64,000 bases of DNA from contig CACEWU010000001.1 of the NCBI GenBank assembly GCA_902563335.1, positions 41,025 through 105,024 of the forward strand. The letters are read 5' to 3'. Both the position numbers and the translations under genes were made by a program. Source of the stretch: an uncultured Prochlorococcus sp. (GTDB lineage Bacteria; Cyanobacteriota; Cyanobacteriia; PCC-6307; Cyanobiaceae). This document shows positions 1-64,000 of the stretch, in pieces (the stretch's first letter is position 1; every line of letters begins with the position of its first letter). Below the pieces are notes generated by a model that ran no database searches, had not been told where the DNA came from, and saw only the letters and a list, made by a program, of their open reading frames with translations.

Positions 1-692
1 GCAAGACGAGTTTCAGGGAGTGCATCTAACACTGGTTTGATTCTTTCTATTTGCTTTTCGGCGGAAAGCCTTCCTACGTAAATCAGTAATGCTCCTTGAT
101 CATCATGTTCACCTAATAGTTTGCGACGCATTGCATCGTTTCGTAATTCTGGCCTAAAAGTTTCAGTATCAACTCCTCTTTGCCACAGTGCTGTGTGTTG
201 TATCCCTTTTTCAGTCAGTTCGTTCACCATTGCTGTAGATGTGCAGAGGTTTAGTACTGCTTGATTGTGAGCTGCTTTTAGCAGTTCCCAGAGGAGAGGT
301 TCCAGCATTCCCATTCCATAGTGTTCGAGGTATTTAGGAAGGTGAGTGTGGTAACTCGCAATCAGAGGAATTCCATTGGTTTTAGCAAGCCAGATTCCTC
401 CTAAACCCAATACAGCTGGGTTTACTACGTGAATCAGGTCGGGCTGTAGTTCATCAAGGGCTTCGGAAACTGCTGGACCTGGCAGACCTAGCTTTAGTTC
501 TGGATAGAGAGGCAGGGGCATTGCAGGAACGCCAATAACTTTTGCTCCCATGTAATTGCTTGGGCATCCTTCGGGACAGAACACCACAACTTCGTCCCCG
601 GCTTCCACTAGATGTTGAACAGTTTTTGTGAGGCGAGTAACTATCCCATCGACCTTTGGAAGGAAAGTCTCAGTAAAAAAGGCAATTTTCAC
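1..692 (-). CDS. sqdX: Sulfoquinovosyltransferase SqdX, N-terminal part (runs off the window edge)
   Basis: This is the amino-terminal 230 or so residues of a GT4-type glycosyltransferase; the rest lies beyond base 1. The protein opens with KIAFFTETFLPKVDGIVTR, a typical GT-B N-terminal donor-fold start, followed by SYHTHLPKYLEHYGMG and, near the edge, IYVGRLSAEKQ, which begins the C-terminal nucleotide-sugar domain. SqdX transfers sulfoquinovose from UDP-sulfoquinovose to diacylglycerol, the last step of sulfolipid (SQDG) synthesis at the thylakoid or plasma membrane. It lies directly downstream of sqdB on the same strand, 26 bases away, which is the usual cyanobacterial pairing. The start is taken as GTG at 692, since a stop codon lies five codons upstream in frame. 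Confidence 0.92.
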   Translation of the reverse strand, partial: MKIAFFTETFLPKVDGIVTRLTKTVQHLVEAGDEVVVFCPEGCPSNYMGAKVIGVPAMPLPLYPELKLGLPGPAVSEALDELQPDLIHVVNPAVLGLGGIWLAKTNGIPLIASYHTHLPKYLEHYGMGMLEPLLWELLKAAHNQAVLNLCTSTAMVNELTEKGIQHTALWQRGVDTETFRPELRNDAMRRKLLGEHDDQGALLIYVGRLSAEKQIERIKPVLDALPETRL

Positions 693-718
693 TTTGTTAA
701 TAGTTCAGCGAAATGCCT

Positions 719-1915
719 TTAAGAAGGTTTTTTGATGGCTTTTGCTTGCGTTGAGGTCCAAGCAGATACACATGGTATTCGTTTTCGGTCACACCGATCG
801 GCATATTTGCGAGCTACATCAACAACCTCAGCAAGAAGGCCATCATCCAAGGTGGTTGGTTTAAGCCCTAACTCAATGAAGCAACGATTGTCAACAATTA
901 GATCGTTTTCTACAGCTTCATTTCTAGGATTTGGAAGGTAGTTGAGTTCTGCACCTGTAAGAGCAGCAACTTTTTTGGCGAGTTCTCCGACCTGATGACT
1001 CTCAGTCATTTGGTTGAAGATTTTTACCCTTTCACCATGATGTGGTGGATTCTCTAAGGCTAATTGCACACAGCGAACCGAGTCACGAATATGAATAAAC
1101 GCACGTGTTTGGCCACCTGTTCCATGCACAGTCAGTGGATACCCAATAGCTGCTTGCATTAAGAATCGATTTAATACTGTTCCATAGTCCCCGTCGTAAT
1201 CAAATCGATTAGTAAGACGTGGATCTTTGCTTGTTGCATCAGTATTAGTTCCCCAAACTATTCCTTGGTGCAAATCAGTAATTCGTATCTTGTCATTTTT
1301 GTTGTAGTAAAGAAACAGTAACTGATCTAAGGTCTTAGTCATGTGATAAACACTTCCTGGACTAGCAGGATGAAGAATCTCTTCTTCAAAACGGCTGCCA
1401 TCAGGCTGTGGAACTTCAACTTTTAAGTAACCCTCTGGGATGGTTGCTCCACGATGTGAGCCGTATCCATATACCCCCATCGTTCCTAAGTGAACAATAT
1501 GAATATCAAGATTGCTTTCAACAATTGCAGCGAGCAGGTTATGTGTGCCGTTGACATTGTTGTCAACGGTATAGCGTTTAGTTGAGCTGCTTTTCATTGA
1601 ATATGGAGCGGCTCTTTGCTCTGCGAAGTGAACCACCGAATTAGGTTTTTCTTCTAATAGAAGATCTACCAGTCTCTGGTATTCATGAGCTATATCCATA
1701 TTTATGAAGCGCATCGGTTTTCCACCGATTTGTTCCCAGGCCTTGAGACGATCTCCGATGCTTGATATCGGAGTCAATGACTCGACTTCGAGATCAATAT
1801 CTATTTTTCGTCGGCTGAGATTGTCGACAATGAGAACGTCATGGCCTTGGTCCGCCAAGTTGACGGCACAAGGCCATCCACAGAAGCCGTCACCGCCAAG
1901 AACAAGAACTTTCAC
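719..1915 (-). CDS. sqdB: UDP-sulfoquinovose synthase SqdB
   Basis: SqdB converts UDP-glucose and sulfite into UDP-sulfoquinovose, the head-group donor for sulfolipid. The protein is an extended short-chain dehydrogenase of 398 residues, the family's usual length. It has the NAD motif GGDGFCGWP at residues 7-15, a conserved Thr145 in GTMGVYG, and the catalytic Tyr190/Lys194 pair in YHMTK. The start is taken as GTG at 1915 (MKVLVLGG), because homologues begin exactly there; an upstream ATG at 1957 would add 14 unlike residues. It is followed by sqdX on the same strand, so the two most likely form an operon for sulfolipid, an abundant phosphorus-sparing lipid in marine picocyanobacteria. Confidence 0.97.
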   Translation of the reverse strand: MKVLVLGGDGFCGWPCAVNLADQGHDVLIVDNLSRRKIDIDLEVESLTPISSIGDRLKAWEQIGGKPMRFINMDIAHEYQRLVDLLLEEKPNSVVHFAEQRAAPYSMKSSSTKRYTVDNNVNGTHNLLAAIVESNLDIHIVHLGTMGVYGYGSHRGATIPEGYLKVEVPQPDGSRFEEEILHPASPGSVYHMTKTLDQLLFLYYNKNDKIRITDLHQGIVWGTNTDATSKDPRLTNRFDYDGDYGTVLNRFLMQAAIGYPLTVHGTGGQTRAFIHIRDSVRCVQLALENPPHHGERVKIFNQMTESHQVGELAKKVAALTGAELNYLPNPRNEAVENDLIVDNRCFIELGLKPTTLDDGLLAEVVDVARKYADRCDRKRIPCVSAWTSTQAKAIKKPS

Positions 1916-1974
1916 CCAAGACTCCAACAGAAGAGAGCATTTAGCCCATGTAGGCAAGCTACTACAAGGTTTTT

Positions 1975-2142
1975 TCAGCTAATGGTTACCGATAAGGCAA
2001 TTAAGCTGCAAACCAGTAGTGCTCCAACAATGAGAATAATCCTAGAGCTGTTGTTCTGTAGAGCTCCTTTATTAATTACTTCCATCTTGGGCTCTTTCGC
2101 AAAGGAATTTAATCTTCCTCCATCTTCTTCAATAACTGGCAT
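1975..2142 (-). CDS. Ssl1498-family light-harvesting-like small membrane protein
   Basis: A 55-residue protein is encoded between thiG and sqdB on the same strand. It starts MPVIEEDGGRLNSFAKEP and ends in one hydrophobic helix, residues about 34-54 (RIILIVGALLVCSLIALSV). The acidic N-terminus with G-G-R-L-N-x-F-A-x-E-P resembles the pre-helix segment of the cyanobacterial high-light-inducible (Hlip) and Ssl1498/LilA light-harvesting-like proteins. It lacks the chlorophyll-binding ExxNxR signature of true Hlips in its helix, so a pigment-binding role is not shown. The reading frame is clean, fills the gap between its neighbours and ends 59 bases before the sqdB start. It was recognised from the protein pattern, so the family name is probable rather than certain. 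Confidence 0.7.
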   Translation of the reverse strand: MPVIEEDGGRLNSFAKEPKMEVINKGALQNNSSRIILIVGALLVCSLIALSVTIS

Positions 2143-2219
2143 GCCTTTGATTCATCTCGGCGGACCCTATGGAGCTGATAGCTAGTCAGGTCGATTCCGT
2201 TACTTTCCTTTACGCGTCT

Positions 2220-3041
2220 TCACGAATCTTTGCTTGTAATAAGCCCGCTTGAGGGGGAGCTAGGAGAGGCTTCGAGCCTTTTGGTTAAACGTCCAGCCAA
2301 GAAGGCTGCCCTACCAGCTTCAACGGCTTTAGACATCGCTGTGGCCATTTCTGGTGGACTCCCTGCCAATGCTATTGCACTATTGATTAAAACTGCATCT
2401 GCACCCATCTCCATTGCTTGAGCAGCCTCGCTTGGGACTCCAATACCTGCATCAACAACAACTGGGACTTTCGCGTTTTCGATGATCATTGCAATGTTTG
2501 CTTCATTTCGTATCCCTTGCCCTGATCCAATTGGTGATCCAAGTGGCATCAAAGTTGCACATCCTGCGTCTTCAAGCCTTTTTGCTAATAAGGGATCTGC
2601 ATTTATATATGGCAGAACTTGGAATCCCTCTTTGACAAGTTGCTCTGCTGCTTCCAGTGTTCCAAATGGATCGGGTAGTAAATGAACTGGGTCGGGAATT
2701 ACTTCGAGTTTGATGAAATTGTTATTTTCCTGACCAGCAACTTTTGTCAATTCACGGCCAAGTCTGGCTATTCGAATTGCTTCATCTGCATTTGTGCAAC
2801 CAGCGGTGTTTGGCAACATCCAAAGTTTGGACCAATTAATTGCTTCCATAAGGCCATGGTGGCCTGATTCCAATGCTTGAACTCTGCGAACAGCCACAGT
2901 GACCATCTCGCTTTTTGCGTTTTGAAGGCTTTTGTTCATGATTCCTATGGTTGGATATTTCCCTGTTCCTATAAACAGTCGACTGCAAAAGGTTTTATTG
3001 CCAATCTGAAGCTTGTCATGAGTGTTGAGTATCTGAGTCAT
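2220..3041 (-). CDS. thiG: Thiazole synthase ThiG
   Basis: ThiG forms the thiazole phosphate ring of thiamine from 1-deoxy-D-xylulose 5-phosphate, dehydroglycine and the ThiS thiocarboxylate, in the cytoplasm. The 273-residue protein has the TIM-barrel pattern of the family: the Schiff-base Lys111 in [10 protein letters not shown], the AVRRVQ segment near residue 50, and the phosphate-binding C-terminal stretch [23 protein letters not shown] split over two strands. The length is normal and the ATG at 3041 fits. No thiS or thiO gene is adjacent. The neighbouring hypothetical gene at 3120 is divergent, so the 78-base gap should carry the promoters of both. Confidence 0.96.
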
Positions 3042-3119
3042 TAGTTCTTATTGGAGGGGCTTGTTAAACTCATTATTGGAATAATTGTCTTTAGCGTGTC
3101 GTAATCATCCTTAGGTTCA

Positions 3120-3689
3120 ATGCTTTTTTTTTCATTTGTGGATTTGTGGATTGCGAATGAGCCGTCTCTTCAACAATCGTTGCCAATTTCTAGTAGTCCT
3201 GAAGCTTCTCAAGAACAGCTCGAACCAATAGACTCAATTATAGAAATCAAGCCTTTTGTGCTTGAGGGTTCGGTAGAGAGTTTTGATCCTGAATCACGTG
3301 CAAAAGAACTTGTAAAGAATATTCCTAGGAATTGGTGTGGCACTTTTAAGTCTTTTGAGAAAGATTTAAATATTGATGTAACTTTAAGATTTTTTGAAGT
3401 GAGTGCTACTGGACAAATGGTTTCAATGCAGGGAGAAATGATGCTTGGAGATGTAAAAACTTTGGTCAGTGGAAATTTAAATGCAAAATCAGATCAATTT
3501 GAACTGATACCTTTAGCTGAAAAATTATTGCCAGGATTAGAGCCTGGTGGTTCGTTTATAGGATTACAAGGGGTAAAGGTGTTTGGTTGGAATTCTTCTA
3601 ATTTGGATAATGCAGGAGGTCAGTTAAATCTTAGGGAAAAATGTGCAGATGAGATTTCAGAAGCCCCTGTTGTCAGGTCTATTTGGTGA
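3120..3689 (+). CDS. Conserved-type hypothetical protein
   Basis: A 189-residue protein that I cannot assign. Its first 14 residues are hydrophobic (MLFFSFVDLWIAN), which could be a short uncleaved anchor, then a Ser/Glu-rich linker to about residue 60. A folded region follows with NWCGTFKSFEKDLNIDVTL and repeated beta-strand-like segments (TGQMVSMQGEM, VSGNLNAKSDQFELIPL). The alternation of strands suggests a small beta-rich domain. The start at ATG 3120 is constrained by an in-frame stop six codons upstream. The 3' end overlaps the convergent ycf37-like gene by 33 bases, so both ends are tightly packed. No function is proposed. Confidence 0.7.
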   Translation: MLFFSFVDLWIANEPSLQQSLPISSSPEASQEQLEPIDSIIEIKPFVLEGSVESFDPESRAKELVKNIPRNWCGTFKSFEKDLNIDVTLRFFEVSATGQMVSMQGEMMLGDVKTLVSGNLNAKSDQFELIPLAEKLLPGLEPGGSFIGLQGVKVFGWNSSNLDNAGGQLNLREKCADEISEAPVVRSIW

Positions 3690-4214
3690 TTGGGTTTCCA
3701 TTTTTTTCTGAATAATCTTTATTTGTTTTAGAGCTGTTTTGTTTTTAGGGTCAATATCTAATACTTCTTTGTATAACGTTAAGGCCTCATCTTGTTGAAG
3801 TAATCTTTGCTTGGCAAAAGCTAGGTTGTTAATTGCTACTGGGTAATCAGCCTTTGCTTTGAGTGCTGTTTTGTAGTGCCCTACTGCAGATTCGAAGTCA
3901 TCTTGTGCAGCGAGAGAAAAGCCAAGTGCATTTTCGATTAAGGCTTTGGCTTCATCAGGCTCCTCGCTTAGCTGTTTTAATGCTTTTCTAAGTGTAGATG
4001 TGGCCTGTGGATATAATCTTTTTCTAAGTTGAACGGAAGCAAGTTCGTATAGTTTTGATGCCTCTGAGGATGAAGAGCTACCGCTTTGTTCAAGTTTGAT
4101 TAGATTTATTTCATCTTTTCTAACTCGAAGTAGTTGTCGTCCTACTAAAACAGCAACAATTAAAAGTAAGCCAATTAGGCCTATGAGGTATGTCTCTGGC
4201 TGGAGAATGTTCAT
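3657..4214 (-). CDS. ycf37: Ycf37-like TPR protein (photosystem I assembly factor family)
   Basis: A 185-residue membrane-anchored TPR protein. Residues about 6-26 form one transmembrane helix (YLIGLIGLLLIVAVLVGRQLL), followed by a basic linker and three TPR-type helix pairs from residue about 55 (SKLYELASVQLRKRLYPQA, ALGFSLAAQDDFESAVGHY, AINNLAFAKQRLLQQDEAL). This layout, with one N-terminal helix and three TPRs in about 175 residues, matches Ycf37 of plastids and Synechocystis, which assists photosystem I assembly or stability at the thylakoid. The family call rests on architecture and motif memory. It starts at ATG 4214, and its 3' end overlaps the convergent gene at 3120-3689. Confidence 0.7.
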   Translation of the reverse strand: MNILQPETYLIGLIGLLLIVAVLVGRQLLRVRKDEINLIKLEQSGSSSSSEASKLYELASVQLRKRLYPQATSTLRKALKQLSEEPDEAKALIENALGFSLAAQDDFESAVGHYKTALKAKADYPVAINNLAFAKQRLLQQDEALTLYKEVLDIDPKNKTALKQIKIIQKKMETQSPNRPDNRGF

Positions 4215-4405
4215 GATTAGTTAGTTGTGCTGGCGCAATTCATGCCTATTGGGGGTAAGGTCCACCTTGAGAATTCATCTCTAGCCACACCTCAAAAGCA
4301 AGTCTCATGAACGGTAATGGGGCATTGATCAATTACACAACAAATCAACACACCTTTTATATCGTTGAAATGGCTTCTGCCGAGTACAGTTTGTATGGAA
4401 CTGCT

Positions 4406-4753
4406 TTAATTCTTAGTTGAGGCCACAACGCTGCTAAAGGTTGTTGGATCGATTACAGCAAGTTGAGCAAGCATTTTTCGATTTAGTCGAACATCAGCTT
4501 TTTTAAGACCTCCAATTAATCTGCTATAGCTCAAACCATTGATGCGAGCTGCAGCATTAATCCGTGCAATCCAAAGTCTACGGAAGTCTCTTTTACGTCT
4601 TCTGCGATCTCTATAAGCATTGCAAAGAGCTTTCATTACCCTCTGATTAGCTGTTCTGAAGAGTCGTCCGTTACTCCCTTGGAAGCCACGGGCTAATCGG
4701 AGAATTTTGTTACGACGTTTACGAGCAACGTTGCCTCTCTTGACACGGGACAT
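4406..4753 (-). CDS. rplT: 50S ribosomal protein L20
   Basis: A 115-residue, very basic protein starting [19 protein letters not shown], the invariant L20 N-terminus, with the central segment [20 protein letters not shown] that binds 23S rRNA. L20 is an early assembly protein of the large subunit and can repress its own operon in other bacteria. It follows rpmI (L35) on the same strand after 63 bases, the usual bacterial gene pair; infC is not next to them here. The start at ATG 4753 gives the family's normal length. Confidence 0.98.
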
Positions 4754-4816
4754 AGCTAGAAATTGGTTAAAAGGAGTGTTTGATTAAGTGAAAAAATTGT
4801 ATTTAATGTTTTTTCG

Positions 4817-5014
4817 TTAGGCGTAAGGAAGCATGAGGCTTACATTTTCTGCATCTCTTTCATCCACAACTGCTTTTGTTGCAAGGTGTCGTTTCAGTTT
4901 GGGACTCTTGTGATCAAGTAAATGGTTGCGGAATGCACGACGTCGGATGAATTTGCCTGTGCCTGTTGCTTTGAACCGCTTTGCAGCAGCTTTGCGGGTC
5001 TTTAGCTTGGGCAT
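4817..5014 (-). CDS. rpmI: 50S ribosomal protein L35
   Basis: A 65-residue basic protein starting [18 protein letters not shown] and containing [21 protein letters not shown], the diagnostic pattern of L35. It is a small component of the large ribosomal subunit. It is the first gene of the rpmI-rplT pair. Its promoter should lie in the 107-base gap shared with the divergent SpoIID-domain gene. The length is exactly normal for the family. Confidence 0.98.
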
Positions 5015-5121
5015 GTCCTAACTCAAACGCATAACTAGCAAGACTACGACCTCGACCAGCCTGAAGCCAAATTAGAAATGATGGATTTTCGATACACACC
5101 TAAAAACCACAAATCGAATTG

Positions 5122-6663
5122 ATGATTCCAATGATTGTTCGAACGATTTTTATTAGTGCTTTTTTTCTTGTCTTTTCAGGTTTTTTGGGGGGTTCTAAGC
5201 AGCAACAAATAAATGCTTCGTCAGACGTTGCATGGCCTACCCATAGAGAGGTTCCTCATCCCCCATTAGTTAAATCTAATGATCCATTGCTTTTGGTTGG
5301 TTTAGAGCCTTATCTGGGCAAAAGCTCGATTGTCGATGGGGCTTCTCAAGAATTTACCTTGAAAAGTAATGGCAGCTTTTTGGTTTTAAAAGACTCAGCT
5401 GGGATTGTGCATCATTCGAGTGAAATTACTTTAATTTGGAGAAAAGTTGCCTTATCTCATTCCAAAAAATTTGTTCGTCAAGTAGTTGGCCCTTTCGCTA
5501 GTTTTGAATCTGCGAATTCAATTGCTCTGCAATTGAAGAAAGAGGGTATTCAGTCAATTGTGGCTCACCCTAAGGAATGGGAGCTGTGGTTTCCAACTCA
5601 TATAAGCCTTCCAAAGGCTTTGAAAGCTCGTTCTTTGGAAGTGACAGTGAATTCGGAAATTAAGCCTTTTTTAAAAGGAACAAGTGGAGAAGTGTTGTTG
5701 TCAGGACCGATTCAGATTGAAGCTAAAGAAGGCTTGCAATGGAAAGGAGGAGTTTATGTAGGCCCTTTTTTGATTCAAGCAGATGCTTATGGAACCTGGA
5801 CCTTTGTTGAGCAGGTTCCTTTGGAAAGATATTTACACGGGGTAGTTCCGTATGAAATTGGGTTTAAGTCTCCAGCATCAGCATTTGCTGCTCAGGCTGT
5901 CCTTGCGCGTACCTGGGCCTTAGCAAATTCAAAGCGCTTTGTATTGGATGGATATCACATTTGTAGTGATACCCAATGTCAGGTTTATAAAGACCCTCGA
6001 AAGGCAAGTGAAAAAGTCAAAAGGGCAATACTAAGTACTGCTGGCAAGGTTTTGACTTGGCAAGGGCACCCAATTCACGCGGTCTATCACGCTAGTAATG
6101 GTGGTGTAATGGCATCTGGGGTTGAAGCCTGGTCAATGGCACCTGTTCCCTATTTGCGTGCTTCTTTAGATGGCTCGTCCGAATGGAATGAGCGATTCGC
6201 TTTACCGCTTGATACAAATGGTGTGAAGTTACTCTTGGCTAATTCAGATGGCCCTTATGGCGCACAGCACAGACTATTTCGCTGGACTCGAACATTTACT
6301 TCATTAGAATTGCAAGAAAATATTAAATCAACTGGTAATTATCCTTTTATACCAAGGGATGTGAGGGTTTTGAAAAGAGGTGAAAGTGGTCGAGTCCTTG
6401 CTCTAGAAATAAATGGTGATGATAATCAAGCCTCAACTATTCTTCGTTTAGATAACATTCGGCGAACATTGCGCAAGTTGCCCAGCACTTTGTTTGTAGT
6501 CAATAAAGTAAAGGACGGGGTGTGGAGGTTTTCAGGGGGAGGGTTTGGTCATGGCGCTGGGCTTTCTCAAGCTGGAGCAATTGAATTAGCTCTGATGGGT
6601 TGGACTCCTGCTCAGATTTTGAGCCATTACTACCCTGGAACAATTTATGGACCTTTGCCTTAG
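5122..6663 (+). CDS. Secreted SpoIID/LytB-domain protein
   Basis: A 513-residue protein with an N-terminal signal or anchor (MIVRTIFISAFFLVFSGFLG, about residues 4-23). A SPOR-like segment follows at about 115-160 (VGPFASFESANSIALQLKK), then a SpoIID domain with YLHGVVPYEIG (about 235), AQAVLARTWAL, YHASNGG and a C-terminal FGHGAGLSQAGA. SpoIID enzymes are lytic transglycosylases that cut glycan strands lacking stem peptides. The family occurs widely in cyanobacteria, where it is thought to act on periplasmic peptidoglycan; the substrate here is inferred. The start is ATG 5122; a TTG directly upstream and an ATG at 5131 are alternatives. It is a single gene, divergent from rpmI. Confidence 0.88.
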   Translation: MIPMIVRTIFISAFFLVFSGFLGGSKQQQINASSDVAWPTHREVPHPPLVKSNDPLLLVGLEPYLGKSSIVDGASQEFTLKSNGSFLVLKDSAGIVHHSSEITLIWRKVALSHSKKFVRQVVGPFASFESANSIALQLKKEGIQSIVAHPKEWELWFPTHISLPKALKARSLEVTVNSEIKPFLKGTSGEVLLSGPIQIEAKEGLQWKGGVYVGPFLIQADAYGTWTFVEQVPLERYLHGVVPYEIGFKSPASAFAAQAVLARTWALANSKRFVLDGYHICSDTQCQVYKDPRKASEKVKRAILSTAGKVLTWQGHPIHAVYHASNGGVMASGVEAWSMAPVPYLRASLDGSSEWNERFALPLDTNGVKLLLANSDGPYGAQHRLFRWTRTFTSLELQENIKSTGNYPFIPRDVRVLKRGESGRVLALEINGDDNQASTILRLDNIRRTLRKLPSTLFVVNKVKDGVWRFSGGGFGHGAGLSQAGAIELALMGWTPAQILSHYYPGTIYGPLP

Positions 6664-6705
6664 TACTAGAAATCCATCTAGAGTTCAATCACTTTGAGAA
6701 CAGCA

Positions 6706-8019
6706 ATGTCCGCGGCTGTTGCGACTGGAGACCACCGCCGTGGTAAGACAGCTTTGTTTGTGATTGCTTGTGGTTGGGCTGGGGTATTTCCTCACTCTTT
6801 AGAAGCTGCAAGAAGTCTTTTGCCTGCAATAACACTTGCGTTTTTGTTGGGTGGTTTTGGATTAAGGACAGTTTTACGTGACCGAAAGAAATGGTTTAGC
6901 AGTGCATATGACAGCGATTCTAAAATCCTTTCCCAAGAGAATTACCCTTCTGTTGATGTTTTGGTCGCTGCTAGGGATGAAGAAAAAGTTGTTAGAAGGC
7001 TTGTTAAGCGTCTATTAGCGATTACTTATCCAAAAGAAAAACTGTCTATTTGTATTATTGATGATGGGAGTCGAGACAGTACATCGGCTCAGCTTGATGA
7101 GTTGAGTAAGCAATGCCCAATGCTGAAAGTAATACATCGGCCAAGATTTGCAGGTGGAGGTAAATCTGGGGCACTAAATGAGGCATTAAGTCACGTTAAT
7201 AGTAAATGGTTATTGATATTGGATGCCGATGCTCAATTACAAGAAGATGCCTTGCAACGCTTAGTCTTGTTTGCACAAAAAGGGGCATTTTCTGCTGTTC
7301 AGTTAAGGAAGGCGGTTGTTAACTCTAAAGAGAATCTTTTAACTCGTCTTCAAGCTATGGAGATGGCTATGGATGCAGTTATACAGCAGGGTCGTCAGGC
7401 TGGAGGTGGTGTGGTTGAGCTACGAGGAAATGGTCAGTTAATAGATCGGAAAAGTCTTCTCAGGTGTGGAGGTTTTAATGAAGAAACAGTGACAGATGAT
7501 CTTGATCTAAGTTTCCGGCTGCTGACTTCTGGTGATTTGGTTGGGATTCTGTGGGACCCTCCAGTTCAAGAAGAAGCTGTAGAGACATTTCAATCACTTT
7601 GGAAACAGAGACAGCGATGGGCTGAAGGAGGCTTGCAGCGCTTCTTTGATTATTGGCCATTGTTAATCTCTAATCGATTAAAACTTGCCAAACGTGTTGA
7701 TTTGGCAAGTTTTTTTCTTCTTCAATATGCGCTTCCAGTTATTTCCTTTTTTGATCTAATCACTACATGTCTGACTAGAACAGTTCCAGCTTTTTGGCCC
7801 CTTTCTATTGTTGCATTCAGTGTTTCAGGCGTAGCGTATTGGAGAGCTTGTAAAACTAATAGTGAAGGTCCTGATCTGCCTTTGCCTAAACCTATAATAT
7901 TATTGATTGCAATATCATATTTAGCTCATTGGTTTATTGTTATTCCATGGGTTTCATTAAGAATGGCTTTCTTACCTAAGAAGCTTGTATGGGCTAAGAC
8001 TATTCATCAAGGAAAGTAG
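6706..8019 (+). CDS. GT2 membrane glycosyltransferase, Sll1377 (monoglucosyldiacylglycerol synthase)-like
   Basis: A 437-residue family 2 glycosyltransferase. After hydrophobic N-terminal helices it shows the nucleotide-sugar pocket IIDDGSRDST, the DxD motif in LDADAQLQ, the acceptor segment RGNGQLIDR, the catalytic TDDLDLSFR and a processive-type QRQRWAEGG, ending in three or so membrane helices. This set, with the RWAEGG-LQR-FFDYW stretch, resembles Synechocystis Sll1377. That enzyme puts glucose on diacylglycerol as the first step to galactolipids of the thylakoid. The exact substrate is inferred. The start is ATG 6706; TTG at 6694 is possible. It follows the SpoIID gene by 42 bases and converges with dnaX. 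Confidence 0.78.
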   Translation: MSAAVATGDHRRGKTALFVIACGWAGVFPHSLEAARSLLPAITLAFLLGGFGLRTVLRDRKKWFSSAYDSDSKILSQENYPSVDVLVAARDEEKVVRRLVKRLLAITYPKEKLSICIIDDGSRDSTSAQLDELSKQCPMLKVIHRPRFAGGGKSGALNEALSHVNSKWLLILDADAQLQEDALQRLVLFAQKGAFSAVQLRKAVVNSKENLLTRLQAMEMAMDAVIQQGRQAGGGVVELRGNGQLIDRKSLLRCGGFNEETVTDDLDLSFRLLTSGDLVGILWDPPVQEEAVETFQSLWKQRQRWAEGGLQRFFDYWPLLISNRLKLAKRVDLASFFLLQYALPVISFFDLITTCLTRTVPAFWPLSIVAFSVSGVAYWRACKTNSEGPDLPLPKPIILLIAISYLAHWFIVIPWVSLRMAFLPKKLVWAKTIHQGK

Positions 8020-8036
8020 TATTAAAAGCATTCAAT

Positions 8037-9797
8037 TTATAAATCTAATACTTTACCGTTGAAAAAATCTGCAAGATTTTTGGCTTGATTTTCTATAGGC
8101 TCAATGGTTTTTATATTTTTACTTTCTACTATTTTTGTTTGCGGATCTTCGCTTTTTATAGAAGATTTGACGGTTTTATTATTCGTCTTAGACTCTGTGT
8201 CAACAGCTTTTTCTGTCGCATCCTCGCCTAAACTTCGCTGAAGATTTGTATCCCGAACACTTTTTTCAGATGTAGATATTATATTCTTTTCTAGGATTAA
8301 TGTTCTAGAACTGCCTAATGTTTCATTAATCGCTTGTTCGAGAAGATTGATTCGACTTTGAACCATTCCCATCCAGTTGTCTGATACTTTTACTACTGCT
8401 TTGTCTGGTGTTAATTGAGTGAGCTTAGCTTGTTGGGAAAGAAGCATTCTTGTGGACGGTAGTTCAAGTCTTCCAAGAATCTGTTGCCATAAATCAGTAA
8501 GGTGATGTATTTGAGAGTCTAAGTTTTCTATTGATTTTTCTGAATGCTCATTGCCTGTGCTTGGATCGTTAAATTTGGCTTCTGTTTTTAGAGATAGATC
8601 TTGTACTAATTCGTTGGAATTGCCTTTTTTTGTTGTTATCAAGTTTGGTTCTATTTTGGTTTGTGTTTGTTGTACTTGAACCGTATCTTCCGAACTTAAT
8701 GACGGCCTTGAAAGAATTCCTAAAAGAATGACTTCAAGCCAAAGACGTGGTTGAACACTTAACTTGAGTTGGCTTTCTGTGCCTTTGAGTTGAGCTTGCC
8801 AATATAAGAGGGTAGTTTGTTTTACTTTATTTGAAATTTCTGTAAGTTCTTGTTGAAACTCTGATGAAATATTGATTAGTTCTGGTTTGTTTGGTGCTGC
8901 ATTTAGAAGTACTAGATCTCTAAGTATTGATGCTAATCCTTGAAGAATAGCAATTGGGTCGCGTCCATGATTAAACAGTTGTCTACATTCTTCTAAAAGT
9001 TTGACAGGGTTACTTTCTACTAAGGCCGCTGCAATTGATATTAGCTCTTGTTCTGGAACTGCGCCTAACAAATCCCAAACATATTTAGTTGTGATTGGAC
9101 CTGGCAATAGACTTAATTGATCGAGCATGCTCTCTGCATCTCTTAATCCTCCTTGAGCTTTTTGGGAGATTAAGTGAAGTGCTTCTGGTTCAATTGCAAT
9201 GGCCTCATTTGAGGCAATCATTCCTAAATGTTTCTTCAGAGGTTCTATTCCAATTCTTCTGAAATCAAATCTTTGACAGCGACTAAGGATTGTTGGAAGT
9301 ACTCGCTGAGGGTCAGTGGTGGCTAATACAAATACGACTCTAGGGGGAGGTTCTTCCAGAGTTTTAAGGAGAGCATTAAATGCTGCTGTGGATAGCATGT
9401 GACATTCGTCGACTACATAGACTTTCCAACGGGCCTGAACAGGAGCGAATTTTGATCTTTCAATTATTTCACGAATATTGTCGACTCCAGTATTAGAGGC
9501 AGCATCAATTTCTATAACGTCTAAACATGTTCCACTGGAAATAGAAGTGCAGAGATCACATTTGCCACATGGTTCGGGAGTAGGAGTTTGGCTTTTTTGG
9601 CAATTCAAAGAACGGGCAATAATTCTTGCGCTGGATGTCTTACCAGTTCCCCGAGGACCACAAAAGAGATAAGCAGGGGCGATGCGATTTCTCAGCAGGG
9701 CTTGCTTGAGTGTTGTTGTAATAGCTTCCTGCCCTACAAGCTCATCAAAACGCTCGGGTCGATATTTGTGATGCAGTGGTTGGTAGACCTGACTCAT
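8037..9797 (-). CDS. dnaX: DNA polymerase III subunits gamma/tau
   Basis: The clamp-loader ATPase of the replicative polymerase. Of 586 residues, the first 220 or so form the AAA+ domain, with Walker A GPRGTGKT at 47-54, a zinc module with Cys66, Cys77, Cys80 and Cys83, Walker B VYVVDECHM and the sensor-1 region LATTDPQRVLP. Domain III lies at about 230-370. The last 200 residues are low-complexity and Lys/Glu/Ser-rich, typical of the variable tau tail. No intein is inserted in the ATPase domain. The start is ATG 9797, and the gene lies downstream of the LRAT-like gene on the same strand. Confidence 0.97.
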   Translation of the reverse strand: MSQVYQPLHHKYRPERFDELVGQEAITTTLKQALLRNRIAPAYLFCGPRGTGKTSSARIIARSLNCQKSQTPTPEPCGKCDLCTSISSGTCLDVIEIDAASNTGVDNIREIIERSKFAPVQARWKVYVVDECHMLSTAAFNALLKTLEEPPPRVVFVLATTDPQRVLPTILSRCQRFDFRRIGIEPLKKHLGMIASNEAIAIEPEALHLISQKAQGGLRDAESMLDQLSLLPGPITTKYVWDLLGAVPEQELISIAAALVESNPVKLLEECRQLFNHGRDPIAILQGLASILRDLVLLNAAPNKPELINISSEFQQELTEISNKVKQTTLLYWQAQLKGTESQLKLSVQPRLWLEVILLGILSRPSLSSEDTVQVQQTQTKIEPNLITTKKGNSNELVQDLSLKTEAKFNDPSTGNEHSEKSIENLDSQIHHLTDLWQQILGRLELPSTRMLLSQQAKLTQLTPDKAVVKVSDNWMGMVQSRINLLEQAINETLGSSRTLILEKNIISTSEKSVRDTNLQRSLGEDATEKAVDTESKTNNKTVKSSIKSEDPQTKIVESKNIKTIEPIENQAKNLADFFNGKVLDL

Positions 9798-9824
9798 TCC
9801 CAGCCTCTGAGAAGCAGAGAATAC

Positions 9825-10502
9825 TCACTTTTGGTGACTTGATTGGTTAATGAGATCAAGAATCTGTGTTTTGAGATCTTCTAATGCGCTGAGCTCATCT
9901 GCCAGAAGGCGTCCTTTTGTCAGTAGGGAGCTAGGAATTGATACTTGAGAAGTTTCTTTGACAATTTTTGAGGAGTGGTTATTTGAAGTATTTGCTTTTT
10001 CTAGAGTTGATTCAAGTTTGTGCAGTAGCTTGCGGCGAATTTTTTCTAAAATCTCTAACCCTTGCTTTGCTTTTTTGATAGATATCTCATTAGTTAGTCC
10101 TTGTTGAATTAAGAGAGTTAGGGCCTGAATAAATCCTTTAGGGATTATTTTACCCATAGCGATTGCGCCTAGGCTACTTGGTGTGAGTAGGTCTTCCATT
10201 TGACTACTGCTATGCATTCCTGTTTTACACCAATTGGCAAAATGCTCGCAGTTGTTAAAGAGTAAGTTGTAATTTTGTTCACCTATTCGACTCATTGCAC
10301 GAATTAATGTGACCCTTCTGCTTGATGCATTTACATGCTCTATTACAGAAAATGGCTGACCTTTGCAGAATACTTCTAATGAACTTCTAATAATTTCTCT
10401 TCCTTCTAGATAGTGTGCAATTGTTCCATCTCCTAAATCAATTCCATGATGCAAGAAAAGACCATGATGCCTAGGCACCTGAAGGTGATCAGCTGCAACC
10501 AT
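9825..10502 (-). CDS. LRAT/NC-domain (NlpC/P60-superfamily) protein
   Basis: A 225-residue protein whose first half has the lecithin:retinol acyltransferase-like pattern. An early His lies in HHGLFLHHGIDLGDG near residue 13-19, and the nucleophile is the Cys of NNCEHFANWC near residue 86. These permuted papain-like folds act as acyltransferases or thiol hydrolases. The second half (about 110-225) is alpha-helical and charged (IKKAKQGLEILEKIRRKLL), probably coiled-coil. There is no signal peptide. It lies 5 bases downstream of clpX and upstream of dnaX on the same strand, so it may be co-transcribed with clpX. The real substrate in cyanobacteria is not known to me. Confidence 0.75.
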   Translation of the reverse strand: MVAADHLQVPRHHGLFLHHGIDLGDGTIAHYLEGREIIRSSLEVFCKGQPFSVIEHVNASSRRVTLIRAMSRIGEQNYNLLFNNCEHFANWCKTGMHSSSQMEDLLTPSSLGAIAMGKIIPKGFIQALTLLIQQGLTNEISIKKAKQGLEILEKIRRKLLHKLESTLEKANTSNNHSSKIVKETSQVSIPSSLLTKGRLLADELSALEDLKTQILDLINQSSHQK

Positions 10503-10506
10503 TTAC

Positions 10507-11868
10507 CTAGGCAGATTCTTGCTGTTCAAGTTCATCGTTTGCGGGTAGAGGTAATACAACTTTTCCTCCAGTATGTTTATCTACCATTGCTTGTGTAATA
10601 GTGAAATTCTTGATGTTATTTTGAGAGGGTAGATCGTACATCAAATCAAGCATTAATTCTTCAACAATACCTCTTAGTGCACGAGCACCAGTCTTTCTAC
10701 GATATGCTTCTTCGGCAATAGCTTCTATTGCTTTTGGTTCAAATTCAAGTAGTACATCGTCCATACTTAGAAGGGTGCCAAATTGTTTTACTAGGGCATC
10801 TCTAGGCTCGGTCAAAATAGATTCAAGGGCTTGTGCATCGAGAGGTTCGAGGACTGCACTGACTGGCATACGACCTATGAATTCTGGGATTAGTCCATAG
10901 CGGACAAGATCATCTGGTTGGAGATGATGCAGTATTTGATTGGCATTTACATCTCTATTTCCTCTATTACGTCCTCGATTCTCACTGGACATGAAGCCTA
11001 TTGAATTACGGCCCAGTCTTCTTTGGACTACATCTTCGAGGCCAATAAATGCTCCTCCACATATGAAGAGAATTTGACTTGTATCAATTTGGATACAATC
11101 GTGATATGGATGTTTGCGCCCTCCTTGTGGAGGAACATTTGCGACGGTTCCTTCAAGCATCTTGAGCAAAGCTTGTTGAACACCTTCACCGGATACGTCT
11201 CTGGTGATTGATGGGTTTTCGCTTTTGCGAGCTATTTTGTCGATTTCATCAATGTAGATAATTCCGCGTTGGGCCAGGTCAACATCCATATCTGCTTTTT
11301 GAAGCAGTCTTAGCAAAATATTCTCGACGTCTTCACCTACATAACCTGCTTCAGTAAGAGTGGTTGCATCAGCAACTGCAAAAGGAACATCTAACAATTC
11401 GGCAAGTGTTTGGGCGAGCAAAGTTTTGCCGCAACCAGTTGGACCAATGAGCAGAATATTTGATTTATGTAGCTTTGTAGCTGTTTGGTCGGCTTCTCCT
11501 TGGCCATCGCCTTGCCAAGCTAAACGTTTGTAATGGTTGTAAACAGCTACAGATAAAACTTTTTTTGCGGCTTCTTGTCCCACCACCTGTTGATCAAGAA
11601 AGCTTTTGATATCTAAAGGTTTGGGTATTGAAGCGAGAGTCGGAGCAGGTTTACTGCTGGTTCGATTTGTTGGTGAGGTTTTTCTATTGGGCTCGTTGTT
11701 GTGACGTGGATTTCCTTGACCATCTAAAAGTTCTTCGTCGAGGATTTCGTTGCATAGATCAATGCATTCGTCGCAGATGTATACACCTGGACCTGCGATT
11801 AGCTTTCTTACCTGGTCCTGTGATTTCCCACAAAAGGAGCACTTCAGATGGGCGTCAAACTTTGCCAT
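10507..11868 (-). CDS. clpX: ATP-dependent Clp protease ATP-binding subunit ClpX
   Basis: ClpX is the hexameric AAA+ unfoldase that recognises tagged substrates and feeds them to ClpP. The 453-residue protein has the N-terminal zinc-binding domain (Cys10, Cys13, Cys32, Cys35), Walker A GPTGCGKT, Walker [12 protein letters not shown], the pore loop region GYVGEDVE and the ClpP-docking IGF loop (NSIGFMS). Sensor-2 motif TGARALRG is near the C-terminus. The length is normal. clpP lies 112 bases upstream on the same strand and tig further up, so the order tig-clpP-clpX is the usual bacterial proteostasis cluster. Confidence 0.98.
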
Positions 11869-11980
11869 CGGGCGCTGATGATTTGAATAAGGGCAACAAG
11901 ATCTGACTAGAAGGTCAGCTTTGATTCACAGCATCGGTCGGAATGTGAGCTTCGTCAGCCTTCCTTAACGATTCTGCGGT

Positions 11981-12628
11981 CTAGATACTGGTTACAACTT
12001 GGTCGATCAGGCCGTATTCAACCGCTTCTTGCGGGGAAAGGAAGTGGTCACGATCAGTGTCTTCAGAAATTTTGCTAATAGGTTGCCCAGTGTGATCAGC
12101 CAGAAGCTGGTTCAACGTGTCTTTGAGAAACAGAATTTCTTTTGCCTGGATTTCAATTTCAATTGCCTGTCCTTGTGCTCCTCCAAGAGGTTGGTGGATC
12201 ATGATTCGAGAATTTGGGAGTGCAAGTCGTTTTCCTTTAGTTCCACCTGAAAGGAGGAAAGCACCCATACTTGCCGCAAGGCCATAGCAGATGGTTGTTA
12301 TATCAGGGCTTACTTGTTGCATGGTGTCGTAGATGGCCAGTCCAGCAGTGACTGATCCACCTGGGGAGTTGATATAGATCTGGATGTCTTTTTCGGGATC
12401 TTCAGCCTCTAGAAAAAGCATTTGTGCTACTAATGCATCTGCTACTTGGTCGTTTACTTCTGTTCCAAGAAATATTATCCGCTCTCTTAATAAACGAGAG
12501 TAAATGTCAAAGGCTCTATCTCCTCGTCCAGATTGTTCAACAACAGTTGGAAGAACGCCTGGAGCAGATATGGGACTAGAACCAAGCCAGTGGTTTTGGA
12601 TTGAGTGGTTGTAAAGGCCGTTGATCAC
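11981..12628 (-). CDS. clpP: ATP-dependent Clp protease proteolytic subunit ClpP
   Basis: A serine protease of 215 residues forming the tetradecameric Clp chamber. The catalytic triad is visible as Ser120 in GLAASMGAF, His145 in [10 protein letters not shown] and Asp194 in DTDRDHFLS, with the 25- and 49-residue spacing of the E. coli enzyme. The [18 protein letters not shown] stretch forms the oxyanion region. Residues 1-30 are a poorly conserved propeptide-like extension. It lies between tig and clpX, all on the minus strand. Cyanobacteria carry several clpP paralogues; this one is the copy paired with clpX. Confidence 0.97.
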
Positions 12629-12668
12629 GCTTGAAGAAGTTTCAGGTCCTATATAGATAATCTATTGC

Positions 12669-14102
12669 TCAATCTTTTGTTTTGGGCTCGTTTTTAGTCT
12701 CTTTTAAAGTCTTGGACTTATTAGCTGTTTTTCCTTTTGTTGATTTAGCCTTATCCGAAGACTCTGTATTCTCTGAGTTGACTTTGGGGGATTTTTCAAT
12801 GACTGTGTTGTTTTCTTCGAGCCATTGAATGACTTTTTCTTGGAGTAAATCTTCTGATACTGCTTGTTTAAGTCTCTCTGGATCAATATTTTTTTGATCC
12901 GCAAATTGGGGCTTTAGCTCTTCTAATTTATCTTCAATTTCTTTGTTTTCTACTTTTATTTTTTCTTTCTCACTAAGTGCATTTAATGCAAGTTTTCTCT
13001 TTAAGTTATCTTCTGCTTCTGGGCGAGAAGATTGCATTAGTGATTGAACAAGTTCCGGAGTAAACATTGACTTCACATCCATGCCTTGTTGTGCAAATTT
13101 TTGTGCAGTTTGCTCCACTAGATTTCTTACTTCAATATCTAAGAGAGTTTTTGGTATCTCCACCTCTAATTGCTTCACCAGACTATCTGTTAATGCATCT
13201 TTTCTATTGCTACTATCTCTACGTTTGGCATCATCTTTTAGCCGTTGTTCGAGTTCTGCTCGTAGTTCTTTTAAGGTTGTTTTGTCACTAGCTTGTTGTG
13301 CAAATGAATCATCGAGTTTTGGTAATTCTCGAATTTTTAAATCTTGCAAAGTAATAGCAAAATTCGCTGTTCTACCTCGCGCATCTTCTTGGGGATAGTC
13401 TTCGGGGAAATGACATTGAATGGTTTTTGTATTATCTAACTCCATGCCTATAATTCCTTCTATAAAGCCTGGAATCATCTGTCCATTTTCTAGATCTATA
13501 TCCATAGAATCTGCACTTCCACCTTCTATCTCACTTCCGTCATCGCTGTAAGTGCCTTTAAAACTTACCACTGCTATATCACCCATTGCAGCAGGCCTTT
13601 TTTCTACTGGCACTACAGTGGCTAGTTGCTTTCTAGATTGTTCGATTAATTCATCAACTTTTGTAGGGTCAAAGGCTATGGTTTCTACTTCAGCTACAAG
13701 GTCTTTGGTTTGTTTAAGTTTTGGAGTTGGTGCAATATCGGTTTCTAGTGTGACTGTTAGAGCTTGATCAGGGTTGAAATTTTCAAATAAGTCCTCAAAT
13801 CCACCGCTTAGCTCTGGTTCACATAGAGGCTCAATAGCTTCTTGCTTAAGAGATGTTTTCCAAGCCTCATCTATTAGCGCTTCTAATGCGGAGGCTTTGA
13901 TTTGGGGAATCCCAATTCTTTGAATTAGTACCGCTTTTGGGACTTTTCCTTTGCGGAAGCCTGGGAGTTTGACCGAACGACTTAAGCGTGCCAATGCTTC
14001 TTGGTAACTAGCTTGACACCGTTCAGCGGGGACGACCATTTCCACAGCTATTCGGCTGTTAGGAAGCGACCTTGTTGTTACTTGCATTTCGATAGCACTC
14101 AT
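12669..14102 (-). CDS. tig: Trigger factor
   Basis: The ribosome-bound chaperone and prolyl isomerase. Of 477 residues, 1-120 form the ribosome-binding domain with the signature [10 protein letters not shown]. About 160-250 is the FKBP-type isomerase domain ([33 protein letters not shown]). The remainder is the helical C-terminal arm that holds nascent chains. The last 45 residues are a Lys/Thr/Ser-rich low-complexity tail ([15 protein letters not shown]), longer than in E. coli but common in cyanobacteria. It starts at ATG 14102 and heads the tig-clpP-clpX cluster, with its promoter in the 172-base divergent gap to asd. Confidence 0.97.
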
Positions 14103-14274
14103 TTCATTCCTCTAACCATTAGCCCAATACCTTAAGAAATCGGGGGGCCTGTCCACCGCAAAGTATTGTGGCTTGAACGTATTGCCTTTTTAAGGCTGTA
14201 GTGATTTATCCCAGACGGAAATGGTTTTTCGTTCAGATTAAACCTCTCCTGTTGGATGTACCTGATTAGATCTT

Positions 14275-15306
14275 TTGTTGCCCAATCCCTTGTTCGCTGA
14301 TCGTCCTCTTTCAATTGCTGTGCTTGGAGCTAGCGGCGCAGTAGGGCATGAGCTTCTTTCACTTTTGCATCAACGTAATTTCCCTATTCATGAAATTCGA
14401 TTATTAGCATCGGCTCGTTCGGCAGGTTCAGTGGTTCATTGGAATGGAGCCAATATCAAGATCCAAGAGGTGAGTGAGGCGAGCTTGGATGGTGTAGATC
14501 TTGTGCTTGCTTCTGCTGGTGGATCTGTTTCAAGACAATGGCGTGAATATATTCATAGTGTTGGCGCTGTGATGATTGACAATTCAAGTGCTTTTCGCAT
14601 GGATGCGGATGTTCCATTAGTTGTCCCTGAAGTCAATTCTGAAGATGCGTTGAAACATGAGGGATTAATTGCTAATCCAAATTGCACCACAATTTTGTTG
14701 GCCTTGGCATTAGCCCCGTTAGCTAAAAGGATTCCAATTAGGCGAGTAGTTGTTTCAACTTATCAATCAGCTAGCGGAGCAGGGGCTCGTGCAATGGAAG
14801 AGTTGAAGCGATTAAGTCAAGAAGTTTTGGCAGGACGAACTCCTAAAAGTGAGGTTTTGCCTTATTCCTTAGCATTTAATTTGTTCCTTCACGACTCTCC
14901 ATTACAGAGCAATTGTTATTGTGAAGAGGAAATGAAAATGGTCAATGAAACAAGAAAGATTTTGGGTATACCTAATCTTCTCTTGAGTGCCACTTGTGTA
15001 AGAGTGCCAGTCTTAAGAGCTCATTCTGAATCGGTAAATATTGAGTTTGAGAAACCATTTCCTGTGGAATTAGCTAATGAACTTTTAAACGCTGCTCCGG
15101 GTGTTGAGTTGATTGATGATCATCAATCAAATCGTTTTCCGATGCCAACTGACGTGACTGGACGTGATCCAGTTGCGATAGGGCGAGTGCGACAGGACAT
15201 CAGTGATGTTAATTCGCTTGAGTTATGGCTATGTGGAGATCAAATACGCAAGGGTGCAGCTCTTAATGCCATTCAAATTGCTGAATTGTTATTGCCGGTC
15301 AAATGA
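14275..15306 (+). CDS. asd: Aspartate-semialdehyde dehydrogenase
   Basis: Asd reduces aspartyl phosphate to aspartate semialdehyde with NADPH, the branch point to lysine/diaminopimelate, threonine and methionine. The 343-residue protein has the NADP-binding motif VLGASGAVG at residues 16-24, the active-site Cys137 in NPNCTTI, the [11 protein letters not shown] segment and the C-terminal [12 protein letters not shown]. Two tandem TTG codons (14275 and 14278) are the only sensible starts, since a stop lies just upstream and no ATG precedes the Rossmann motif. dapA, the next pathway enzyme, overlaps its stop by four bases. Confidence 0.96.
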
Positions 15307-16211
15307 ATTCTGTTGCTGTTGCATCCCCTACCCCATTTGGCCGTTTGCTTACAGCAATGGTTACACCTTTCGATGATCAGGGCGTGGTTGATCTGGCATT
15401 AGCTGGTCGCCTTGCTCGTCATCTCGTTGATGAGGGCTCAGATGGGATTGTTGTTTGTGGTACTACTGGTGAGTCTCCTACTCTTAGTTGGGAAGAGCAG
15501 CATCAATTGATAGAAACTGTTCGAAAAGCTGTTGGACCGGCGGTGAAAGTTTTGGCAGGTACTGGTAGCAATAGCACTGCAGAAGCAGTTGAAGCGACTA
15601 GAGAAGCAGCAGCTGCAGGAGTTGATGGGGCATTGGTCGTAGTGCCTTATTACAACAAACCTCCTCAGGATGGTTTGGAGGCCCATTTTCGGGCAGTTGC
15701 AGCATCAGCTTCTGACTTGCCTTTGATGCTTTACAACATCCCTGGGCGCACTGGATGTTCTCTTGAACCTAGTACCGTTGCAAAATTAATGGAATGCTCG
15801 AATGTGGTCAGTTTTAAAGCTGCTAGCGGTACAACTGCTGAGGTCACACAACTAAGAATGCAATGTGGTCCAAGACTTGCAATTTATAGCGGTGATGACG
15901 GATTACTTCTTCCTATGTTGTCTGTTGGGGCTGTTGGAGTAGTTAGTGTTGCGAGTCACGTGGTAGGCCGACGATTAAAGGCAATGATTGACGCCTATCT
16001 AAGTGGTCAATGTTCTGTAGCTTTGGGCTATCACGAGCAATTACAACCTCTTTTTAAAGCTCTTTTTGCAACTACAAATCCAATTCCAGTTAAAGCAGCT
16101 CTTGAACTTAATGGCTGGCCAGTTGGACCTCCGCGTAAACCTTTGCTCCCTCTCAACTCTGAAATGAAAGAACAATTATTCACCATCCTTTCTGCCTTGC
16201 GTCAGACTTGA
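15303..16211 (+). CDS. dapA: 4-hydroxy-tetrahydrodipicolinate synthase
   Basis: DapA condenses pyruvate with aspartate semialdehyde, the first committed step to diaminopimelate and lysine, supplying both protein and peptidoglycan. The 302-residue TIM-barrel protein has the Schiff-base Lys172 in VSFKAASG, Tyr144 in [10 protein letters not shown], and the GTTGESPTL pyruvate-binding loop at residues 53-61. The ATG overlaps the asd stop in ATGA, indicating translational coupling. The pair asd-dapA is a small biosynthetic operon; lysC, the preceding enzyme, is elsewhere in the window at 23.0 kb. Confidence 0.97.
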
Positions 16212-16294
16212 TGCCACGGCTTCATTAAGGATTTGCTTAGCATTCTTGGCTAATGCAATACATCCATTCTCGTTAGTTTTTTCATAGTTTTTCC

Positions 16295-18289
16295 ATGACG
16301 TCCAGTTCTATCAATTCTTCTAGTCCCAGAACTAGTTCATCAGCCGCAACCAAGACAAAGCAGCCTTGTTTGCGTGTTATTCCTCTTGGCGGTCTCCATG
16401 AGATAGGCAAGAACACTTGTGTTTTTGAATATGGCAAAGACATCATGCTTGTGGATGCTGGATTGGCATTCCCAAGTGATGGGATGCATGGTGTCAACGT
16501 AGTGATGCCTGATACGACTTATTTACGAGCGAATCAAGAACGGATTAGAGGGATGATTGTGACTCATGGACATGAAGATCACATAGGAGGCATTCCTCAT
16601 CATCTCAAGCATTTCAATATTCCTGTGATATATGGTCCTCGCTTAGCGATGTCAATGCTTCAAGGAAAAATGGAGGAGGCTGGAGTTACAGATAGAACCA
16701 CTATTCAGACAGTAGGACCAAGAGAAGTTGTGAAAGTAGGTCAATATTTCTCTGTTGAATTTATTAGAAATACTCACTCGATGGCAGATAGCTTTTCGTT
16801 GGCTATCACTACTCCTGAAGGTACAGTAATTTTTACTGGTGATTTTAAGTTTGATCACACACCAGTGGATGGAGAGAATTTTGATTTAGCGCGACTTGCT
16901 CATCATGGTGAGAAGGGAGTGCTTTGTTTATTTAGTGATTCTACAAATGCAGAAGTTAGTGGATTTTGTCCTCCTGAACGTTCAGTCTTTCCAGCTCTAG
17001 ATCGCCACATTTCCCAAGCAGAAGGGCGAGTAATTGTGACTACTTTTGCTAGTTCAATTCATCGAGTTTCTATGATCTTGGAATTGGCTTTAAAAAATGG
17101 AAGAAAAGTTGGTTTACTTGGAAGATCAATGCTTAACGTTATTGCTAAGGCGCGTGAGCTGGGTTATATGCGTGCTCCGGATGATCTTTTTGTTCCAATT
17201 AAGCAAATTAGGGATTTACCTGACAGAGAAACTTTATTGTTAATGACTGGTAGCCAGGGTGAGCCATTGGCAGCTTTAAGTCGAATCTCAAGAGGAGAAC
17301 ATCAACATGTTCAAGTTAAAACTAGTGATACGATTATCTTTTCTGCAAGTCCTATTCCAGGCAATACAATTTCAGTTGTGAATACAATAGATAGATTAAT
17401 GATGCTTGGAGCAAAGGTTGTTTATGGGAAAGGTGAAGGTATACATGTCTCAGGGCATGGTTTTCAAGAGGATCAGAAGTTGATGCTTGCCCTTACAAAG
17501 CCCAAATTTTTTGTTCCTGTTCATGGTGAACATCGCATGCTTGTTTGCCATAGTAAAAGTGCACAATCAATGGGTGTGCCTGAAGAAAATATTCTTATTC
17601 TTGATAATGGTGATGTCGTAGAATTAAGATCTGATGCAATCGCAAAAGGCGAACCTGTAAAAGCAGGAATTGAATTATTGGATGCTTCTCGTAATGGCAT
17701 TGTTGATTCTCGAGTGTTAAAAGAGCGGCAACAGTTAGCTGAAGATGGAGTGGTAACTGTTCTTGCAGCTATTAGTACAGATGGATTAATGGTTGCTCCT
17801 CCAAGAGTCAATTTGCGAGGTGTAGTTACTAATGTTGATGCTAAAAAAATGTCTCTTTGGACAGAAAGGGAAATCTCGTGGGTGTTAGAGAATCGTTGGA
17901 AACAATTAACACGTCAAACGGGAGGTAAGTCTTTAGAGGTTGATTGGATGGGTGTTCAACGTGAAGTGGAAGTTGGGTTAGCTCGTCGAATGCGTCGAGA
18001 GTTGCAAGTAGAACCTTTGATTCTCTGTTTGGTTCAACCAGCTCCTGGGGGAACCCCAGCTTATAAGGTACGAAGTGATGAAGAAAATGATTCGAAATCA
18101 CTTTCTAATACACGTGAGCGACCTACTGCGACGCGGGCAACTACTACGGCATCTTCTGCTGCAGGAAAAGCTAAAGCTGAAAGCTCTGCAGTTAGTTCTA
18201 AATCTCAATCTAAGGAACCTGTTCTGAATGAATCTGACCCGGAGATTCCAACAGGACGTACCCGTCGAAGGAGATCAGCAGTGGCATGA
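16295..18289 (+). CDS. rnj: Ribonuclease J
   Basis: A metallo-beta-lactamase/beta-CASP ribonuclease with endo- and 5'-exonuclease activity on mRNA and rRNA precursors. The 664-residue protein shows the zinc ligands THGHEDHIGG (residues 90-99), NTHSMADS and FTGDFKFDH. The beta-CASP motifs include MTGSQGEPLAAL and IHVSGHGFQED, with the VHGEHRM ligand near residue 410. The first 20 residues and the last 80 are Ser/Thr/Ala- and basic-rich low complexity (TGRTRRRRSAVA end), longer than in Bacillus. It starts at ATG 16295, 83 bases after dapA. Confidence 0.96.
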   Translation: MTSSSINSSSPRTSSSAATKTKQPCLRVIPLGGLHEIGKNTCVFEYGKDIMLVDAGLAFPSDGMHGVNVVMPDTTYLRANQERIRGMIVTHGHEDHIGGIPHHLKHFNIPVIYGPRLAMSMLQGKMEEAGVTDRTTIQTVGPREVVKVGQYFSVEFIRNTHSMADSFSLAITTPEGTVIFTGDFKFDHTPVDGENFDLARLAHHGEKGVLCLFSDSTNAEVSGFCPPERSVFPALDRHISQAEGRVIVTTFASSIHRVSMILELALKNGRKVGLLGRSMLNVIAKARELGYMRAPDDLFVPIKQIRDLPDRETLLLMTGSQGEPLAALSRISRGEHQHVQVKTSDTIIFSASPIPGNTISVVNTIDRLMMLGAKVVYGKGEGIHVSGHGFQEDQKLMLALTKPKFFVPVHGEHRMLVCHSKSAQSMGVPEENILILDNGDVVELRSDAIAKGEPVKAGIELLDASRNGIVDSRVLKERQQLAEDGVVTVLAAISTDGLMVAPPRVNLRGVVTNVDAKKMSLWTEREISWVLENRWKQLTRQTGGKSLEVDWMGVQREVEVGLARRMRRELQVEPLILCLVQPAPGGTPAYKVRSDEENDSKSLSNTRERPTATRATTTASSAAGKAKAESSAVSSKSQSKEPVLNESDPEIPTGRTRRRRSAVA

Positions 18290-18303
18290 TGAAAAAAGAT
18301 TTT

Positions 18304-19329
18304 TTAAGATGATTGATGATTTATTTCAGAGAATTGAACTGAGCCTTTTGTCCAATTAATTTTTAACCCTTTTCCTAAGTTAATTGATCCAGGAGGTTGG
18401 TTAGGCTCGATTTTCTTACTTAGTTCCACAAGAGAGCTAGTTGATATCCCTGAGGCGCCTATTTCTTTTAACCAAGAGGCTAATAATGTTGCTCTTGCTG
18501 TTTGGGAGAGTTGACATAGGGCTTCTCGGCGCAATCCTTTCGATCCCTTTACTGCTTTGAGAGCAAGATTTGACAATGAAAGTTGGTCATTCTTGTAATG
18601 AGTAAGTCTTTCTGCAAGTGCTGCCATTCTTAAGCTACATCCTGGATGAAGTGCTTCTAATGCAGGTAGTACTTCATGTCGAATGCGATTTCTGCTGAAG
18701 TTTAGATTTCTATTAGATGGATCGATCCAAACTGGTAATTGCATTTCTTTGCATATTTGCTCTGTTTCTTTTCTGTTGAAGCATAATATTGGCCTAACTA
18801 ATTTAATTTCTTCATTAAGAGATCTGACTTCTCGTAGACTACTTAAGCCTGCAAGATCTGCTCCTCTTGCCAGGTTCAGAAGAACAGTTTCTGCTCTGTC
18901 ACTACTTGTATGGCCTGTGATTACATGAGTGCAAGTTAATTCTTTTTGAGATGAAAGTGAGTTTGCTTGTTTTACTAGTTGTTCATAGCGCCATTGTCGT
19001 GCGCTTGCTTCATTTTTAGTTAATCCCTTGCTTGCTTGAGAGCTGTGGACTTGTAAATCTTGTTTCGTGCACCATTGCTTGAGTTCATGTGCAGTTAGTT
19101 GAGACTCTTCGTGCCAGCAATGATCGCCATGCCAGATATGGAGATTCCAATGATGGAGTCTTCTGAGATCAAGCAATAGCTTGAGGAGAGCCATTGAGTC
19201 TTGTCCACCAGATATGGCAAGTAAAAGGCATGCACCTTGAGGAAGTAGAGAAGGTTTGTTCTTGAGATGCTTGTGTAGGCGGTAATGCCATGGGCTCCAA
19301 GGCATTTGGTTGGGGTTCGCTGTGGACAT
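18304..19329 (-). CDS. tilS: tRNA(Ile)-lysidine synthetase
   Basis: TilS attaches lysine to C34 of tRNA-Ile(CAU), changing its decoding from AUG to AUA. The 341-residue protein has the PP-loop ATP motif SGGQDS at residues 40-45, the GHTSSDRAETVLLNLARG segment and RNRIRHEVLPAL, all typical of the N-terminal catalytic domain. It lacks the long C-terminal domains of the E. coli enzyme, as is common in cyanobacteria. It converges with rnj, whose stop is 14 bases away, and is divergent from ycf23. Confidence 0.95.
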   Translation of the reverse strand: MSTANPNQMPWSPWHYRLHKHLKNKPSLLPQGACLLLAISGGQDSMALLKLLLDLRRLHHWNLHIWHGDHCWHEESQLTAHELKQWCTKQDLQVHSSQASKGLTKNEASARQWRYEQLVKQANSLSSQKELTCTHVITGHTSSDRAETVLLNLARGADLAGLSSLREVRSLNEEIKLVRPILCFNRKETEQICKEMQLPVWIDPSNRNLNFSRNRIRHEVLPALEALHPGCSLRMAALAERLTHYKNDQLSLSNLALKAVKGSKGLRREALCQLSQTARATLLASWLKEIGASGISTSSLVELSKKIEPNQPPGSINLGKGLKINWTKGSVQFSEINHQSS

Positions 19330-19412
19330 TGCTAGCTGGTTATCACTATGGGTGAGCTTTTTACTGCTAGGACTAGGCAGATGGGAGAATCTTTTAATTC
19401 CTTGGTGTTTTG

Positions 19413-20192
19413 ATGTCGCACTTAAATCACTTGCCTATTGATTTCAATAAGAGAATCAAAGAAAGATCTCTCTTCAAGGTTATTGCTGGTTTAAACAATT
19501 TTGATCAGTCTTCGGTAGCTCGCATTGCCCGTGCTGCTCGTCATGGAGGAGCTGATTTGTTGGATGTGGCATGTGATCCTGATGTTGTTCGTTTGGCATT
19601 GGAAGTCTCAGGTTTGCCCATTTGTGTAAGTGCAGTTGAACCCCATCTGTTTGAGATGGCCTTAGATGCCGGAGCTTCAATGGTTGAAATTGGGAATTTC
19701 GATTCTTTTTATCCACAAGGACGGTTTTTTGAAGGTGATGAAGTGTTGGAATTGACTCGTTTGACCAGGAGACTTTTGCCGAAGGTTCCTCTTTCAGTGA
19801 CTGTTCCACACATTTTGTCTTTGGATAAACAAGCACAATTGGCTGTTGATCTTGTTGATTCAGGGGCTGACTTTATTCAAACGGAAGGTGGAACTAGTTC
19901 ACGTCCATTAAGTCCAGGCTCTTTAGGGATGATTGAGAAGGCTGCACCAACTTTGGCTGCTACTCATAGCATTGTGGAGACTTTCAACAAGAATGGTTGT
20001 TGTGTACCTGTGCTATCAGCATCAGGACTATCAGCAGTCACTGTGCCTATGGCAATTGCCACTGGAGCTCATGGAGTTGGAGTTGGGTCAGCAATCAATA
20101 GGCTCAATGATGAACTGGCAATGGTGGCTGCGGTCCATAGCCTGCGTGAGGCCATCGATTCTGCTAAATGCTTGATTTCGTGTTCTTTTTAA
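19413..20192 (+). CDS. ycf23: Ycf23 / DUF561 family protein
   Basis: A 259-residue cytoplasmic protein of a TIM-barrel-like family found in cyanobacteria and plastid genomes of algae (Ycf23, DUF561). Motifs include KVIAGLNNFD near the N-terminus, ARHGGADLLDVACDP, EIGNFDSFYPQGR, DFIQTEGGTSS, PVLSASGLSAVT and ATGAHGVGVGSAINRL, which resemble phosphate-binding loops of a barrel enzyme. Its reaction is not established to my knowledge. The start is ATG 19413, with a TTG directly upstream as an alternative. It is divergent from tilS and precedes uvrB by 164 bases. Confidence 0.88.
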   Translation: MSHLNHLPIDFNKRIKERSLFKVIAGLNNFDQSSVARIARAARHGGADLLDVACDPDVVRLALEVSGLPICVSAVEPHLFEMALDAGASMVEIGNFDSFYPQGRFFEGDEVLELTRLTRRLLPKVPLSVTVPHILSLDKQAQLAVDLVDSGADFIQTEGGTSSRPLSPGSLGMIEKAAPTLAATHSIVETFNKNGCCVPVLSASGLSAVTVPMAIATGAHGVGVGSAINRLNDELAMVAAVHSLREAIDSAKCLISCSF

Positions 20193-20310
20193 CCCTAGTT
20201 TAGTTTATTTTTTTAATGATATTAAGATTTCTTTTTTGGACTATTCAGCGAACTTCGTTATCTGAGATGGACGGATTATTTTCTTTATCTAATGGCTTAA
20301 GGAATAAAAA

Positions 20311-20343
20311 TCTTGCTTCATATTTTTATAATATGAAGCAAGA
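20311..20343. repeat. Perfect 13-bp hairpin in the uvrB leader
   Basis: Left arm 20311-20323 (TCTTGCTTCATAT), 7-base loop 20324-20330, right arm 20331-20343 (ATATGAAGCAAGA); all 13 pairs match. It ends 13 bases before the uvrB ATG. No T-run follows, so it is not a standard intrinsic terminator. It could be an mRNA structure controlling uvrB translation, an mRNA end-stabiliser for ycf23, or a protein-binding dyad. Confidence 0.75.
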
Positions 20344-20356
20344 TCAGGTGCCTTAA

Positions 20357-22396
20357 ATGCCTGAATATCATTTACAGGCTCCTTATACTCCCAAGGGGGA
20401 TCAACCAAAGGCTATAGCAAGATTGGCTGAAGGGATTAACTTAGGAAAAAGATATCAGACTTTACTTGGTGCAACAGGAACTGGTAAGACATTTACTATT
20501 GCGAATGTTATTGCTCAGACTGGTCGCCCTGCTCTTGTTTTGGCGCATAACAAGACACTTGCTGCACAGCTTTGTAATGAGTTGCGAGAATTTTTTCCGA
20601 ATAATGCTGTTGAGTATTTTATTTCTTATTATGATTATTATCAGCCAGAGGCATATGTTCCAGTTAGCGATACTTATATCGCTAAAACATCTTCAATAAA
20701 TGAAGAAATAGATATGTTGCGGCATTCAGCAACAAGATCATTATTTGAGAGAACTGACGTTATTGTAGTTGCCTCAATAAGTTGTATATATGGTTTAGGA
20801 ATTCCAAGTGAATATTTAAAAGCATCAGTAAAGTTTACGGTAGGTGAAAGTATTGATCTTCGAGGTTCATTGAGAGAATTAGTGAATAATCAATATAGTA
20901 GAAATGATATTGACATTACAAGAGGTAGATTTCGAATCAAAGGAGATGTACTTGAAATTGGTCCAGCCTATGAAGATAGGCTAATTCGAATAGAACTTTT
21001 TGGCGAAGAGGTTGAGGCGATTCGTTATGTAGATCCTATTACTGGAGAGATTTTGCAGAGCCTTGAGACTATTAGCATCTACCCTGCTAAGCATTTTGTG
21101 ACACCTAAGGATAGACTGGAATCAGCTATAAATGCAATTAAAGAAGAGTTAAAAGAACGTCTTCAGATTTTGAATGAGTCCGGAAAACTAATTGAAGCAC
21201 AAAGGCTAAAGCAAAGAACTTCATATGATTTGGAGATGTTACGTGAGGTTGGTTATTGCAATGGTGTTGAGAATTATGCGCGTCATTTAGCTGGTCGGGC
21301 TGAAGGCACACCGCCTGAATGTTTAATTGATTATTTCCCTGATAATTGGCTATTGGTTGTTGATGAGAGCCATGTAACTTGTTCTCAGTTACATGCTATG
21401 TATAACGGTGACCAGTCTAGGAAAAAGGTTCTTATAGAACATGGTTTTAGATTGCCTAGTGCAGCAGATAATCGTCCATTGAAGAGTGAAGAGTTTTGGA
21501 GTAAGGCTAGGCAGACTGTTTTTATTAGTGCAACTCCTGGTGATTGGGAGTTGTCTCAAAGCAATGGTGAAGTTGCTGAGCAAGTTATTCGTCCTACAGG
21601 TGTTTTAGATCCTTTAGTAGAGGTTCGACCTACGGAAGGACAAATTGATGATTTATTAGCTGAGATTCGCAAAAGGGCTCTAAAAGAAGAACGTGTTTTG
21701 GTAACAACTCTTACTAAGAGAATGGCGGAGGATTTGACTGACTATCTTTCTGAAAATGAGGTAAGAGTTAGGTATTTGCATTCTGAAATTCATTCGATCG
21801 AGAGAATTGAAATTATACAAGACTTAAGATTAGGTGAATACGATGTGCTCGTTGGAGTTAACCTTTTGCGTGAAGGATTAGATCTTCCTGAAGTATCTTT
21901 AGTTGTGATTCTTGATGCTGATAAAGAAGGCTTTTTGAGGGCAGAGAGGTCTTTGATACAGACAATTGGTAGGGCAGCTCGTCATGTAGAAGGTTTGGCA
22001 ATTTTATATGCTGATAAACTTACAAATTCAATGGAAAGAGCAATTAGTGAGACTAATAGACGTAGAATTATTCAAGATAATTATAATAAAAAATATGGAA
22101 TAATACCTAAGCCAGCTGGAAAGAGGTCAAGCAATTCGATTCTTTCGTTCCTTGAATTGTCCAGGCGTATCCAAAATGATGATCATAATTTTGTACAGAT
22201 TGCTGGTGCAACTGCTGATTCCCTGGCTGATGATAATGAAGGCTTCTTAGAGCTGGATGCCCTACCAGAATTAATCAATGAATTAGAGGATAAAATGAAA
22301 TCCATGGCCAAAGATTTAGAATTTGAGAAAGCTGCAAAATTGCGAGATCGAATTAGGAAGTTAAGAAATAGGTTGGTCGGTAGGAGTTCAGTTTAG
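20357..22396 (+). CDS. uvrB: Excinuclease ABC subunit B
   Basis: UvrB is the damage-verification helicase of nucleotide excision repair, working with UvrA and UvrC. The 679-residue protein has Walker A GATGTGKT at 38-45, the beta-hairpin segment [12 protein letters not shown], Walker B VVDESHVT, the helicase motif [24 protein letters not shown], and a C-terminal UVR domain ([17 protein letters not shown]) that binds UvrC. It is full-length. A 13-bp hairpin sits just before its ATG. The secreted HExxH gene follows after 2 bases and is probably co-transcribed. Confidence 0.98.
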
Positions 22397-22398
22397 CT

Positions 22399-22968
22399 AT
22401 GCGTAAATTGTCTGTTTACTTTACAAGAAGAATCTTTTTTAGCATAACTAAATTTAGCACAATCATAGGTATTGTATTTGTAACTCATGTTGTATCTGCA
22501 TTAGCACAGACAGGTAAAAATTTTTCAATCTATGCTGATAAATCGTCTAGTCATGTTTACTCCTACATTGACACTCAACTTCTTTGTAGTAAAGAACCTG
22601 AATTGGCGAGTGCAATACTTAATGTAGGTAGAAAATTGGGAATTGAAGTCATTTCAGGTGAGCCTAAATTGAAGGGCAAGGATGCAACTTATGAAGCTAT
22701 GTATGGGAAGCTGGGGACAATTACCTTACGAGATAGAACTATGTCTTTACAGGTATATTGTCAATTAATAACTCATGAGTTTATTCATGTTCTTCAACAC
22801 TTGAATGCAGATCTGCAAGGAGTAGAGCCTCTAGGCTGGCCATTAAATTCTGATTCAATTAATTATTATGGATCATTGCAGGAAGCTGAGGCTTATACCT
22901 ATCAAAATCATGCTGGACGTGTATTAAATCTTTTAGTAAAAGCTTTGCAAAAAAGTTCTAAAAAATAA
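22399..22968 (+). CDS. Secreted protein with a HExxH zinc-peptidase-like motif
   Basis: A 189-residue protein with an N-terminal signal sequence: a hydrophobic run at about 20-36 ending in VVSALAQTG, a good signal-peptidase site. The mature part contains LITHEFIHVLQH at about 124-135, with HEFIH at 126-130 matching the HExxH zinc motif. Acidic residues Glu162 and Glu164 in QEAEAYTYQNHAG could supply the third ligand of a gluzincin-like site. Two Cys in the mature part might pair. Size and motif suggest a minimal periplasmic metallopeptidase, but I do not recognise a family. It follows uvrB by 2 bases and converges with lysC. Confidence 0.75.
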   Translation: MRKLSVYFTRRIFFSITKFSTIIGIVFVTHVVSALAQTGKNFSIYADKSSSHVYSYIDTQLLCSKEPELASAILNVGRKLGIEVISGEPKLKGKDATYEAMYGKLGTITLRDRTMSLQVYCQLITHEFIHVLQHLNADLQGVEPLGWPLNSDSINYYGSLQEAEAYTYQNHAGRVLNLLVKALQKSSKK

Positions 22969-23026
22969 ATATTTTTTGAGCCAATAATTTTCATTATTAT
23001 TGAATAACCATGTGATATTGATGTAA

Positions 23027-24787
23027 TTAATTGTTGCCAAGTCCAAAGGCATTATGCACTGCGCGTAAAGCAGCAATACCATCTGCTTCTGCGACTACAC
23101 AACTAGTACGAATTTCACTGGTAGCAATCATTTCAATATTGATCGTTTCATTGGCTAGTGAACGAAACATTCTTGCTGCTGTACCAACTGTCGCTGGCAT
23201 GCCAGCACCAACTGCACTAATACGTGTTATTTGTGGTCCTTCTTCAAGATGGGCTCCAGGCCATTGGGCTAGTAATGGAGCTAATGTTTTATCTGCTTGA
23301 TTTCGATCAACCCTCTTTAACGTAAAGCTAATATCACGACTCCCATCTTTGTGTTGACGTTCTGACTGCACGATTGCATCTAGACTTATCCCTGCTTCTG
23401 CGAGTGCGGAACAAAGAGCAGAAGCTGTCCCTGGCTTATCTGGTACTTGTCTAACACTTAGCTGAGCTTGATCTTTATCCATTGCGACTCCTCTGACTTC
23501 TGGTTCGCCGGATCCCATTATTGTTGGATTGATTTTGATTTGAGTGTCATTGAGTTCAAAGGTTTCGCTAACAGCACGTAATGCTTTTGATCCAATTGTT
23601 GAATCAATCACACAGCTCACTTTTACTTCACTTGTTGCGATTAATCTGAGATTTACTCCTGCTCTTGATATTGTCTCAAAGAGGCTTGCTGCTATACCTG
23701 GTCGACCCATAATTCCTGCTCCACTAATACTTAGTTTTGACATTCCTTTCTGAGTAGAAAGTTCACCTCCCAAAGAATTTAGAAGACTTTCACATAGGGT
23801 TTTTGCTTTTGTTAGCTCTGATTCCCCAATAGTGAATGTGATGTCATTACTTTTACCTTCATGTGTAGCTTGGATGATTAGATCAACATTTACTCCACCA
23901 TGGGAAAGGGTTTCGAATAGGTGTGCAGCAATCCCTGGCTTGTCAGGTACATGTGATAGACCAATAACAGCTTGACCTTCTACCAGTTCAACGCCATCTA
24001 CTGGTTTACCAAGTTCCAAGCCTTCGCGACCTAATGGACGTCCATCATTACTTGTCAATGTAGTTCCAGGATCTTCACTCCAACTGGAGCGGACAATGAG
24101 TTTGACTCCGTAATTGCGAGCAATTTCTACTGCTCTTGGATGAAGAACTGCTGCACCAAGACTGGCTAATTCCAGCATTTCATCACAACTAATTGTTTTC
24201 ATTAATTGTGCTTGAGAAACATGTCTTGGATCAGTGGTTAAAACCCCTGGAACATCGGTATATATTTCACATGCTTCTGCATTCAGTGCGGTAGCAAGGG
24301 CAACTGCTGAAGTATCAGACCCGCCTCTGCCTAAAGTGGTGATTTCTGCGGTTCCACCGCTGCTAAGGCTCGTTCCTTGAAAGCCTGCTACAACAACAAT
24401 ATGACCTTCATTTAAGCGTGCGTTTAGGCGATCAGTGCGCACTTCCAAAATTCTTGCACGGCCATGTGAAGATTCGGTAACGATGCCAACTTGTGATCCG
24501 GTCATCGACACCGCTGTCAAACCAAGTTCATTGAGAGCGATGGAAAGTAAAGCTATGGATACTTGTTCTCCTGTAGCCAGGAGCATGTCTAGTTCTCTTT
24601 GAGGTGGTTTGTTACTAATTGCTTGAGCTAGATGGGTTAGGTCATCAGTGGTTTTTCCCATCGCAGAAACCACAATCACTAGTTCATGACCTAGCTCTTT
24701 GCTTGCTGCAATTCTTTGTGCTACTGCTTTTATACGAGCAACACTTCCTACGGAGGTGCCTCCAAATTTCTGCACCAGCAACGCCAT
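23027..24787 (-). CDS. lysC: Aspartate kinase (monofunctional, tandem ACT domains)
   Basis: LysC phosphorylates aspartate, the first step of lysine, threonine and methionine synthesis. The 586-residue protein has the kinase motif KFGGTSVGS at residues 7-15, the [15 protein letters not shown] segment, and a C-terminal half with four ACT units instead of two. The repeated signatures are [54 protein letters not shown] and [20 protein letters not shown]. The duplicated regulatory region is the usual cyanobacterial form and should bind lysine and threonine. The start at ATG 24787 gives the expected length. Confidence 0.96.
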
Positions 24788-24828
24788 TCAATTCACCTAT
24801 TTGAAGTTTTGATGATTTAAGTCTGTAT

Positions 24829-25848
24829 TTAGCAGAATGAGTTGTCTGTTAAAAGTCCATCACGGAAAGCTGCCTTGGGTAAGGAACCTCTTTTGATTGC
24901 TGCTTCTATTTGCAACAAACTATTGAGTAACCCTAGGAAATTCTTAGGTTGTTTGCCTTTAAGTTGTTTTCGCATGACATAAATGCGTTTTGGATTTCCT
25001 ATCCCTGCTGCCTTTGCTATCACTGCAACATCTTTCTCACCTTCAAGTTCTAGCAGGCTTACCCAGAGCCATCCTCTTACTTGCCCAGTAAGGGTGGCTA
25101 ATATTCTTAATGCTGGTTCACCTGATTCTAATAAGGCATCAAGTAGTGATATTGCTTCAGTAGGATTGCCTTTTAACAAGTAATTTCCAACTTCTAATGC
25201 ATTAGTAGTAACACCTGTAATTAACGCATTTACTGTTTTTACACTAATAAATAAGTTGTTGTTAATTGATTGTTCTTGGTGCATGGAATTTTCTGCATAA
25301 AGAGATAATTTTTGGAGTTCTGAATTAAGTCTGGAACTGTCATTACCTATTGCTTCCACTAGCTTCAACTTTGCTGCAGGTTCGAGCTCTAGCCCAAGTG
25401 CTTTTGCAGATCGTTCAACTAATTCTTGTTGTCCAGCTTCATCCCAAACTGTTGGTAAGACAAATCTCTGTTCTATTACTAAGTTTGATTTTATTAGCTT
25501 TTGAAGAGCTTTAGTGGTTCTTAAGCGACCATCAGGTTTGTTGGGATTATTTAGAATTAGATGTGTTTCTTTTGGAATTAGTTCTAAAATATCTTCAAAA
25601 CGTGATGCTAGTTCACTTGGGCATGCATTACAGAAAGGGCTTTTTCTAACTAATATTATCCTTCCTCCACCTCCTAAGGGTGGTGTTCGCACTTCATCTA
25701 GTGCCTGACTTGCTTGAGAAAGATCACTTCCATCAAGTCTTGTCAAATTGATATTACTCCATGCGGGTTCAATTATCTGTTGAATAAGTGATGCGATAGC
25801 TTTTTCACAAGCAACATCATCATCTCCCCATATCAGTTGGATTGGCAT
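24829..25848 (-). CDS. holA: DNA polymerase III subunit delta
   Basis: A 339-residue clamp-loader subunit. The N-terminal part starts MPIQLIWGDDDVACEKAI and shows the delta-type nonfunctional AAA+ fold, with LNNPNKPDGRLRTTKALQK in the middle. The C-terminal region RILATLTGQVRGWLW and KRIYVMRKQLKG match the delta collar domain. Delta opens the beta clamp ring during replication. It lies 41 bases upstream of lysC on the same strand and is divergent from cobH. The match is to the general family; no catalytic residues exist to confirm it further. Confidence 0.9.
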   Translation of the reverse strand: MPIQLIWGDDDVACEKAIASLIQQIIEPAWSNINLTRLDGSDLSQASQALDEVRTPPLGGGGRIILVRKSPFCNACPSELASRFEDILELIPKETHLILNNPNKPDGRLRTTKALQKLIKSNLVIEQRFVLPTVWDEAGQQELVERSAKALGLELEPAAKLKLVEAIGNDSSRLNSELQKLSLYAENSMHQEQSINNNLFISVKTVNALITGVTTNALEVGNYLLKGNPTEAISLLDALLESGEPALRILATLTGQVRGWLWVSLLELEGEKDVAVIAKAAGIGNPKRIYVMRKQLKGKQPKNFLGLLNSLLQIEAAIKRGSLPKAAFRDGLLTDNSFC

Positions 25849-25913
25849 TTTTTCTAAAATTGTCGGTTGCCATCCGATGATTGATTAAATGGAATTGGCT
25901 AAAGGAAGACTAA

Positions 25914-26549
25914 GTGAATAGTTTTGATCATCCAATTTTTTTAGAGAGTATTGATCGCATTAAGGCTGAGCTTGGGTTTACAGGCCTTGACTCTCTACAG
26001 CAGCAAGTTCTTGAGAGGTTAATCCATAGCAGTGGTGATTTTGGAGTGAGACCTTTGCTGCGCTTTAGTCCAGCTGCGTGTGATATCGGTTTGTCTTCTT
26101 TAAAGGGTGGTGCTCCAATCCTTACGGATACTGCTATGGCATTTTCTGCCATAGCGCCTATGGCGCTGCGTACGCTTAATTCACCTATCCACAATGTTCT
26201 TCAATGGGCTCCAGATGAATGTATAGGAGGAGATACGAGAACCTCACTCGGCATGCAAAATGCTTGGAAACAACTCTCTTTACTTTATGAAGGAGCTCCA
26301 TCACCGATCGTGGTAATTGGAAGCTCTCCGACTGCATTAGATAAGCTTTTAGATTTAGTTAAAGAAGGTGCAATGTCCCCCAGTTTGATTATAGGAATGC
26401 CTGTTGGTTTTGTTGGGGTTAAAGAGTGTAAAAGTCGATTATTTAATACCGAATTACCATATATATCTCTTGTAGGTTCACGAGGCGGGGCTGGTCTAGC
26501 AGCCTCAGCACTCAATGCATTATTGAGAGCTGCTAAGCTTGCTTTATAG
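25914..26549 (+). CDS. cobH: Precorrin-8X methylmutase
   Basis: CobH (CbiC) moves a methyl group from C11 to C12 of precorrin-8X to give hydrogenobyrinate in cobalamin synthesis. The 211-residue protein has the catalytic His38 in RLIHSSGDFG, LLRFSPAAC, GAPILTDTAMAFSAI, and the C-terminal IGMPVGFVGVKECKSRL and GSRGGAGLAASALNALL. The start is GTG 25914, giving MNSFDHPIFLES. Cyanobacterial picoplankton make pseudocobalamin, so this gene fits. It overlaps nothing but ends 3 bases before the mutS stop, convergently. Confidence 0.95.
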   Translation: MNSFDHPIFLESIDRIKAELGFTGLDSLQQQVLERLIHSSGDFGVRPLLRFSPAACDIGLSSLKGGAPILTDTAMAFSAIAPMALRTLNSPIHNVLQWAPDECIGGDTRTSLGMQNAWKQLSLLYEGAPSPIVVIGSSPTALDKLLDLVKEGAMSPSLIIGMPVGFVGVKECKSRLFNTELPYISLVGSRGGAGLAASALNALLRAAKLAL

Positions 26550-26552
26550 GGA

Positions 26553-29363
26553 TTATGATGCAGATACTACGGAATTTGTTTGTACTTTAGAGTCTTGATT
26601 TTGTAATATAGTAGAAGATTTTGTTTCTTCCAGGGAATTAAGTATTTGATTAGCCCTTATTATAACTTCCTTAGGAACACCAGCCAATCGCGCTGCTTCT
26701 ATCCCATAACTTCTACTTGCTCCACCTGGAACAACTTTATGAAGAAATAAAAGATCTTCTCCCGTTTCCTTTACTAAAACCTGGAAGTTTGCAACGTTAT
26801 TTATTCTCCTAGATAATTCATTTAGTTCATGGTAGTGAGTGGCAAAGACTGTTCGACTTTTGATTTGAGTTGCGAGAAACTCACTGACTGCCCAGGCAAT
26901 TGATAGGCCGTCGAAAGTTGCCGTGCCTCTACCAATTTCATCAAGCAGAACTAATGATTGATTTGTTGACTGATTCAATATATATGCAGTTTCTGCCATT
27001 TCGACCATAAAAGTTGATTGGCCTGCGGCGAGATCGTCAACTGCACCAACTCTTGTAAATATTCGATCGGCGATGCTGATTGCGGCCGTTTTTGCAGGTA
27101 CCCAACTACCTAATTGTGCCAGTAATTGTACTAACCCAATCTGTCTTAGGTAACAGCTCTTTCCACTTGCATTTGGTCCTGTAAGAATAATTAGATCGGT
27201 AGCATTACCGAGCTCTATGTTGTTTGGTTGGAATACATCTTCAACTAGAAGTTGTTCTACTACAGGATGTCTGCACTCTTGAATACTAATTATTCTGCTA
27301 TGAGTGTTTGATTCGTTAATTAAAATTTCTGGTCGGCAGTATGAGTTTGTTGCAGCAACTTCTGCTAGTCCAGCGAGTGCATCAAGTCCAGCAACAGCTC
27401 GTGCAGCTTTTCTAATTGCTTGTGCGTGGGAGCCAACTTTTTCTCGTAGGCTACAGAATAATTCATATTCACGTTGTGCAGCTCTTGCCTTTGCTTGAAA
27501 GATTTTTCCTTCTCTTTCTTTGAGCAATGGCGTTATAAACCTCTCCTCATTAGCAAGTGTTTGTCTACGAATCCAATGATTTGGTACTTGAGCTGCTTTT
27601 GCTTTGCTAACTGCTAAGAAATAACCAAATGTTCTGTGATATTGAATACGAAGATTGGAATTGCCACTAGCTTTACGCTCTATAATTTCTTGGCTTTTTA
27701 GCCATGAATCTTGGTCATCAAGTTGATTTCTTAGGCCATCTAAGAGTGGATCTATACCGTCGTGAAAAAGTCCTCCTTCTGTAAGACTAAGAGGTGGATT
27801 GTCAATTAATTGTTCACGAATATATTCACCTAATTTAGGTAGCTCCAAGTCTAAATTTATTAGTTCTTTTAACCAATTAGGAGCTTTTTCTTTCAGTAGT
27901 TCTAGATTGCTGGCCAGTCTTGGAAGCCTTGCTAGTCCATCTGCAATAGCAATTAGATCTCTTGCTCCTGCCTGTCCTGCTCCAGCTCTGCCAGCTAAGC
28001 GTTCTAGGTCTCCCATAGAGCGAAGCATTCGACGTATTGATTGCCTAAGAGCCTTTGTCTTTACTAGGCGGCCAACTATTTCTTGGCGGGCTTTAATTGC
28101 ATCAACTTGTATTAGGGGTGCTTCTATCCAGCGACGAAGACATCGAGCTCCCATCGCTGTCAAGGTTCTATCTATTGCCCAAAGAAGAGATCCCTGAAAT
28201 TGACCATCTCTTTGTGTGCTTGTGAGCTCTAAATTGCGTCTTGTTTGGGCGTCGATGCAGAGGAAATTTTCTGCATAAGTTGTGCGAGGACAATCAAGAG
28301 GAATTGTGCTTTTATCTGAAATTTCATTCGATTCGCTATCTATTGGTTTGGTATCACTAAAATATTTCAAAAGACCTCCAGCTGCTCTTGTAGCTAATGG
28401 CCATTGCTCTATGCCTAAGCCATTGAGGGTTTTGAGTTTGAAATGTCTTTTAAGAATTGATTGAGCCTCTGGAAGGCTAAAGCTTGTTTTTGATATTGCT
28501 CTTAGTTTGAGCTTTTCTGGGATCCATTGGTTTTTATTGCTTTTTTCAGGACCGGACAAGACCAACTCGGCAGCGTCAATTTTGATTAGTTCTTGCTGTA
28601 GCGAAGAAATTCCTTCTCCTTGAGTAACTAAAAACTCACCAGTACTTACATCTGCATAAGCGAGGCCCCAGTGAAATAGATGATCATTTTGATCATTACT
28701 TACTACAACTGCTGCTAACCAGTTATTTTTGCGGGCTTGCAGCATCCCTTCCTCGATAATTGTTCCAGGAGTGAGAACTCTTGTGATACCTCTTTTAAGA
28801 AGTGAGCCTTTACTAGGAGTAGTTTCTAACTGATCGCATAATGCAATACTTAATCCTCTATTAATTAGATCAGCGCAATATCGCTCAGCAGCATGATGTG
28901 GAACTCCTGCCATAGGAACTCGACCTATTAACTTTCCTCCTTCTTTTCCAGTCAGAGTTAGCTCTAGAAGCCTTGAGAGGAGAATTGCATCTTCAAAGAA
29001 GCATTCAAAAAAATCGCCCAATCTATATAGGAGGATCCTATCTGGATTGGCTTTTTTGAGCTCTACATAGTGACGGAGCACTGGTGTGAGCTTCTCTAGG
29101 TCAACTAGTTTGTGATTAGACCATGCCGGCAATTCTTGATCTGCATTTTTAAATGGTTGATTACGTGACGAATCTTTATTGGTTGTTGATTCTTTGAGTG
29201 TTTCTCTCGATCGTGGCCTATCTCTTGAATCTTTTGCAAGTTGTTGGTCAGATAGTTCGGTATTGATTCCTGACGTGCTTGTTATAGATCCTTCTACTTC
29301 TTGATTTGTCTGGCTGAAATCTCCAAACAGACTGCCTTGCATTGGTTCAGCATTGGCAGTCAT
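26553..29363 (-). CDS. mutS: DNA mismatch repair protein MutS
   Basis: A 936-residue mismatch-recognition ATPase. The first 80 residues are a Ser/Thr/Asp-rich extension not found in E. coli. Domain I follows with the mismatch-reading loop [15 protein letters not shown], then [17 protein letters not shown]. The ATPase domain has Walker A GPNASGKS, Walker [28 protein letters not shown] and [15 protein letters not shown] near the C-terminus. The motif pattern is MutS1. Its role in picocyanobacteria is presumably replication fidelity. It is divergent from the psbZ-like gene, with about 156 bases between the starts. Confidence 0.97.
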
Positions 29364-29519
29364 AGATGTTTCAGCCCCTAATAGATCGCATAGTAAAGGC
29401 CATTAATTGGTTTGCATGTGAAGCCTCGCGACACCCAAGGGCTTCTTTTGGCAAAACCCCACTTCTTCATGGGAGAATGATTAGATGCTGTGAGCATTGG
29501 CTCCTTCGCTCAATCCCCC

Positions 29520-29759
29520 ATGCAGATCATTTCTGACGTCGCCGCGAACGCACTTCTGTTTGCTTCCTTACTTTTGGTAATTGGAGTTCCAGTTCTTTAT
29601 ATGAGCCAAACAGATCCTTCCGACAGACGCAATAGTGAAATAAAGAAAATTGAGATCATTGGTGGTGTTTGGTTCCACCTCGTACTTCTCAATGGCTTCA
29701 TAGCCGAATACGTTGCTCACCAATTGGTTGGCGTCACTGGTTATATGGGCCCAGTTTGA
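29520..29759 (+). CDS. psbZ: PsbZ-like photosystem II small subunit
   Basis: A 79-residue protein with two predicted membrane helices, residues about 6-26 (VAANALLFASLLLVIGVPVLY) and 43-63 (IGGVWFHLVLLNGFIAEYVA). The first helix ends in VIGVPVLYMSQ, placed exactly where PsbZ (Ycf9) has VGVPVAYASP at residues 20-24. PsbZ sits at the edge of the photosystem II core and stabilises supercomplexes. The charged loop (DPSDRRNSEIKK) is longer than usual and the second helix is divergent, so the call is probable. The start is ATG 29520; a GTG at 29490 would add 10 residues. ribH lies downstream on the same strand. Confidence 0.65.
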   Translation: MQIISDVAANALLFASLLLVIGVPVLYMSQTDPSDRRNSEIKKIEIIGGVWFHLVLLNGFIAEYVAHQLVGVTGYMGPV

Positions 29760-29937
29760 TCCGTTTGGGTCTTTTTCTGGTCTTATTCTTTAGGGTTAGT
29801 CGACTCTGAGGGAGGCTGAATTGGGTGGGCTTTTTTAAGTTCCACCTAGTTTTTACATGATTGATATTTTTTTGCCCTAAAAAACACCTTATCTTCTACG
29901 CTAGAAGTAAATATGTGGCATATGGGCCACTTCAATA

Positions 29938-30432
29938 ATGGCAACTTTTGAAGGTAATTTTAATGACTCAGAAGGCTTGCGAATTGCAGTTGTAGTCGCA
30001 AGGTTTAATGATCTGGTTACAGGCAAGCTTTTAAGCGGCTGTTTGGATTGTTTGGCGCGACATGGAATTGATACCTCCTCTGTAAGTCCGCAATTAGATG
30101 TTATTTGGGTGCCAGGTTCATTTGAGTTGCCAATTGTCACTAAGACACTTGCTAGTAGTGAACGTTATCAAGTGATAATTGCACTTGGAGCGGTGATTCG
30201 TGGAGATACTCCTCATTTTGATGTTGTTGTTGCTGAAGCTAGTAAGGGTATAGCTGCAGTTGCAAGAGAATTTGGTGTACCTGTCATTTTCGGCGTGCTA
30301 ACGACTGACACATTGCAACAAGCTCTCGAAAGAGCTGGTATTAAGAGTAATTTGGGCTGGAACTATGCCTTACAGGCATTGGAGATGAGTTCCTTGATGA
30401 AAGCACTTGATTCGGTCAGAAGTGGCAATTAA
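29938..30432 (+). CDS. ribH: 6,7-dimethyl-8-ribityllumazine synthase
   Basis: RibH condenses 5-amino-6-ribitylaminouracil with 3,4-dihydroxy-2-butanone 4-phosphate, the step before riboflavin. The 164-residue protein has the family motifs [14 protein letters not shown] (residues about 18-31), WVPGSFELP near 54-62, [15 protein letters not shown] with the catalytic His, and [20 protein letters not shown]. Subunits assemble into pentamers or 60-mer shells. Length and start at ATG 29938 are normal. It is the last core gene before the tRNA-Gly that borders the accessory island. Confidence 0.97.
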
Positions 30433-30513
30433 AAAATTTTGCAATTGACCAGATCACCATTTGTAAGGCATGCTGCAATGGTCGTATGGAGCTTATGAGT
30501 TCCATCACAACGT

Positions 30514-30585
30514 GCGGATGTAGCTCAGTGGTAGAGCATCTCCTTGCCAAGGAGAGGGTCGAGAGTTCGAATCTCTTCATCCGCT
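30514..30585 (+). tRNA. tRNA-Gly (GCC)
   Basis: A full cloverleaf is visible. The acceptor stem is GCGGATG (30514-30520) with CATCCGC (30578-30584) and discriminator T. The D-arm is TAGCTCAGTGGTAGAGCA, the anticodon stem TCTCC/GGAGA surrounds loop TTGCCAA with anticodon GCC, and the T-arm is GAGAG-TTCGAAT-CTCTT. The terminal CCA is not encoded. It reads glycine GGC and GGU codons. It separates core genes on the left from the variable island on the right, a common position for island borders. Confidence 0.97.
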
Positions 30586-30600
30586 TATATCGATTTTGAC

Positions 30601-31065
30601 TTAATGGTTAGATCTTTTTTTGATGAGAAGGCTTTGGTTATCAACTCTTTCGAAGCCAATTTGTTGATAAAAATCTGAGCTTTTTGTTGTCATGAGATAA
30701 ACGCGTTCAACGTTGCGTATGGAGTATGAATCCAGAATGGCTTGAACAACTTGTTTACCTAGACCAAGACCTTGTAAATCTTCTGCAACAACAACATCCC
30801 AAAGCACTGCTCGATAAACTCCATCGCTAGTTGCTCTGCCGAAACCAACTAATCGATTCCCTTGCCAAAGACTTACAACAACTGTGCTACCAGCTAATAA
30901 AGCACGTAACTTTTTATTGCTTCGGCCGTGTGCCCAGAAAGCATGTTTATCCAACAGGGTACGTAGTTTGATTATTCCCTGTTTGGGTATAAAGCCTGGA
31001 CCTAGTCCAAGGAACCTAAGACCTAGAGCTCCTCGTCCGTGTTTTATCAATGTAAAGGCTGCCAT
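30601..31065 (-). CDS. GNAT-family acetyltransferase (Ycf52-like)
   Basis: A 154-residue acetyltransferase with the acetyl-CoA-binding loop DVVVAEDLQGLGLGKQVV (Q/RxxGxG/A motif) and the end motif SSDFYQQIGFERV. The general pattern, including the WDVVVA strand and DFYxxxGF, resembles the plastid/cyanobacterial Ycf52 and NSI-type N-acetyltransferases. The substrate is unknown. The start is taken as ATG 31065 (MAAFTLIKHGRG); a longer frame to 31185 would overlap rfbA and add Cys-rich, unlike residues. It ends 15 bases from the tRNA and is divergent from rfbA. Confidence 0.82.
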   Translation of the reverse strand: MAAFTLIKHGRGALGLRFLGLGPGFIPKQGIIKLRTLLDKHAFWAHGRSNKKLRALLAGSTVVVSLWQGNRLVGFGRATSDGVYRAVLWDVVVAEDLQGLGLGKQVVQAILDSYSIRNVERVYLMTTKSSDFYQQIGFERVDNQSLLIKKRSNH

Positions 31066-31107
31066 AGAACCAACTCCATGGCAGCATCCTCCCAGGGGCA
31101 GGTCAAA

Positions 31108-32007
31108 ATGACTTACAAAGGCATCATTCTCGCAGGTGGTACAGGAACAAGGCTTCATCCGATAACACAGGCAGTCAGTAAGCAATTGCTTCCTGTATAT
31201 GACAAGCCAATGGTGTTTTATCCACTTACGACTTTGATGCTGGCCGGTATTCGGGAGGTCTTAATAATTACTACTCCTAAAGATCAGATGGCCTTTGAGC
31301 AGTTGTTAGGAGATGGAAAAGCCTTGGGGATGGTTATTAGTTATGCAGTGCAACCTAGTCCAGATGGGCTTGCTCAAGCCTTTTTGATTGGAGCTGATTT
31401 CTTAGCAGGATCTCCTGCTGCCTTGGTGTTAGGGGATAACCTTTTTCATGGACATGATTTAGTGCCTCAGCTTTTGTCAAGCCAAAGTGCTGAATTTGCT
31501 GCAACGATATTTGCTTACCCCGTTAGGGATCCGGAGCGTTATGGAGTTGTTGAATTCGCGAAGGATGGACGTGTACTTTCTATTGAAGAGAAACCTGCAA
31601 AACCGAGGAGTAGATATGCAATTACTGGACTGTACTTTTATGACGAAACGGTTGTGGAGCGAGCACGAATGGTTATGCCCTCAGACAGGGGGGAACTTGA
31701 GATTACTGATTTAAATCGTCAATATTTAGATGAAGGAAGTTTGAGAGTTCAATTAATGGGGAGAGGTATGGCTTGGCTTGATACTGGTACATGCGATTCT
31801 TTACATGAAGCGGGTGCCTATATCAGAACCTTGGAGCATCGACAGGGATTAAAGGTTGGTTGTCCTGAGGAGGTAGCGTGGCGAAAGGGCTGGATTAGTG
31901 ATGAGCAGCTTGCAAGCCTTGCTGCGCCGCTAATGAAAAGTGGTTATGGCGACTATCTAATTGAGGTTCTTGAGTCTTCAAAAGCAATTTCTCCTTATGA
32001 AAGCTGA
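31108..32007 (+). CDS. rfbA: Glucose-1-phosphate thymidylyltransferase
   Basis: RfbA (RmlA) makes dTDP-glucose from glucose 1-phosphate and dTTP, the entry to dTDP-L-rhamnose. The 299-residue protein starts with the nucleotide-binding motif ILAGGTGTRLHPIT at residues 6-19, followed by VSKQLLPVYDKPMVFYPL, LGDNLFHGHDL (catalytic Asp), SIEEKPAKPRSRYAITGLYF and AWLDTGTCDSLHEA. The start at ATG 31108 gives the usual length. It opens the complete rfbA-rfbC-rfbD-rfbB operon and overlaps rfbC by 11 bases. Confidence 0.97.
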   Translation: MTYKGIILAGGTGTRLHPITQAVSKQLLPVYDKPMVFYPLTTLMLAGIREVLIITTPKDQMAFEQLLGDGKALGMVISYAVQPSPDGLAQAFLIGADFLAGSPAALVLGDNLFHGHDLVPQLLSSQSAEFAATIFAYPVRDPERYGVVEFAKDGRVLSIEEKPAKPRSRYAITGLYFYDETVVERARMVMPSDRGELEITDLNRQYLDEGSLRVQLMGRGMAWLDTGTCDSLHEAGAYIRTLEHRQGLKVGCPEEVAWRKGWISDEQLASLAAPLMKSGYGDYLIEVLESSKAISPYES

Positions 32008-32587
32008 AGGACTTATTAGTTTTCAAGGGTTGCCTTTAGATGGGCCATTGCTTTTAAAGCCAAACGTTTTTGGGGATGAAAGAGGCTTTTTCTTTGAGAG
32101 TTGGAATGAAACGATTTTGAATGATCTACTTGTAAGCAATGCGCAAAATCCCGAGTCATTTGTTCAGGACAATCATTCGCGCTCAGTTCGTGGAGTGTTA
32201 CGTGGTTTACATTTTCAAATCCCTCCTCATGCACAAGCGAAATTAGTTAGATGTGTTGCAGGTGAAATTTTTGATGTGGTTGTTGATCTTCGTTTGACTT
32301 CCCCTACTTTTTGCCAATCGGTTGGTGTTAATTTAAATGCTGAGAATCATCATCAGTTGTGGGTGCCACGAGGGTTTGCACATGGTTTTCTCACTCTTTC
32401 TAATAATGCTGAAGTGCTTTATAAGACAACAGATTTTTGGAACCGCAATTCTGAACGTTCAATTCGCTGGGATGACCCTCATTTAGCAATTGCCTGGAAA
32501 GACTTGGGCTTTCTTCCAAGTCTTTCTGAGAAGGATGCAGTTGCACCATTGCTAAAAAACTTGTCAGAAAGAGAGTTATTCCAATGA
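31997..32587 (+). CDS. rfbC: dTDP-4-dehydrorhamnose 3,5-epimerase
   Basis: RfbC (RmlC) epimerises dTDP-4-keto-6-deoxyglucose at C3 and C5, the third step of rhamnose synthesis. The 196-residue cupin has PNVFGDERGFFFESWN, the catalytic His in VLRGLHFQ, RCVAGEIFDVVVDLR, LWVPRGFAHGFLTLS and YKTTDFWNRNSERSIRWDDP. The start is ATG 31997, inside the last codons of rfbA. An upstream ATG at 31961 would add 12 residues unlike the family. The stop overlaps the rfbD start by four bases. Confidence 0.96.
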   Translation: MKAEGLISFQGLPLDGPLLLKPNVFGDERGFFFESWNETILNDLLVSNAQNPESFVQDNHSRSVRGVLRGLHFQIPPHAQAKLVRCVAGEIFDVVVDLRLTSPTFCQSVGVNLNAENHHQLWVPRGFAHGFLTLSNNAEVLYKTTDFWNRNSERSIRWDDPHLAIAWKDLGFLPSLSEKDAVAPLLKNLSERELFQ

Positions 32588-33471
32588 GAGTTCTTCTGAC
32601 TGGTGCGACAGGACAACTTGGAAAAGCTCTTCAGGCTAGTGTTCCTACAGATGTTCAGCTGATTTCACTTGGCCGGGCCAAATTAGATTTGGCTGACCAT
32701 GAATCTTGTCGAAAGGCTGTATTTAATAATAAGCCTGACTGGATAATAAATACTGGTGCTTATACAGCTGTTGATAAGGCTGAGAGTCAGCCAGAGTTGG
32801 CCTATGCAATTAATGCTGGTGCTCCAAATGCCTTTGCTGAGGCCTTGTTAGATCTTGGCGGTAATTTGTTGCAGCTAAGTACTGATTTTGTTTTCTCTGG
32901 TCAACAAAACATTCCTTATGAGGTCACCGATGTTGCTGATCCAATAGGCATTTATGGTGCAAGTAAGGCTGCCGGTGAAGTTGCTGCAATGAAACTGCCT
33001 AGTGCATGTTTACTTCGAACTGGTTGGTTATATGGACCTGTTGGACATAATTTTTGTCTTACTATGCTTCGTATGCATGCTTCAAGAGCTGCTAAAGGTG
33101 AATCTTTGAAGGTAGTTTCGGATCAGATTGGTTGCCCTACTGCAACTGATACTCTTGCATTAGCGTGTTGGCGTGTAATTTTTTCGGAAAGCTTATCTGA
33201 AAGACAGGTACTTCATTGGAGTGATGCTGGCGTGGCAAGTTGGTATGACTTTGCAGTTGCAATTGGAGAATTAGCTCTAGAAGTTGGCTTGTTAGATCAA
33301 TCTGCCAACGTTGTGCCGATTAGAACTGCTGAATATCACACAGCAGCTACTAGACCAAAATATTCTGTACTTAATTGTGCTAGCACTAAGCAAATCCTTG
33401 GACTGGATCAGAGATATTGGAGAAAATCACTAAAAAATGTTTTAAAGCAATTAACGAAAAAACCTATTTAA
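32584..33471 (+). CDS. rfbD: dTDP-4-dehydrorhamnose reductase
   Basis: RfbD (RmlD) reduces the 4-keto sugar with NAD(P)H to finish dTDP-L-rhamnose. The 295-residue short-chain reductase has GATGQLGKAL at residues 7-16, NTGAYTAVDKAE, STDFVFSGQ and the catalytic YGASKAAGE. The RTGWLYGPVGHNF segment is also typical. It is coupled to rfbC through ATGA. The next gene, rfbB, starts 46 bases downstream, with a clear AGGAG sequence before it. Confidence 0.96.
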   Translation: MRVLLTGATGQLGKALQASVPTDVQLISLGRAKLDLADHESCRKAVFNNKPDWIINTGAYTAVDKAESQPELAYAINAGAPNAFAEALLDLGGNLLQLSTDFVFSGQQNIPYEVTDVADPIGIYGASKAAGEVAAMKLPSACLLRTGWLYGPVGHNFCLTMLRMHASRAAKGESLKVVSDQIGCPTATDTLALACWRVIFSESLSERQVLHWSDAGVASWYDFAVAIGELALEVGLLDQSANVVPIRTAEYHTAATRPKYSVLNCASTKQILGLDQRYWRKSLKNVLKQLTKKPI

Positions 33472-33517
33472 TGCAATTAACTGTTCAAAATTATTCTTTC
33501 TTTAGGAGTTAATTTCT

Positions 33518-34618
33518 TTGTTTGATCTCTCATCTCTACTGAATAAATCACATCGAATTTTGGTCACTGGTGGTGCTGGTTTTATTGGGGGTGCAGTCAT
33601 TCGTCGTCTGCTTAAAGATAGTGAAGCTTTGGTATTCAATCTTGATAAGATTGGCTATGCAAGTGACTTGACCGGAGTTGATTCAGTTCTTTTGGACTTG
33701 GGTCCTAATGCTGTTGATCGCCACCAATTGTTGAAAGCAGACCTTGCAAGTTCTAAACAAACATTTGATGCTGTTAAAAACGCAGATCCTGATCTGGTTC
33801 TTCATTTAGCAGCCGAGAGTCATGTTGATAGATCTATCGATGCTCCAGAAATGTTTTTAAAGAGTAATGTTACGGGTACATTTAATCTTTTACAAGCAGT
33901 TCAATCTCATTGGGAACTTTTACCACAGTCACGGAAAGAGAGTTTTCGCTTCCATCACATCAGTACTGATGAAGTCTTCGGTTCATTGGGAGATACGGGA
34001 AGCTTTTCAGAGCAGTCTCCTTATGATCCACGTAGTCCTTATTCGGCTAGCAAGGCAGCAAGTGATCACCTGGTAAATTCATGGCACCATACTTATGGAT
34101 TGCCAGTCGTTATTACTAATTGCTCTAATAACTTTGGCCCTTGGCAGTTTCCAGAAAAGCTCATTCCGGTTGTAATCCTGAAGGCAATTGCTAGGGAACC
34201 TATACCACTTTACGGTAATGGTTTAAATGTTCGAGATTGGCTTTATGTCGAGGATCATGTGGATGGTTTGTTGCTAGCAGCACTGAAAGGAAAATTAGGT
34301 AGCAAATATTGCATAGGTGGTAATGGAGAACGAACGAACTTGTATATAGTTCAGCAAATATGTTCTTTACTTGATCAATTACGACCTATTGAAAAGTCTT
34401 ATTCGTGTTTCATTAAACCAGTGAAGGATAGACCAGGTCATGATTATCGTTATGCTATTAATTCACAGCTGATAACTAGTGAATTGGGTTGGATGCCAAG
34501 ACATAGCGTTGACGAGGGATTGTTGATAACAATTCGTTGGTATTTAGAAAATCTTGATTGGTGCAAAATAGTTAAGGATCAGGCTGGTTATTTTGGCGAA
34601 CGATTGGGAGAGCTTTAA
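33518..34618 (+). CDS. rfbB: dTDP-glucose 4,6-dehydratase
   Basis: RfbB (RmlB) converts dTDP-glucose to dTDP-4-keto-6-deoxyglucose using bound NAD. The 366-residue protein has the Rossmann motif VTGGAGFIGG near residue 17, LHLAAESHVDRSID, HISTDEVFGSLG with the catalytic Asp-Glu pair, YSASKAASDH with the Tyr-Lys pair, and NNFGPWQFPEKLIP. The start is TTG 33518, preceded by TTAGGAG at 33503-33509, so the start choice has ribosome-binding support. It completes the rhamnose set in the order A-C-D-B. Confidence 0.96.
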   Translation: MFDLSSLLNKSHRILVTGGAGFIGGAVIRRLLKDSEALVFNLDKIGYASDLTGVDSVLLDLGPNAVDRHQLLKADLASSKQTFDAVKNADPDLVLHLAAESHVDRSIDAPEMFLKSNVTGTFNLLQAVQSHWELLPQSRKESFRFHHISTDEVFGSLGDTGSFSEQSPYDPRSPYSASKAASDHLVNSWHHTYGLPVVITNCSNNFGPWQFPEKLIPVVILKAIAREPIPLYGNGLNVRDWLYVEDHVDGLLLAALKGKLGSKYCIGGNGERTNLYIVQQICSLLDQLRPIEKSYSCFIKPVKDRPGHDYRYAINSQLITSELGWMPRHSVDEGLLITIRWYLENLDWCKIVKDQAGYFGERLGEL

Positions 34619-34622
34619 TGCC

Positions 34623-35816
34623 GTGAATACAGAATTAAATACTAGTTTGATAGATAATGAAGTTATTTTATTTTATGTAGATCATACATCACGCTTTCAG
34701 CGAAACACTGGAATACAGCGTTGCGTTAGATGTCTTGCAAGGGCTTTTCATGAGATTGGAATTTCTTTGCAGCCAGTTGTTTGGAATAGGCAGTTTGGAT
34801 ATTTAGAGCCAGCAAATGAGGAACAGCGTCTTCATTTGGCTAAATGGAATGGTCCTAGTCCGAACCAATGGGCTGATGGTTCTGTTCCATCCGCAGATGG
34901 CTTGATTAATGCTGGTTGGTTGATTATTGCGGAGCTTGTGAGTGGTCCTTATAACCCAACTTCAGATGATTTTGTAAGAGTTGCGATGCTTAATGACCTT
35001 TCATTGGCATGGCTTTTTCATGATGCAATTCCTTGGCGATTACCTTTTTTGTATGGAAACAAAGCTTTCTCCGCATCTCAGGCCCATTGTGCGTATATGG
35101 AGGGCTTGGCCAATTTTGAATTGGTTCTTGCGAATTCTCAAAATACGGCAAATCATTTACGAGAATTTTGGAGGGAGAAGAGGATTTTTCCAAAGGGTAA
35201 TCTTTTATCTATACCATTAGCCGAGGAGTTTCCTGGTAAAGATCGTTCATTACCTACTGATGAAGGTGATATCGTCCTTTGCGTTGGATCCTTGGAACCA
35301 CGTAAGAATCATTGTGCTTTGATAAAGGCTTTAGCAGATTTAGTTTTTAAGGAGAGGTGGCCTGATGATATTGTTTTGGTATTAGTGGGTTGGCCAAATG
35401 ATAGAGAGGTTGTTGCTTTAGTTGAACGAGCTTTGAAATTATGCTTGCCATTGAGGTGGGAAAGTCAAGCTGATGATGCTTTATTGGAGAAACTATATAG
35501 GGATTCATTATTTTGTATATTTCCTTCAATTGAAGAGGGGTTTGGCTTACCAGTTGCTGAGAGCCTTTGGCATCATCGCTCATGTATTTGTAGTCAAAAT
35601 GGAGCTATATCTGAGTTGGCTTCAGGAGGAGGATGCTTGACTGTTGATACGACTAATTGGCATGAATTAAGAGATGCATTGGAACGCCTTCTGATAGATA
35701 AAAATTTGCGCAATGAACTGCAAAATCAAATTACTAAACGCCCTGTCAGGCTTTGGCAAAATGTTGCTTTTGATTGGTTTAAAGCGATTAGTGAATCGAA
35801 GCTAGCTAATACTTAA
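34623..35816 (+). CDS. GT4-family glycosyltransferase
   Basis: A 397-residue glycosyltransferase with a GT-B fold. The C-terminal donor domain shows VLCVGSLEPRKNHCALIKAL (about 215-235), VGWPND, and the family GT4 motif FPSIEEGFGLPVAESLWH with the catalytic Glu pair spaced seven residues apart. The N-terminal domain has DHTSRFQRNTGIQRCVRCL, similar to mannosyl/rhamnosyl transferases that read NTGIxR. It directly follows rfbB, so dTDP-rhamnose is a possible donor; this is inference. The start is GTG 34623; a TTG at 34593 would overlap rfbB by 26 bases. Confidence 0.85.
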   Translation: MNTELNTSLIDNEVILFYVDHTSRFQRNTGIQRCVRCLARAFHEIGISLQPVVWNRQFGYLEPANEEQRLHLAKWNGPSPNQWADGSVPSADGLINAGWLIIAELVSGPYNPTSDDFVRVAMLNDLSLAWLFHDAIPWRLPFLYGNKAFSASQAHCAYMEGLANFELVLANSQNTANHLREFWREKRIFPKGNLLSIPLAEEFPGKDRSLPTDEGDIVLCVGSLEPRKNHCALIKALADLVFKERWPDDIVLVLVGWPNDREVVALVERALKLCLPLRWESQADDALLEKLYRDSLFCIFPSIEEGFGLPVAESLWHHRSCICSQNGAISELASGGGCLTVDTTNWHELRDALERLLIDKNLRNELQNQITKRPVRLWQNVAFDWFKAISESKLANT

Positions 35817-35829
35817 GCTAAGAAATAAT

Positions 35830-37026
35830 TTAATTCGAAATAAGATCATATTTTATAATTAATTCATGCTTAATTTCTTCAATAACGCTTCCCCAATCAT
35901 TTGCTCTTGGTTGACGAAATAACCTCATATTGGGATACCAGTTTGTATGTCTTTTATTTAATCCCCAGCGCCACTCTGCTGTCCATTTTAATAGAACCCA
36001 TGTAGTTTTACCCATGGCACCTGCTAAATGAACTATTCCATTGTCGGAGCTAATTACAAGATCACATTGAGCAACTATTGCTGCGGTGTCACGGAAATCA
36101 ATACTGTTATTGAAGATGCTTTGTCCTTGTACAAAGTGCATGGATTTATGCTTTTCTATTTGTTTCTTCTCATCTCCTTTTTGAAGAGATATGAATTCAA
36201 CATTCTTTAGCTTATTTAATTCTAGAAAATACTGGAAAGGTATTGACCTTCCTTTCATGTAGAGAGGAATTTCGGACTTTGGGTTACCTTGCCAGCTTAA
36301 TCCAATTAAAAGATGGTTAGGTTTTCTTTTTAGTGCTTTACGCCATTTAAAAAGTCGGTCTGACTTAACCTGTATATATGGTTTTTCCCAAGGTATATTT
36401 TCTTCATTTATGCCAAGTTTGCCAGGCATACTTAAAAGATGGCACCAAGTGGTTCCAGGCCCTAATTCGTCTTTGGAGTATCTGTTGGTTATATTATTAA
36501 TTTCACTGCCTTCTTGAAGTAAATCTACAAGTTCATTTTGACAGAAGAGACTTACCTCTACTCCTGACTTTTGCATTACAAGAGCAAAGCGACAAAATTG
36601 CAAAGTGTCTCCAAAACCCCCTTCACTTATTAGTAAAAGCTTCTTAGGAAGATCATGAAGTTTTGATAAGCCTTGCCAAGGATTACCTAGATTATATTTA
36701 AAGAATTCAGTTTCTTCTTTTTTCAAACGCTCTTCATAAATTTTCCAGCCTTCTTGAAACTTTCCAATAAGAAGGAGATCAAGAGAAAGATTGTTGAGAG
36801 CTTCTTTTCTAGGACTGTCTGGCATATTCAGGCTAGTTCGATATGCCCGAATAGCTGCTTCTGGCCTTCCTTGCATATGAAGTGCTATACCAAGATTAAA
36901 ATAAGCAGCAGCTTTATTTGATTCTATTTGAATACCTTTGGAGATTATTCTTTGAGCTAGCCAAGGGTCTTGCTCGCTTAATAGACTTCCATGCATTATC
37001 CAATCGACTCCGCTCCACTGATTCAT
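35830..37026 (-). CDS. TPR protein with GT9-like glycosyltransferase C-terminal domain
   Basis: A 398-residue protein. About residues 38-110 are TPR-like helices (AAAYFNLGIALHMQGRPEAA, ALNNLSLDLLLIGKFQEGW). The C-terminal 270 residues carry motifs shared with heptosyltransferase-like GT9 domains: LLISEGGFGDTLQFCRFAL, IGLSWQGNPKSE and CDLVISSDNGIVHLAGAMGK, ending RLFRQPRANDWGSVIEEI. Two further proteins in this window (52929 and 61150) have the same layout. It is the third gene of a minus-strand unit with the EDDL protein and the GT90-like gene, overlapping the former in ATGA. The acceptor is unknown; a protein acceptor bound by the TPRs is plausible. Confidence 0.8.
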   Translation of the reverse strand: MNQWSGVDWIMHGSLLSEQDPWLAQRIISKGIQIESNKAAAYFNLGIALHMQGRPEAAIRAYRTSLNMPDSPRKEALNNLSLDLLLIGKFQEGWKIYEERLKKEETEFFKYNLGNPWQGLSKLHDLPKKLLLISEGGFGDTLQFCRFALVMQKSGVEVSLFCQNELVDLLQEGSEINNITNRYSKDELGPGTTWCHLLSMPGKLGINEENIPWEKPYIQVKSDRLFKWRKALKRKPNHLLIGLSWQGNPKSEIPLYMKGRSIPFQYFLELNKLKNVEFISLQKGDEKKQIEKHKSMHFVQGQSIFNNSIDFRDTAAIVAQCDLVISSDNGIVHLAGAMGKTTWVLLKWTAEWRWGLNKRHTNWYPNMRLFRQPRANDWGSVIEEIKHELIIKYDLISN

Positions 37027-37922
37027 AAAACTTGTTTCCGCAAACCCTGAGCAATTTTTGAAAGATTTCTATCTTGTAGTAACCATCGATATTGTAAGCT
37101 CCAGCATTGACTTGCCATGGTTACAAAACTAGTGAGCTCGCCAAGTAGGCTATCATTTACTTTAACTTCTTGAATGGTACTTAGAGTTTCAACCCCAGGC
37201 CATAACTCAGCATTGTTCCATCCTTGTTCATATTCAAGTGGCGTACAATGGACGCCTATCGGGCCATTATGTCTAACTCTAGGGAGAAGGCTTTGTAAGC
37301 AGAATTTTTGCTTCTCTAATAAAGCTTCGGTCAGGGAATAGTCCCATCCAGCGCCACGATTTCCGCGTAAATCACGTACTTTTAGAGGGTGTGTCCACCA
37401 ATGAGGAGATATAAACTGTTCAAATTGCTCTATAGAAAAAAATAATCCATAGCTAGATAAAAACTTGCTTTTAATCGCAAGATGAGGCCAAATAGGATTG
37501 ACTTGTTTTGGAATAGCTAAATGGGCATGGTTTGAGCATCCTGAAAAATGTAAATTACCTGCAACAAAATTTTGTGAGAAGTTGGGCATTGCCATTGCAA
37601 GTTCAATAAATTCAAGAGCATCTCCACTTAATTCCAGGTCATCTTCTAAATAAAAAAATAGTTTTGCACCATGTTGAGCAGCACGTTGTAGACAATGAAA
37701 AGTATTACCTCTTACTCCTAAAATTTTTGCATTGCATTCAATATTGATTTTGCATGAAAGTTCAGATTTTTCAATTTGAATAAGGATTTCACTAAGTTTT
37801 GATGATGGATCAATTTGTATAAATAGAGTCCATTCCCTTAAGCCCCGTTGGATATTGAGGCATTGAAGGGTTTCGCTTAATTCATTAGGTCGGTTCCATA
37901 CTGGCATACAAATTGCTTTCAT
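37023..37922 (-). CDS. GT-A-fold glycosyltransferase-like protein with EDDL motif
   Basis: A 299-residue protein beginning MKAICMPVWNRPNELSETL, a GT2/GT-A-type nucleotide-sugar pocket start. It continues with FYLEDDLELSGDALEFIE, where EDDL takes the place of the metal-binding DxD. Later parts include SSYGLFFSIEQFEQF and NRGAGWDYSLTEALLE. The pattern recalls GT13-like (GnT-I) enzymes that use an E-D-D motif. It is unrelated in detail to the EDDL protein at 38889 but shares the motif and neighbourhood. Gaps to its neighbours are 2 bases and an ATGA overlap, so all three are co-expressed. Donor and acceptor are unknown. Confidence 0.72.
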   Translation of the reverse strand: MKAICMPVWNRPNELSETLQCLNIQRGLREWTLFIQIDPSSKLSEILIQIEKSELSCKINIECNAKILGVRGNTFHCLQRAAQHGAKLFFYLEDDLELSGDALEFIELAMAMPNFSQNFVAGNLHFSGCSNHAHLAIPKQVNPIWPHLAIKSKFLSSYGLFFSIEQFEQFISPHWWTHPLKVRDLRGNRGAGWDYSLTEALLEKQKFCLQSLLPRVRHNGPIGVHCTPLEYEQGWNNAELWPGVETLSTIQEVKVNDSLLGELTSFVTMASQCWSLQYRWLLQDRNLSKIAQGLRKQVL

Positions 37923-37924
37923 TG

Positions 37925-38845
37925 TTAGGGTCCTAGCCAGTTTTTGGAATACATCTTGATTGCGTAATCAATGTCAGTCTCTAAATTATTGATAATTTGC
38001 TTTGCTAATATTTTACCATTATTGGCTATCTGCTCACAATATTGATTATTCTCTCTGCACCATATCAATTGCTCTTCAAGATTGCTAAGATCATTTTTTA
38101 TGGGTATAAAATGTTCCATAGGAATTAATAAATGATGATACCACTGCACACGTTTACTAGCTACACGAATAACGCAACTGCCACTTAATAATTTCCAAAG
38201 TAGACCCCATGAATTGACATTTCCATCAATATCAATTAACCATCGATGCAGGGCTCCATGCCAGGGACTAGTTCGCGGAGAGAATAGATTATTTTTGATC
38301 AAATGTTTATTGATTTTTTGTTTCTGATTTGCCGATCTTGTTTGTACAAGAGCAGTGAATTTTGCATCTAACAAAGTTTTTCTTTGGTTACTCAGTCTAC
38401 AAAGAATATAACGCGGTAAAGTCTCTAAATTAGATTCGTTTAAATCTGATAAACCGGTTGTTGAACCTCTCCAGAATGCTTTGTTTAATTTTTCTTGCCA
38501 ATTAGGGAGGGGGTTGTTAATTTCAAATTCTTTAATCAACTCTGAGTAACCTTGTGTTGCTAGACAATAAGGATCAGGGATTAATGGTGGCCCAAGATGG
38601 TCATTAATTGGTGCGTCAAAGCGGAGGCAAGGCAGTCCTGGGTCTTCATCGTGGACTTGAATTGCGATTAGACCAGTCCGTTCTTCCTTGCTTAATTTGT
38701 TTACAGCAAGTTGACCTACTCTAAGAAGAGGGTTGATTCTGTTGGGGATTTCTGCTCCATGGATTGGCAGGCTTAGTTTTGGTTTCTGATATTGGGCGAG
38801 TGTGATCTCGATTAGTCCATTGTGGTTTGCAGGTGCTTGCACCAT
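37925..38845 (-). CDS. GT90 (CAP10)-like O-glycosyltransferase
   Basis: A 306-residue protein with the CAP10/GT90 pattern. It has NKAFWRGSTTG near the middle, then PRYILCRLSNQ and LLDAKFTALVQ, and a C-terminal donor-binding stretch KLLSGSCVIRVASKRVQWYHHLLIPMEHFIPI split over two strands, followed by NNGKILAKQII. GT90 enzymes include fungal capsule xylosyltransferases and the animal protein O-glucosyltransferase Rumi/POGLUT. The start is taken as ATG 38845 to avoid a 20-base 5' overlap with the divergent gene at 38889; ATG 38908 is an alternative. It leads a three-gene minus-strand glycosyltransferase unit. Confidence 0.75.
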   Translation of the reverse strand: MVQAPANHNGLIEITLAQYQKPKLSLPIHGAEIPNRINPLLRVGQLAVNKLSKEERTGLIAIQVHDEDPGLPCLRFDAPINDHLGPPLIPDPYCLATQGYSELIKEFEINNPLPNWQEKLNKAFWRGSTTGLSDLNESNLETLPRYILCRLSNQRKTLLDAKFTALVQTRSANQKQKINKHLIKNNLFSPRTSPWHGALHRWLIDIDGNVNSWGLLWKLLSGSCVIRVASKRVQWYHHLLIPMEHFIPIKNDLSNLEEQLIWCRENNQYCEQIANNGKILAKQIINNLETDIDYAIKMYSKNWLGP

Positions 38846-38888
38846 CCCCACGTCATGAGAAGCTTTAGAAAGATTCAGTGTCTTGAGT

Positions 38889-39800
38889 ATGCGGATCTTG
38901 GTGGCCATAGTGCACCATTGGAACCCGAATGGAAGTGGTCGGCATGCTTCCCTCAGGCCAAATCCTCATCCACGTAAATGTGGCTTGCAAGATCAGCTAT
39001 TGGCTTTGCGCCGCTTAGGGACTCTTCAGGGGAATCTGGATTTTGTTTCCTTATCAGTTCAGCCTGTCAATCATTCTTTGGGAAATGTATTTGATATTAG
39101 GGTGATTACTGACGGCAAGAATTCAGTTATTGATCAGCTTGATGACCCTTATAAGAACCTATTTCAAGAAGTTGTTAGGGAACCAGTAGATGGACTTCAT
39201 CTTGGCTTTGAAGTTCAAAAGTATTTGGCTTCTCAATTGAATGAGGGATATCACCTTTATTGCTATATGGAAGATGATTTAATTATTCATGACCCTATGT
39301 TTTTTAGAAAGATTTGTTGGTTTAATCAAGAACTTGGTGACGAAAAACTTCTGTTGCCTCATCGAATGGAGTTTTCTACTCGTCCTAACAGGATTGATAA
39401 GTTGTATATAGATGGATCTATGCCTGAGAAAGATCTTAGAGCTGTTATTCCAAAACCTCCCAAACCTTTTGTTGCTGGTACACCAGCAGGAGAGATTCTT
39501 TATGAATCTCCAAGAAATCCTCATGCAGGATGTTTCTTCTTAACTCATAGTCAGTTGACTTCTTGGACTGAACAGTCTTGGTGGCAAGATGGTGATACAA
39601 GTTATGTATCACCTTTAGAGAGTGCAGCAACTTTAGGATTGACAAAGTCTTTTGATATTTACAAGCCTGCTTTTAGTCATGCTGCTTGGCTTGAACTTCA
39701 GCATTGGGGCACTAGTTTTATTTGTCAGATACATCCACAGGCAAATGAGGCTAATACTAAATCGCGCAAAGTTAAAGATGATGATTACTCTGGATCTTGA
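38889..39800 (+). CDS. GT-A-like protein with EDDL motif, function unknown
   Basis: A 303-residue protein starting MRILVAIVHHWNPNGSGRHA. The central LYCYMEDDLIIHDP motif looks like the metal and nucleotide site of a GT-A glycosyltransferase, and LLLPHRMEFST, GTPAGEILYESPRNPHAGCFF and SPLESAATLGL follow. I know similar hypothetical proteins from picocyanobacterial surface-polysaccharide islands, but no assigned activity. The start is ATG 38889, with TTG 38883 possible. It is divergent from the GT90-like gene and overlaps the following GT4 gene if that gene uses its first start codon. Confidence 0.65.
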   Translation: MRILVAIVHHWNPNGSGRHASLRPNPHPRKCGLQDQLLALRRLGTLQGNLDFVSLSVQPVNHSLGNVFDIRVITDGKNSVIDQLDDPYKNLFQEVVREPVDGLHLGFEVQKYLASQLNEGYHLYCYMEDDLIIHDPMFFRKICWFNQELGDEKLLLPHRMEFSTRPNRIDKLYIDGSMPEKDLRAVIPKPPKPFVAGTPAGEILYESPRNPHAGCFFLTHSQLTSWTEQSWWQDGDTSYVSPLESAATLGLTKSFDIYKPAFSHAAWLELQHWGTSFICQIHPQANEANTKSRKVKDDDYSGS

Positions 39801-39802
39801 AA

Positions 39803-41011
39803 GTGAAGTTTCTACTCATCCATCAGAATTTCCCAGGTCAATTTCGGCAGTTGGCTCCTTACTTACATGAAAAAGGTCATGAGCTAGTCGCTATTTGTTC
39901 TCATCAAAGATATTTACCTGCAAAATTCCGGTTGCTTCGTTATCAAGTACCTCCCAAGCCTCCAGATGGTTTACCGCATTCTTCTCAGCTTGCACATGAG
40001 GCTTTTCAAAGAGCTGCCTTGGTTGCCCGGCTTTGTGAACAGTTGAAAGGAGAAGGGTGGAGGCCAGATTTAATATGTGCACATCCTGGATGGGGTGAAA
40101 CTCTTGCTATTAGAGAGGTTTGGCCAGAAGTTTTTCAAATTCTTTGGCCAGAAGTTTGGTTGAGGCCTGAACATGCCGGCTGGGGTGTTGACCCTGAAAA
40201 GCCTTTGCCTGGGCTTGAGCAGAAGCTCGAACATGTTGCTCGCAATTCGCTTACACGAGCCTCGCTGGATCAGGCGCGAGGATGGGTTTTACCTACGGTT
40301 CATCAAGCCAGAAGTTTCCCTCATGAATTTCAAAATGAGCGTATGCAAATTGTCCATGAAGGAATTGATACTAAACTTGCCTGCCCTAATCCTGAAATTA
40401 GTTTTGAAGTGCGTGGGATCAAGATCACTAAAGATGTGCCTGTTATCACCTTTGTAAATAGAAACTTAGAGAGGCTTAGAGGATTTGATACATTTATGCG
40501 TTCGTTACCAGAAGTTTTATCAAATAACAAGAAAGTCCGAGTTTTGATTGTGGGTGATAATGAAGGTGGATATGGTGGAGGTCATTCGAGTGGTCGAATA
40601 CTGAAGGATGTAATGCTTGAGGAGCTTTCGGGGAAATTGGATTTGGAGAGAATTCACTTTCTTGGCCGGATTCCACATTCATCTTTAATTGCTTTATTTC
40701 AGGCAAGCTCCGTTCATGTATATCTAAGTTATCCATTTATTTTGGGCTGGAGTTTACTCGAAGCAATGTCATGTGGATGTTGCATTATTGGAAGTGAAGG
40801 CATGCCAGTCAAAGAGGCTATTACTCATGATGTTGAGGGATTACTTGTTCCAATTATTGATCCCTTGCTTTTGTCAAAGAGAATTTTATATCTTTTAGAG
40901 ACCCCTTTGGAACGTCAACGTTTTTCAGAGGCTGCTAGAAAGAAGGCAATGTTTTGGGAGCAGTCTTATACATTGGATAAGCTTTATCATTTTCTTATGA
41001 ACATTAAATGA
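39803..41011 (+). CDS. GT4 glycosyltransferase, PF12000-type N-terminus
   Basis: A 402-residue GT-B enzyme. It begins KFLLIHQNFPGQFRQLAP, the signature of the Glyco_trans_4_3 N-terminal domain, with PDLICAHPGWGETL and PEVWLRPEHAG following. The donor domain contains VTFVNRNLERLRGFDTFMRS, LIVGDNEGGYGG, and SYPFILGWSLLEAMSCGCCIIGSEGMPVKE, which holds the GT4 catalytic Glu. Starts at TTG 39797 and GTG 39803 are both possible; the latter gives MKFLLIHQNFP. A close structural sibling is at 45041. A perfect 16-bp hairpin follows its stop. Confidence 0.88.
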   Translation: MKFLLIHQNFPGQFRQLAPYLHEKGHELVAICSHQRYLPAKFRLLRYQVPPKPPDGLPHSSQLAHEAFQRAALVARLCEQLKGEGWRPDLICAHPGWGETLAIREVWPEVFQILWPEVWLRPEHAGWGVDPEKPLPGLEQKLEHVARNSLTRASLDQARGWVLPTVHQARSFPHEFQNERMQIVHEGIDTKLACPNPEISFEVRGIKITKDVPVITFVNRNLERLRGFDTFMRSLPEVLSNNKKVRVLIVGDNEGGYGGGHSSGRILKDVMLEELSGKLDLERIHFLGRIPHSSLIALFQASSVHVYLSYPFILGWSLLEAMSCGCCIIGSEGMPVKEAITHDVEGLLVPIIDPLLLSKRILYLLETPLERQRFSEAARKKAMFWEQSYTLDKLYHFLMNIK

Positions 41012-41012
41012 T

Positions 41013-41050
41013 AAAGTAAGGATAAATCTAAAAAGATTTATCCTTACTTT
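41013..41050. terminator. Bidirectional terminator between convergent glycosyltransferase genes
   Basis: Left arm 41013-41028 (AAAGTAAGGATAAATC), 6-base loop 41029-41034 (TAAAAA), right arm 41035-41050 (GATTTATCCTTACTTT), all 16 pairs perfect. The stop codon of the plus-strand gene ends at 41011, and the stop of the minus-strand gene (41044-41046) lies inside the right arm. AT-rich ends supply short T-runs on both strands, so it should work in both directions. Confidence 0.85.
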
Positions 41051-42195
41051 TGAAATAAAATTTCTAATTTTCTAGCTGAAGCTATTACACTAAATTTTTC
41101 TTCAGCAATTTCTTTACCTCTGTCGCCAAATTCTTTTATTAACCTTGGCTTGTCTACTAGACAAGATAATTGCTTTGAAAGGTCATCAGAATTACCTTGT
41201 TGAAATAATAAACCATTTACTCCTTGTTCTACAAGCTCTTTGCTGCCACCAACTCCGCTAGAGATAAGTGCAAGACCACTTGCCATAGCTTCTGCTTGAA
41301 CTATTCCAAATGCTTCTGGGTATATTGATGGAAATACAAACACATGATTTAGTCTGAAAAATCTTGCAAGTTGATTCCTATTTAACTCTCCTGTGAAAGA
41401 AACCGAATGCTTCATGTTATGTGTTGATAAAAAAGCCTCTAGGTCTTTTCTGTAGCCACTTTGAAATTCTGCCCCAGCAATTAATGTTCTTGTTGAAATG
41501 CCTTTATATTTCAATTTTATTATTGCTTCGATCAGTATATGTAATCCTTTTGTTGTCATTAAAAGACCAGCATATGCTATGCAAATTGGGTTATTTATGG
41601 AACCAGTTGGCAATTTAGGAAGTTCGCGGCTTGTTGCTTTTTTACCAAAGAGTTCGACTCTAGCTCCAGGATAAATAACGGGAGAATTTTTTTGAGCAAA
41701 GCCAAGGGAAATCAGTGACTCTTTAACTGCTTTACTTGCAGAAACTACCTTGTAATTTTTTTCTTTTGGTAGATAGATTGGATCAAATGGAGGTGATGTA
41801 AATCCAATATGATGAATTATTGGAAGCCCAGTTTTTGTCAAGATTCCAAGAATTTCGTGCTCAATTAGGTCTAAGTTTCCTATCAGGATTCCATCCCAAT
41901 GATATTTGCCTAGCATATTTTTTAGAATAGTTTGATTGTGTAGATCTATCTTCTTTCTTTCAAATGGATCTAAGATATGACTAACACCTTTTTGAAATGA
42001 GCCTTTCAATTGCAATTGCCTGTGAGTTGTTGGCTCAAATTGGTTAGATTTTTTTTTCAAGTAAGGAGCATCACTACAAACAACTTCCACTGAGTGTCCT
42101 AATTCTCTGAGGCCCCAGGCAAAATCTGCCATAGATCTTCCATATCCACCTAATTCTTGAGGCGGGTACAAATTGGTTATGAGCAGTAGTCTCAT
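41044..42195 (-). CDS. GT4-family glycosyltransferase
   Basis: A 383-residue GT-B glycosyltransferase. It starts MRLLLITNLYPPQELGGYGRS, the usual N-terminal acceptor-domain opening, and has IIHHIGFTSPP, ICIAYAGLLMTTKGLHILIEA and LIAGAEFQSGYRKDLEAF. The C-terminal domain carries HVFVFPSIYPEAFGIVQAEAMASG, the GT4 nucleotide-sugar motif with the conserved Glu pair. The start is ATG 42195. It is divergent from the gene at 42246. Substrates are not evident; the neighbourhood suggests a cell-surface glycan or glycoprotein. Confidence 0.88.
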   Translation of the reverse strand: MRLLLITNLYPPQELGGYGRSMADFAWGLRELGHSVEVVCSDAPYLKKKSNQFEPTTHRQLQLKGSFQKGVSHILDPFERKKIDLHNQTILKNMLGKYHWDGILIGNLDLIEHEILGILTKTGLPIIHHIGFTSPPFDPIYLPKEKNYKVVSASKAVKESLISLGFAQKNSPVIYPGARVELFGKKATSRELPKLPTGSINNPICIAYAGLLMTTKGLHILIEAIIKLKYKGISTRTLIAGAEFQSGYRKDLEAFLSTHNMKHSVSFTGELNRNQLARFFRLNHVFVFPSIYPEAFGIVQAEAMASGLALISSGVGGSKELVEQGVNGLLFQQGNSDDLSKQLSCLVDKPRLIKEFGDRGKEIAEEKFSVIASARKLEILFQK

Positions 42196-42245
42196 GGTTA
42201 TTGGTTTGCTTTACTCATAGGTGGACCTCAAAAACTTGCATCCCC

Positions 42246-43805
42246 GTGTGCGTTCTGCCTGTTTTGGTCGCCAGTTCAGATTTACTCCCTAACGGTGGTC
42301 CACTAAACGGGCGGCGTTCTGCTGGGCAAACTTTATTGAGCCTTTGGGCAAGAGAAGCAGGCGAGGGGCCATTAACTTTTGCGCTAGCAGTCCCTGAACA
42401 ACGCAAATTTCTAGAGCAGTATGTGCGGTCATTCGGCCATACAGGTGACTTTAATTGCATTGATCTGATTAATCCTGGAGGAATGCTTCCGCATGGCGCT
42501 CTTTTTCTTCCGGATCCTTCAATTGGACGTTGGGCTCATTGGAGAGGGTTGGTCGGGTCTGCATCTTTCTCATTAATTGGCCAGATTCACACTCTTAGCA
42601 CCCCAGCTTCTATGGCTCTTATTGAGGAGCTAGTTACCGAACCTATTCGACCTTGGGATGCTGTGATTTGCAGCAGTACTGCAGGTAAGGCAGTGGTGGA
42701 GTCGGTTATTGAAGATAGGGAACGGCAGTTGCGCGAGAGATTCCAAGTAAAGGGTCCTGAGACTTGCTATAGACCTCAATTGCCTGTCATACCTTTACCA
42801 ATTAGTACAGAACAGATTGGTGCTGGCTTGCCTTCCAAGGCTTTAGCAAGAAAAGAATTGGGGATTGAACAGGATAGCCATGTAGCTCTTTGGCTAGGCC
42901 GTCTGTCAATGCTTACGAAGTTTGATCCGTGGCCAACTTATCTAGCTCTACAAGAGGCAGCCTTGAATTTAGACAAACCTCTTGTTTTGATTGAATGTGG
43001 TCCTGATGATTCCACTCAACAGAGTGATCATTTTCGAAAAATTAGATCTCTGTGCCCAAATGTAGTTTTTTGCAGACTTGGGGGAGATAAGCCAGTCTCT
43101 GAGAGTACAAAACTTGCATCATTGGCATCTGCAGATATTGCAGTTTCGTTAGTTGACAACACACAAGAAACCTTTGGATTGGCTGTAGCAGAAGCTATGG
43201 CAGCAGGTTTGCCAGTTGTTGCATCTGATTGGGATGGTTATAGAGACTTGGTTCGGTCTGGAATAGATGGTTTTCTTGTTCCAACTAGATGGAATGCAAT
43301 GGCTCAAGAGTTGTCAACTCGTTTGGGTTGGGCCAGCGAATTAGGTGTTCTGAGTTATCCAATGACAGCTGGCTGTCTTGCTCAGCTGGTTCAAATTGAT
43401 TTGTCTGCAGCAGTAGCAGGAATAGTTGCTCTTTTAAAGCAACCTGTGATGGCTCGAGCTATGGGGGCTGCAGCAAAGGATCGAGCAGAACAAGAATTTA
43501 GTTTTAAGGTTGTTATGGGTAAATATAAAGATCTATTTAGCGATTTGAAGGAGAAACGTAAGAGAGCATCTGGTACTAATATTGATAATGATTCGTTCCC
43601 AGTTTCTTTTGATCCGGTAACTGCTTTTGCAAGTTATCCTTCAAAGGAATCTATATTTATTTCAGACTCAGATAAAATAAATAATGTCCCAGAGCTTGTG
43701 AAAGAAGGCCGTAAACCTCTTTGGAATCAATTAAGGCATTCTCTTTCGGCTGCACAATGGGCGAAATTAGAGCGTGAGCTTCTCCTTAAACATCAACTTA
43801 ATTAA
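42246..43805 (+). CDS. Long GT4-family glycosyltransferase
   Basis: A 519-residue enzyme. The N-terminal part starts MCVLPVLVASSDLLPNGG, then LIGQIHTLSTPASM and DAVICSSTAGKAVVES. The donor domain shows VALWLGRLSMLTKFDPWPT and the clear motif LVDNTQETFGLAVAEAMAAGLPVVASDWDG split over two segments. The last 70 residues (about 445-519) are a hydrophilic tail ending in a helix (LRHSLSAAQWAKLERELLLK), not part of the transferase fold. The start is taken as GTG 42246; TTG 42201 is possible but codes for unlike residues. A small membrane protein follows after 8 bases. Confidence 0.85.
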   Translation: MCVLPVLVASSDLLPNGGPLNGRRSAGQTLLSLWAREAGEGPLTFALAVPEQRKFLEQYVRSFGHTGDFNCIDLINPGGMLPHGALFLPDPSIGRWAHWRGLVGSASFSLIGQIHTLSTPASMALIEELVTEPIRPWDAVICSSTAGKAVVESVIEDRERQLRERFQVKGPETCYRPQLPVIPLPISTEQIGAGLPSKALARKELGIEQDSHVALWLGRLSMLTKFDPWPTYLALQEAALNLDKPLVLIECGPDDSTQQSDHFRKIRSLCPNVVFCRLGGDKPVSESTKLASLASADIAVSLVDNTQETFGLAVAEAMAAGLPVVASDWDGYRDLVRSGIDGFLVPTRWNAMAQELSTRLGWASELGVLSYPMTAGCLAQLVQIDLSAAVAGIVALLKQPVMARAMGAAAKDRAEQEFSFKVVMGKYKDLFSDLKEKRKRASGTNIDNDSFPVSFDPVTAFASYPSKESIFISDSDKINNVPELVKEGRKPLWNQLRHSLSAAQWAKLERELLLKHQLN

Positions 43806-43813
43806 CTCTCAAC

Positions 43814-44038
43814 GTGCGCCATTCTTATATTCGTCATCTTTTAATTCGTAGTCATTGGAAACGATGGTTAATACCTGTGATTTGTTTAGTACCTTATTTT
43901 GGTTCAATTGTCTGGCTTTTTACTAGTGGTCTTTTTTGGGTAGGACAATTGATGCTTGCACCTTTAATAATGGGTCTTTTGCTCGCTTTTTTGACTTATA
44001 TGCTCGCTTTGTTGGAGTTTCGTGGCAGGCTTCGTTGA
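43814..44038 (+). CDS. Small two-helix membrane protein, unknown function
   Basis: A 74-residue protein starting at GTG 43814 with a basic N-terminus (MRHSYIRHLLIRSHWKRW). Two hydrophobic helices follow at about 19-40 (LIPVICLVPYFGSIVWLFTSG) and 44-68 (VGQLMLAPLIMGLLLAFLTYMLALL). The basic N- and C-termini fit a cytoplasmic location of both ends by the positive-inside rule. It sits 8 bases after a GT4 gene and 29 bases before the duplicated-domain gene, so it should be co-transcribed. No family is recognised. Confidence 0.65.
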   Translation: MRHSYIRHLLIRSHWKRWLIPVICLVPYFGSIVWLFTSGLFWVGQLMLAPLIMGLLLAFLTYMLALLEFRGRLR

Positions 44039-44067
44039 GCCCTTTCATTTATCATAGAAATACCTAA

Positions 44068-45018
44068 ATGAATTTGAGGGACGTGGATCTACCCCTAGAA
44101 GCATGGTCTTTACAAAATGCTCAGGCTCGAAGAGAAGCCTTGGCAAGATTTTGGCTTTATGCCCCAACTGACTTGTTGGAGACTTTGTGGTCCTCACCTG
44201 TTGGTAATACAACTACTGAATTGGTAAGGCTCCTTAAGGATGATAGTCAACTTAACGCTAGTGAGATTGCCCTTAGAAATCAGATTAATGAGGCTCTGAG
44301 TCATGGATTGCAGCAACCTTTGTCACCACAATTATTGATTGCGAATTTTTTATTCTCTCCAATTGGTCGCCTGAAGATTCAGAATCCTGAACAATACTTA
44401 CCAGCATGGTTTGTCTTAATTTATAAGGGTTTATATGAGCAAGGTGAGGGTGATAAACAAAATTATGTCCCTTTAGAGGCATCTAATGTGCAGCAGGTTG
44501 CATCTGATGTGCCAATACAAAATAACCAAAATCAACAGCAGGATTTGAATCAATTTCCTTCTAATTTAGAGGAATTAGTTGTTAATAGAATCCAACTTAA
44601 TAGAATGCTTGGGCTTTCCAACCTGCACTATATAGATCCAGATGATCAGGAGATTAGTGAAGAGTTGATCGCACTTCGTTGCTCTTTTGCGAATGCTATA
44701 AAAGCCTGTCCAGAAGAAAAGTTGGAGAGTCTTTGGGCGGGAGAACTTAATGATAGATATTGGTCAATGGTTCGTAGTGGTATACAGAAACAGGCTCTTT
44801 CATCTGTAGATGAAGCAATGAAGCAAGAAGTTGTACTGAAACTTTCTCCGGCTCAAGGAGGAGGGTTTGATAAGCCAGGTTCAATTAATGCCTTGTTGAT
44901 TGCGATGCTTTATTTCGAGCCAGGAACAATGACTGTTAATGATCCGGAGAGCAATGTTCCGAGTTGGCTGCTAGAAAACTTCCGAGAGATATTTATGCAG
45001 ACACTTCCTTCGTCTTGA
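44068..45018 (+). CDS. Hypothetical protein with an internal duplication
   Basis: A 316-residue soluble protein that I cannot assign. Its two halves are related. The first has RFWLYAPTDLLETLWSSP and LFSPIGRLKIQNPEQYLPAW; the second has AIKACPEEKLESLWAGE and YFEPGTMTVNDPESNVPSW. The shared ending [YF]xxPG...NPE..[LV]P[AS]W then continues with a helix ending Y/F-K/R-x-L/I-Y/F. A Gln/Asn-rich linker at about 145-165 (QNNQNQQQDLNQF) separates them. It lies in a plus-strand series of glycosyltransferase genes, so a partner or scaffold role there is a guess. Confidence 0.7.
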   Translation: MNLRDVDLPLEAWSLQNAQARREALARFWLYAPTDLLETLWSSPVGNTTTELVRLLKDDSQLNASEIALRNQINEALSHGLQQPLSPQLLIANFLFSPIGRLKIQNPEQYLPAWFVLIYKGLYEQGEGDKQNYVPLEASNVQQVASDVPIQNNQNQQQDLNQFPSNLEELVVNRIQLNRMLGLSNLHYIDPDDQEISEELIALRCSFANAIKACPEEKLESLWAGELNDRYWSMVRSGIQKQALSSVDEAMKQEVVLKLSPAQGGGFDKPGSINALLIAMLYFEPGTMTVNDPESNVPSWLLENFREIFMQTLPSS

Positions 45019-45040
45019 TCAGAGAAATGCATCTTGTTGC

Positions 45041-46249
45041 ATGCGCTTACTTTTTTCACACTCCAATTATCCATCACAATTTCGACGATTAGTTCCTGCT
45101 CTGCAGAAGGCAGGTCATGAAGTTGTTTTTTTATGTCGCCAGAAGGAGTGGCATGCCCCGCCTTCCAAGGGGTTTAGGTTGCTTCCTTATAAAATTCATC
45201 GTGCTTCAAAACCAGAATTTCTACATCCTTATTTGAGACGCTTTGAAGATGTTGTTCTGGCTGGCCAGGCAGCCTTTAGGGCTGCCACACGTTTGAAGTC
45301 AGAAGGATGGATTCCTGATGTCATTGTGAGCCACATTGGATTTGGCAGTGGCCTTTACCTTTCAGATTGTTTTCCCGAAGCTAGAAGAATCGGATGTGCT
45401 GAGTGGTACTACAGGCCCTTTGGCAGTGATGTTGATTTTTTGAGAAAGGGAATTGTCTCAGATGATCGCAAGATGCGACTTAGAACTTGGAATGCTCAGC
45501 TTTTGCTTGAGGCTGAGTCTTGTGATCTTTTAGTTACACCTACTAAATGGCAATGGAAACAGTTTCCTGAAGAACTTCAATCACGAATGAGGATTGTTCA
45601 TGAAGGCATTGACTTTGAGGGACTTTCTTTGCTTCGAGCAAGGCGCCCCAATCTGCCAGCGTCTCTTCCCACTAGTGAGCAAATCGAATGGGTTACTTAT
45701 GTAAGTAGGGGTTTTGAGGAATATCGAGGATTCCCTCAAGCAATGCAAGCATTGCATTTGCTTCAGGAAAGACGGTCGTCGATACATGTAGCTATCGCCG
45801 GTGCAGATGTTGTTGCATATGGATCTCCTAGAAGTGATGGTCGAACATGGCAGCAATGGGCTCAACAGGATCTTGGTCTGGATTCTTCACGAACTCATTG
45901 GTTGGGGTCATTACAGGAGAATGAATATCAGGCGCTTTTATCCCATAGCAGAGCCCATTTATATCTCACGATTCCTTTTGTATTGAGTTGGAGTTTGCTT
46001 GAAGCAATGGCTGTTGGGTGTCCGATAGTTGCCAGCTCGACTCCCCCAGTTCAGGAGGTCTTGATTGATGGAGAGAATGCGTTATTAAAAGATTTCTGGG
46101 ATCCATTGGCTCAGGCAGATGCATTGGAAGAGCTTGTGAAGTCCAGTGATTATTCAAATCATCTTGGAGCTAATGCCTCCGAAGCTGCCAAAAAATATGC
46201 GTTCAAGGATTCTTTGAAGACTTGGAATTCAATGCTTTTTGGACAATAA
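45041..46249 (+). CDS. GT4 glycosyltransferase, PF12000-type N-terminus
   Basis: A 402-residue GT-B enzyme parallel to the one at 39803. It starts MRLLFSHSNYPSQFRRLVP and has PDVIVSHIGFGSGLYLSD and GCAEWYYRPFGSDVDF. The donor domain contains VTYVSRGFEEYRGFPQAMQA, AIAGADVVAYGS and LYLTIPFVLSWSLLEAMAVG, with the GT4 catalytic Glu in LLEAM. It starts at ATG 45041, 22 bases after the previous stop. It is the last gene before the repeat-protein leader. Alanine- and serine-poor spacing suggests no membrane anchor. The sugar and acceptor are unknown. Confidence 0.88.
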   Translation: MRLLFSHSNYPSQFRRLVPALQKAGHEVVFLCRQKEWHAPPSKGFRLLPYKIHRASKPEFLHPYLRRFEDVVLAGQAAFRAATRLKSEGWIPDVIVSHIGFGSGLYLSDCFPEARRIGCAEWYYRPFGSDVDFLRKGIVSDDRKMRLRTWNAQLLLEAESCDLLVTPTKWQWKQFPEELQSRMRIVHEGIDFEGLSLLRARRPNLPASLPTSEQIEWVTYVSRGFEEYRGFPQAMQALHLLQERRSSIHVAIAGADVVAYGSPRSDGRTWQQWAQQDLGLDSSRTHWLGSLQENEYQALLSHSRAHLYLTIPFVLSWSLLEAMAVGCPIVASSTPPVQEVLIDGENALLKDFWDPLAQADALEELVKSSDYSNHLGANASEAAKKYAFKDSLKTWNSMLFGQ

Positions 46250-46295
46250 AAAAGGCTTGATTAATGTGGTTTAGAGCGCTTTGCACCGTATTGAT

Positions 46296-46318
46296 AGTGT
46301 TAGGACACCCTAACTACT
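46296..46318. repeat. Inverted repeat upstream of the repeat-protein promoter
   Basis: GTTAGG (46299-46304) and CCTAAC (46309-46314) form a perfect 6-bp dyad around ACAC. AGT (46296-46298) can pair with ACT (46316-46318) around one unpaired base, extending it to nine pairs. It lies 13 bases before the proposed -35 element. There is no T-run, so an operator or a weak end for the upstream gene are both possible. Confidence 0.5.
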
Positions 46319-46330
46319 GGGCCAGGGGCA

Positions 46331-46359
46331 TTGATTTGACCTCTTTGAGGCGCTATAAA
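46331..46359 (+). promoter_or_regulatory. Candidate sigma70-type promoter of the repeat-protein gene
   Basis: TTGATT at 46331-46336 and TATAAA at 46354-46359 are separated by exactly 17 bases. Transcription would begin near 46366, leaving a leader of about 107 bases before the ATG at 46473. The elements are near consensus, but AT-rich genomes give chance matches. Confidence 0.5.
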
Positions 46360-46406
46360 TATGCCGCCAAGTCTCTTAGTTTTTCTAAGCGACTTTTTTA
46401 AGGCAC

Positions 46407-46451
46407 ACTCCGCCCCCTTGGTGGGTGCGTTGTGACATAAACCAACCCACC
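46407..46451 (+). promoter_or_regulatory. Leader with two mutually exclusive base-pairings
   Basis: The segment GGTGGGTGCG (46420-46429) can pair with CGCCCCC (46411-46417, one mismatch) or with ACCCACC (46445-46451, seven perfect pairs). The two pairings compete for the same bases. Such an arrangement can switch ribosome access or RNA stability. No Shine-Dalgarno sequence is seen before the ATG at 46473. The structure is read by eye, without free-energy calculation. Confidence 0.4.
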
Positions 46452-46472
46452 AAATCCAAAAGTCCGCCACCG

Positions 46473-48515
46473 ATGTCTTCGAGTTACAACACAATTCTGG
46501 GTACCGACACTGCGAATACGCTTATCGGATCCAACGGTGCTGATTCCATTGCTGCCCTTTCAGGTGACGACACCGTCGTCGTTCAGGGAGACGATCTCAT
46601 TTATCTCGACGCTGGCAATGACAGCTTGTCGATGAATAGCAACATTACTTCTGGCTCCGTATACGGAGGAGACGGTAATGACACATTCAATCTCACCGCT
46701 ACTGCACACAATTCACTGTTCAGTGGTGACTCAGGTAATGACACCCTGTCATTCAGCGTTGGCCCTCTTACATCAGAGCTCCAAGGTGGTGCCGGTAATG
46801 ACTCATTAGTTATTAACGATGATGTAACTGGAGTCACTATTTCCGGTGGTAACTCTGCTGCAACCTCTAGCGATGGTGCTGACACTATCTCGGTTTCAGG
46901 AACTCTTGCTAGTTCCTTGGTCGAAGGAAATGGTGGTGCTGATACCTTGGTTGTTGGCGGTAAAGCAAGTTCTTCAACAGTTAGGGGTGGCCAAGGTAAT
47001 GACACCCTTTCATTCGGCGCCAGTGTTACAGGGTCAACCATTTATGGAGACCTTGGAGCTGACACCCTCCAGTTAAATACAGGAAATGTAAGAAACAGTC
47101 TTATACAAGGTGGAAGCGATACCGATACTTCAAGCGACGGAAAGGATTTAGTTTCTATCGGAGTTGCTATATCAGCTTCTACAGTTCTTGGTAACGGTGG
47201 CGATGACACCATTAATTTGGCCGGAACTGGCATCCTTGATGGTTCAAGTGTTCATGGTGGTAAAGGAAACGACGTCCTTTCCAAAGGTGCTGGAACTTTA
47301 AGTACTGCTTATCTTGCTGGTGACCTAGGAAACGACACAATTAGTCTTCTTGCAGTTTCTCTTTACGGTTCAACTCTTTACGGAGATAACTCAACAACTT
47401 CAGGTGGTGATGATGTCATCAACCTTGCAGCTGCTGGAACAGGGATCCAGAACACCACAGTTTATGGAGGCTCCGGTAAGGACACTATCGTTGTTAACGA
47501 CAACACTACTGAGGCCAACCTTACTAGCTTCTTCCAAGGAAATGCTGGTAACGACTCACTGAGATTTAGTGGTTCTGCTATCTCCTCTACGGTTCGTGGT
47601 GGTCAAGGTAATGACACTATTGCTCTTAGCTACTCTGGTTCTGGTGGCTCCGTTGCTTCTCAGTTCTATGGTGATAAGGGTGATGACTTCATAACAGTTG
47701 CTGTTGCTTATGGTGCTGGAACTATTTACGGAGACGAGTCAGCAACAGGTGGTAGTGGTCAGGACACCATTTCCGCTGGTAATTTGACCAACAGCGCTGT
47801 TATTTATGCTGGTGGTGGCAACGACACTCTGGATGTTTCCGCATTAACCTCTTCCACTCTTTACGGTGGAGATGGAGCTGACACCATTGGCGTTGCAGGT
47901 GGTGCAGCTGGCCAGATCTACGGTGATGCAGGAAATGACACCCTGAGTATTGGTGCAGGCACTACTACTCTTTACGGTGGTGCAGGTACTGACTCTGTAA
48001 ACGTTGGTACTGGCGCAAGTAACAAGCTTTACGGCGGTGCTGACAACGACACCTTCGATGCAGCTGGCGCAGTAAATACTGCAACTGTTGTTGGTGGAGC
48101 TGGTGCTGACATCTTCACATTCGATGGAGCTGGAGTAACTTCCTCCAAGATCAGTGGTGGTACTGGAAATGATTCCGTTAACTTCGGAGTTCACGTTACC
48201 GTCGCTAGCAGCAATACCACGGTTTACTTTGGTTATGGAGACGGCCAAGACTCAATAGCCTTTGGCGCTCACGCAACACAAGTAACTGCAGGAACTCTGA
48301 TGATTGCAGTTGACAGTCAGTACGGAGCAACTTCCTCTTACGGAATCTCTGGTGCGGCTGGTGCGGCAGACAGAACTGTTACCTTCGGTTCAGGTTCTAA
48401 CCAAGGCAAGATCGCGTTCACTAACTTGTTCTCTGTAACTAGTGGAACATTCTTGAGTGCACAAGGCGTTAGCTTCACAACAGTAAGCACAGCCACTATC
48501 ACCGCTCTTGGTTGA
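46473..48515 (+). CDS. Secreted RTX-like tandem Gly/Asp repeat protein (candidate surface-layer protein)
   Basis: A 680-residue protein almost entirely of tandem repeats. About 24 units, mostly 18-22 residues, start with G[GDN]xGxD[ST]-hydrophobic-x-hydrophobic (GGDGNDTFNL, GDSGNDTLSF, GGQGNDTLSF, GGAGTDSVNV) and end T-hydrophobic-[YVR]. Four units (4, 8, 12 and 17) carry an extra Ser/Thr-rich insert. The nonapeptide core resembles calcium-binding RTX repeats, but one core per roughly 20 residues is unusual. It has no signal peptide; the last 80 residues are non-repetitive and Thr/Phe-rich, like a type I secretion signal. Codons favour AAC, GAC, TTC and GGT, unlike the neighbours, suggesting high expression. 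The start is ATG 46473 (MSSSYNTILG); ATG-like starts upstream give unlike residues. Confidence 0.88.
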   Translation: MSSSYNTILGTDTANTLIGSNGADSIAALSGDDTVVVQGDDLIYLDAGNDSLSMNSNITSGSVYGGDGNDTFNLTATAHNSLFSGDSGNDTLSFSVGPLTSELQGGAGNDSLVINDDVTGVTISGGNSAATSSDGADTISVSGTLASSLVEGNGGADTLVVGGKASSSTVRGGQGNDTLSFGASVTGSTIYGDLGADTLQLNTGNVRNSLIQGGSDTDTSSDGKDLVSIGVAISASTVLGNGGDDTINLAGTGILDGSSVHGGKGNDVLSKGAGTLSTAYLAGDLGNDTISLLAVSLYGSTLYGDNSTTSGGDDVINLAAAGTGIQNTTVYGGSGKDTIVVNDNTTEANLTSFFQGNAGNDSLRFSGSAISSTVRGGQGNDTIALSYSGSGGSVASQFYGDKGDDFITVAVAYGAGTIYGDESATGGSGQDTISAGNLTNSAVIYAGGGNDTLDVSALTSSTLYGGDGADTIGVAGGAAGQIYGDAGNDTLSIGAGTTTLYGGAGTDSVNVGTGASNKLYGGADNDTFDAAGAVNTATVVGGAGADIFTFDGAGVTSSKISGGTGNDSVNFGVHVTVASSNTTVYFGYGDGQDSIAFGAHATQVTAGTLMIAVDSQYGATSSYGISGAAGAADRTVTFGSGSNQGKIAFTNLFSVTSGTFLSAQGVSFTTVSTATITALG

Positions 48516-48572
48516 TTAATCTCTAAATATCAATCTGTAGAAAACTACTAAACTACAGTTGAATAATTAAGC

Positions 48573-48606
48573 GGGGAAGGTCTTAATCAACCTTCCCCAT
48601 TTTTTT
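48573..48606 (+). terminator. Strong rho-independent terminator of the repeat-protein gene
   Basis: Stem GGGGAAGGT (48573-48581) pairs perfectly with ACCTTCCCC (48590-48598) around an 8-base loop, followed by A and seven Ts (48600-48606). It is the strongest intrinsic terminator seen in the window and fits an abundant mRNA. It ends only 10 bases before the ATG of the next gene. Confidence 0.92.
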
Positions 48607-48616
48607 GTCAAAAACA

Positions 48617-50746
48617 ATGAAACCAACTTGGCAAAACATATTGCTCCGCAAGACATCTCATGATGTTCTTGTTGATTCAGTAGACTCGACTCAAGGTCTT
48701 GCTCGCATAGCAAGTTTAATTATTCAGGCAGAATGGGCTACGGCTGAGTCCGCATTACTCTCAAGCGTTGATTTCACTGAAAAAGCCAGACTTTCTTTGC
48801 TTGCATTTCTAGATTTACGTATAAGGAATTTTTCTAGACTAAATCGACTGATTCCATATTTAGTTCAGAGGTTTCCTCAGGATCCATTTGTTCGCTCCTT
48901 GTGGGTGAATTGGAATCTTATTTCAGGCAATGAATCTGACTTGCTTAAGCTTCCAGATTCGTTTTGGGCAAAAGAGACTTCTTGTCTACATCTTTGCTTA
49001 TCACATGGCTATTGGTTATTGAAAAAGACTGCTTTTCAAGAGTGCGAGTTCTTAATTGAGACTGTCTTATCTCAGGAATCATTAGATAGAGATTTATTGA
49101 TATCTCAACTCTTTCAGAGGAAGAGAGAACCACATAAGGCATTAGAAAAGTTGATGCCTTGGTGTAATTATGCCTTTGGCCGGCCTGATTTTTGGCGCAC
49201 TTTTCTTCAGCTTCATTTTGAATTGAGGAAAGGTGATCATCTTGCAACTTTTCTCAGGCAAGGACTAGGAGAGGTTCCTCGAAAGGAGGAAATCCTTGAT
49301 CTTTTTGCTTGGGGCTGTGTTTTGCAGAGAAAGCCTGCCGAAGCTCGTAGGAATCTTTTTGTGCAGAGGCTATTGGGTTGGAATTTGTTTGAACCCACGG
49401 CTGTTGCTCATCTTTTTACTTGCTATGAAAACTTAGGTGAAACTGAAAATGTACAGTATATGCATTCATCTATATCTTCTGAACCGACTAAATTTCTTGA
49501 TGTTTTTGCAAGTTTAATCCTTCATCTCACAAGCATTGAACATCAATCAATTAGTTCAACTAGCAAGACGTTAATTGATGTTTTAGAGCGTAATCCAGGC
49601 TATAAAAAACATCTCCCTGTTAAACCATTAACTCCAGCATCTAAGAAAAAAAATGATCGATTACGCATTGCTTGGGTTACTGGGGATTGTAGATATCATC
49701 CAGTATCTAGGTTTTTACTTGGCTTTTTGAATTCTTTATCAGGAAATTTCTCTCATGATCATCTTTTAGTTAGTACAACTCCTTTTGATGATCAATTCCC
49801 TGAGTTTTTTCAGAAAATTGATGATTTACAAGTTATTGATTTTTCAGGCAATATGGCTCATCACATGACTAATGCTATTCGTGATTTAAGTCCAGATATT
49901 GCTATTGATCTTTCTGGCTGGACACATTCAAATATTGCAGCTTCTTTCATGGCAAGGGTGGCACCAATCCAGGTTAACTATTTAGGTTATTTCGGCTCTA
50001 CTGGTATCCCTGCTATGGATTGGTGGTTAGGCGATTCAAATTTGTTTCCTTCAAAAATGTCTCAGTGGCATAGTGAAAAAATATATCGCTTATCCCGATG
50101 TTTTCTTGCTTGGGATCCGCACCCTGAGTTACCTGAGGCAAACATTGATGTTCAAGAATCACCGCAAGGCCCTGTACGTTTTGGTTGCTTTAATCATCTG
50201 AGAAAACTTTCAGATTTTACTTTAAGGACTTGGGCTTCGATATTAGAAAAAGTGCCTAACTCACGACTAGTGTTGAAGGCTGCTGGTCTTGAGGATATGG
50301 AGGCTATTGCATTATTGAAGAGACGTCTAATGAGAGCAGGTTTTGACCTTGAGAGGATAGATTTTTTATCATTTGCTTCTTCAGTTTCAGAACATTTGTC
50401 TCAATATAGGTTTCTAGATATAGCATTAGATCCTTTCCCTAATGGTGGATGTACTACTACAGCTGAAGCTTTATGGATGGGAGTACCTGTAATAACTATG
50501 AAAGGAAAAAGTTACGTTAGTAGAATGAGTACTGCTGTCCTGAAAGGAGTTAATATGGATTCATGGATAGCTAATGATTACTCTTCTTATGAAGATTTAG
50601 CAGTTTTACATTCAAGTAACCTCTCTACTCTACGCCAGACTAGAGAGAATTGGCGATTGAAATTAAAGAAATCGGAACTAGGGGATTCAAAAGGATTAAT
50701 GAGGGAACTAGAAGAAGCTTTTAGTGTTATGAGTTCTCCGACCTAG
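48617..50746 (+). CDS. GT41 (SPINDLY/OGT-type) protein O-glycosyltransferase
   Basis: A 709-residue protein. The first 340 or so residues are helical TPR-like repeats, degenerate, e.g. LFQRKREPHKALEKLMPW and AWGCVLQRKPAEARRNL. The catalytic part begins near 348 with RLRIAWVTGDCRYHPVSRF, whose His corresponds to the base of OGT (HP motif). IQVNYLGYFGSTGIPAMDWW, FGCFNHLRKLSDFTLRTW and LDPFPNGGCTTTAEALWMGVP follow. GT41 enzymes add GlcNAc, glucose or fucose to Ser/Thr of proteins in the cytoplasm. The start is ATG 48617; TTG 48605 lies inside the terminator T-run. It follows the Ser/Thr-rich repeat protein directly, an obvious candidate substrate (inference). Confidence 0.88.
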   Translation: MKPTWQNILLRKTSHDVLVDSVDSTQGLARIASLIIQAEWATAESALLSSVDFTEKARLSLLAFLDLRIRNFSRLNRLIPYLVQRFPQDPFVRSLWVNWNLISGNESDLLKLPDSFWAKETSCLHLCLSHGYWLLKKTAFQECEFLIETVLSQESLDRDLLISQLFQRKREPHKALEKLMPWCNYAFGRPDFWRTFLQLHFELRKGDHLATFLRQGLGEVPRKEEILDLFAWGCVLQRKPAEARRNLFVQRLLGWNLFEPTAVAHLFTCYENLGETENVQYMHSSISSEPTKFLDVFASLILHLTSIEHQSISSTSKTLIDVLERNPGYKKHLPVKPLTPASKKKNDRLRIAWVTGDCRYHPVSRFLLGFLNSLSGNFSHDHLLVSTTPFDDQFPEFFQKIDDLQVIDFSGNMAHHMTNAIRDLSPDIAIDLSGWTHSNIAASFMARVAPIQVNYLGYFGSTGIPAMDWWLGDSNLFPSKMSQWHSEKIYRLSRCFLAWDPHPELPEANIDVQESPQGPVRFGCFNHLRKLSDFTLRTWASILEKVPNSRLVLKAAGLEDMEAIALLKRRLMRAGFDLERIDFLSFASSVSEHLSQYRFLDIALDPFPNGGCTTTAEALWMGVPVITMKGKSYVSRMSTAVLKGVNMDSWIANDYSSYEDLAVLHSSNLSTLRQTRENWRLKLKKSELGDSKGLMRELEEAFSVMSSPT

Positions 50747-51867
50747 GAGGGTAATAGTTCATTTATTTTTATTTTGCAGTAGGTTTCTATCTGTTCAGCA
50801 ACTCGTTGACCATTTGCGAGTGGAGATCTGTTTATTTTTTCTCTTAGTATTTTTCTAGAGTGCACATCTCTTTGCCCTTGAGATGCAAGCTTTTTAGCAA
50901 TTAATTGGTATTCCAAGCAATCATGAGCGATCCAACTGTCGCATTTAGCACTTCTGAGCAAACTAGTACTTAACCTCCCTACCATTCCTTCCCCAGCAAG
51001 TGCTATTACAGGCACTCCCATCCATAAAGCTTCAGCTGTTGTTGTTGCACCTCCATAGGGGATTGGATCTAACGCAATGTCAATCCACTTATAAAGCGTA
51101 AGGTGCGATTCAGTTCCTTCAACCCAATCGAGCATTATTAAGCGATTGTTCTCTAATCCATTTTTTTGAAATAGTTCTCGAATGCGATCCTTTTCTTCTT
51201 TTTCAACAAAGGTAATACTTTTAATTACTAATTCACTATTAGGTATGCCTTTTAAAACTTGACAGAAAAGATTAATAGCCTGAGTTCCTAACTTTCTACT
51301 ATTATTAAAACTGCCAAATCTTACATTTTCTCCATCTTCTCTCTCTAAGGGTGGTAACTTTATTGGCTTATAGGCCATATAGCCACCTTCAATATGTAGC
51401 AAATTCTGACGTCTGTCTATTTTATTTAAATTACCAAATAATTCTTTATCGCCAATCCAGCCATCAATGCATGAAAGGTAAGTCGGGGCAAAATAACCTA
51501 AGTAACTAAGTTGAACTGGTGCTGGCTTATAAATTAGTGCTTTTATCCGACTAAATCCTGTATATCCTCCTAACTCTATTATAACGTCTATATTTAGATC
51601 AGAAATGATTCGCGCAACTTCTATATCATTTGCTCCAGTTAAATCTATCCACTGTGAGCACTCTGCTTTTACTAAGTTTGTGACCTTATCTTGATTGGGA
51701 CCACAATGCAAACCGATTATTTCAAAATTTTTTTCGTTATGACTTTTTAAGATTGGTAGAAGGAAGCGAGAAACTGGATGATTACAGAAGTCTGATGATA
51801 TGTATCCAATCTTTAATCGTCTATCTACCAAAGGTTCATGAATACAATCAGCCCACATGTTTTTCAT
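50743..51867 (-). CDS. GT41 catalytic part, C-terminal fragment of a split gene
   Basis: This reading frame encodes the complete GT41 catalytic region: LKIGYISSDFCNHPVSRF with the catalytic His, PVQLSYLGYFAPTYLSCIDGW, FGSFNNSRKLGTQAINLF and LDPIPYGGATTTAEALWMGVP. In its paralogue at 48617 this part is fused to an N-terminal TPR region. Here the matching TPR part is the reading frame at 51848-52894, one base out of frame. An 8-T run at 51895-51902 (A8 in the mRNA) marks the change; removal of one base would join both into a 716-residue protein. The start of a separate product could be ATG 51867 or 51858, or TTG 51930. The 3' ends of both GT41 genes touch convergently. Confidence 0.8.
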   Translation of the reverse strand: MKNMWADCIHEPLVDRRLKIGYISSDFCNHPVSRFLLPILKSHNEKNFEIIGLHCGPNQDKVTNLVKAECSQWIDLTGANDIEVARIISDLNIDVIIELGGYTGFSRIKALIYKPAPVQLSYLGYFAPTYLSCIDGWIGDKELFGNLNKIDRRQNLLHIEGGYMAYKPIKLPPLEREDGENVRFGSFNNSRKLGTQAINLFCQVLKGIPNSELVIKSITFVEKEEKDRIRELFQKNGLENNRLIMLDWVEGTESHLTLYKWIDIALDPIPYGGATTTAEALWMGVPVIALAGEGMVGRLSTSLLRSAKCDSWIAHDCLEYQLIAKKLASQGQRDVHSRKILREKINRSPLANGQRVAEQIETYCKIKINELLPS

Positions 51868-52894
51868 TCCTCGGATGGATACTTTCTCCTCCCATTTTTT
51901 TTGCGACCTTAGCAAGTTCCTTTGGATCAATTAAGCTTGTTGCTGAACCAATGAACTGTAGATTAAATAATTGAACGTCATTAAATATATCCCCATTTTT
52001 TAGATGACGTTTTAAAATAGAAACAGATTTTTCTGGGTGACCAGTTTCAGCAAAATTTTGTGCAAGTGCTTCTTCTAAAGTTGTATTGTTTGGGCAGTAT
52101 TTGAGTCCATTTTTTAAAGTTCTTTGGCAAGCAATATTGTGTTTGAGAGCTTTCTGACAAGCTGCTAAATTTATCCAGTTGCTTGCTATTTGAGTGGTTT
52201 GCTTTGAAAGTGGTTCTAGTATTTCAATTGCTTCATCAATGTGTTGACGCTTCATGAGTATTGCTGCCCATGCTCCTTGAATGTGCTTTGCTTGCTTGAG
52301 GCTGTTCGAGAGTGATTGATACAGCTCTTCAGCTTTTGTGAGCTCATTTAAATCTTTTAGAAGGGTCAATCTGTTTGCAATAAGACTTGGATGTTGAGGT
52401 AAAGACTTGCTGCCATTCTCGAATGCTTGGAGTGCTTTTTCTGGCTCATTTTTTTTCCAGTAGATGACACCTAGCTCTAGCCAAGCAAGTCCTTCATTTG
52501 GATTATTCTGGCAGAACCTTTCTAGTAATAAACAAGATTTATTGGTATGATTATTACTTACAAAGATTTTTGATAATTTGAGTACAGGCGAGAAATTTGC
52601 CGGGTGTTCTAAGGTGGCCTTATTTAGCAACTCTATTGCTAGCCTTTGATTTCCAACTTTTAGATATGCATTAGCAGCATTAGAAAGTAGCTGTAAATTG
52701 TTTGGCCATTTCTGAAGATACTTGTTGTAGAGATTAATTGCTTCCTTTAGTTTTTGTTGTTGGCTCAGGAGTGCACCAAGATTCCCTACGTCTTCTGGTA
52801 TACACTTTTGATCAAGCAAAGCTTTATATAGGCTTTCTGCCTTTTGAAGTTCACCACAGGCGTGTGCTTTGTGTGCCCTTTGACGTAAGGTCAT
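51848..52894 (-). CDS. TPR N-terminal part of the split GT41 gene
   Basis: A 348-residue frame of at least seven TPR units, e.g. SLYKALLDQKCIPEDVGNLG, LLSNAANAYLKVGNQRLA and LAWLELGVIYWKKNEPEKA. It ends SLIDPKELAKVAKK and then 15 residues that look out of frame (MGGESIHPRNEKHVG). The ELAKVAKK-W joint of intact GT41 proteins is recovered by deleting one A in the A8 run. The TPR region would bind the protein substrate. It could also fold as a free TPR protein. It starts at ATG 52894 and is divergent from the gene at 52929, 34 bases away, so the promoters must overlap. Confidence 0.78.
   Translation of the reverse strand: MTLRQRAHKAHACGELQKAESLYKALLDQKCIPEDVGNLGALLSQQQKLKEAINLYNKYLQKWPNNLQLLSNAANAYLKVGNQRLAIELLNKATLEHPANFSPVLKLSKIFVSNNHTNKSCLLLERFCQNNPNEGLAWLELGVIYWKKNEPEKALQAFENGSKSLPQHPSLIANRLTLLKDLNELTKAEELYQSLSNSLKQAKHIQGAWAAILMKRQHIDEAIEILEPLSKQTTQIASNWINLAACQKALKHNIACQRTLKNGLKYCPNNTTLEEALAQNFAETGHPEKSVSILKRHLKNGDIFNDVQLFNLQFIGSATSLIDPKELAKVAKKMGGESIHPRNEKHVG
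51895..51902 (-). other. A8 homopolymer at the frame break of the GT41 gene
   Basis: Eight consecutive T on the plus strand (A8 in the mRNA, in context GC-A8-TGGG). With seven A the frame reads A-K-K-W-E-E-K, joining the TPR and GT41 halves. Possible meanings are a real mutation, a sequencing error, or polymerase slippage or phase variation. Confidence 0.85.
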
Positions 52895-52928
52895 TCCAAT
52901 GACATCGCTGAGCTCCAGCTAAGGCCTG

Positions 52929-54689
52929 ATGCCCATACTTTCAGAATACAGGCAAGTAAAGGACTGGGCTAGTTTTTTAGAGTACGTGGTTACTGGCCCC
53001 CTTGAGAGGCTTCAGGAATTCGAGGAACATGCACGTCAGCAATTGGCTGTTTCAGGAGATCATGGTTGGGTTATTCCAATAGGCTTTTCTTTGTGGAGAG
53101 TCGAAAAGTATGTTGATGCATTAGATATCCTTGAAGTTGGAAATTCTCTGTCCAATTCAAATAGTCAATATAATGTTGTTAAAGGTATGGTTGCTAGGCG
53201 CATTCCTGGCAAAGAATCAGTTGCCAAAAGAGCATATTGTCATGCCTTAAAGCTTGAGCCAATGCGAGCGGATGTTTATTATAATCTTGCTAATCTTCTT
53301 CGTACAGATAACCCATCAATATCAGAGAAAGCCTATTTGCTAAGCTTAAAACTCGACCCAAATGCTCACCTTACTTGGCATAACTTAGGTCTTGCCCTTA
53401 ATGAGCAAGATAAACATGTGGAAGCACTCAGAGCATTTCGAAAAGGAATAGTCCTTAATCCTGAATACCCAGATGGCTGGTGTAATGCAGGGTTGGCATT
53501 GTTTGGTATGGATGATTATGCAACTGCTATTCGTTATTTTCATTACACAATAAATTTAGATGATAAAAATGAGGCTGGGCATGTGAATTTAGGTTATGCA
53601 TTGATGAATGAAAATCGTCCTTTGGAGGCTTTAGAGTGTCTGAAGCGTGGGGTGCAAATAAGTTCTGGTTCAGTAAATGCTATTTGGAATCTTTCTCTTA
53701 TACACCTCATGCTTGGTAACTATAAAGAAGGATGGGATCTTTATGAAGCTCGTTTTAAAACAGAACAATTTAAAAGCACTGTATATCCAACTACTGGTAC
53801 AAAAATAGAAAAGATGTCTCAGTTACCCTCAAAAGGAGAACCTCCAGTTGTTGTATGGAGTGAGCAGGGCATGGGGGATGCAATACAGTTTTGTCGTTAT
53901 CTCTATCTTTTGGAGGAGAAAGGAGTTCCATTTGTATTTAGCACACGTGAAATGCTGTTTTCACTTATGAAAGATTGGCTTCCTTATTCGCAGCGAGTGC
54001 TACTTGAAAAGACTTGGGATCGTAATGAAGACAAGAGACCTCATCTAGCTTTGATGAGCTTGCCTAGGATTTTTGATACAGATGTGCATACAGTACCCAA
54101 TGCTTATCCATACTTGACTGCTTCCAATGAAACGCCTAGTGAGTTCTTAATTGATAAGGCTCCTGGAGGGGTCAATGTGGGTTTGGTATGGGCATCTAAT
54201 CCTGACAACAAGGCTATGTATCGCCATAAAACGATCCCACTAGATTTACTTTTTTCTGATTTGGAAGAATTAATAGCTCTTGATTTAATTCAGCTACATT
54301 CTCTTCAGGTAGGTAAAGATGCAGAACAATTGGATAAATATAAAAAACATTGTGGTTTGCATGATTGGAATGGTCGATTAAATGATTTTTCAGATACTGC
54401 CTATGTCATCAGTCAACTTGATCTAGTTATTAGTGTAGATACTGCTGTTGCTCATTTGTCAGGTGCTCTTGGGAAGCCTACGTGGTTGCTATTACCTGCA
54501 AATGCAGATTTTCGCTGGTTATTGGATTGCTCTGACTCCCCTTGGTACCCAACCATGCGAATTTTTCGTCAGCCAGGACGTGGAGACTGGCAATCGGTTG
54601 CTAACGAGATCATTGAACAATTGAAAATTGTTTTTTCTCTTGATACAAGTGCACTTGCCAGTTCGAAGTTCTCGAGATCAAATACCTAA
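52929..54689 (+). CDS. TPR protein with GT9-like glycosyltransferase domain
   Basis: A 586-residue protein. Residues about 80-285 hold TPR units (YYNLANLLRTDNPSISEKA, LTWHNLGLALNEQDKHVEA, GHVNLGYALMNENRPLEA). The C-terminal half has GT9-like motifs: VVVWSEQGMGDAIQFCRYL, NVGLVWASNPDNKA and LDLVISVDTAVAHLSGALGK, ending MRIFRQPGRGDWQSVANEI. The layout matches the genes at 35830 and 61150. It opens a four-gene unit with the foldase, ABC exporter and HlyD-like genes; its stop is 1 base from the next ATG. That coupling makes a role in modifying the exported protein likely, but the reaction is not shown. Confidence 0.82.
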   Translation: MPILSEYRQVKDWASFLEYVVTGPLERLQEFEEHARQQLAVSGDHGWVIPIGFSLWRVEKYVDALDILEVGNSLSNSNSQYNVVKGMVARRIPGKESVAKRAYCHALKLEPMRADVYYNLANLLRTDNPSISEKAYLLSLKLDPNAHLTWHNLGLALNEQDKHVEALRAFRKGIVLNPEYPDGWCNAGLALFGMDDYATAIRYFHYTINLDDKNEAGHVNLGYALMNENRPLEALECLKRGVQISSGSVNAIWNLSLIHLMLGNYKEGWDLYEARFKTEQFKSTVYPTTGTKIEKMSQLPSKGEPPVVVWSEQGMGDAIQFCRYLYLLEEKGVPFVFSTREMLFSLMKDWLPYSQRVLLEKTWDRNEDKRPHLALMSLPRIFDTDVHTVPNAYPYLTASNETPSEFLIDKAPGGVNVGLVWASNPDNKAMYRHKTIPLDLLFSDLEELIALDLIQLHSLQVGKDAEQLDKYKKHCGLHDWNGRLNDFSDTAYVISQLDLVISVDTAVAHLSGALGKPTWLLLPANADFRWLLDCSDSPWYPTMRIFRQPGRGDWQSVANEIIEQLKIVFSLDTSALASSKFSRSNT

Positions 54690-54690
54690 T

Positions 54691-55425
54691 ATGCATTTCC
54701 CGATAAGTCAGGAAAAAGTTGTAGAGCTTGTTAGCCGAATGGAACTAACTGCTCAAGTTATGCAGCGATGCATTGAGGAGGAGATTATCGAATTAGTCAA
54801 TCTTTCAGATGAATGGCACCAGAACGCTTTAGAAGAGTTTTTAACGGCAAAGAAACTTTCTCAGGATGATTTGTCAGTTTGGTTAGATAAGAGAGGTTGG
54901 AGATCAGCGGATCTGGATATACATTTAGCGAAGCCTGAAGCACTTTTTCGTTTTGCGAAGCAACGTTTCGGGCCTGGCTTGGAGGAACGTTATTTGGCTA
55001 GTGCTTCAGATCTTGATAATGTGATTTATTCACTTTTAAGAGTTAAGGATGCTCTTTTGGCTAGGGAGTTGTGGTTGAGACTATGTGAAGGTGAGATTAG
55101 TTTTGTTAATGCTGCTGCCAAGTATGGTGAAGGGCCTGAAGCAAAGCGCAAAGGGTTGATTGGTCCTATTCCTATAGGGTCTATACAACCACCAAAGATT
55201 CGGAAGTCCTTAAGGGAGCTTAGTCCAGGTGAATTTACCTCTCCCAAGCAACTTGGTGAATGGAATCTTTTATTGCGATTGGAGCAGCTAAGTCCTTCCT
55301 CTTTTGATGAAACTATGCAGAGAAAACTTTTACTTGACCAATTACAGAGCTTTCTTAGTGAGCGCGCACAAGCTTTGCTTGAAGATCAGCCAGTAGACGA
55401 ACTTCATTACGACGCTGAATCATGA
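54691..55425 (+). CDS. PpiC/parvulin-like peptidyl-prolyl isomerase of the type I secretion unit
   Basis: A 244-residue protein without a signal peptide. The N-terminal half is helical (VVELVSRMELTAQVMQRC, EEFLTAKKLSQDDLSVWLDK), resembling the SurA-type arm. The second half shows the parvulin pattern: ARELWLRLCEGEISFVNAAAKYGEG, RKGLIGPIPIGSIQPPKIRKSL, LSPGEFTSPKQLGEWNLLLRL. Standard catalytic His residues are not obvious, so it may act mainly as a chaperone. It starts at ATG 54691 and overlaps the ABC gene by ATGA. Similar genes are commonly placed with HlyB-like exporters in cyanobacteria. It should keep the repeat protein export-competent in the cytoplasm (inference). Confidence 0.8.
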   Translation: MHFPISQEKVVELVSRMELTAQVMQRCIEEEIIELVNLSDEWHQNALEEFLTAKKLSQDDLSVWLDKRGWRSADLDIHLAKPEALFRFAKQRFGPGLEERYLASASDLDNVIYSLLRVKDALLARELWLRLCEGEISFVNAAAKYGEGPEAKRKGLIGPIPIGSIQPPKIRKSLRELSPGEFTSPKQLGEWNLLLRLEQLSPSSFDETMQRKLLLDQLQSFLSERAQALLEDQPVDELHYDAES

Positions 55426-58400
55426 GCAGCAAGCCAATATCCACTGAATTATTGGCAAGGTTTGAAGCTTTTAGTTCGCTTGAGCCGAATCATTTGGAAT
55501 GGCTTTCCAATCGGGCGGTCCCTTTACGGGCACGTATTGGTCAAGACATCCTCTTAGCTAATCGCTTGCCAGAGCATTGTTATTGCATTCTTGAAGGCCG
55601 TGGAAGGGTTCTGCATGAAGATCCTGGACTGCGCAGGCCAGTCACCATTGCATTGAGTAAGCCTGGCGATTTAGTTGGGTGGGTTGGGTTGAGAAGGCGT
55701 TCTCCTTGTGAATGGATCACATGTTCGGACCCGATGAAGCTTATTGGAATAAGTGCAGAAGATTTCTATTGGCTTGAAGAGAATTCCCAAGCTTTTGCGA
55801 ATTGGCTTTCAACAAAGAATTCGCCAGCTGAATTTATGGATGCTTTGAGGTCAGCTTTACGTAGAAGATCAATGGCTGATCCTCCAGAACGTGATGTTTT
55901 GCGTAGGCTTTTACCAGGGATGAAGGTTATTACATATAACTCAGGAGATTCTTTGCCTAATGATGATTCTATTTGGATTTGGAATGGTCTACCAACCTCT
56001 GAGAGTGAACTTCCCATAGAAATTGGTCAGTTTGTTGATTTTGAATTACTTGAAAAATTGCCTGATAAGAGTTCTGTACGCTTATTAAAAGTAAATCATG
56101 AACTTTGGGAAGAGTTGCTTGAGTCACCTGACGAAGTTGCTCCTGTTGAATTTATACCTCCTAAAATAAATGAAGGTACAGCTGAAGATCGCTATTCTGA
56201 TTTATTTGTTTCTGACCCTCAAGGACAACGTAATGATGGAGATTTAACAGCAAATGATGCTGAAGGTATATCGAACCTTTCTTCAACATCAAAGGTTCCA
56301 GTTTCAACAGGTGTGGGCTCATTAGGACAGGTGATGTCTTGTTTAGAGATGTTATCTACTTACTATAGAATTCCTTTTCGCTCTGATATTATTGAACGCA
56401 TTGCACGTGAACAATTACGTGATAAGTCCCCTAGTCTTCAATTAGTTGGTAATATCTCTACAATACTTGGATTTACAGGAGCATTTACTCCTGTAGCAGA
56501 GGATCAGCTGCATAGGGTTCCTTTTCCATGTATTGCTTTGATTGCTAATCAACCCTCTGTAATTTATGAAATTAGGAAAGGTGAAGTTAAAGCAGTAGTG
56601 CCAGAATATGGAAAGGTCACTTTATCAATTAAGGAGTTGACTCAAGGGGAAGGAGGTGCATCAATTTTAACATTATCTCCTGGACGTGATGCTCAGCGAA
56701 AGAAGTTAAATTTCAAATGGTTTTTGCCTCAATTAAATAAATATCGCAGAAGTTTGATTGAAGTATTTATAGCTTCATTGGTTTTGCAATTGACTAATCT
56801 TGCCACCCCATTAGTTTTTCAGCAAATATTTGACAAGGTTATTGGTCAACAAAATTTAGATACTCTTTATACATTGGGACTCGTATTATTAGCCATCAGC
56901 ATGTTTCAGGGGCTGTTAGGTGCTGTCAGAAGTTATCTTTTTACAGATACCACCAATCGAATTGATATTGCACTTGGAGGAGAAGTCATTCAACATCTAT
57001 TAAGGCTGCCTCTAAGTTATTTTGATAGAAGACCTGTTGGTGAATTACAAACACGAATCGCTGAGCTTGGAAACATTCGTGGTTTCCTGACTGGGAATGC
57101 AATTACCTTAGTCCTAGATGTTGTTTTTTCGGTCATATATGTGGCGGTTATGTTAAGTTATAGTGGCGTTTTGACTGCTGTTTCCTTAGCGGTTGTTCCA
57201 CTTTTCTTGGGCTTGACAATCATTGCTTCACCTTTAATTAGAGGACAATTGCGCAAGGCTGCTGAAAAGAATGCTAGGACCCAGGCTTTATTAGTAGAAG
57301 CACTCAGTGGTGTTCAAACTATTAAAGCTCAAAATGCAGAGAATTCTGTTCGATGGAACTGGCAACAACGTTATTCTGCTTTTATGAGTGAGAGTTTTCG
57401 AACACTTCTTATAGGAATATCTGCAGGTACGGTTAGCAACTTTCTTAATCAACTTACTGGATTACTAACTCTTTGGGTTGGTGCATATTTAGTTATTAAG
57501 GGTGATCTTACAATTGGTCAACTTATCGCCTTTAGAATTATCTCCGGCTATGTTGTTGGTCCATTACTTAACTTAGCTACTAGTTGGCAAAGTTTTCAAG
57601 GCGTTGCTCTTTCTATGGAACGTCTTAGTGATGTTGTTGATGCAGTCGATGAATCAGGTGGAGAATTAACTGATCAGTTGCCTTTGCCTCCAATTGATGG
57701 TGAGGTTGATTTCCAAAATGTTGATTTCAGTTTTAATGAAGGAACCAAAGTTGTTTCTAATGTTAGTTTTAAAATCCCTCCTGGTTCCTTTATAGGAATT
57801 GTTGGAAGAAGTGGCAGTGGAAAAAGTACTATTATGAAATTATTGCCACGTTTATATGAGCCTGAAAAAGGTCGAATTCTTATTGATGGATATGATATAG
57901 CTAAGCTACAACTGGCTTCAGTACGTAGACAAATAGGAATTGTTCCACAAGATAGTTTGCTTTTTGATGGCACTATTAGAGAAAATATATCCCTAACAGT
58001 TCCAGAAGCAACTAGTGAGGAGATTGCTGAAGCTGCACGAATTGCTGTTGCTCATGATTTCATCATGGAATTACCAGAAGGTTATGCAACACGTGTTGGA
58101 GAAAGGGGGAGTGGTCTATCTGGCGGCCAGCGACAGCGTATTGCAATCGCAAGGGCTGCCTTGCAAAAACCCTCTCTATTGATTCTTGATGAAGCGACAA
58201 GTGCACTTGATTACATTACAGAAAGGCAGGTTTGTTTAAACCTAAAGAAGGTTTTTGCGGGCACTACGGTTTTCTTTATCACTCATCGGTTAAGTACTAT
58301 TCGATCTTCTGATGAAATTCTGCTGATGGAGACAGGGAATTTAGTTGAGCAAGGGTCTCATGCTGAACTAATGGAATTAAAGGGTCGTTACTATGCCCTT

Positions 58401-58430
58401 TATTCGCAGCAGGAGGCAGACATTGACTGA
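55422..58430 (+). CDS. Type I secretion ABC transporter with cNMP-binding and C39-like domains
   Basis: A 1002-residue protein. Residues about 10-130 resemble a cyclic-nucleotide-binding beta-roll (CRP/PKA type: LPEHCYCILEGRGRVLHEDP, ALSKPGDLVGWVG). About 290-410 is a C39-like domain in which the catalytic Cys is replaced: VGSLGQVMSCLEML has Gln at that position, and the His is absent, so it cannot process substrates. Membrane helices lie at about 440-700. The nucleotide-binding domain has Walker A GRSGSGKS (about 795), LSGGQRQRIAIARA (about 899), LLILDEATS and the ITHRLS switch. The HlyB-like layout implies export of unprocessed RTX-type protein. The start overlaps the foldase stop in ATGA. 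Confidence 0.93.
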   Translation: MSSKPISTELLARFEAFSSLEPNHLEWLSNRAVPLRARIGQDILLANRLPEHCYCILEGRGRVLHEDPGLRRPVTIALSKPGDLVGWVGLRRRSPCEWITCSDPMKLIGISAEDFYWLEENSQAFANWLSTKNSPAEFMDALRSALRRRSMADPPERDVLRRLLPGMKVITYNSGDSLPNDDSIWIWNGLPTSESELPIEIGQFVDFELLEKLPDKSSVRLLKVNHELWEELLESPDEVAPVEFIPPKINEGTAEDRYSDLFVSDPQGQRNDGDLTANDAEGISNLSSTSKVPVSTGVGSLGQVMSCLEMLSTYYRIPFRSDIIERIAREQLRDKSPSLQLVGNISTILGFTGAFTPVAEDQLHRVPFPCIALIANQPSVIYEIRKGEVKAVVPEYGKVTLSIKELTQGEGGASILTLSPGRDAQRKKLNFKWFLPQLNKYRRSLIEVFIASLVLQLTNLATPLVFQQIFDKVIGQQNLDTLYTLGLVLLAISMFQGLLGAVRSYLFTDTTNRIDIALGGEVIQHLLRLPLSYFDRRPVGELQTRIAELGNIRGFLTGNAITLVLDVVFSVIYVAVMLSYSGVLTAVSLAVVPLFLGLTIIASPLIRGQLRKAAEKNARTQALLVEALSGVQTIKAQNAENSVRWNWQQRYSAFMSESFRTLLIGISAGTVSNFLNQLTGLLTLWVGAYLVIKGDLTIGQLIAFRIISGYVVGPLLNLATSWQSFQGVALSMERLSDVVDAVDESGGELTDQLPLPPIDGEVDFQNVDFSFNEGTKVVSNVSFKIPPGSFIGIVGRSGSGKSTIMKLLPRLYEPEKGRILIDGYDIAKLQLASVRRQIGIVPQDSLLFDGTIRENISLTVPEATSEEIAEAARIAVAHDFIMELPEGYATRVGERGSGLSGGQRQRIAIARAALQKPSLLILDEATSALDYITERQVCLNLKKVFAGTTVFFITHRLSTIRSSDEILLMETGNLVEQGSHAELMELKGRYYALYSQQEADID
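58411..58416 (+). promoter_or_regulatory. Ribosome-binding site that decides the HlyD-like start
   Basis: AGGAGG at 58411-58416 lies 6 bases before TTG 58423, the ideal spacing. It supports TTG 58423 over ATG 58393, which has no such sequence. Strong Shine-Dalgarno sequences are rare in this genome, so the site stands out. Confidence 0.7.
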
Positions 58431-59979
58431 TAAAACAAAAAAGGAAGTTATTTCTGTCAATGAATCTGTAAGGAAGGATGGTATTTCTGTAGTTAGATTG
58501 ACAAGGAATTTATTCAGAGATAAGCTTTATCCATATATATATAAACTTAAGAACTTATATAAGGATAGTATTAAATTCAAGATTCGTTCGGTAACAAGTC
58601 ATATTAAACAGGAAATAAGTCCTCAAATGAGTAGCTATAAGAATTCAATTAAAGAAAAACTGTATAACCGATTTAAATTAATTAAATCAGTATTTAAAGA
58701 TCGCTTTTTAGATAAAAATATTCCCGATGAGAACCATTCATCAGATTCAAAGGTTCTTCCAAGTCCTTTTAAGGAGTGGAGCGATCATTCTTCTTCGCTT
58801 TCTCAAGGAAGGCATTGGTCTTCCACAATCATTGCATTATGTTCAACAATGTTCGTTGGATCATTGCTTTGGGCATTTACAGCTCGAATAGATCAGACAA
58901 TTACAGTTAGAGGTAGATTGCAACCTTCAGGATCTGTTAGGGAAGTTGAATCACCTAGTGCAGGAGTAGTTAGTAAAGTCTACATAAATGACGGAGATGT
59001 TGTTAAAGCTGGTCAACCATTATTTATAGTTGAAGCCAAAGGACTCTCAAGTCGTCGCTCTGCATTAAATAATACATTAGCAATTTATGATGTTCAAGCA
59101 AACTCTCTGAAGAATATTATTGATGGAGGGGGAGATCCTTCTAAAATCAATGAAATACCTGAATTACCAATTATAAGTGACCCTAGTCTTTCTGCAAAAC
59201 TTATTACTGCCAGACAGCAATCTCAGTTAATTTTATCTCAATTATCTCAGATTTCATATAGAATTGAAAGTAGAGAAAAGACCTTAAAACTGCAGCAGCA
59301 AATTGCTGAGGGCCTGAAGCCTCTCTATGAGGCTGGTGCAATTGCACGTAACCAGTACTTAAATAAGTTGAATCAAGTTCAGGAAGTACGTGCTGATGCT
59401 CAGAGTCTTAAAGAAGAACGAATTCGAATATTAGGACAGGCAGCAAGTCAGCTCAATCAATTAAATACTCAAATGATCCAAATGAGATCTGAATTAGTAA
59501 ATTTACAAGAAACGTTGGATTATCGAACAGTCAAAGCTCCTATAGATGGTAAGATATTTGATGCAAAAGTATCTCCATACTCTGTCGTTAGTGGAGGTTC
59601 CATTGTTCTTAAGATTGTTCCAGATAATCGCTTAGAGGCAACTGTAAAAATAGGTAATAGTGATATTGGTTTTGTTAAAGTTGGTATGCCTGTGAATGTA
59701 TCAGTTGATTCTTTCCCTTCAGGTGAATTCGGATATCTTGAAGGGACTCTCAAGAGCATAGGTTTAGATGCATTGCCACCTTCTCAGTCATCACCTGACT
59801 ATAGTTTTCCAGCTACCGTTACTTTAAAACAACAAGAAGTTGAATCAGGAGGTAAACTTTTAAATCTTCAGAGTGGTATGAGTGTTAATGCAAATATAAA
59901 ATTGAGATCTAGACCAGTAATTACTATATTGACTGATTTGTTTACAAAGCAAATAGAAGGAGTGAGTCGTTTTCGATGA
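58423..59979 (+). CDS. HlyD-type membrane-fusion protein of the type I secretion system
   Basis: A 518-residue protein. Residues 1-130 are a Lys-rich cytoplasmic region, much longer than in HlyD. One membrane helix follows at about 131-150 (SSTIIALCSTMFVGSLLWAF). The periplasmic part has the lipoyl half-motifs VRGRLQPSGSVREVESPSAG and VVKAGQPLFIVEA, a long coiled-coil (LILSQLSQISYRIESREK to LNTQMIQMRSELVNLQE), the second lipoyl half YRTVKAPIDGKIFDAK and a beta-barrel region. It links the ABC exporter to an outer-membrane channel, which is not encoded in the window. It starts at TTG 58423 and overlaps the ABC gene by 8 bases. Confidence 0.9.
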   Translation: MTDKTKKEVISVNESVRKDGISVVRLTRNLFRDKLYPYIYKLKNLYKDSIKFKIRSVTSHIKQEISPQMSSYKNSIKEKLYNRFKLIKSVFKDRFLDKNIPDENHSSDSKVLPSPFKEWSDHSSSLSQGRHWSSTIIALCSTMFVGSLLWAFTARIDQTITVRGRLQPSGSVREVESPSAGVVSKVYINDGDVVKAGQPLFIVEAKGLSSRRSALNNTLAIYDVQANSLKNIIDGGGDPSKINEIPELPIISDPSLSAKLITARQQSQLILSQLSQISYRIESREKTLKLQQQIAEGLKPLYEAGAIARNQYLNKLNQVQEVRADAQSLKEERIRILGQAASQLNQLNTQMIQMRSELVNLQETLDYRTVKAPIDGKIFDAKVSPYSVVSGGSIVLKIVPDNRLEATVKIGNSDIGFVKVGMPVNVSVDSFPSGEFGYLEGTLKSIGLDALPPSQSSPDYSFPATVTLKQQEVESGGKLLNLQSGMSVNANIKLRSRPVITILTDLFTKQIEGVSRFR

Positions 59980-59989
59980 GCCTTATATG

Positions 59990-61129
59990 CTACTTTTTAT
60001 GCAAGATACTGTCATATAATTGAATTGTTGAGTCTGTTGTATTTTCCCAGTTAAAATCAGATAAGACTCGTTTTTTTAATCTCATTACTCTTGGGTGGAA
60101 AGGTCCTTCTTCCCATGCTTGCACTACAGCATTAAGTACTGAATCTGCGTCGGCAGGATCTACATATAAGGCATCATTTTTTAAATATTCAAGTTCGTGT
60201 CCAAAAGTACTACCAATTACCTGTGTATTATTTAGCGATGCTTCTAAGCTAACAAGTCCACAAGTTTCACACCAACTTGGAAGAATATGAATGGCAGAAG
60301 CTGCATATGCAGATGCAAGTAGCTCTTGAGGGAGATGATCAATAATAGTTAATTTATCTCCCGAAATTTCTTTGCATATTTCAGCATAAGCCGGCCAATT
60401 ATTACTACTACCAATTAAAACAATTGGTATCTTTGTTTTGCGTAATGCCCAGCAGAGCATAGCTTGATTTTTAGCAGGTTCAATTCGCCCTGCTTGCATT
60501 ATGAATTTAGTATTGATTCCTGTATGATCTTTAAATTTTTGAGCGTCTGCATCTAAAAAAATCTTTGGATTGACGCCATAGTTTGCAATATTAAATTGAT
60601 TTCCATTCCAATGAAGATCGTCTCTACAGGCTTTCATTTCAAGCAAACTATTAGGAAGGAGTCCATTGACCTCATTAATCAGTTTGCGTAGTTGAGGTAT
60701 TGAGAATAATTCTTCTTTCCCAAAACCATGGCTTTGATGGAGTTCATCATCTGCATTAAGTATGAGACGACGATCTTTGAGTTGTTGTAGTGCACTGTGT
60801 GCGTCATTTCCAGATTCCATTGCATCTTGAATTGCACTAAATGTGGCTCTGCTTCCCCAGAAGGCTCGCGGAATGGACACCCAAATTGGAGATACAACAA
60901 TTGGGACATTTGTTTTTTGGCAACTTTCGATCTGTTTTTGAAAAGATTTGACGTCTCTACAGTTGAAAAGATGCACCAAGTCAAAACCATTGGTGTCTGG
61001 CTGATTATTGTTAGTGATTGCTATTTGGTGACCGCGTTGATGTAGTCGTTGAGTAGTTTCTTGAATTTGGACAGAATCACCACCTTTGAAGTTTGCGGCC
61101 ACGCCGTGGTTCACCATTAGGATCCTCAT
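59990..61129 (-). CDS. GT4-family glycosyltransferase
   Basis: A 379-residue GT-B enzyme. It begins MRILMVNHGVAANFKGGDSVQ, with FDLVHLFNCRDVKSF and PIVVSPIWVSIPRAFWGS in the first domain. The second has FIMQAGRIEPAKNQAMLCWAL, VLIGSSNNWPAYAEICKE and IHILPSWCETCGLVSLEASL, the GT4 site with the conserved Glu in SLEA. The start is ATG 61129; TTG 61153 would overlap the previous stop. It is the last gene of a minus-strand unit with the TPR/GT9-like gene at 61150 and the glycosyltransferase at 62715, and converges with the HlyD-like gene. Confidence 0.86.
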   Translation of the reverse strand: MRILMVNHGVAANFKGGDSVQIQETTQRLHQRGHQIAITNNNQPDTNGFDLVHLFNCRDVKSFQKQIESCQKTNVPIVVSPIWVSIPRAFWGSRATFSAIQDAMESGNDAHSALQQLKDRRLILNADDELHQSHGFGKEELFSIPQLRKLINEVNGLLPNSLLEMKACRDDLHWNGNQFNIANYGVNPKIFLDADAQKFKDHTGINTKFIMQAGRIEPAKNQAMLCWALRKTKIPIVLIGSSNNWPAYAEICKEISGDKLTIIDHLPQELLASAYAASAIHILPSWCETCGLVSLEASLNNTQVIGSTFGHELEYLKNDALYVDPADADSVLNAVVQAWEEGPFHPRVMRLKKRVLSDFNWENTTDSTIQLYDSILHKK

Positions 61130-61149
61130 CTGGCCCTGTTTGTTTGGAT

Positions 61150-62718
61150 TCAACTTCCCAGCATCTCATGAAGCAAACAATCCACTTCATCAAGCGCTGT
61201 TTGCCACGCACCGAATTGCTTACATCTTGCTAAGCGGATTGATGGATATAGAGAGGTTTGATTTCCTTTTTGTCCCCACCTCCAGTCGCAAGGTGAATTT
61301 AATAGGACTACGCAAGGTATTTCTAGCATTCCGCAAAGATGGGCCATTGCAGTATCTACTGTGACAACTGCCATGAGTTGTTCGACAAGTTGTGCAGTTG
61401 ACTCCCAGCTAGGGAAGCGTGGAGGTGGCTTTAAAAGTCCTTGCTGTATCTCGTTTAATACATCATTTGCTAATGCGTCTTGCTGAAGGCCTTGTAAATC
61501 AGCATTAAATGAAAGTGCCCACTTTCTTCCTTGCTTTATCAATAAATTGAAGGGGATGTCACGAACTCTCGCATTTCTTTCTGGCTGTGCATTCTTATGT
61601 ATCCCTGCATTCCAAAGTAGTCCGATAGTGGCTTGCCTCTTTGACGAGGAATTAATTGTTTTCAGAGACTTACCTTTTATTGGGCTGTTTTGTTTCCAGA
61701 CACCCAAGATGATTGGTAGATACCACATGCCAAGATGAATTGAGTTTTGATGCCAAGGTTTGCTTTTTGCATACATTGGTTCAAGGCAGCAGTTTTTAGG
61801 CAAGTCAAGTCGGTTGCGAGCTAGATCTATGAGTGATGGCCTTAACCAAAGACGTAATTTTTTAGTGCGTTTTGCGGCTTCTTGTACCCAGCCAAGATTC
61901 TGTATCGTATCTCCAAACCCTTGATCATCCCATAAAGCGAGTTCAAGGGTTGAATTTCCTTTCCAGATATTCTCTCTAAATTGTTTATCTTGCCAGAAAA
62001 GTGTTTGAGCACCCATGCCAGCAAGAAGGAATTCTTGTGCATCATTATCAAGAATATTGCAACAAAGACGTAATACGCCGAAATTCATCAACTGCAGGTG
62101 AACTTCGATCGTATCTTTAAGGGTTTCTCTTGGTGTAGAAACTAAACTTTTTAAACTTTTACTTATTAAGTAATTAGAGTGAAATTTATTTCCATTAATA
62201 ATTTCCAATTGCTTTTCTAGTGCTTTACTCTGCATTGCTAATGCTCTTTCTAATTCACCATTCCATTGCAGGCTTATTGCTAAATTGCTATAACTTCTTG
62301 GACTAGGTTGGAGTTCTACTTGTTGTTTAGCGAACTCAACTGCTTCGGAAAATCGTTGTTGGAATATCCTTAGTTGACAAGCTGTATTTAGGATTAATGC
62401 TGTTTCCTCTTGATTTGAATTGTTGACACCAAGAGCTGCTTGCAGGTAGCCTTCTGCATTATTTGGATTTAAAACTTCAAGTTCTAATAAGCATAGATTG
62501 TTAAGAGTTCTGATTCTATCTGAATCGCTCTTTAATGTTAACTTGTAAGCACGTCTGGCTAATTTATTCTCATTCAATGATTGATAAAGTCTCCCAAGTT
62601 GATGTAATTGATCTGCAGAGCCACCTTCTATAAGAATTAAGCTTTTTATTGCTTTAATAGCTTCTATTAAAGATCCACTTCTCTCCAGTGTATCGATTTC
62701 TATTTTTTTCTTATTCAT
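61150..62718 (-). CDS. TPR protein with GT9-like glycosyltransferase domain
   Basis: A 522-residue protein. TPR units fill about residues 15-180 (QLHQLGRLYQSLNENKLARR, RIRTLNNLCLLELEVLNPN, SYSNLAISLQWNGELERA). The C-terminal region has LELALWDDQGFGDTIQNLGW, ATIGLLWNAGIHKNAQPERN and LMAVVTVDTAMAHLCGMLE, ending SIRLARCKQFGAWQTALDEV. It is the third member of the TPR/GT9-like group here. It overlaps the gene at 62715 by 4 bases and may be coupled to it. The start is ATG 62718. The acceptor is unknown; a protein is plausible because of the TPRs. Confidence 0.8.
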   Translation of the reverse strand: MNKKKIEIDTLERSGSLIEAIKAIKSLILIEGGSADQLHQLGRLYQSLNENKLARRAYKLTLKSDSDRIRTLNNLCLLELEVLNPNNAEGYLQAALGVNNSNQEETALILNTACQLRIFQQRFSEAVEFAKQQVELQPSPRSYSNLAISLQWNGELERALAMQSKALEKQLEIINGNKFHSNYLISKSLKSLVSTPRETLKDTIEVHLQLMNFGVLRLCCNILDNDAQEFLLAGMGAQTLFWQDKQFRENIWKGNSTLELALWDDQGFGDTIQNLGWVQEAAKRTKKLRLWLRPSLIDLARNRLDLPKNCCLEPMYAKSKPWHQNSIHLGMWYLPIILGVWKQNSPIKGKSLKTINSSSKRQATIGLLWNAGIHKNAQPERNARVRDIPFNLLIKQGRKWALSFNADLQGLQQDALANDVLNEIQQGLLKPPPRFPSWESTAQLVEQLMAVVTVDTAMAHLCGMLEIPCVVLLNSPCDWRWGQKGNQTSLYPSIRLARCKQFGAWQTALDEVDCLLHEMLGS

Positions 62719-63788
62719 ATTTTAAAGCTACATCCACTAGATGCTTGCGGGAATCTTTCTAATAGTATTTGATCAAGCTTTGCTCGTTGATTCCAAATTA
62801 AATTGTAAAGCTTGATTCTATTTGGAAGAAGATCACGTAAATTTGATTCTTTGAGGAGCTTTCTGTGAGAATTTGATACCTTAATCAATCTTTTTTCTGG
62901 ATCATTATATAGTATTTTAGCTTGCGGTATTAATTGATCAAGAGTTTCGCAGAATAAACCATTTTCATTGTTTCCTATAACCTCTTTATATAGTCCAGGT
63001 CCACCAATGACTGCTACAGACTCTGCTGCTGCCTCCATCCATTTAATAGGTGTTTTGCAATTGTTTGGGAGAGAATTTTCTAAAGGTAAAAGGGCTAAAT
63101 GACAACTACCCATGACTTTACGGTAATCTGAATATTTTAGGAGTGGATATTTTTCTACACTTTGATTTGGAAGTGAATCAGCAAGCTTTGAATCACCGAC
63201 TATTACAATTTTTATTGAATTAGTTTTGTTGCACCATTCAGTCAATGGAATGCTCAACTTCTTGTGTTCATTTTGCCTGTTTTGGTTTCCAATGAAGATG
63301 CGAAAGCTTGAGCCATATTCTATGTGCTTCTTAATATTTAATGATGGTATTCTCCAAATAGCATTTGGAACAATGAAGCTCATTGGTTGGATAGATTCTA
63401 ATTCCTTAGCTAGTAGTTGGGAGGAGGTATGTAAGCCATGAGATAAGCACAGCGGGGCCATTTTAATATTTTTAAGTGCTTTCTTTATTTCCCGAGGGAA
63501 AAGATCTGGATGATCGTCCCATTCGATTAATAATATACATCCTCGATCTCTTATCCATCTAAGAATATTTAGCTGTTCTTCCCAGCTTGATGGTCGAGGT
63601 CTTTGCCAAATAACTAGGCTGTTAGGTCTAATTGCCTTTGGGAGGAGAAAAGGATGTCGATGTAACCTGCAATCAACACCTAGGCGTTGAAGTCCACAAA
63701 AAGGTTCGCGAACTCTTACTTGTTCATGAGGACCATGGCTATTGACTAATACCTCTATCTGTAGTGGACGGCTTAGTCCAAACTGCAT
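62715..63788 (-). CDS. GT-B glycosyltransferase-like protein
   Basis: A 357-residue protein starting MQFGLSRPLQIEVLVNSHG. The N-terminal domain has HEQVRVREPFCGLQRLGVDCR and LLIEWDDHPDLFPREIKK. The second domain contains FRIFIGNQNRQNEHKKLSI, IVIVGDSKLADSL, LALLPLENSLPNNCKTPIKWMEAAA and VIGGPGLYKEVIGNNENGLFC, the last two being typical GT4-like donor-site segments with a late Glu. The start is taken as ATG 63788; GTG 63818 is an alternative. It leads a three-gene minus-strand glycosyltransferase unit. Donor and acceptor are unknown. Confidence 0.8.
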   Translation of the reverse strand: MQFGLSRPLQIEVLVNSHGPHEQVRVREPFCGLQRLGVDCRLHRHPFLLPKAIRPNSLVIWQRPRPSSWEEQLNILRWIRDRGCILLIEWDDHPDLFPREIKKALKNIKMAPLCLSHGLHTSSQLLAKELESIQPMSFIVPNAIWRIPSLNIKKHIEYGSSFRIFIGNQNRQNEHKKLSIPLTEWCNKTNSIKIVIVGDSKLADSLPNQSVEKYPLLKYSDYRKVMGSCHLALLPLENSLPNNCKTPIKWMEAAAESVAVIGGPGLYKEVIGNNENGLFCETLDQLIPQAKILYNDPEKRLIKVSNSHRKLLKESNLRDLLPNRIKLYNLIWNQRAKLDQILLERFPQASSGCSFKI

Positions 63789-64000
63789 TTGATTTTTTAG
63801 GTTTTGATTGATCTTCACTAAAAGCTCAACCCTTTACGATGACTGGAAAAACATGTGAACACTTAATTTTTTAATAGATTACTGTGGAGTATGCAAATAG
63901 TTCATTGCATTAGGATTTCTATAAAGAATTTTAATGGATCTTTTCGATTTCATTAGTGAGATAAAGTGAAATCATATGCATTCAAGATTTGTAGAGAGAT

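Follow-up and report, generated by a model that had tools for sequence, protein, structure and literature searches.

A TPR-GT41 glycosyltransferase gene interrupted by an isolated one-base insertion in a Prochlorococcus assembly

Several glycosyltransferases that combine N-terminal TPRs with a GT41 catalytic half have been described, including the TPR protein/OGT of Thermobaculum terrenum (5djs), the OGT of Xanthomonas campestris (2jlb), plant SPINDLY (7y4i, 8dtf) and human OGT (3pe3). Genes interrupted by a single base have also been described. In tssM of Citrobacter rodentium, the reading frame is split at a run of eleven A's (PMC4256274). A genome-wide survey with GeneTack placed frameshifts that occur in one genome at an unconserved site, with both parts confirmed by homology and Pfam, in a class termed "hypothetical pseudogene / sequencing error", and such homology-confirmed singletons were expected to be sequencing errors, not genuine mutations (PMC3711429). 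The gene analyzed here lies in a window of 64,000 nucleotides from an uncultured Prochlorococcus and touches on all three. It shares with the TPR-GT41 enzymes the N-terminal TPRs, the GT41 catalytic half and the aligned active-site His and Lys, whereas its sequence is distant from theirs (best matches 5djs, E 6e-45, and SPINDLY, 8e-43) and the present copy is read in two frames. Like tssM it is split at an A run, but the run is shorter, is not conserved and lies in the wrong direction for the commonest slip. From the GeneTack singleton class it shows no notable difference.

The gene is encoded on the minus strand in two open frames. The first (51848-52894) encodes 348 aa with Pfam TPR matches, and the second (50743-51930), an open frame of 395 aa, holds the GT41 catalytic part from about position 51900. 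The latter matches PF13844 with an E value of 8.6e-41 and 140.2 bits against a curated cut-off of 25, which places it in GT41. The two frames differ, and the reading changes at a run of eight A's on the minus strand (51895-51902, T8 on the plus strand), after which the last 15 codons of the TPR frame are out of frame. The single proteins of relatives align across both frames and switch from one to the other precisely at this run, with 50-56% identity to the three closest orthologs in the TPR (N) half and 60-66% in the catalytic half. An earlier note on this DNA had proposed that the two parts meet at the A8, and that dropping one A would give a protein of 716 residues, near the 709 of an intact paralogue; both points are borne out by the open reading frames and ortholog alignments, the joined reading comprising 333 + 383 residues. 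In this assembly the TPR array therefore stands in another frame than the catalytic part, whereas orthologs carry both in one. Judged by these comparisons, the gene would be an ordinary single-frame TPR-GT41 glycosyltransferase gene of a picocyanobacterium.

The intact paralogue, hereafter GT41b, is supported by its open reading frame and Pfam matches. It is encoded convergently on the plus strand (48605-50746; 713 aa, or 709 residues from the first ATG), overlaps the stop of the broken gene by 4 bases and shows 34% identity in the catalytic part. Both genes belong to a block (44068-61153) with type I secretion genes, an RTX protein, the two convergent GT41 genes and other glycosyltransferases. 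The order is a conserved 316-aa protein (44068-45018) with no Pfam match, a GT4 enzyme, the RTX protein (46425-48515, plus strand; PF00353), GT41b, the broken gene, a TPR protein with a GT9-like part (52929-54689, plus strand; Pfam), a rotamase-like protein, a type I secretion ABC transporter (55422-58430, plus strand) and an HlyD-type adaptor (58393-59979, plus strand), the last two recognized by sequence match. The rotamase-like product of 265 aa (54628-55425, plus strand), which lies between the TPR-GT9 and transporter genes, shows weak PpiC-type similarity below the curated cut-off and is possibly a folding helper for the secreted RTX protein. A weak match to a cyclic-nucleotide-binding (cNMP-binding) domain is seen at the N-terminus of the transporter. 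Gene order in the block, both GT41 genes included, is shared by 16 other picocyanobacterial genomes, and the 316-aa, RTX, TPR-GT9, rotamase-like, transporter and adaptor genes all keep their positions. The block appears to serve the glycosylation and secretion of a surface protein. The RTX protein, a candidate secreted substrate, would also be the natural candidate substrate of the glycosyltransferases. SwmA of Synechococcus WH8102 is likewise an RTX surface protein and is apparently glycosylated (PMC3034196).

Of 400 genomes searched in the same family, just 22 (about 5%), including the window's own, have strong matches to the catalytic half of the broken gene; the other 21 were aligned. The frame runs uninterrupted through the joint in 21 of 21. 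Twenty of these orthologs are full length (724-880 aa), and the remaining one, of 651 aa and with 67% identity over the catalytic part, is cut by a contig end. None of the 21 has a split frame or shows eight consecutive A's at the joint; the longest A run near the joint is one of seven, in a single ortholog and a few codons off. Relatives read, for example, GCA CTT AAG TGG GAA or GCA AAA TGC TGG GAA at this place, and within the close group the Trp-Glu hardly varies. Since the orthologs are intact and lack the A8, the break is private to this genome. A second genome of the same species was not found among the relatives' genomes.

Private changes were also counted against the three closest relatives. 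The N half carries 16 private amino-acid changes in 133 columns (relatives 11-32) and the C half 9 in 157 (relatives 12-29), and the rate of private base changes is highest at third codon positions. At none of the 70 columns that are invariant in 17 orthologs does the window's copy depart. In the alignment with human OGT, the NHP and RKL segments retain His and Lys at the active-site positions, the residues proposed to act in the human enzyme as active-site His and UDP-binding Lys. Apart from the joint, no stop disrupts the gene and neither half shows excess change, so the further disruptions and relaxed constraint of an old pseudogene are lacking. The earlier note had judged that both halves keep good motifs without other disruptive stops and that any decay must be recent; this holds, and no decay was found. 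The absence of decay places the indel at the tip of the tree, in one genome with an undecayed gene and intact orthologs.

Taken together, the single indel, the intact family, the lack of decay and the lack of any other clear frameshift in 223 kb suggest that the break is an isolated, unprogrammed singleton insertion of one base, most likely an artefact, with the gene intact in living cells; we put the probability of this reading at roughly one in two. The extra base would have arisen in vitro, when a fragmentary genome of single-cell type underwent whole-genome amplification, library preparation or assembly, and the cells themselves would carry an uninterrupted TPR-GT41 gene. A sequencing or assembly error is favoured because the assembly is of a fragmentary type: 1.25 Mb in 58 contigs at 65% completeness, the smallest contigs (57 and 58) measuring 2089 and 2031 bp. 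One single-cell pipeline, which retains only contigs longer than 2000 bp, has a benchmark rate of 3.0 indels per 100 kb (PMC6122165), and among benchmark single-cell genomes those of Prochlorococcus marinus had the fewest indels (PMC5519541). Relatives of the present genome include Prochlorococcus single-cell genomes, and its statistics fit, though they do not prove, a single-cell origin.

For the frameshift survey, 265 kb from three contigs (C1, which includes the window, C2 and C3) were compared with the reading frames of relatives, which covered 223 kb of coding sequence. In this sequence the GT41 gene is the sole clear frameshift. Two weak candidates in the window disappeared once the references had been cleared of antisense shadow frames. 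Seven weak candidate sites on C2 and C3 were each backed by one reference frame; in five the match came from an extension of a reference frame, upstream or antisense and in some cases containing internal stops, and not from a frameshift, and two (about C2:84800 and C3:20100) were set aside as resting on short reference frames with 25-34 bits per piece. The benchmark rate predicts about 7 indels in 223 kb, so that the one event found is no more than benchmark error predicts; it is also compatible with one real mutation. Against an artefact, 28 of the 29 A/T runs of at least eight in the checked coding sequence are in frame, the GT41 joint alone breaking it, and the assembly is therefore not generally poor at homopolymers. 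Moreover, short-read data seldom misread an A8, and the low indel number of the Prochlorococcus marinus benchmark genomes likewise speaks against an artefact.

A genuine and very recent insertion by replication slippage in the sampled cell or clone is a substantial possibility, though short of even odds. It would have created a new null allele, possibly selected, for instance through a change of the cell surface, with the TPR half produced as a stub and no catalytic half. Mutations that confer phage resistance are known to hit glycosyltransferase genes related to the cell surface, the indel falls in a long A run, a kind of sequence prone to replication slippage, and a single indel in 223 kb suits a clean assembly. 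Its position in the A8 is non-random, as runs of eight make up only 0.7% of the broken gene, but homopolymers attract real and artefactual indels alike. On the other hand, selection shows no trace of relaxation, and relatives that possess the gene retain it in the block. The present sequence evidence fits a mutation at the tip as well as an artefact; our inference favours the artefact, which stands slightly ahead of a fresh null mutation.

The earlier note had also remarked that runs of this length favour transcriptional slippage and phase variation in AT-rich genomes. On such a reading, RNA polymerase slippage would yield some in-frame transcripts, or changes in run length would turn the gene on and off. 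Slippage is indeed provoked by A/T runs, and more so by longer ones (PMC5574713), rescue of the frame has been proven at the A11 of tssM in another bacterium (PMC4256274), and both halves are preserved here. Nevertheless, this suggestion did not stand up to comparison and a functional A8 appears unlikely, since the joint carries no comparable run, and the frame no split, in any of the 21 orthologs, nor is the site conserved as programmed slippage would have it. Transcriptome data reveal that insertions dominate at homopolymers and deletions are rarer (PMC5574713), and reporter studies likewise found a one-base insertion to be the commonest slip (PMC6260861). In this gene, however, the frames are joined only by the loss of one base or the gain of two, and a one-base insertion gives A9, with a stop some 10 codons later. 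Proven slippage rescue of split genes involves A10-A11 (PMC6260861; PMC4256274), longer than the A8 here. For phase variation an unusually long repeat kept in related genes would be expected, whereas the run is absent from the orthologs and its length is common here, the checked coding sequence holding 29 A/T runs of at least eight, of which the other 28 stay in frame. Similar A8 runs sit in frame in the same gene (52449-52456) and in GT41b (49646-49653). A -1 ribosomal shift on A AAA AAA would enter a frame that stops about 10 codons on, and was rejected. That wild picocyanobacteria alternate alleles of seven and eight A's, and so turn on and off the glycosylation of an RTX surface protein exported by type I secretion, is very doubtful.

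A true split into two genes, one for a TPR protein and one for a catalytic protein with its own start, translated by stop-start coupling and assembling as two subunits, is highly improbable: the break does fall at the TPR/catalytic border, and an ATG (51858) with a GAGGA motif at a fitting distance lies just ahead of the upstream stop, but no relative is split and the catalytic protein would lose the conserved Trp-Glu segment. The catalytic frame has in-frame ATGs at 51867 and 51858, and a reading from the latter overlaps the TPR stop TGA (51848-51850), the basis for coupling. Shine-Dalgarno-like motifs precede 4 of 62 first ATGs of long open frames and 32 of 382 internal ATGs on C1, window included; with no enrichment before first ATGs, the motif means little, and a Shine-Dalgarno start inside the gene was dismissed as being at background level.

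Draft genomes routinely contain single-base breaks at homopolymers, and the frameshift as such matters little. It does counsel caution: relatives should be checked before a split gene in a fragmentary genome is called decay or a switch. A real and polymorphic indel would indicate phase variation in free-living marine picocyanobacteria, in a gene beside a conserved secretion locus.
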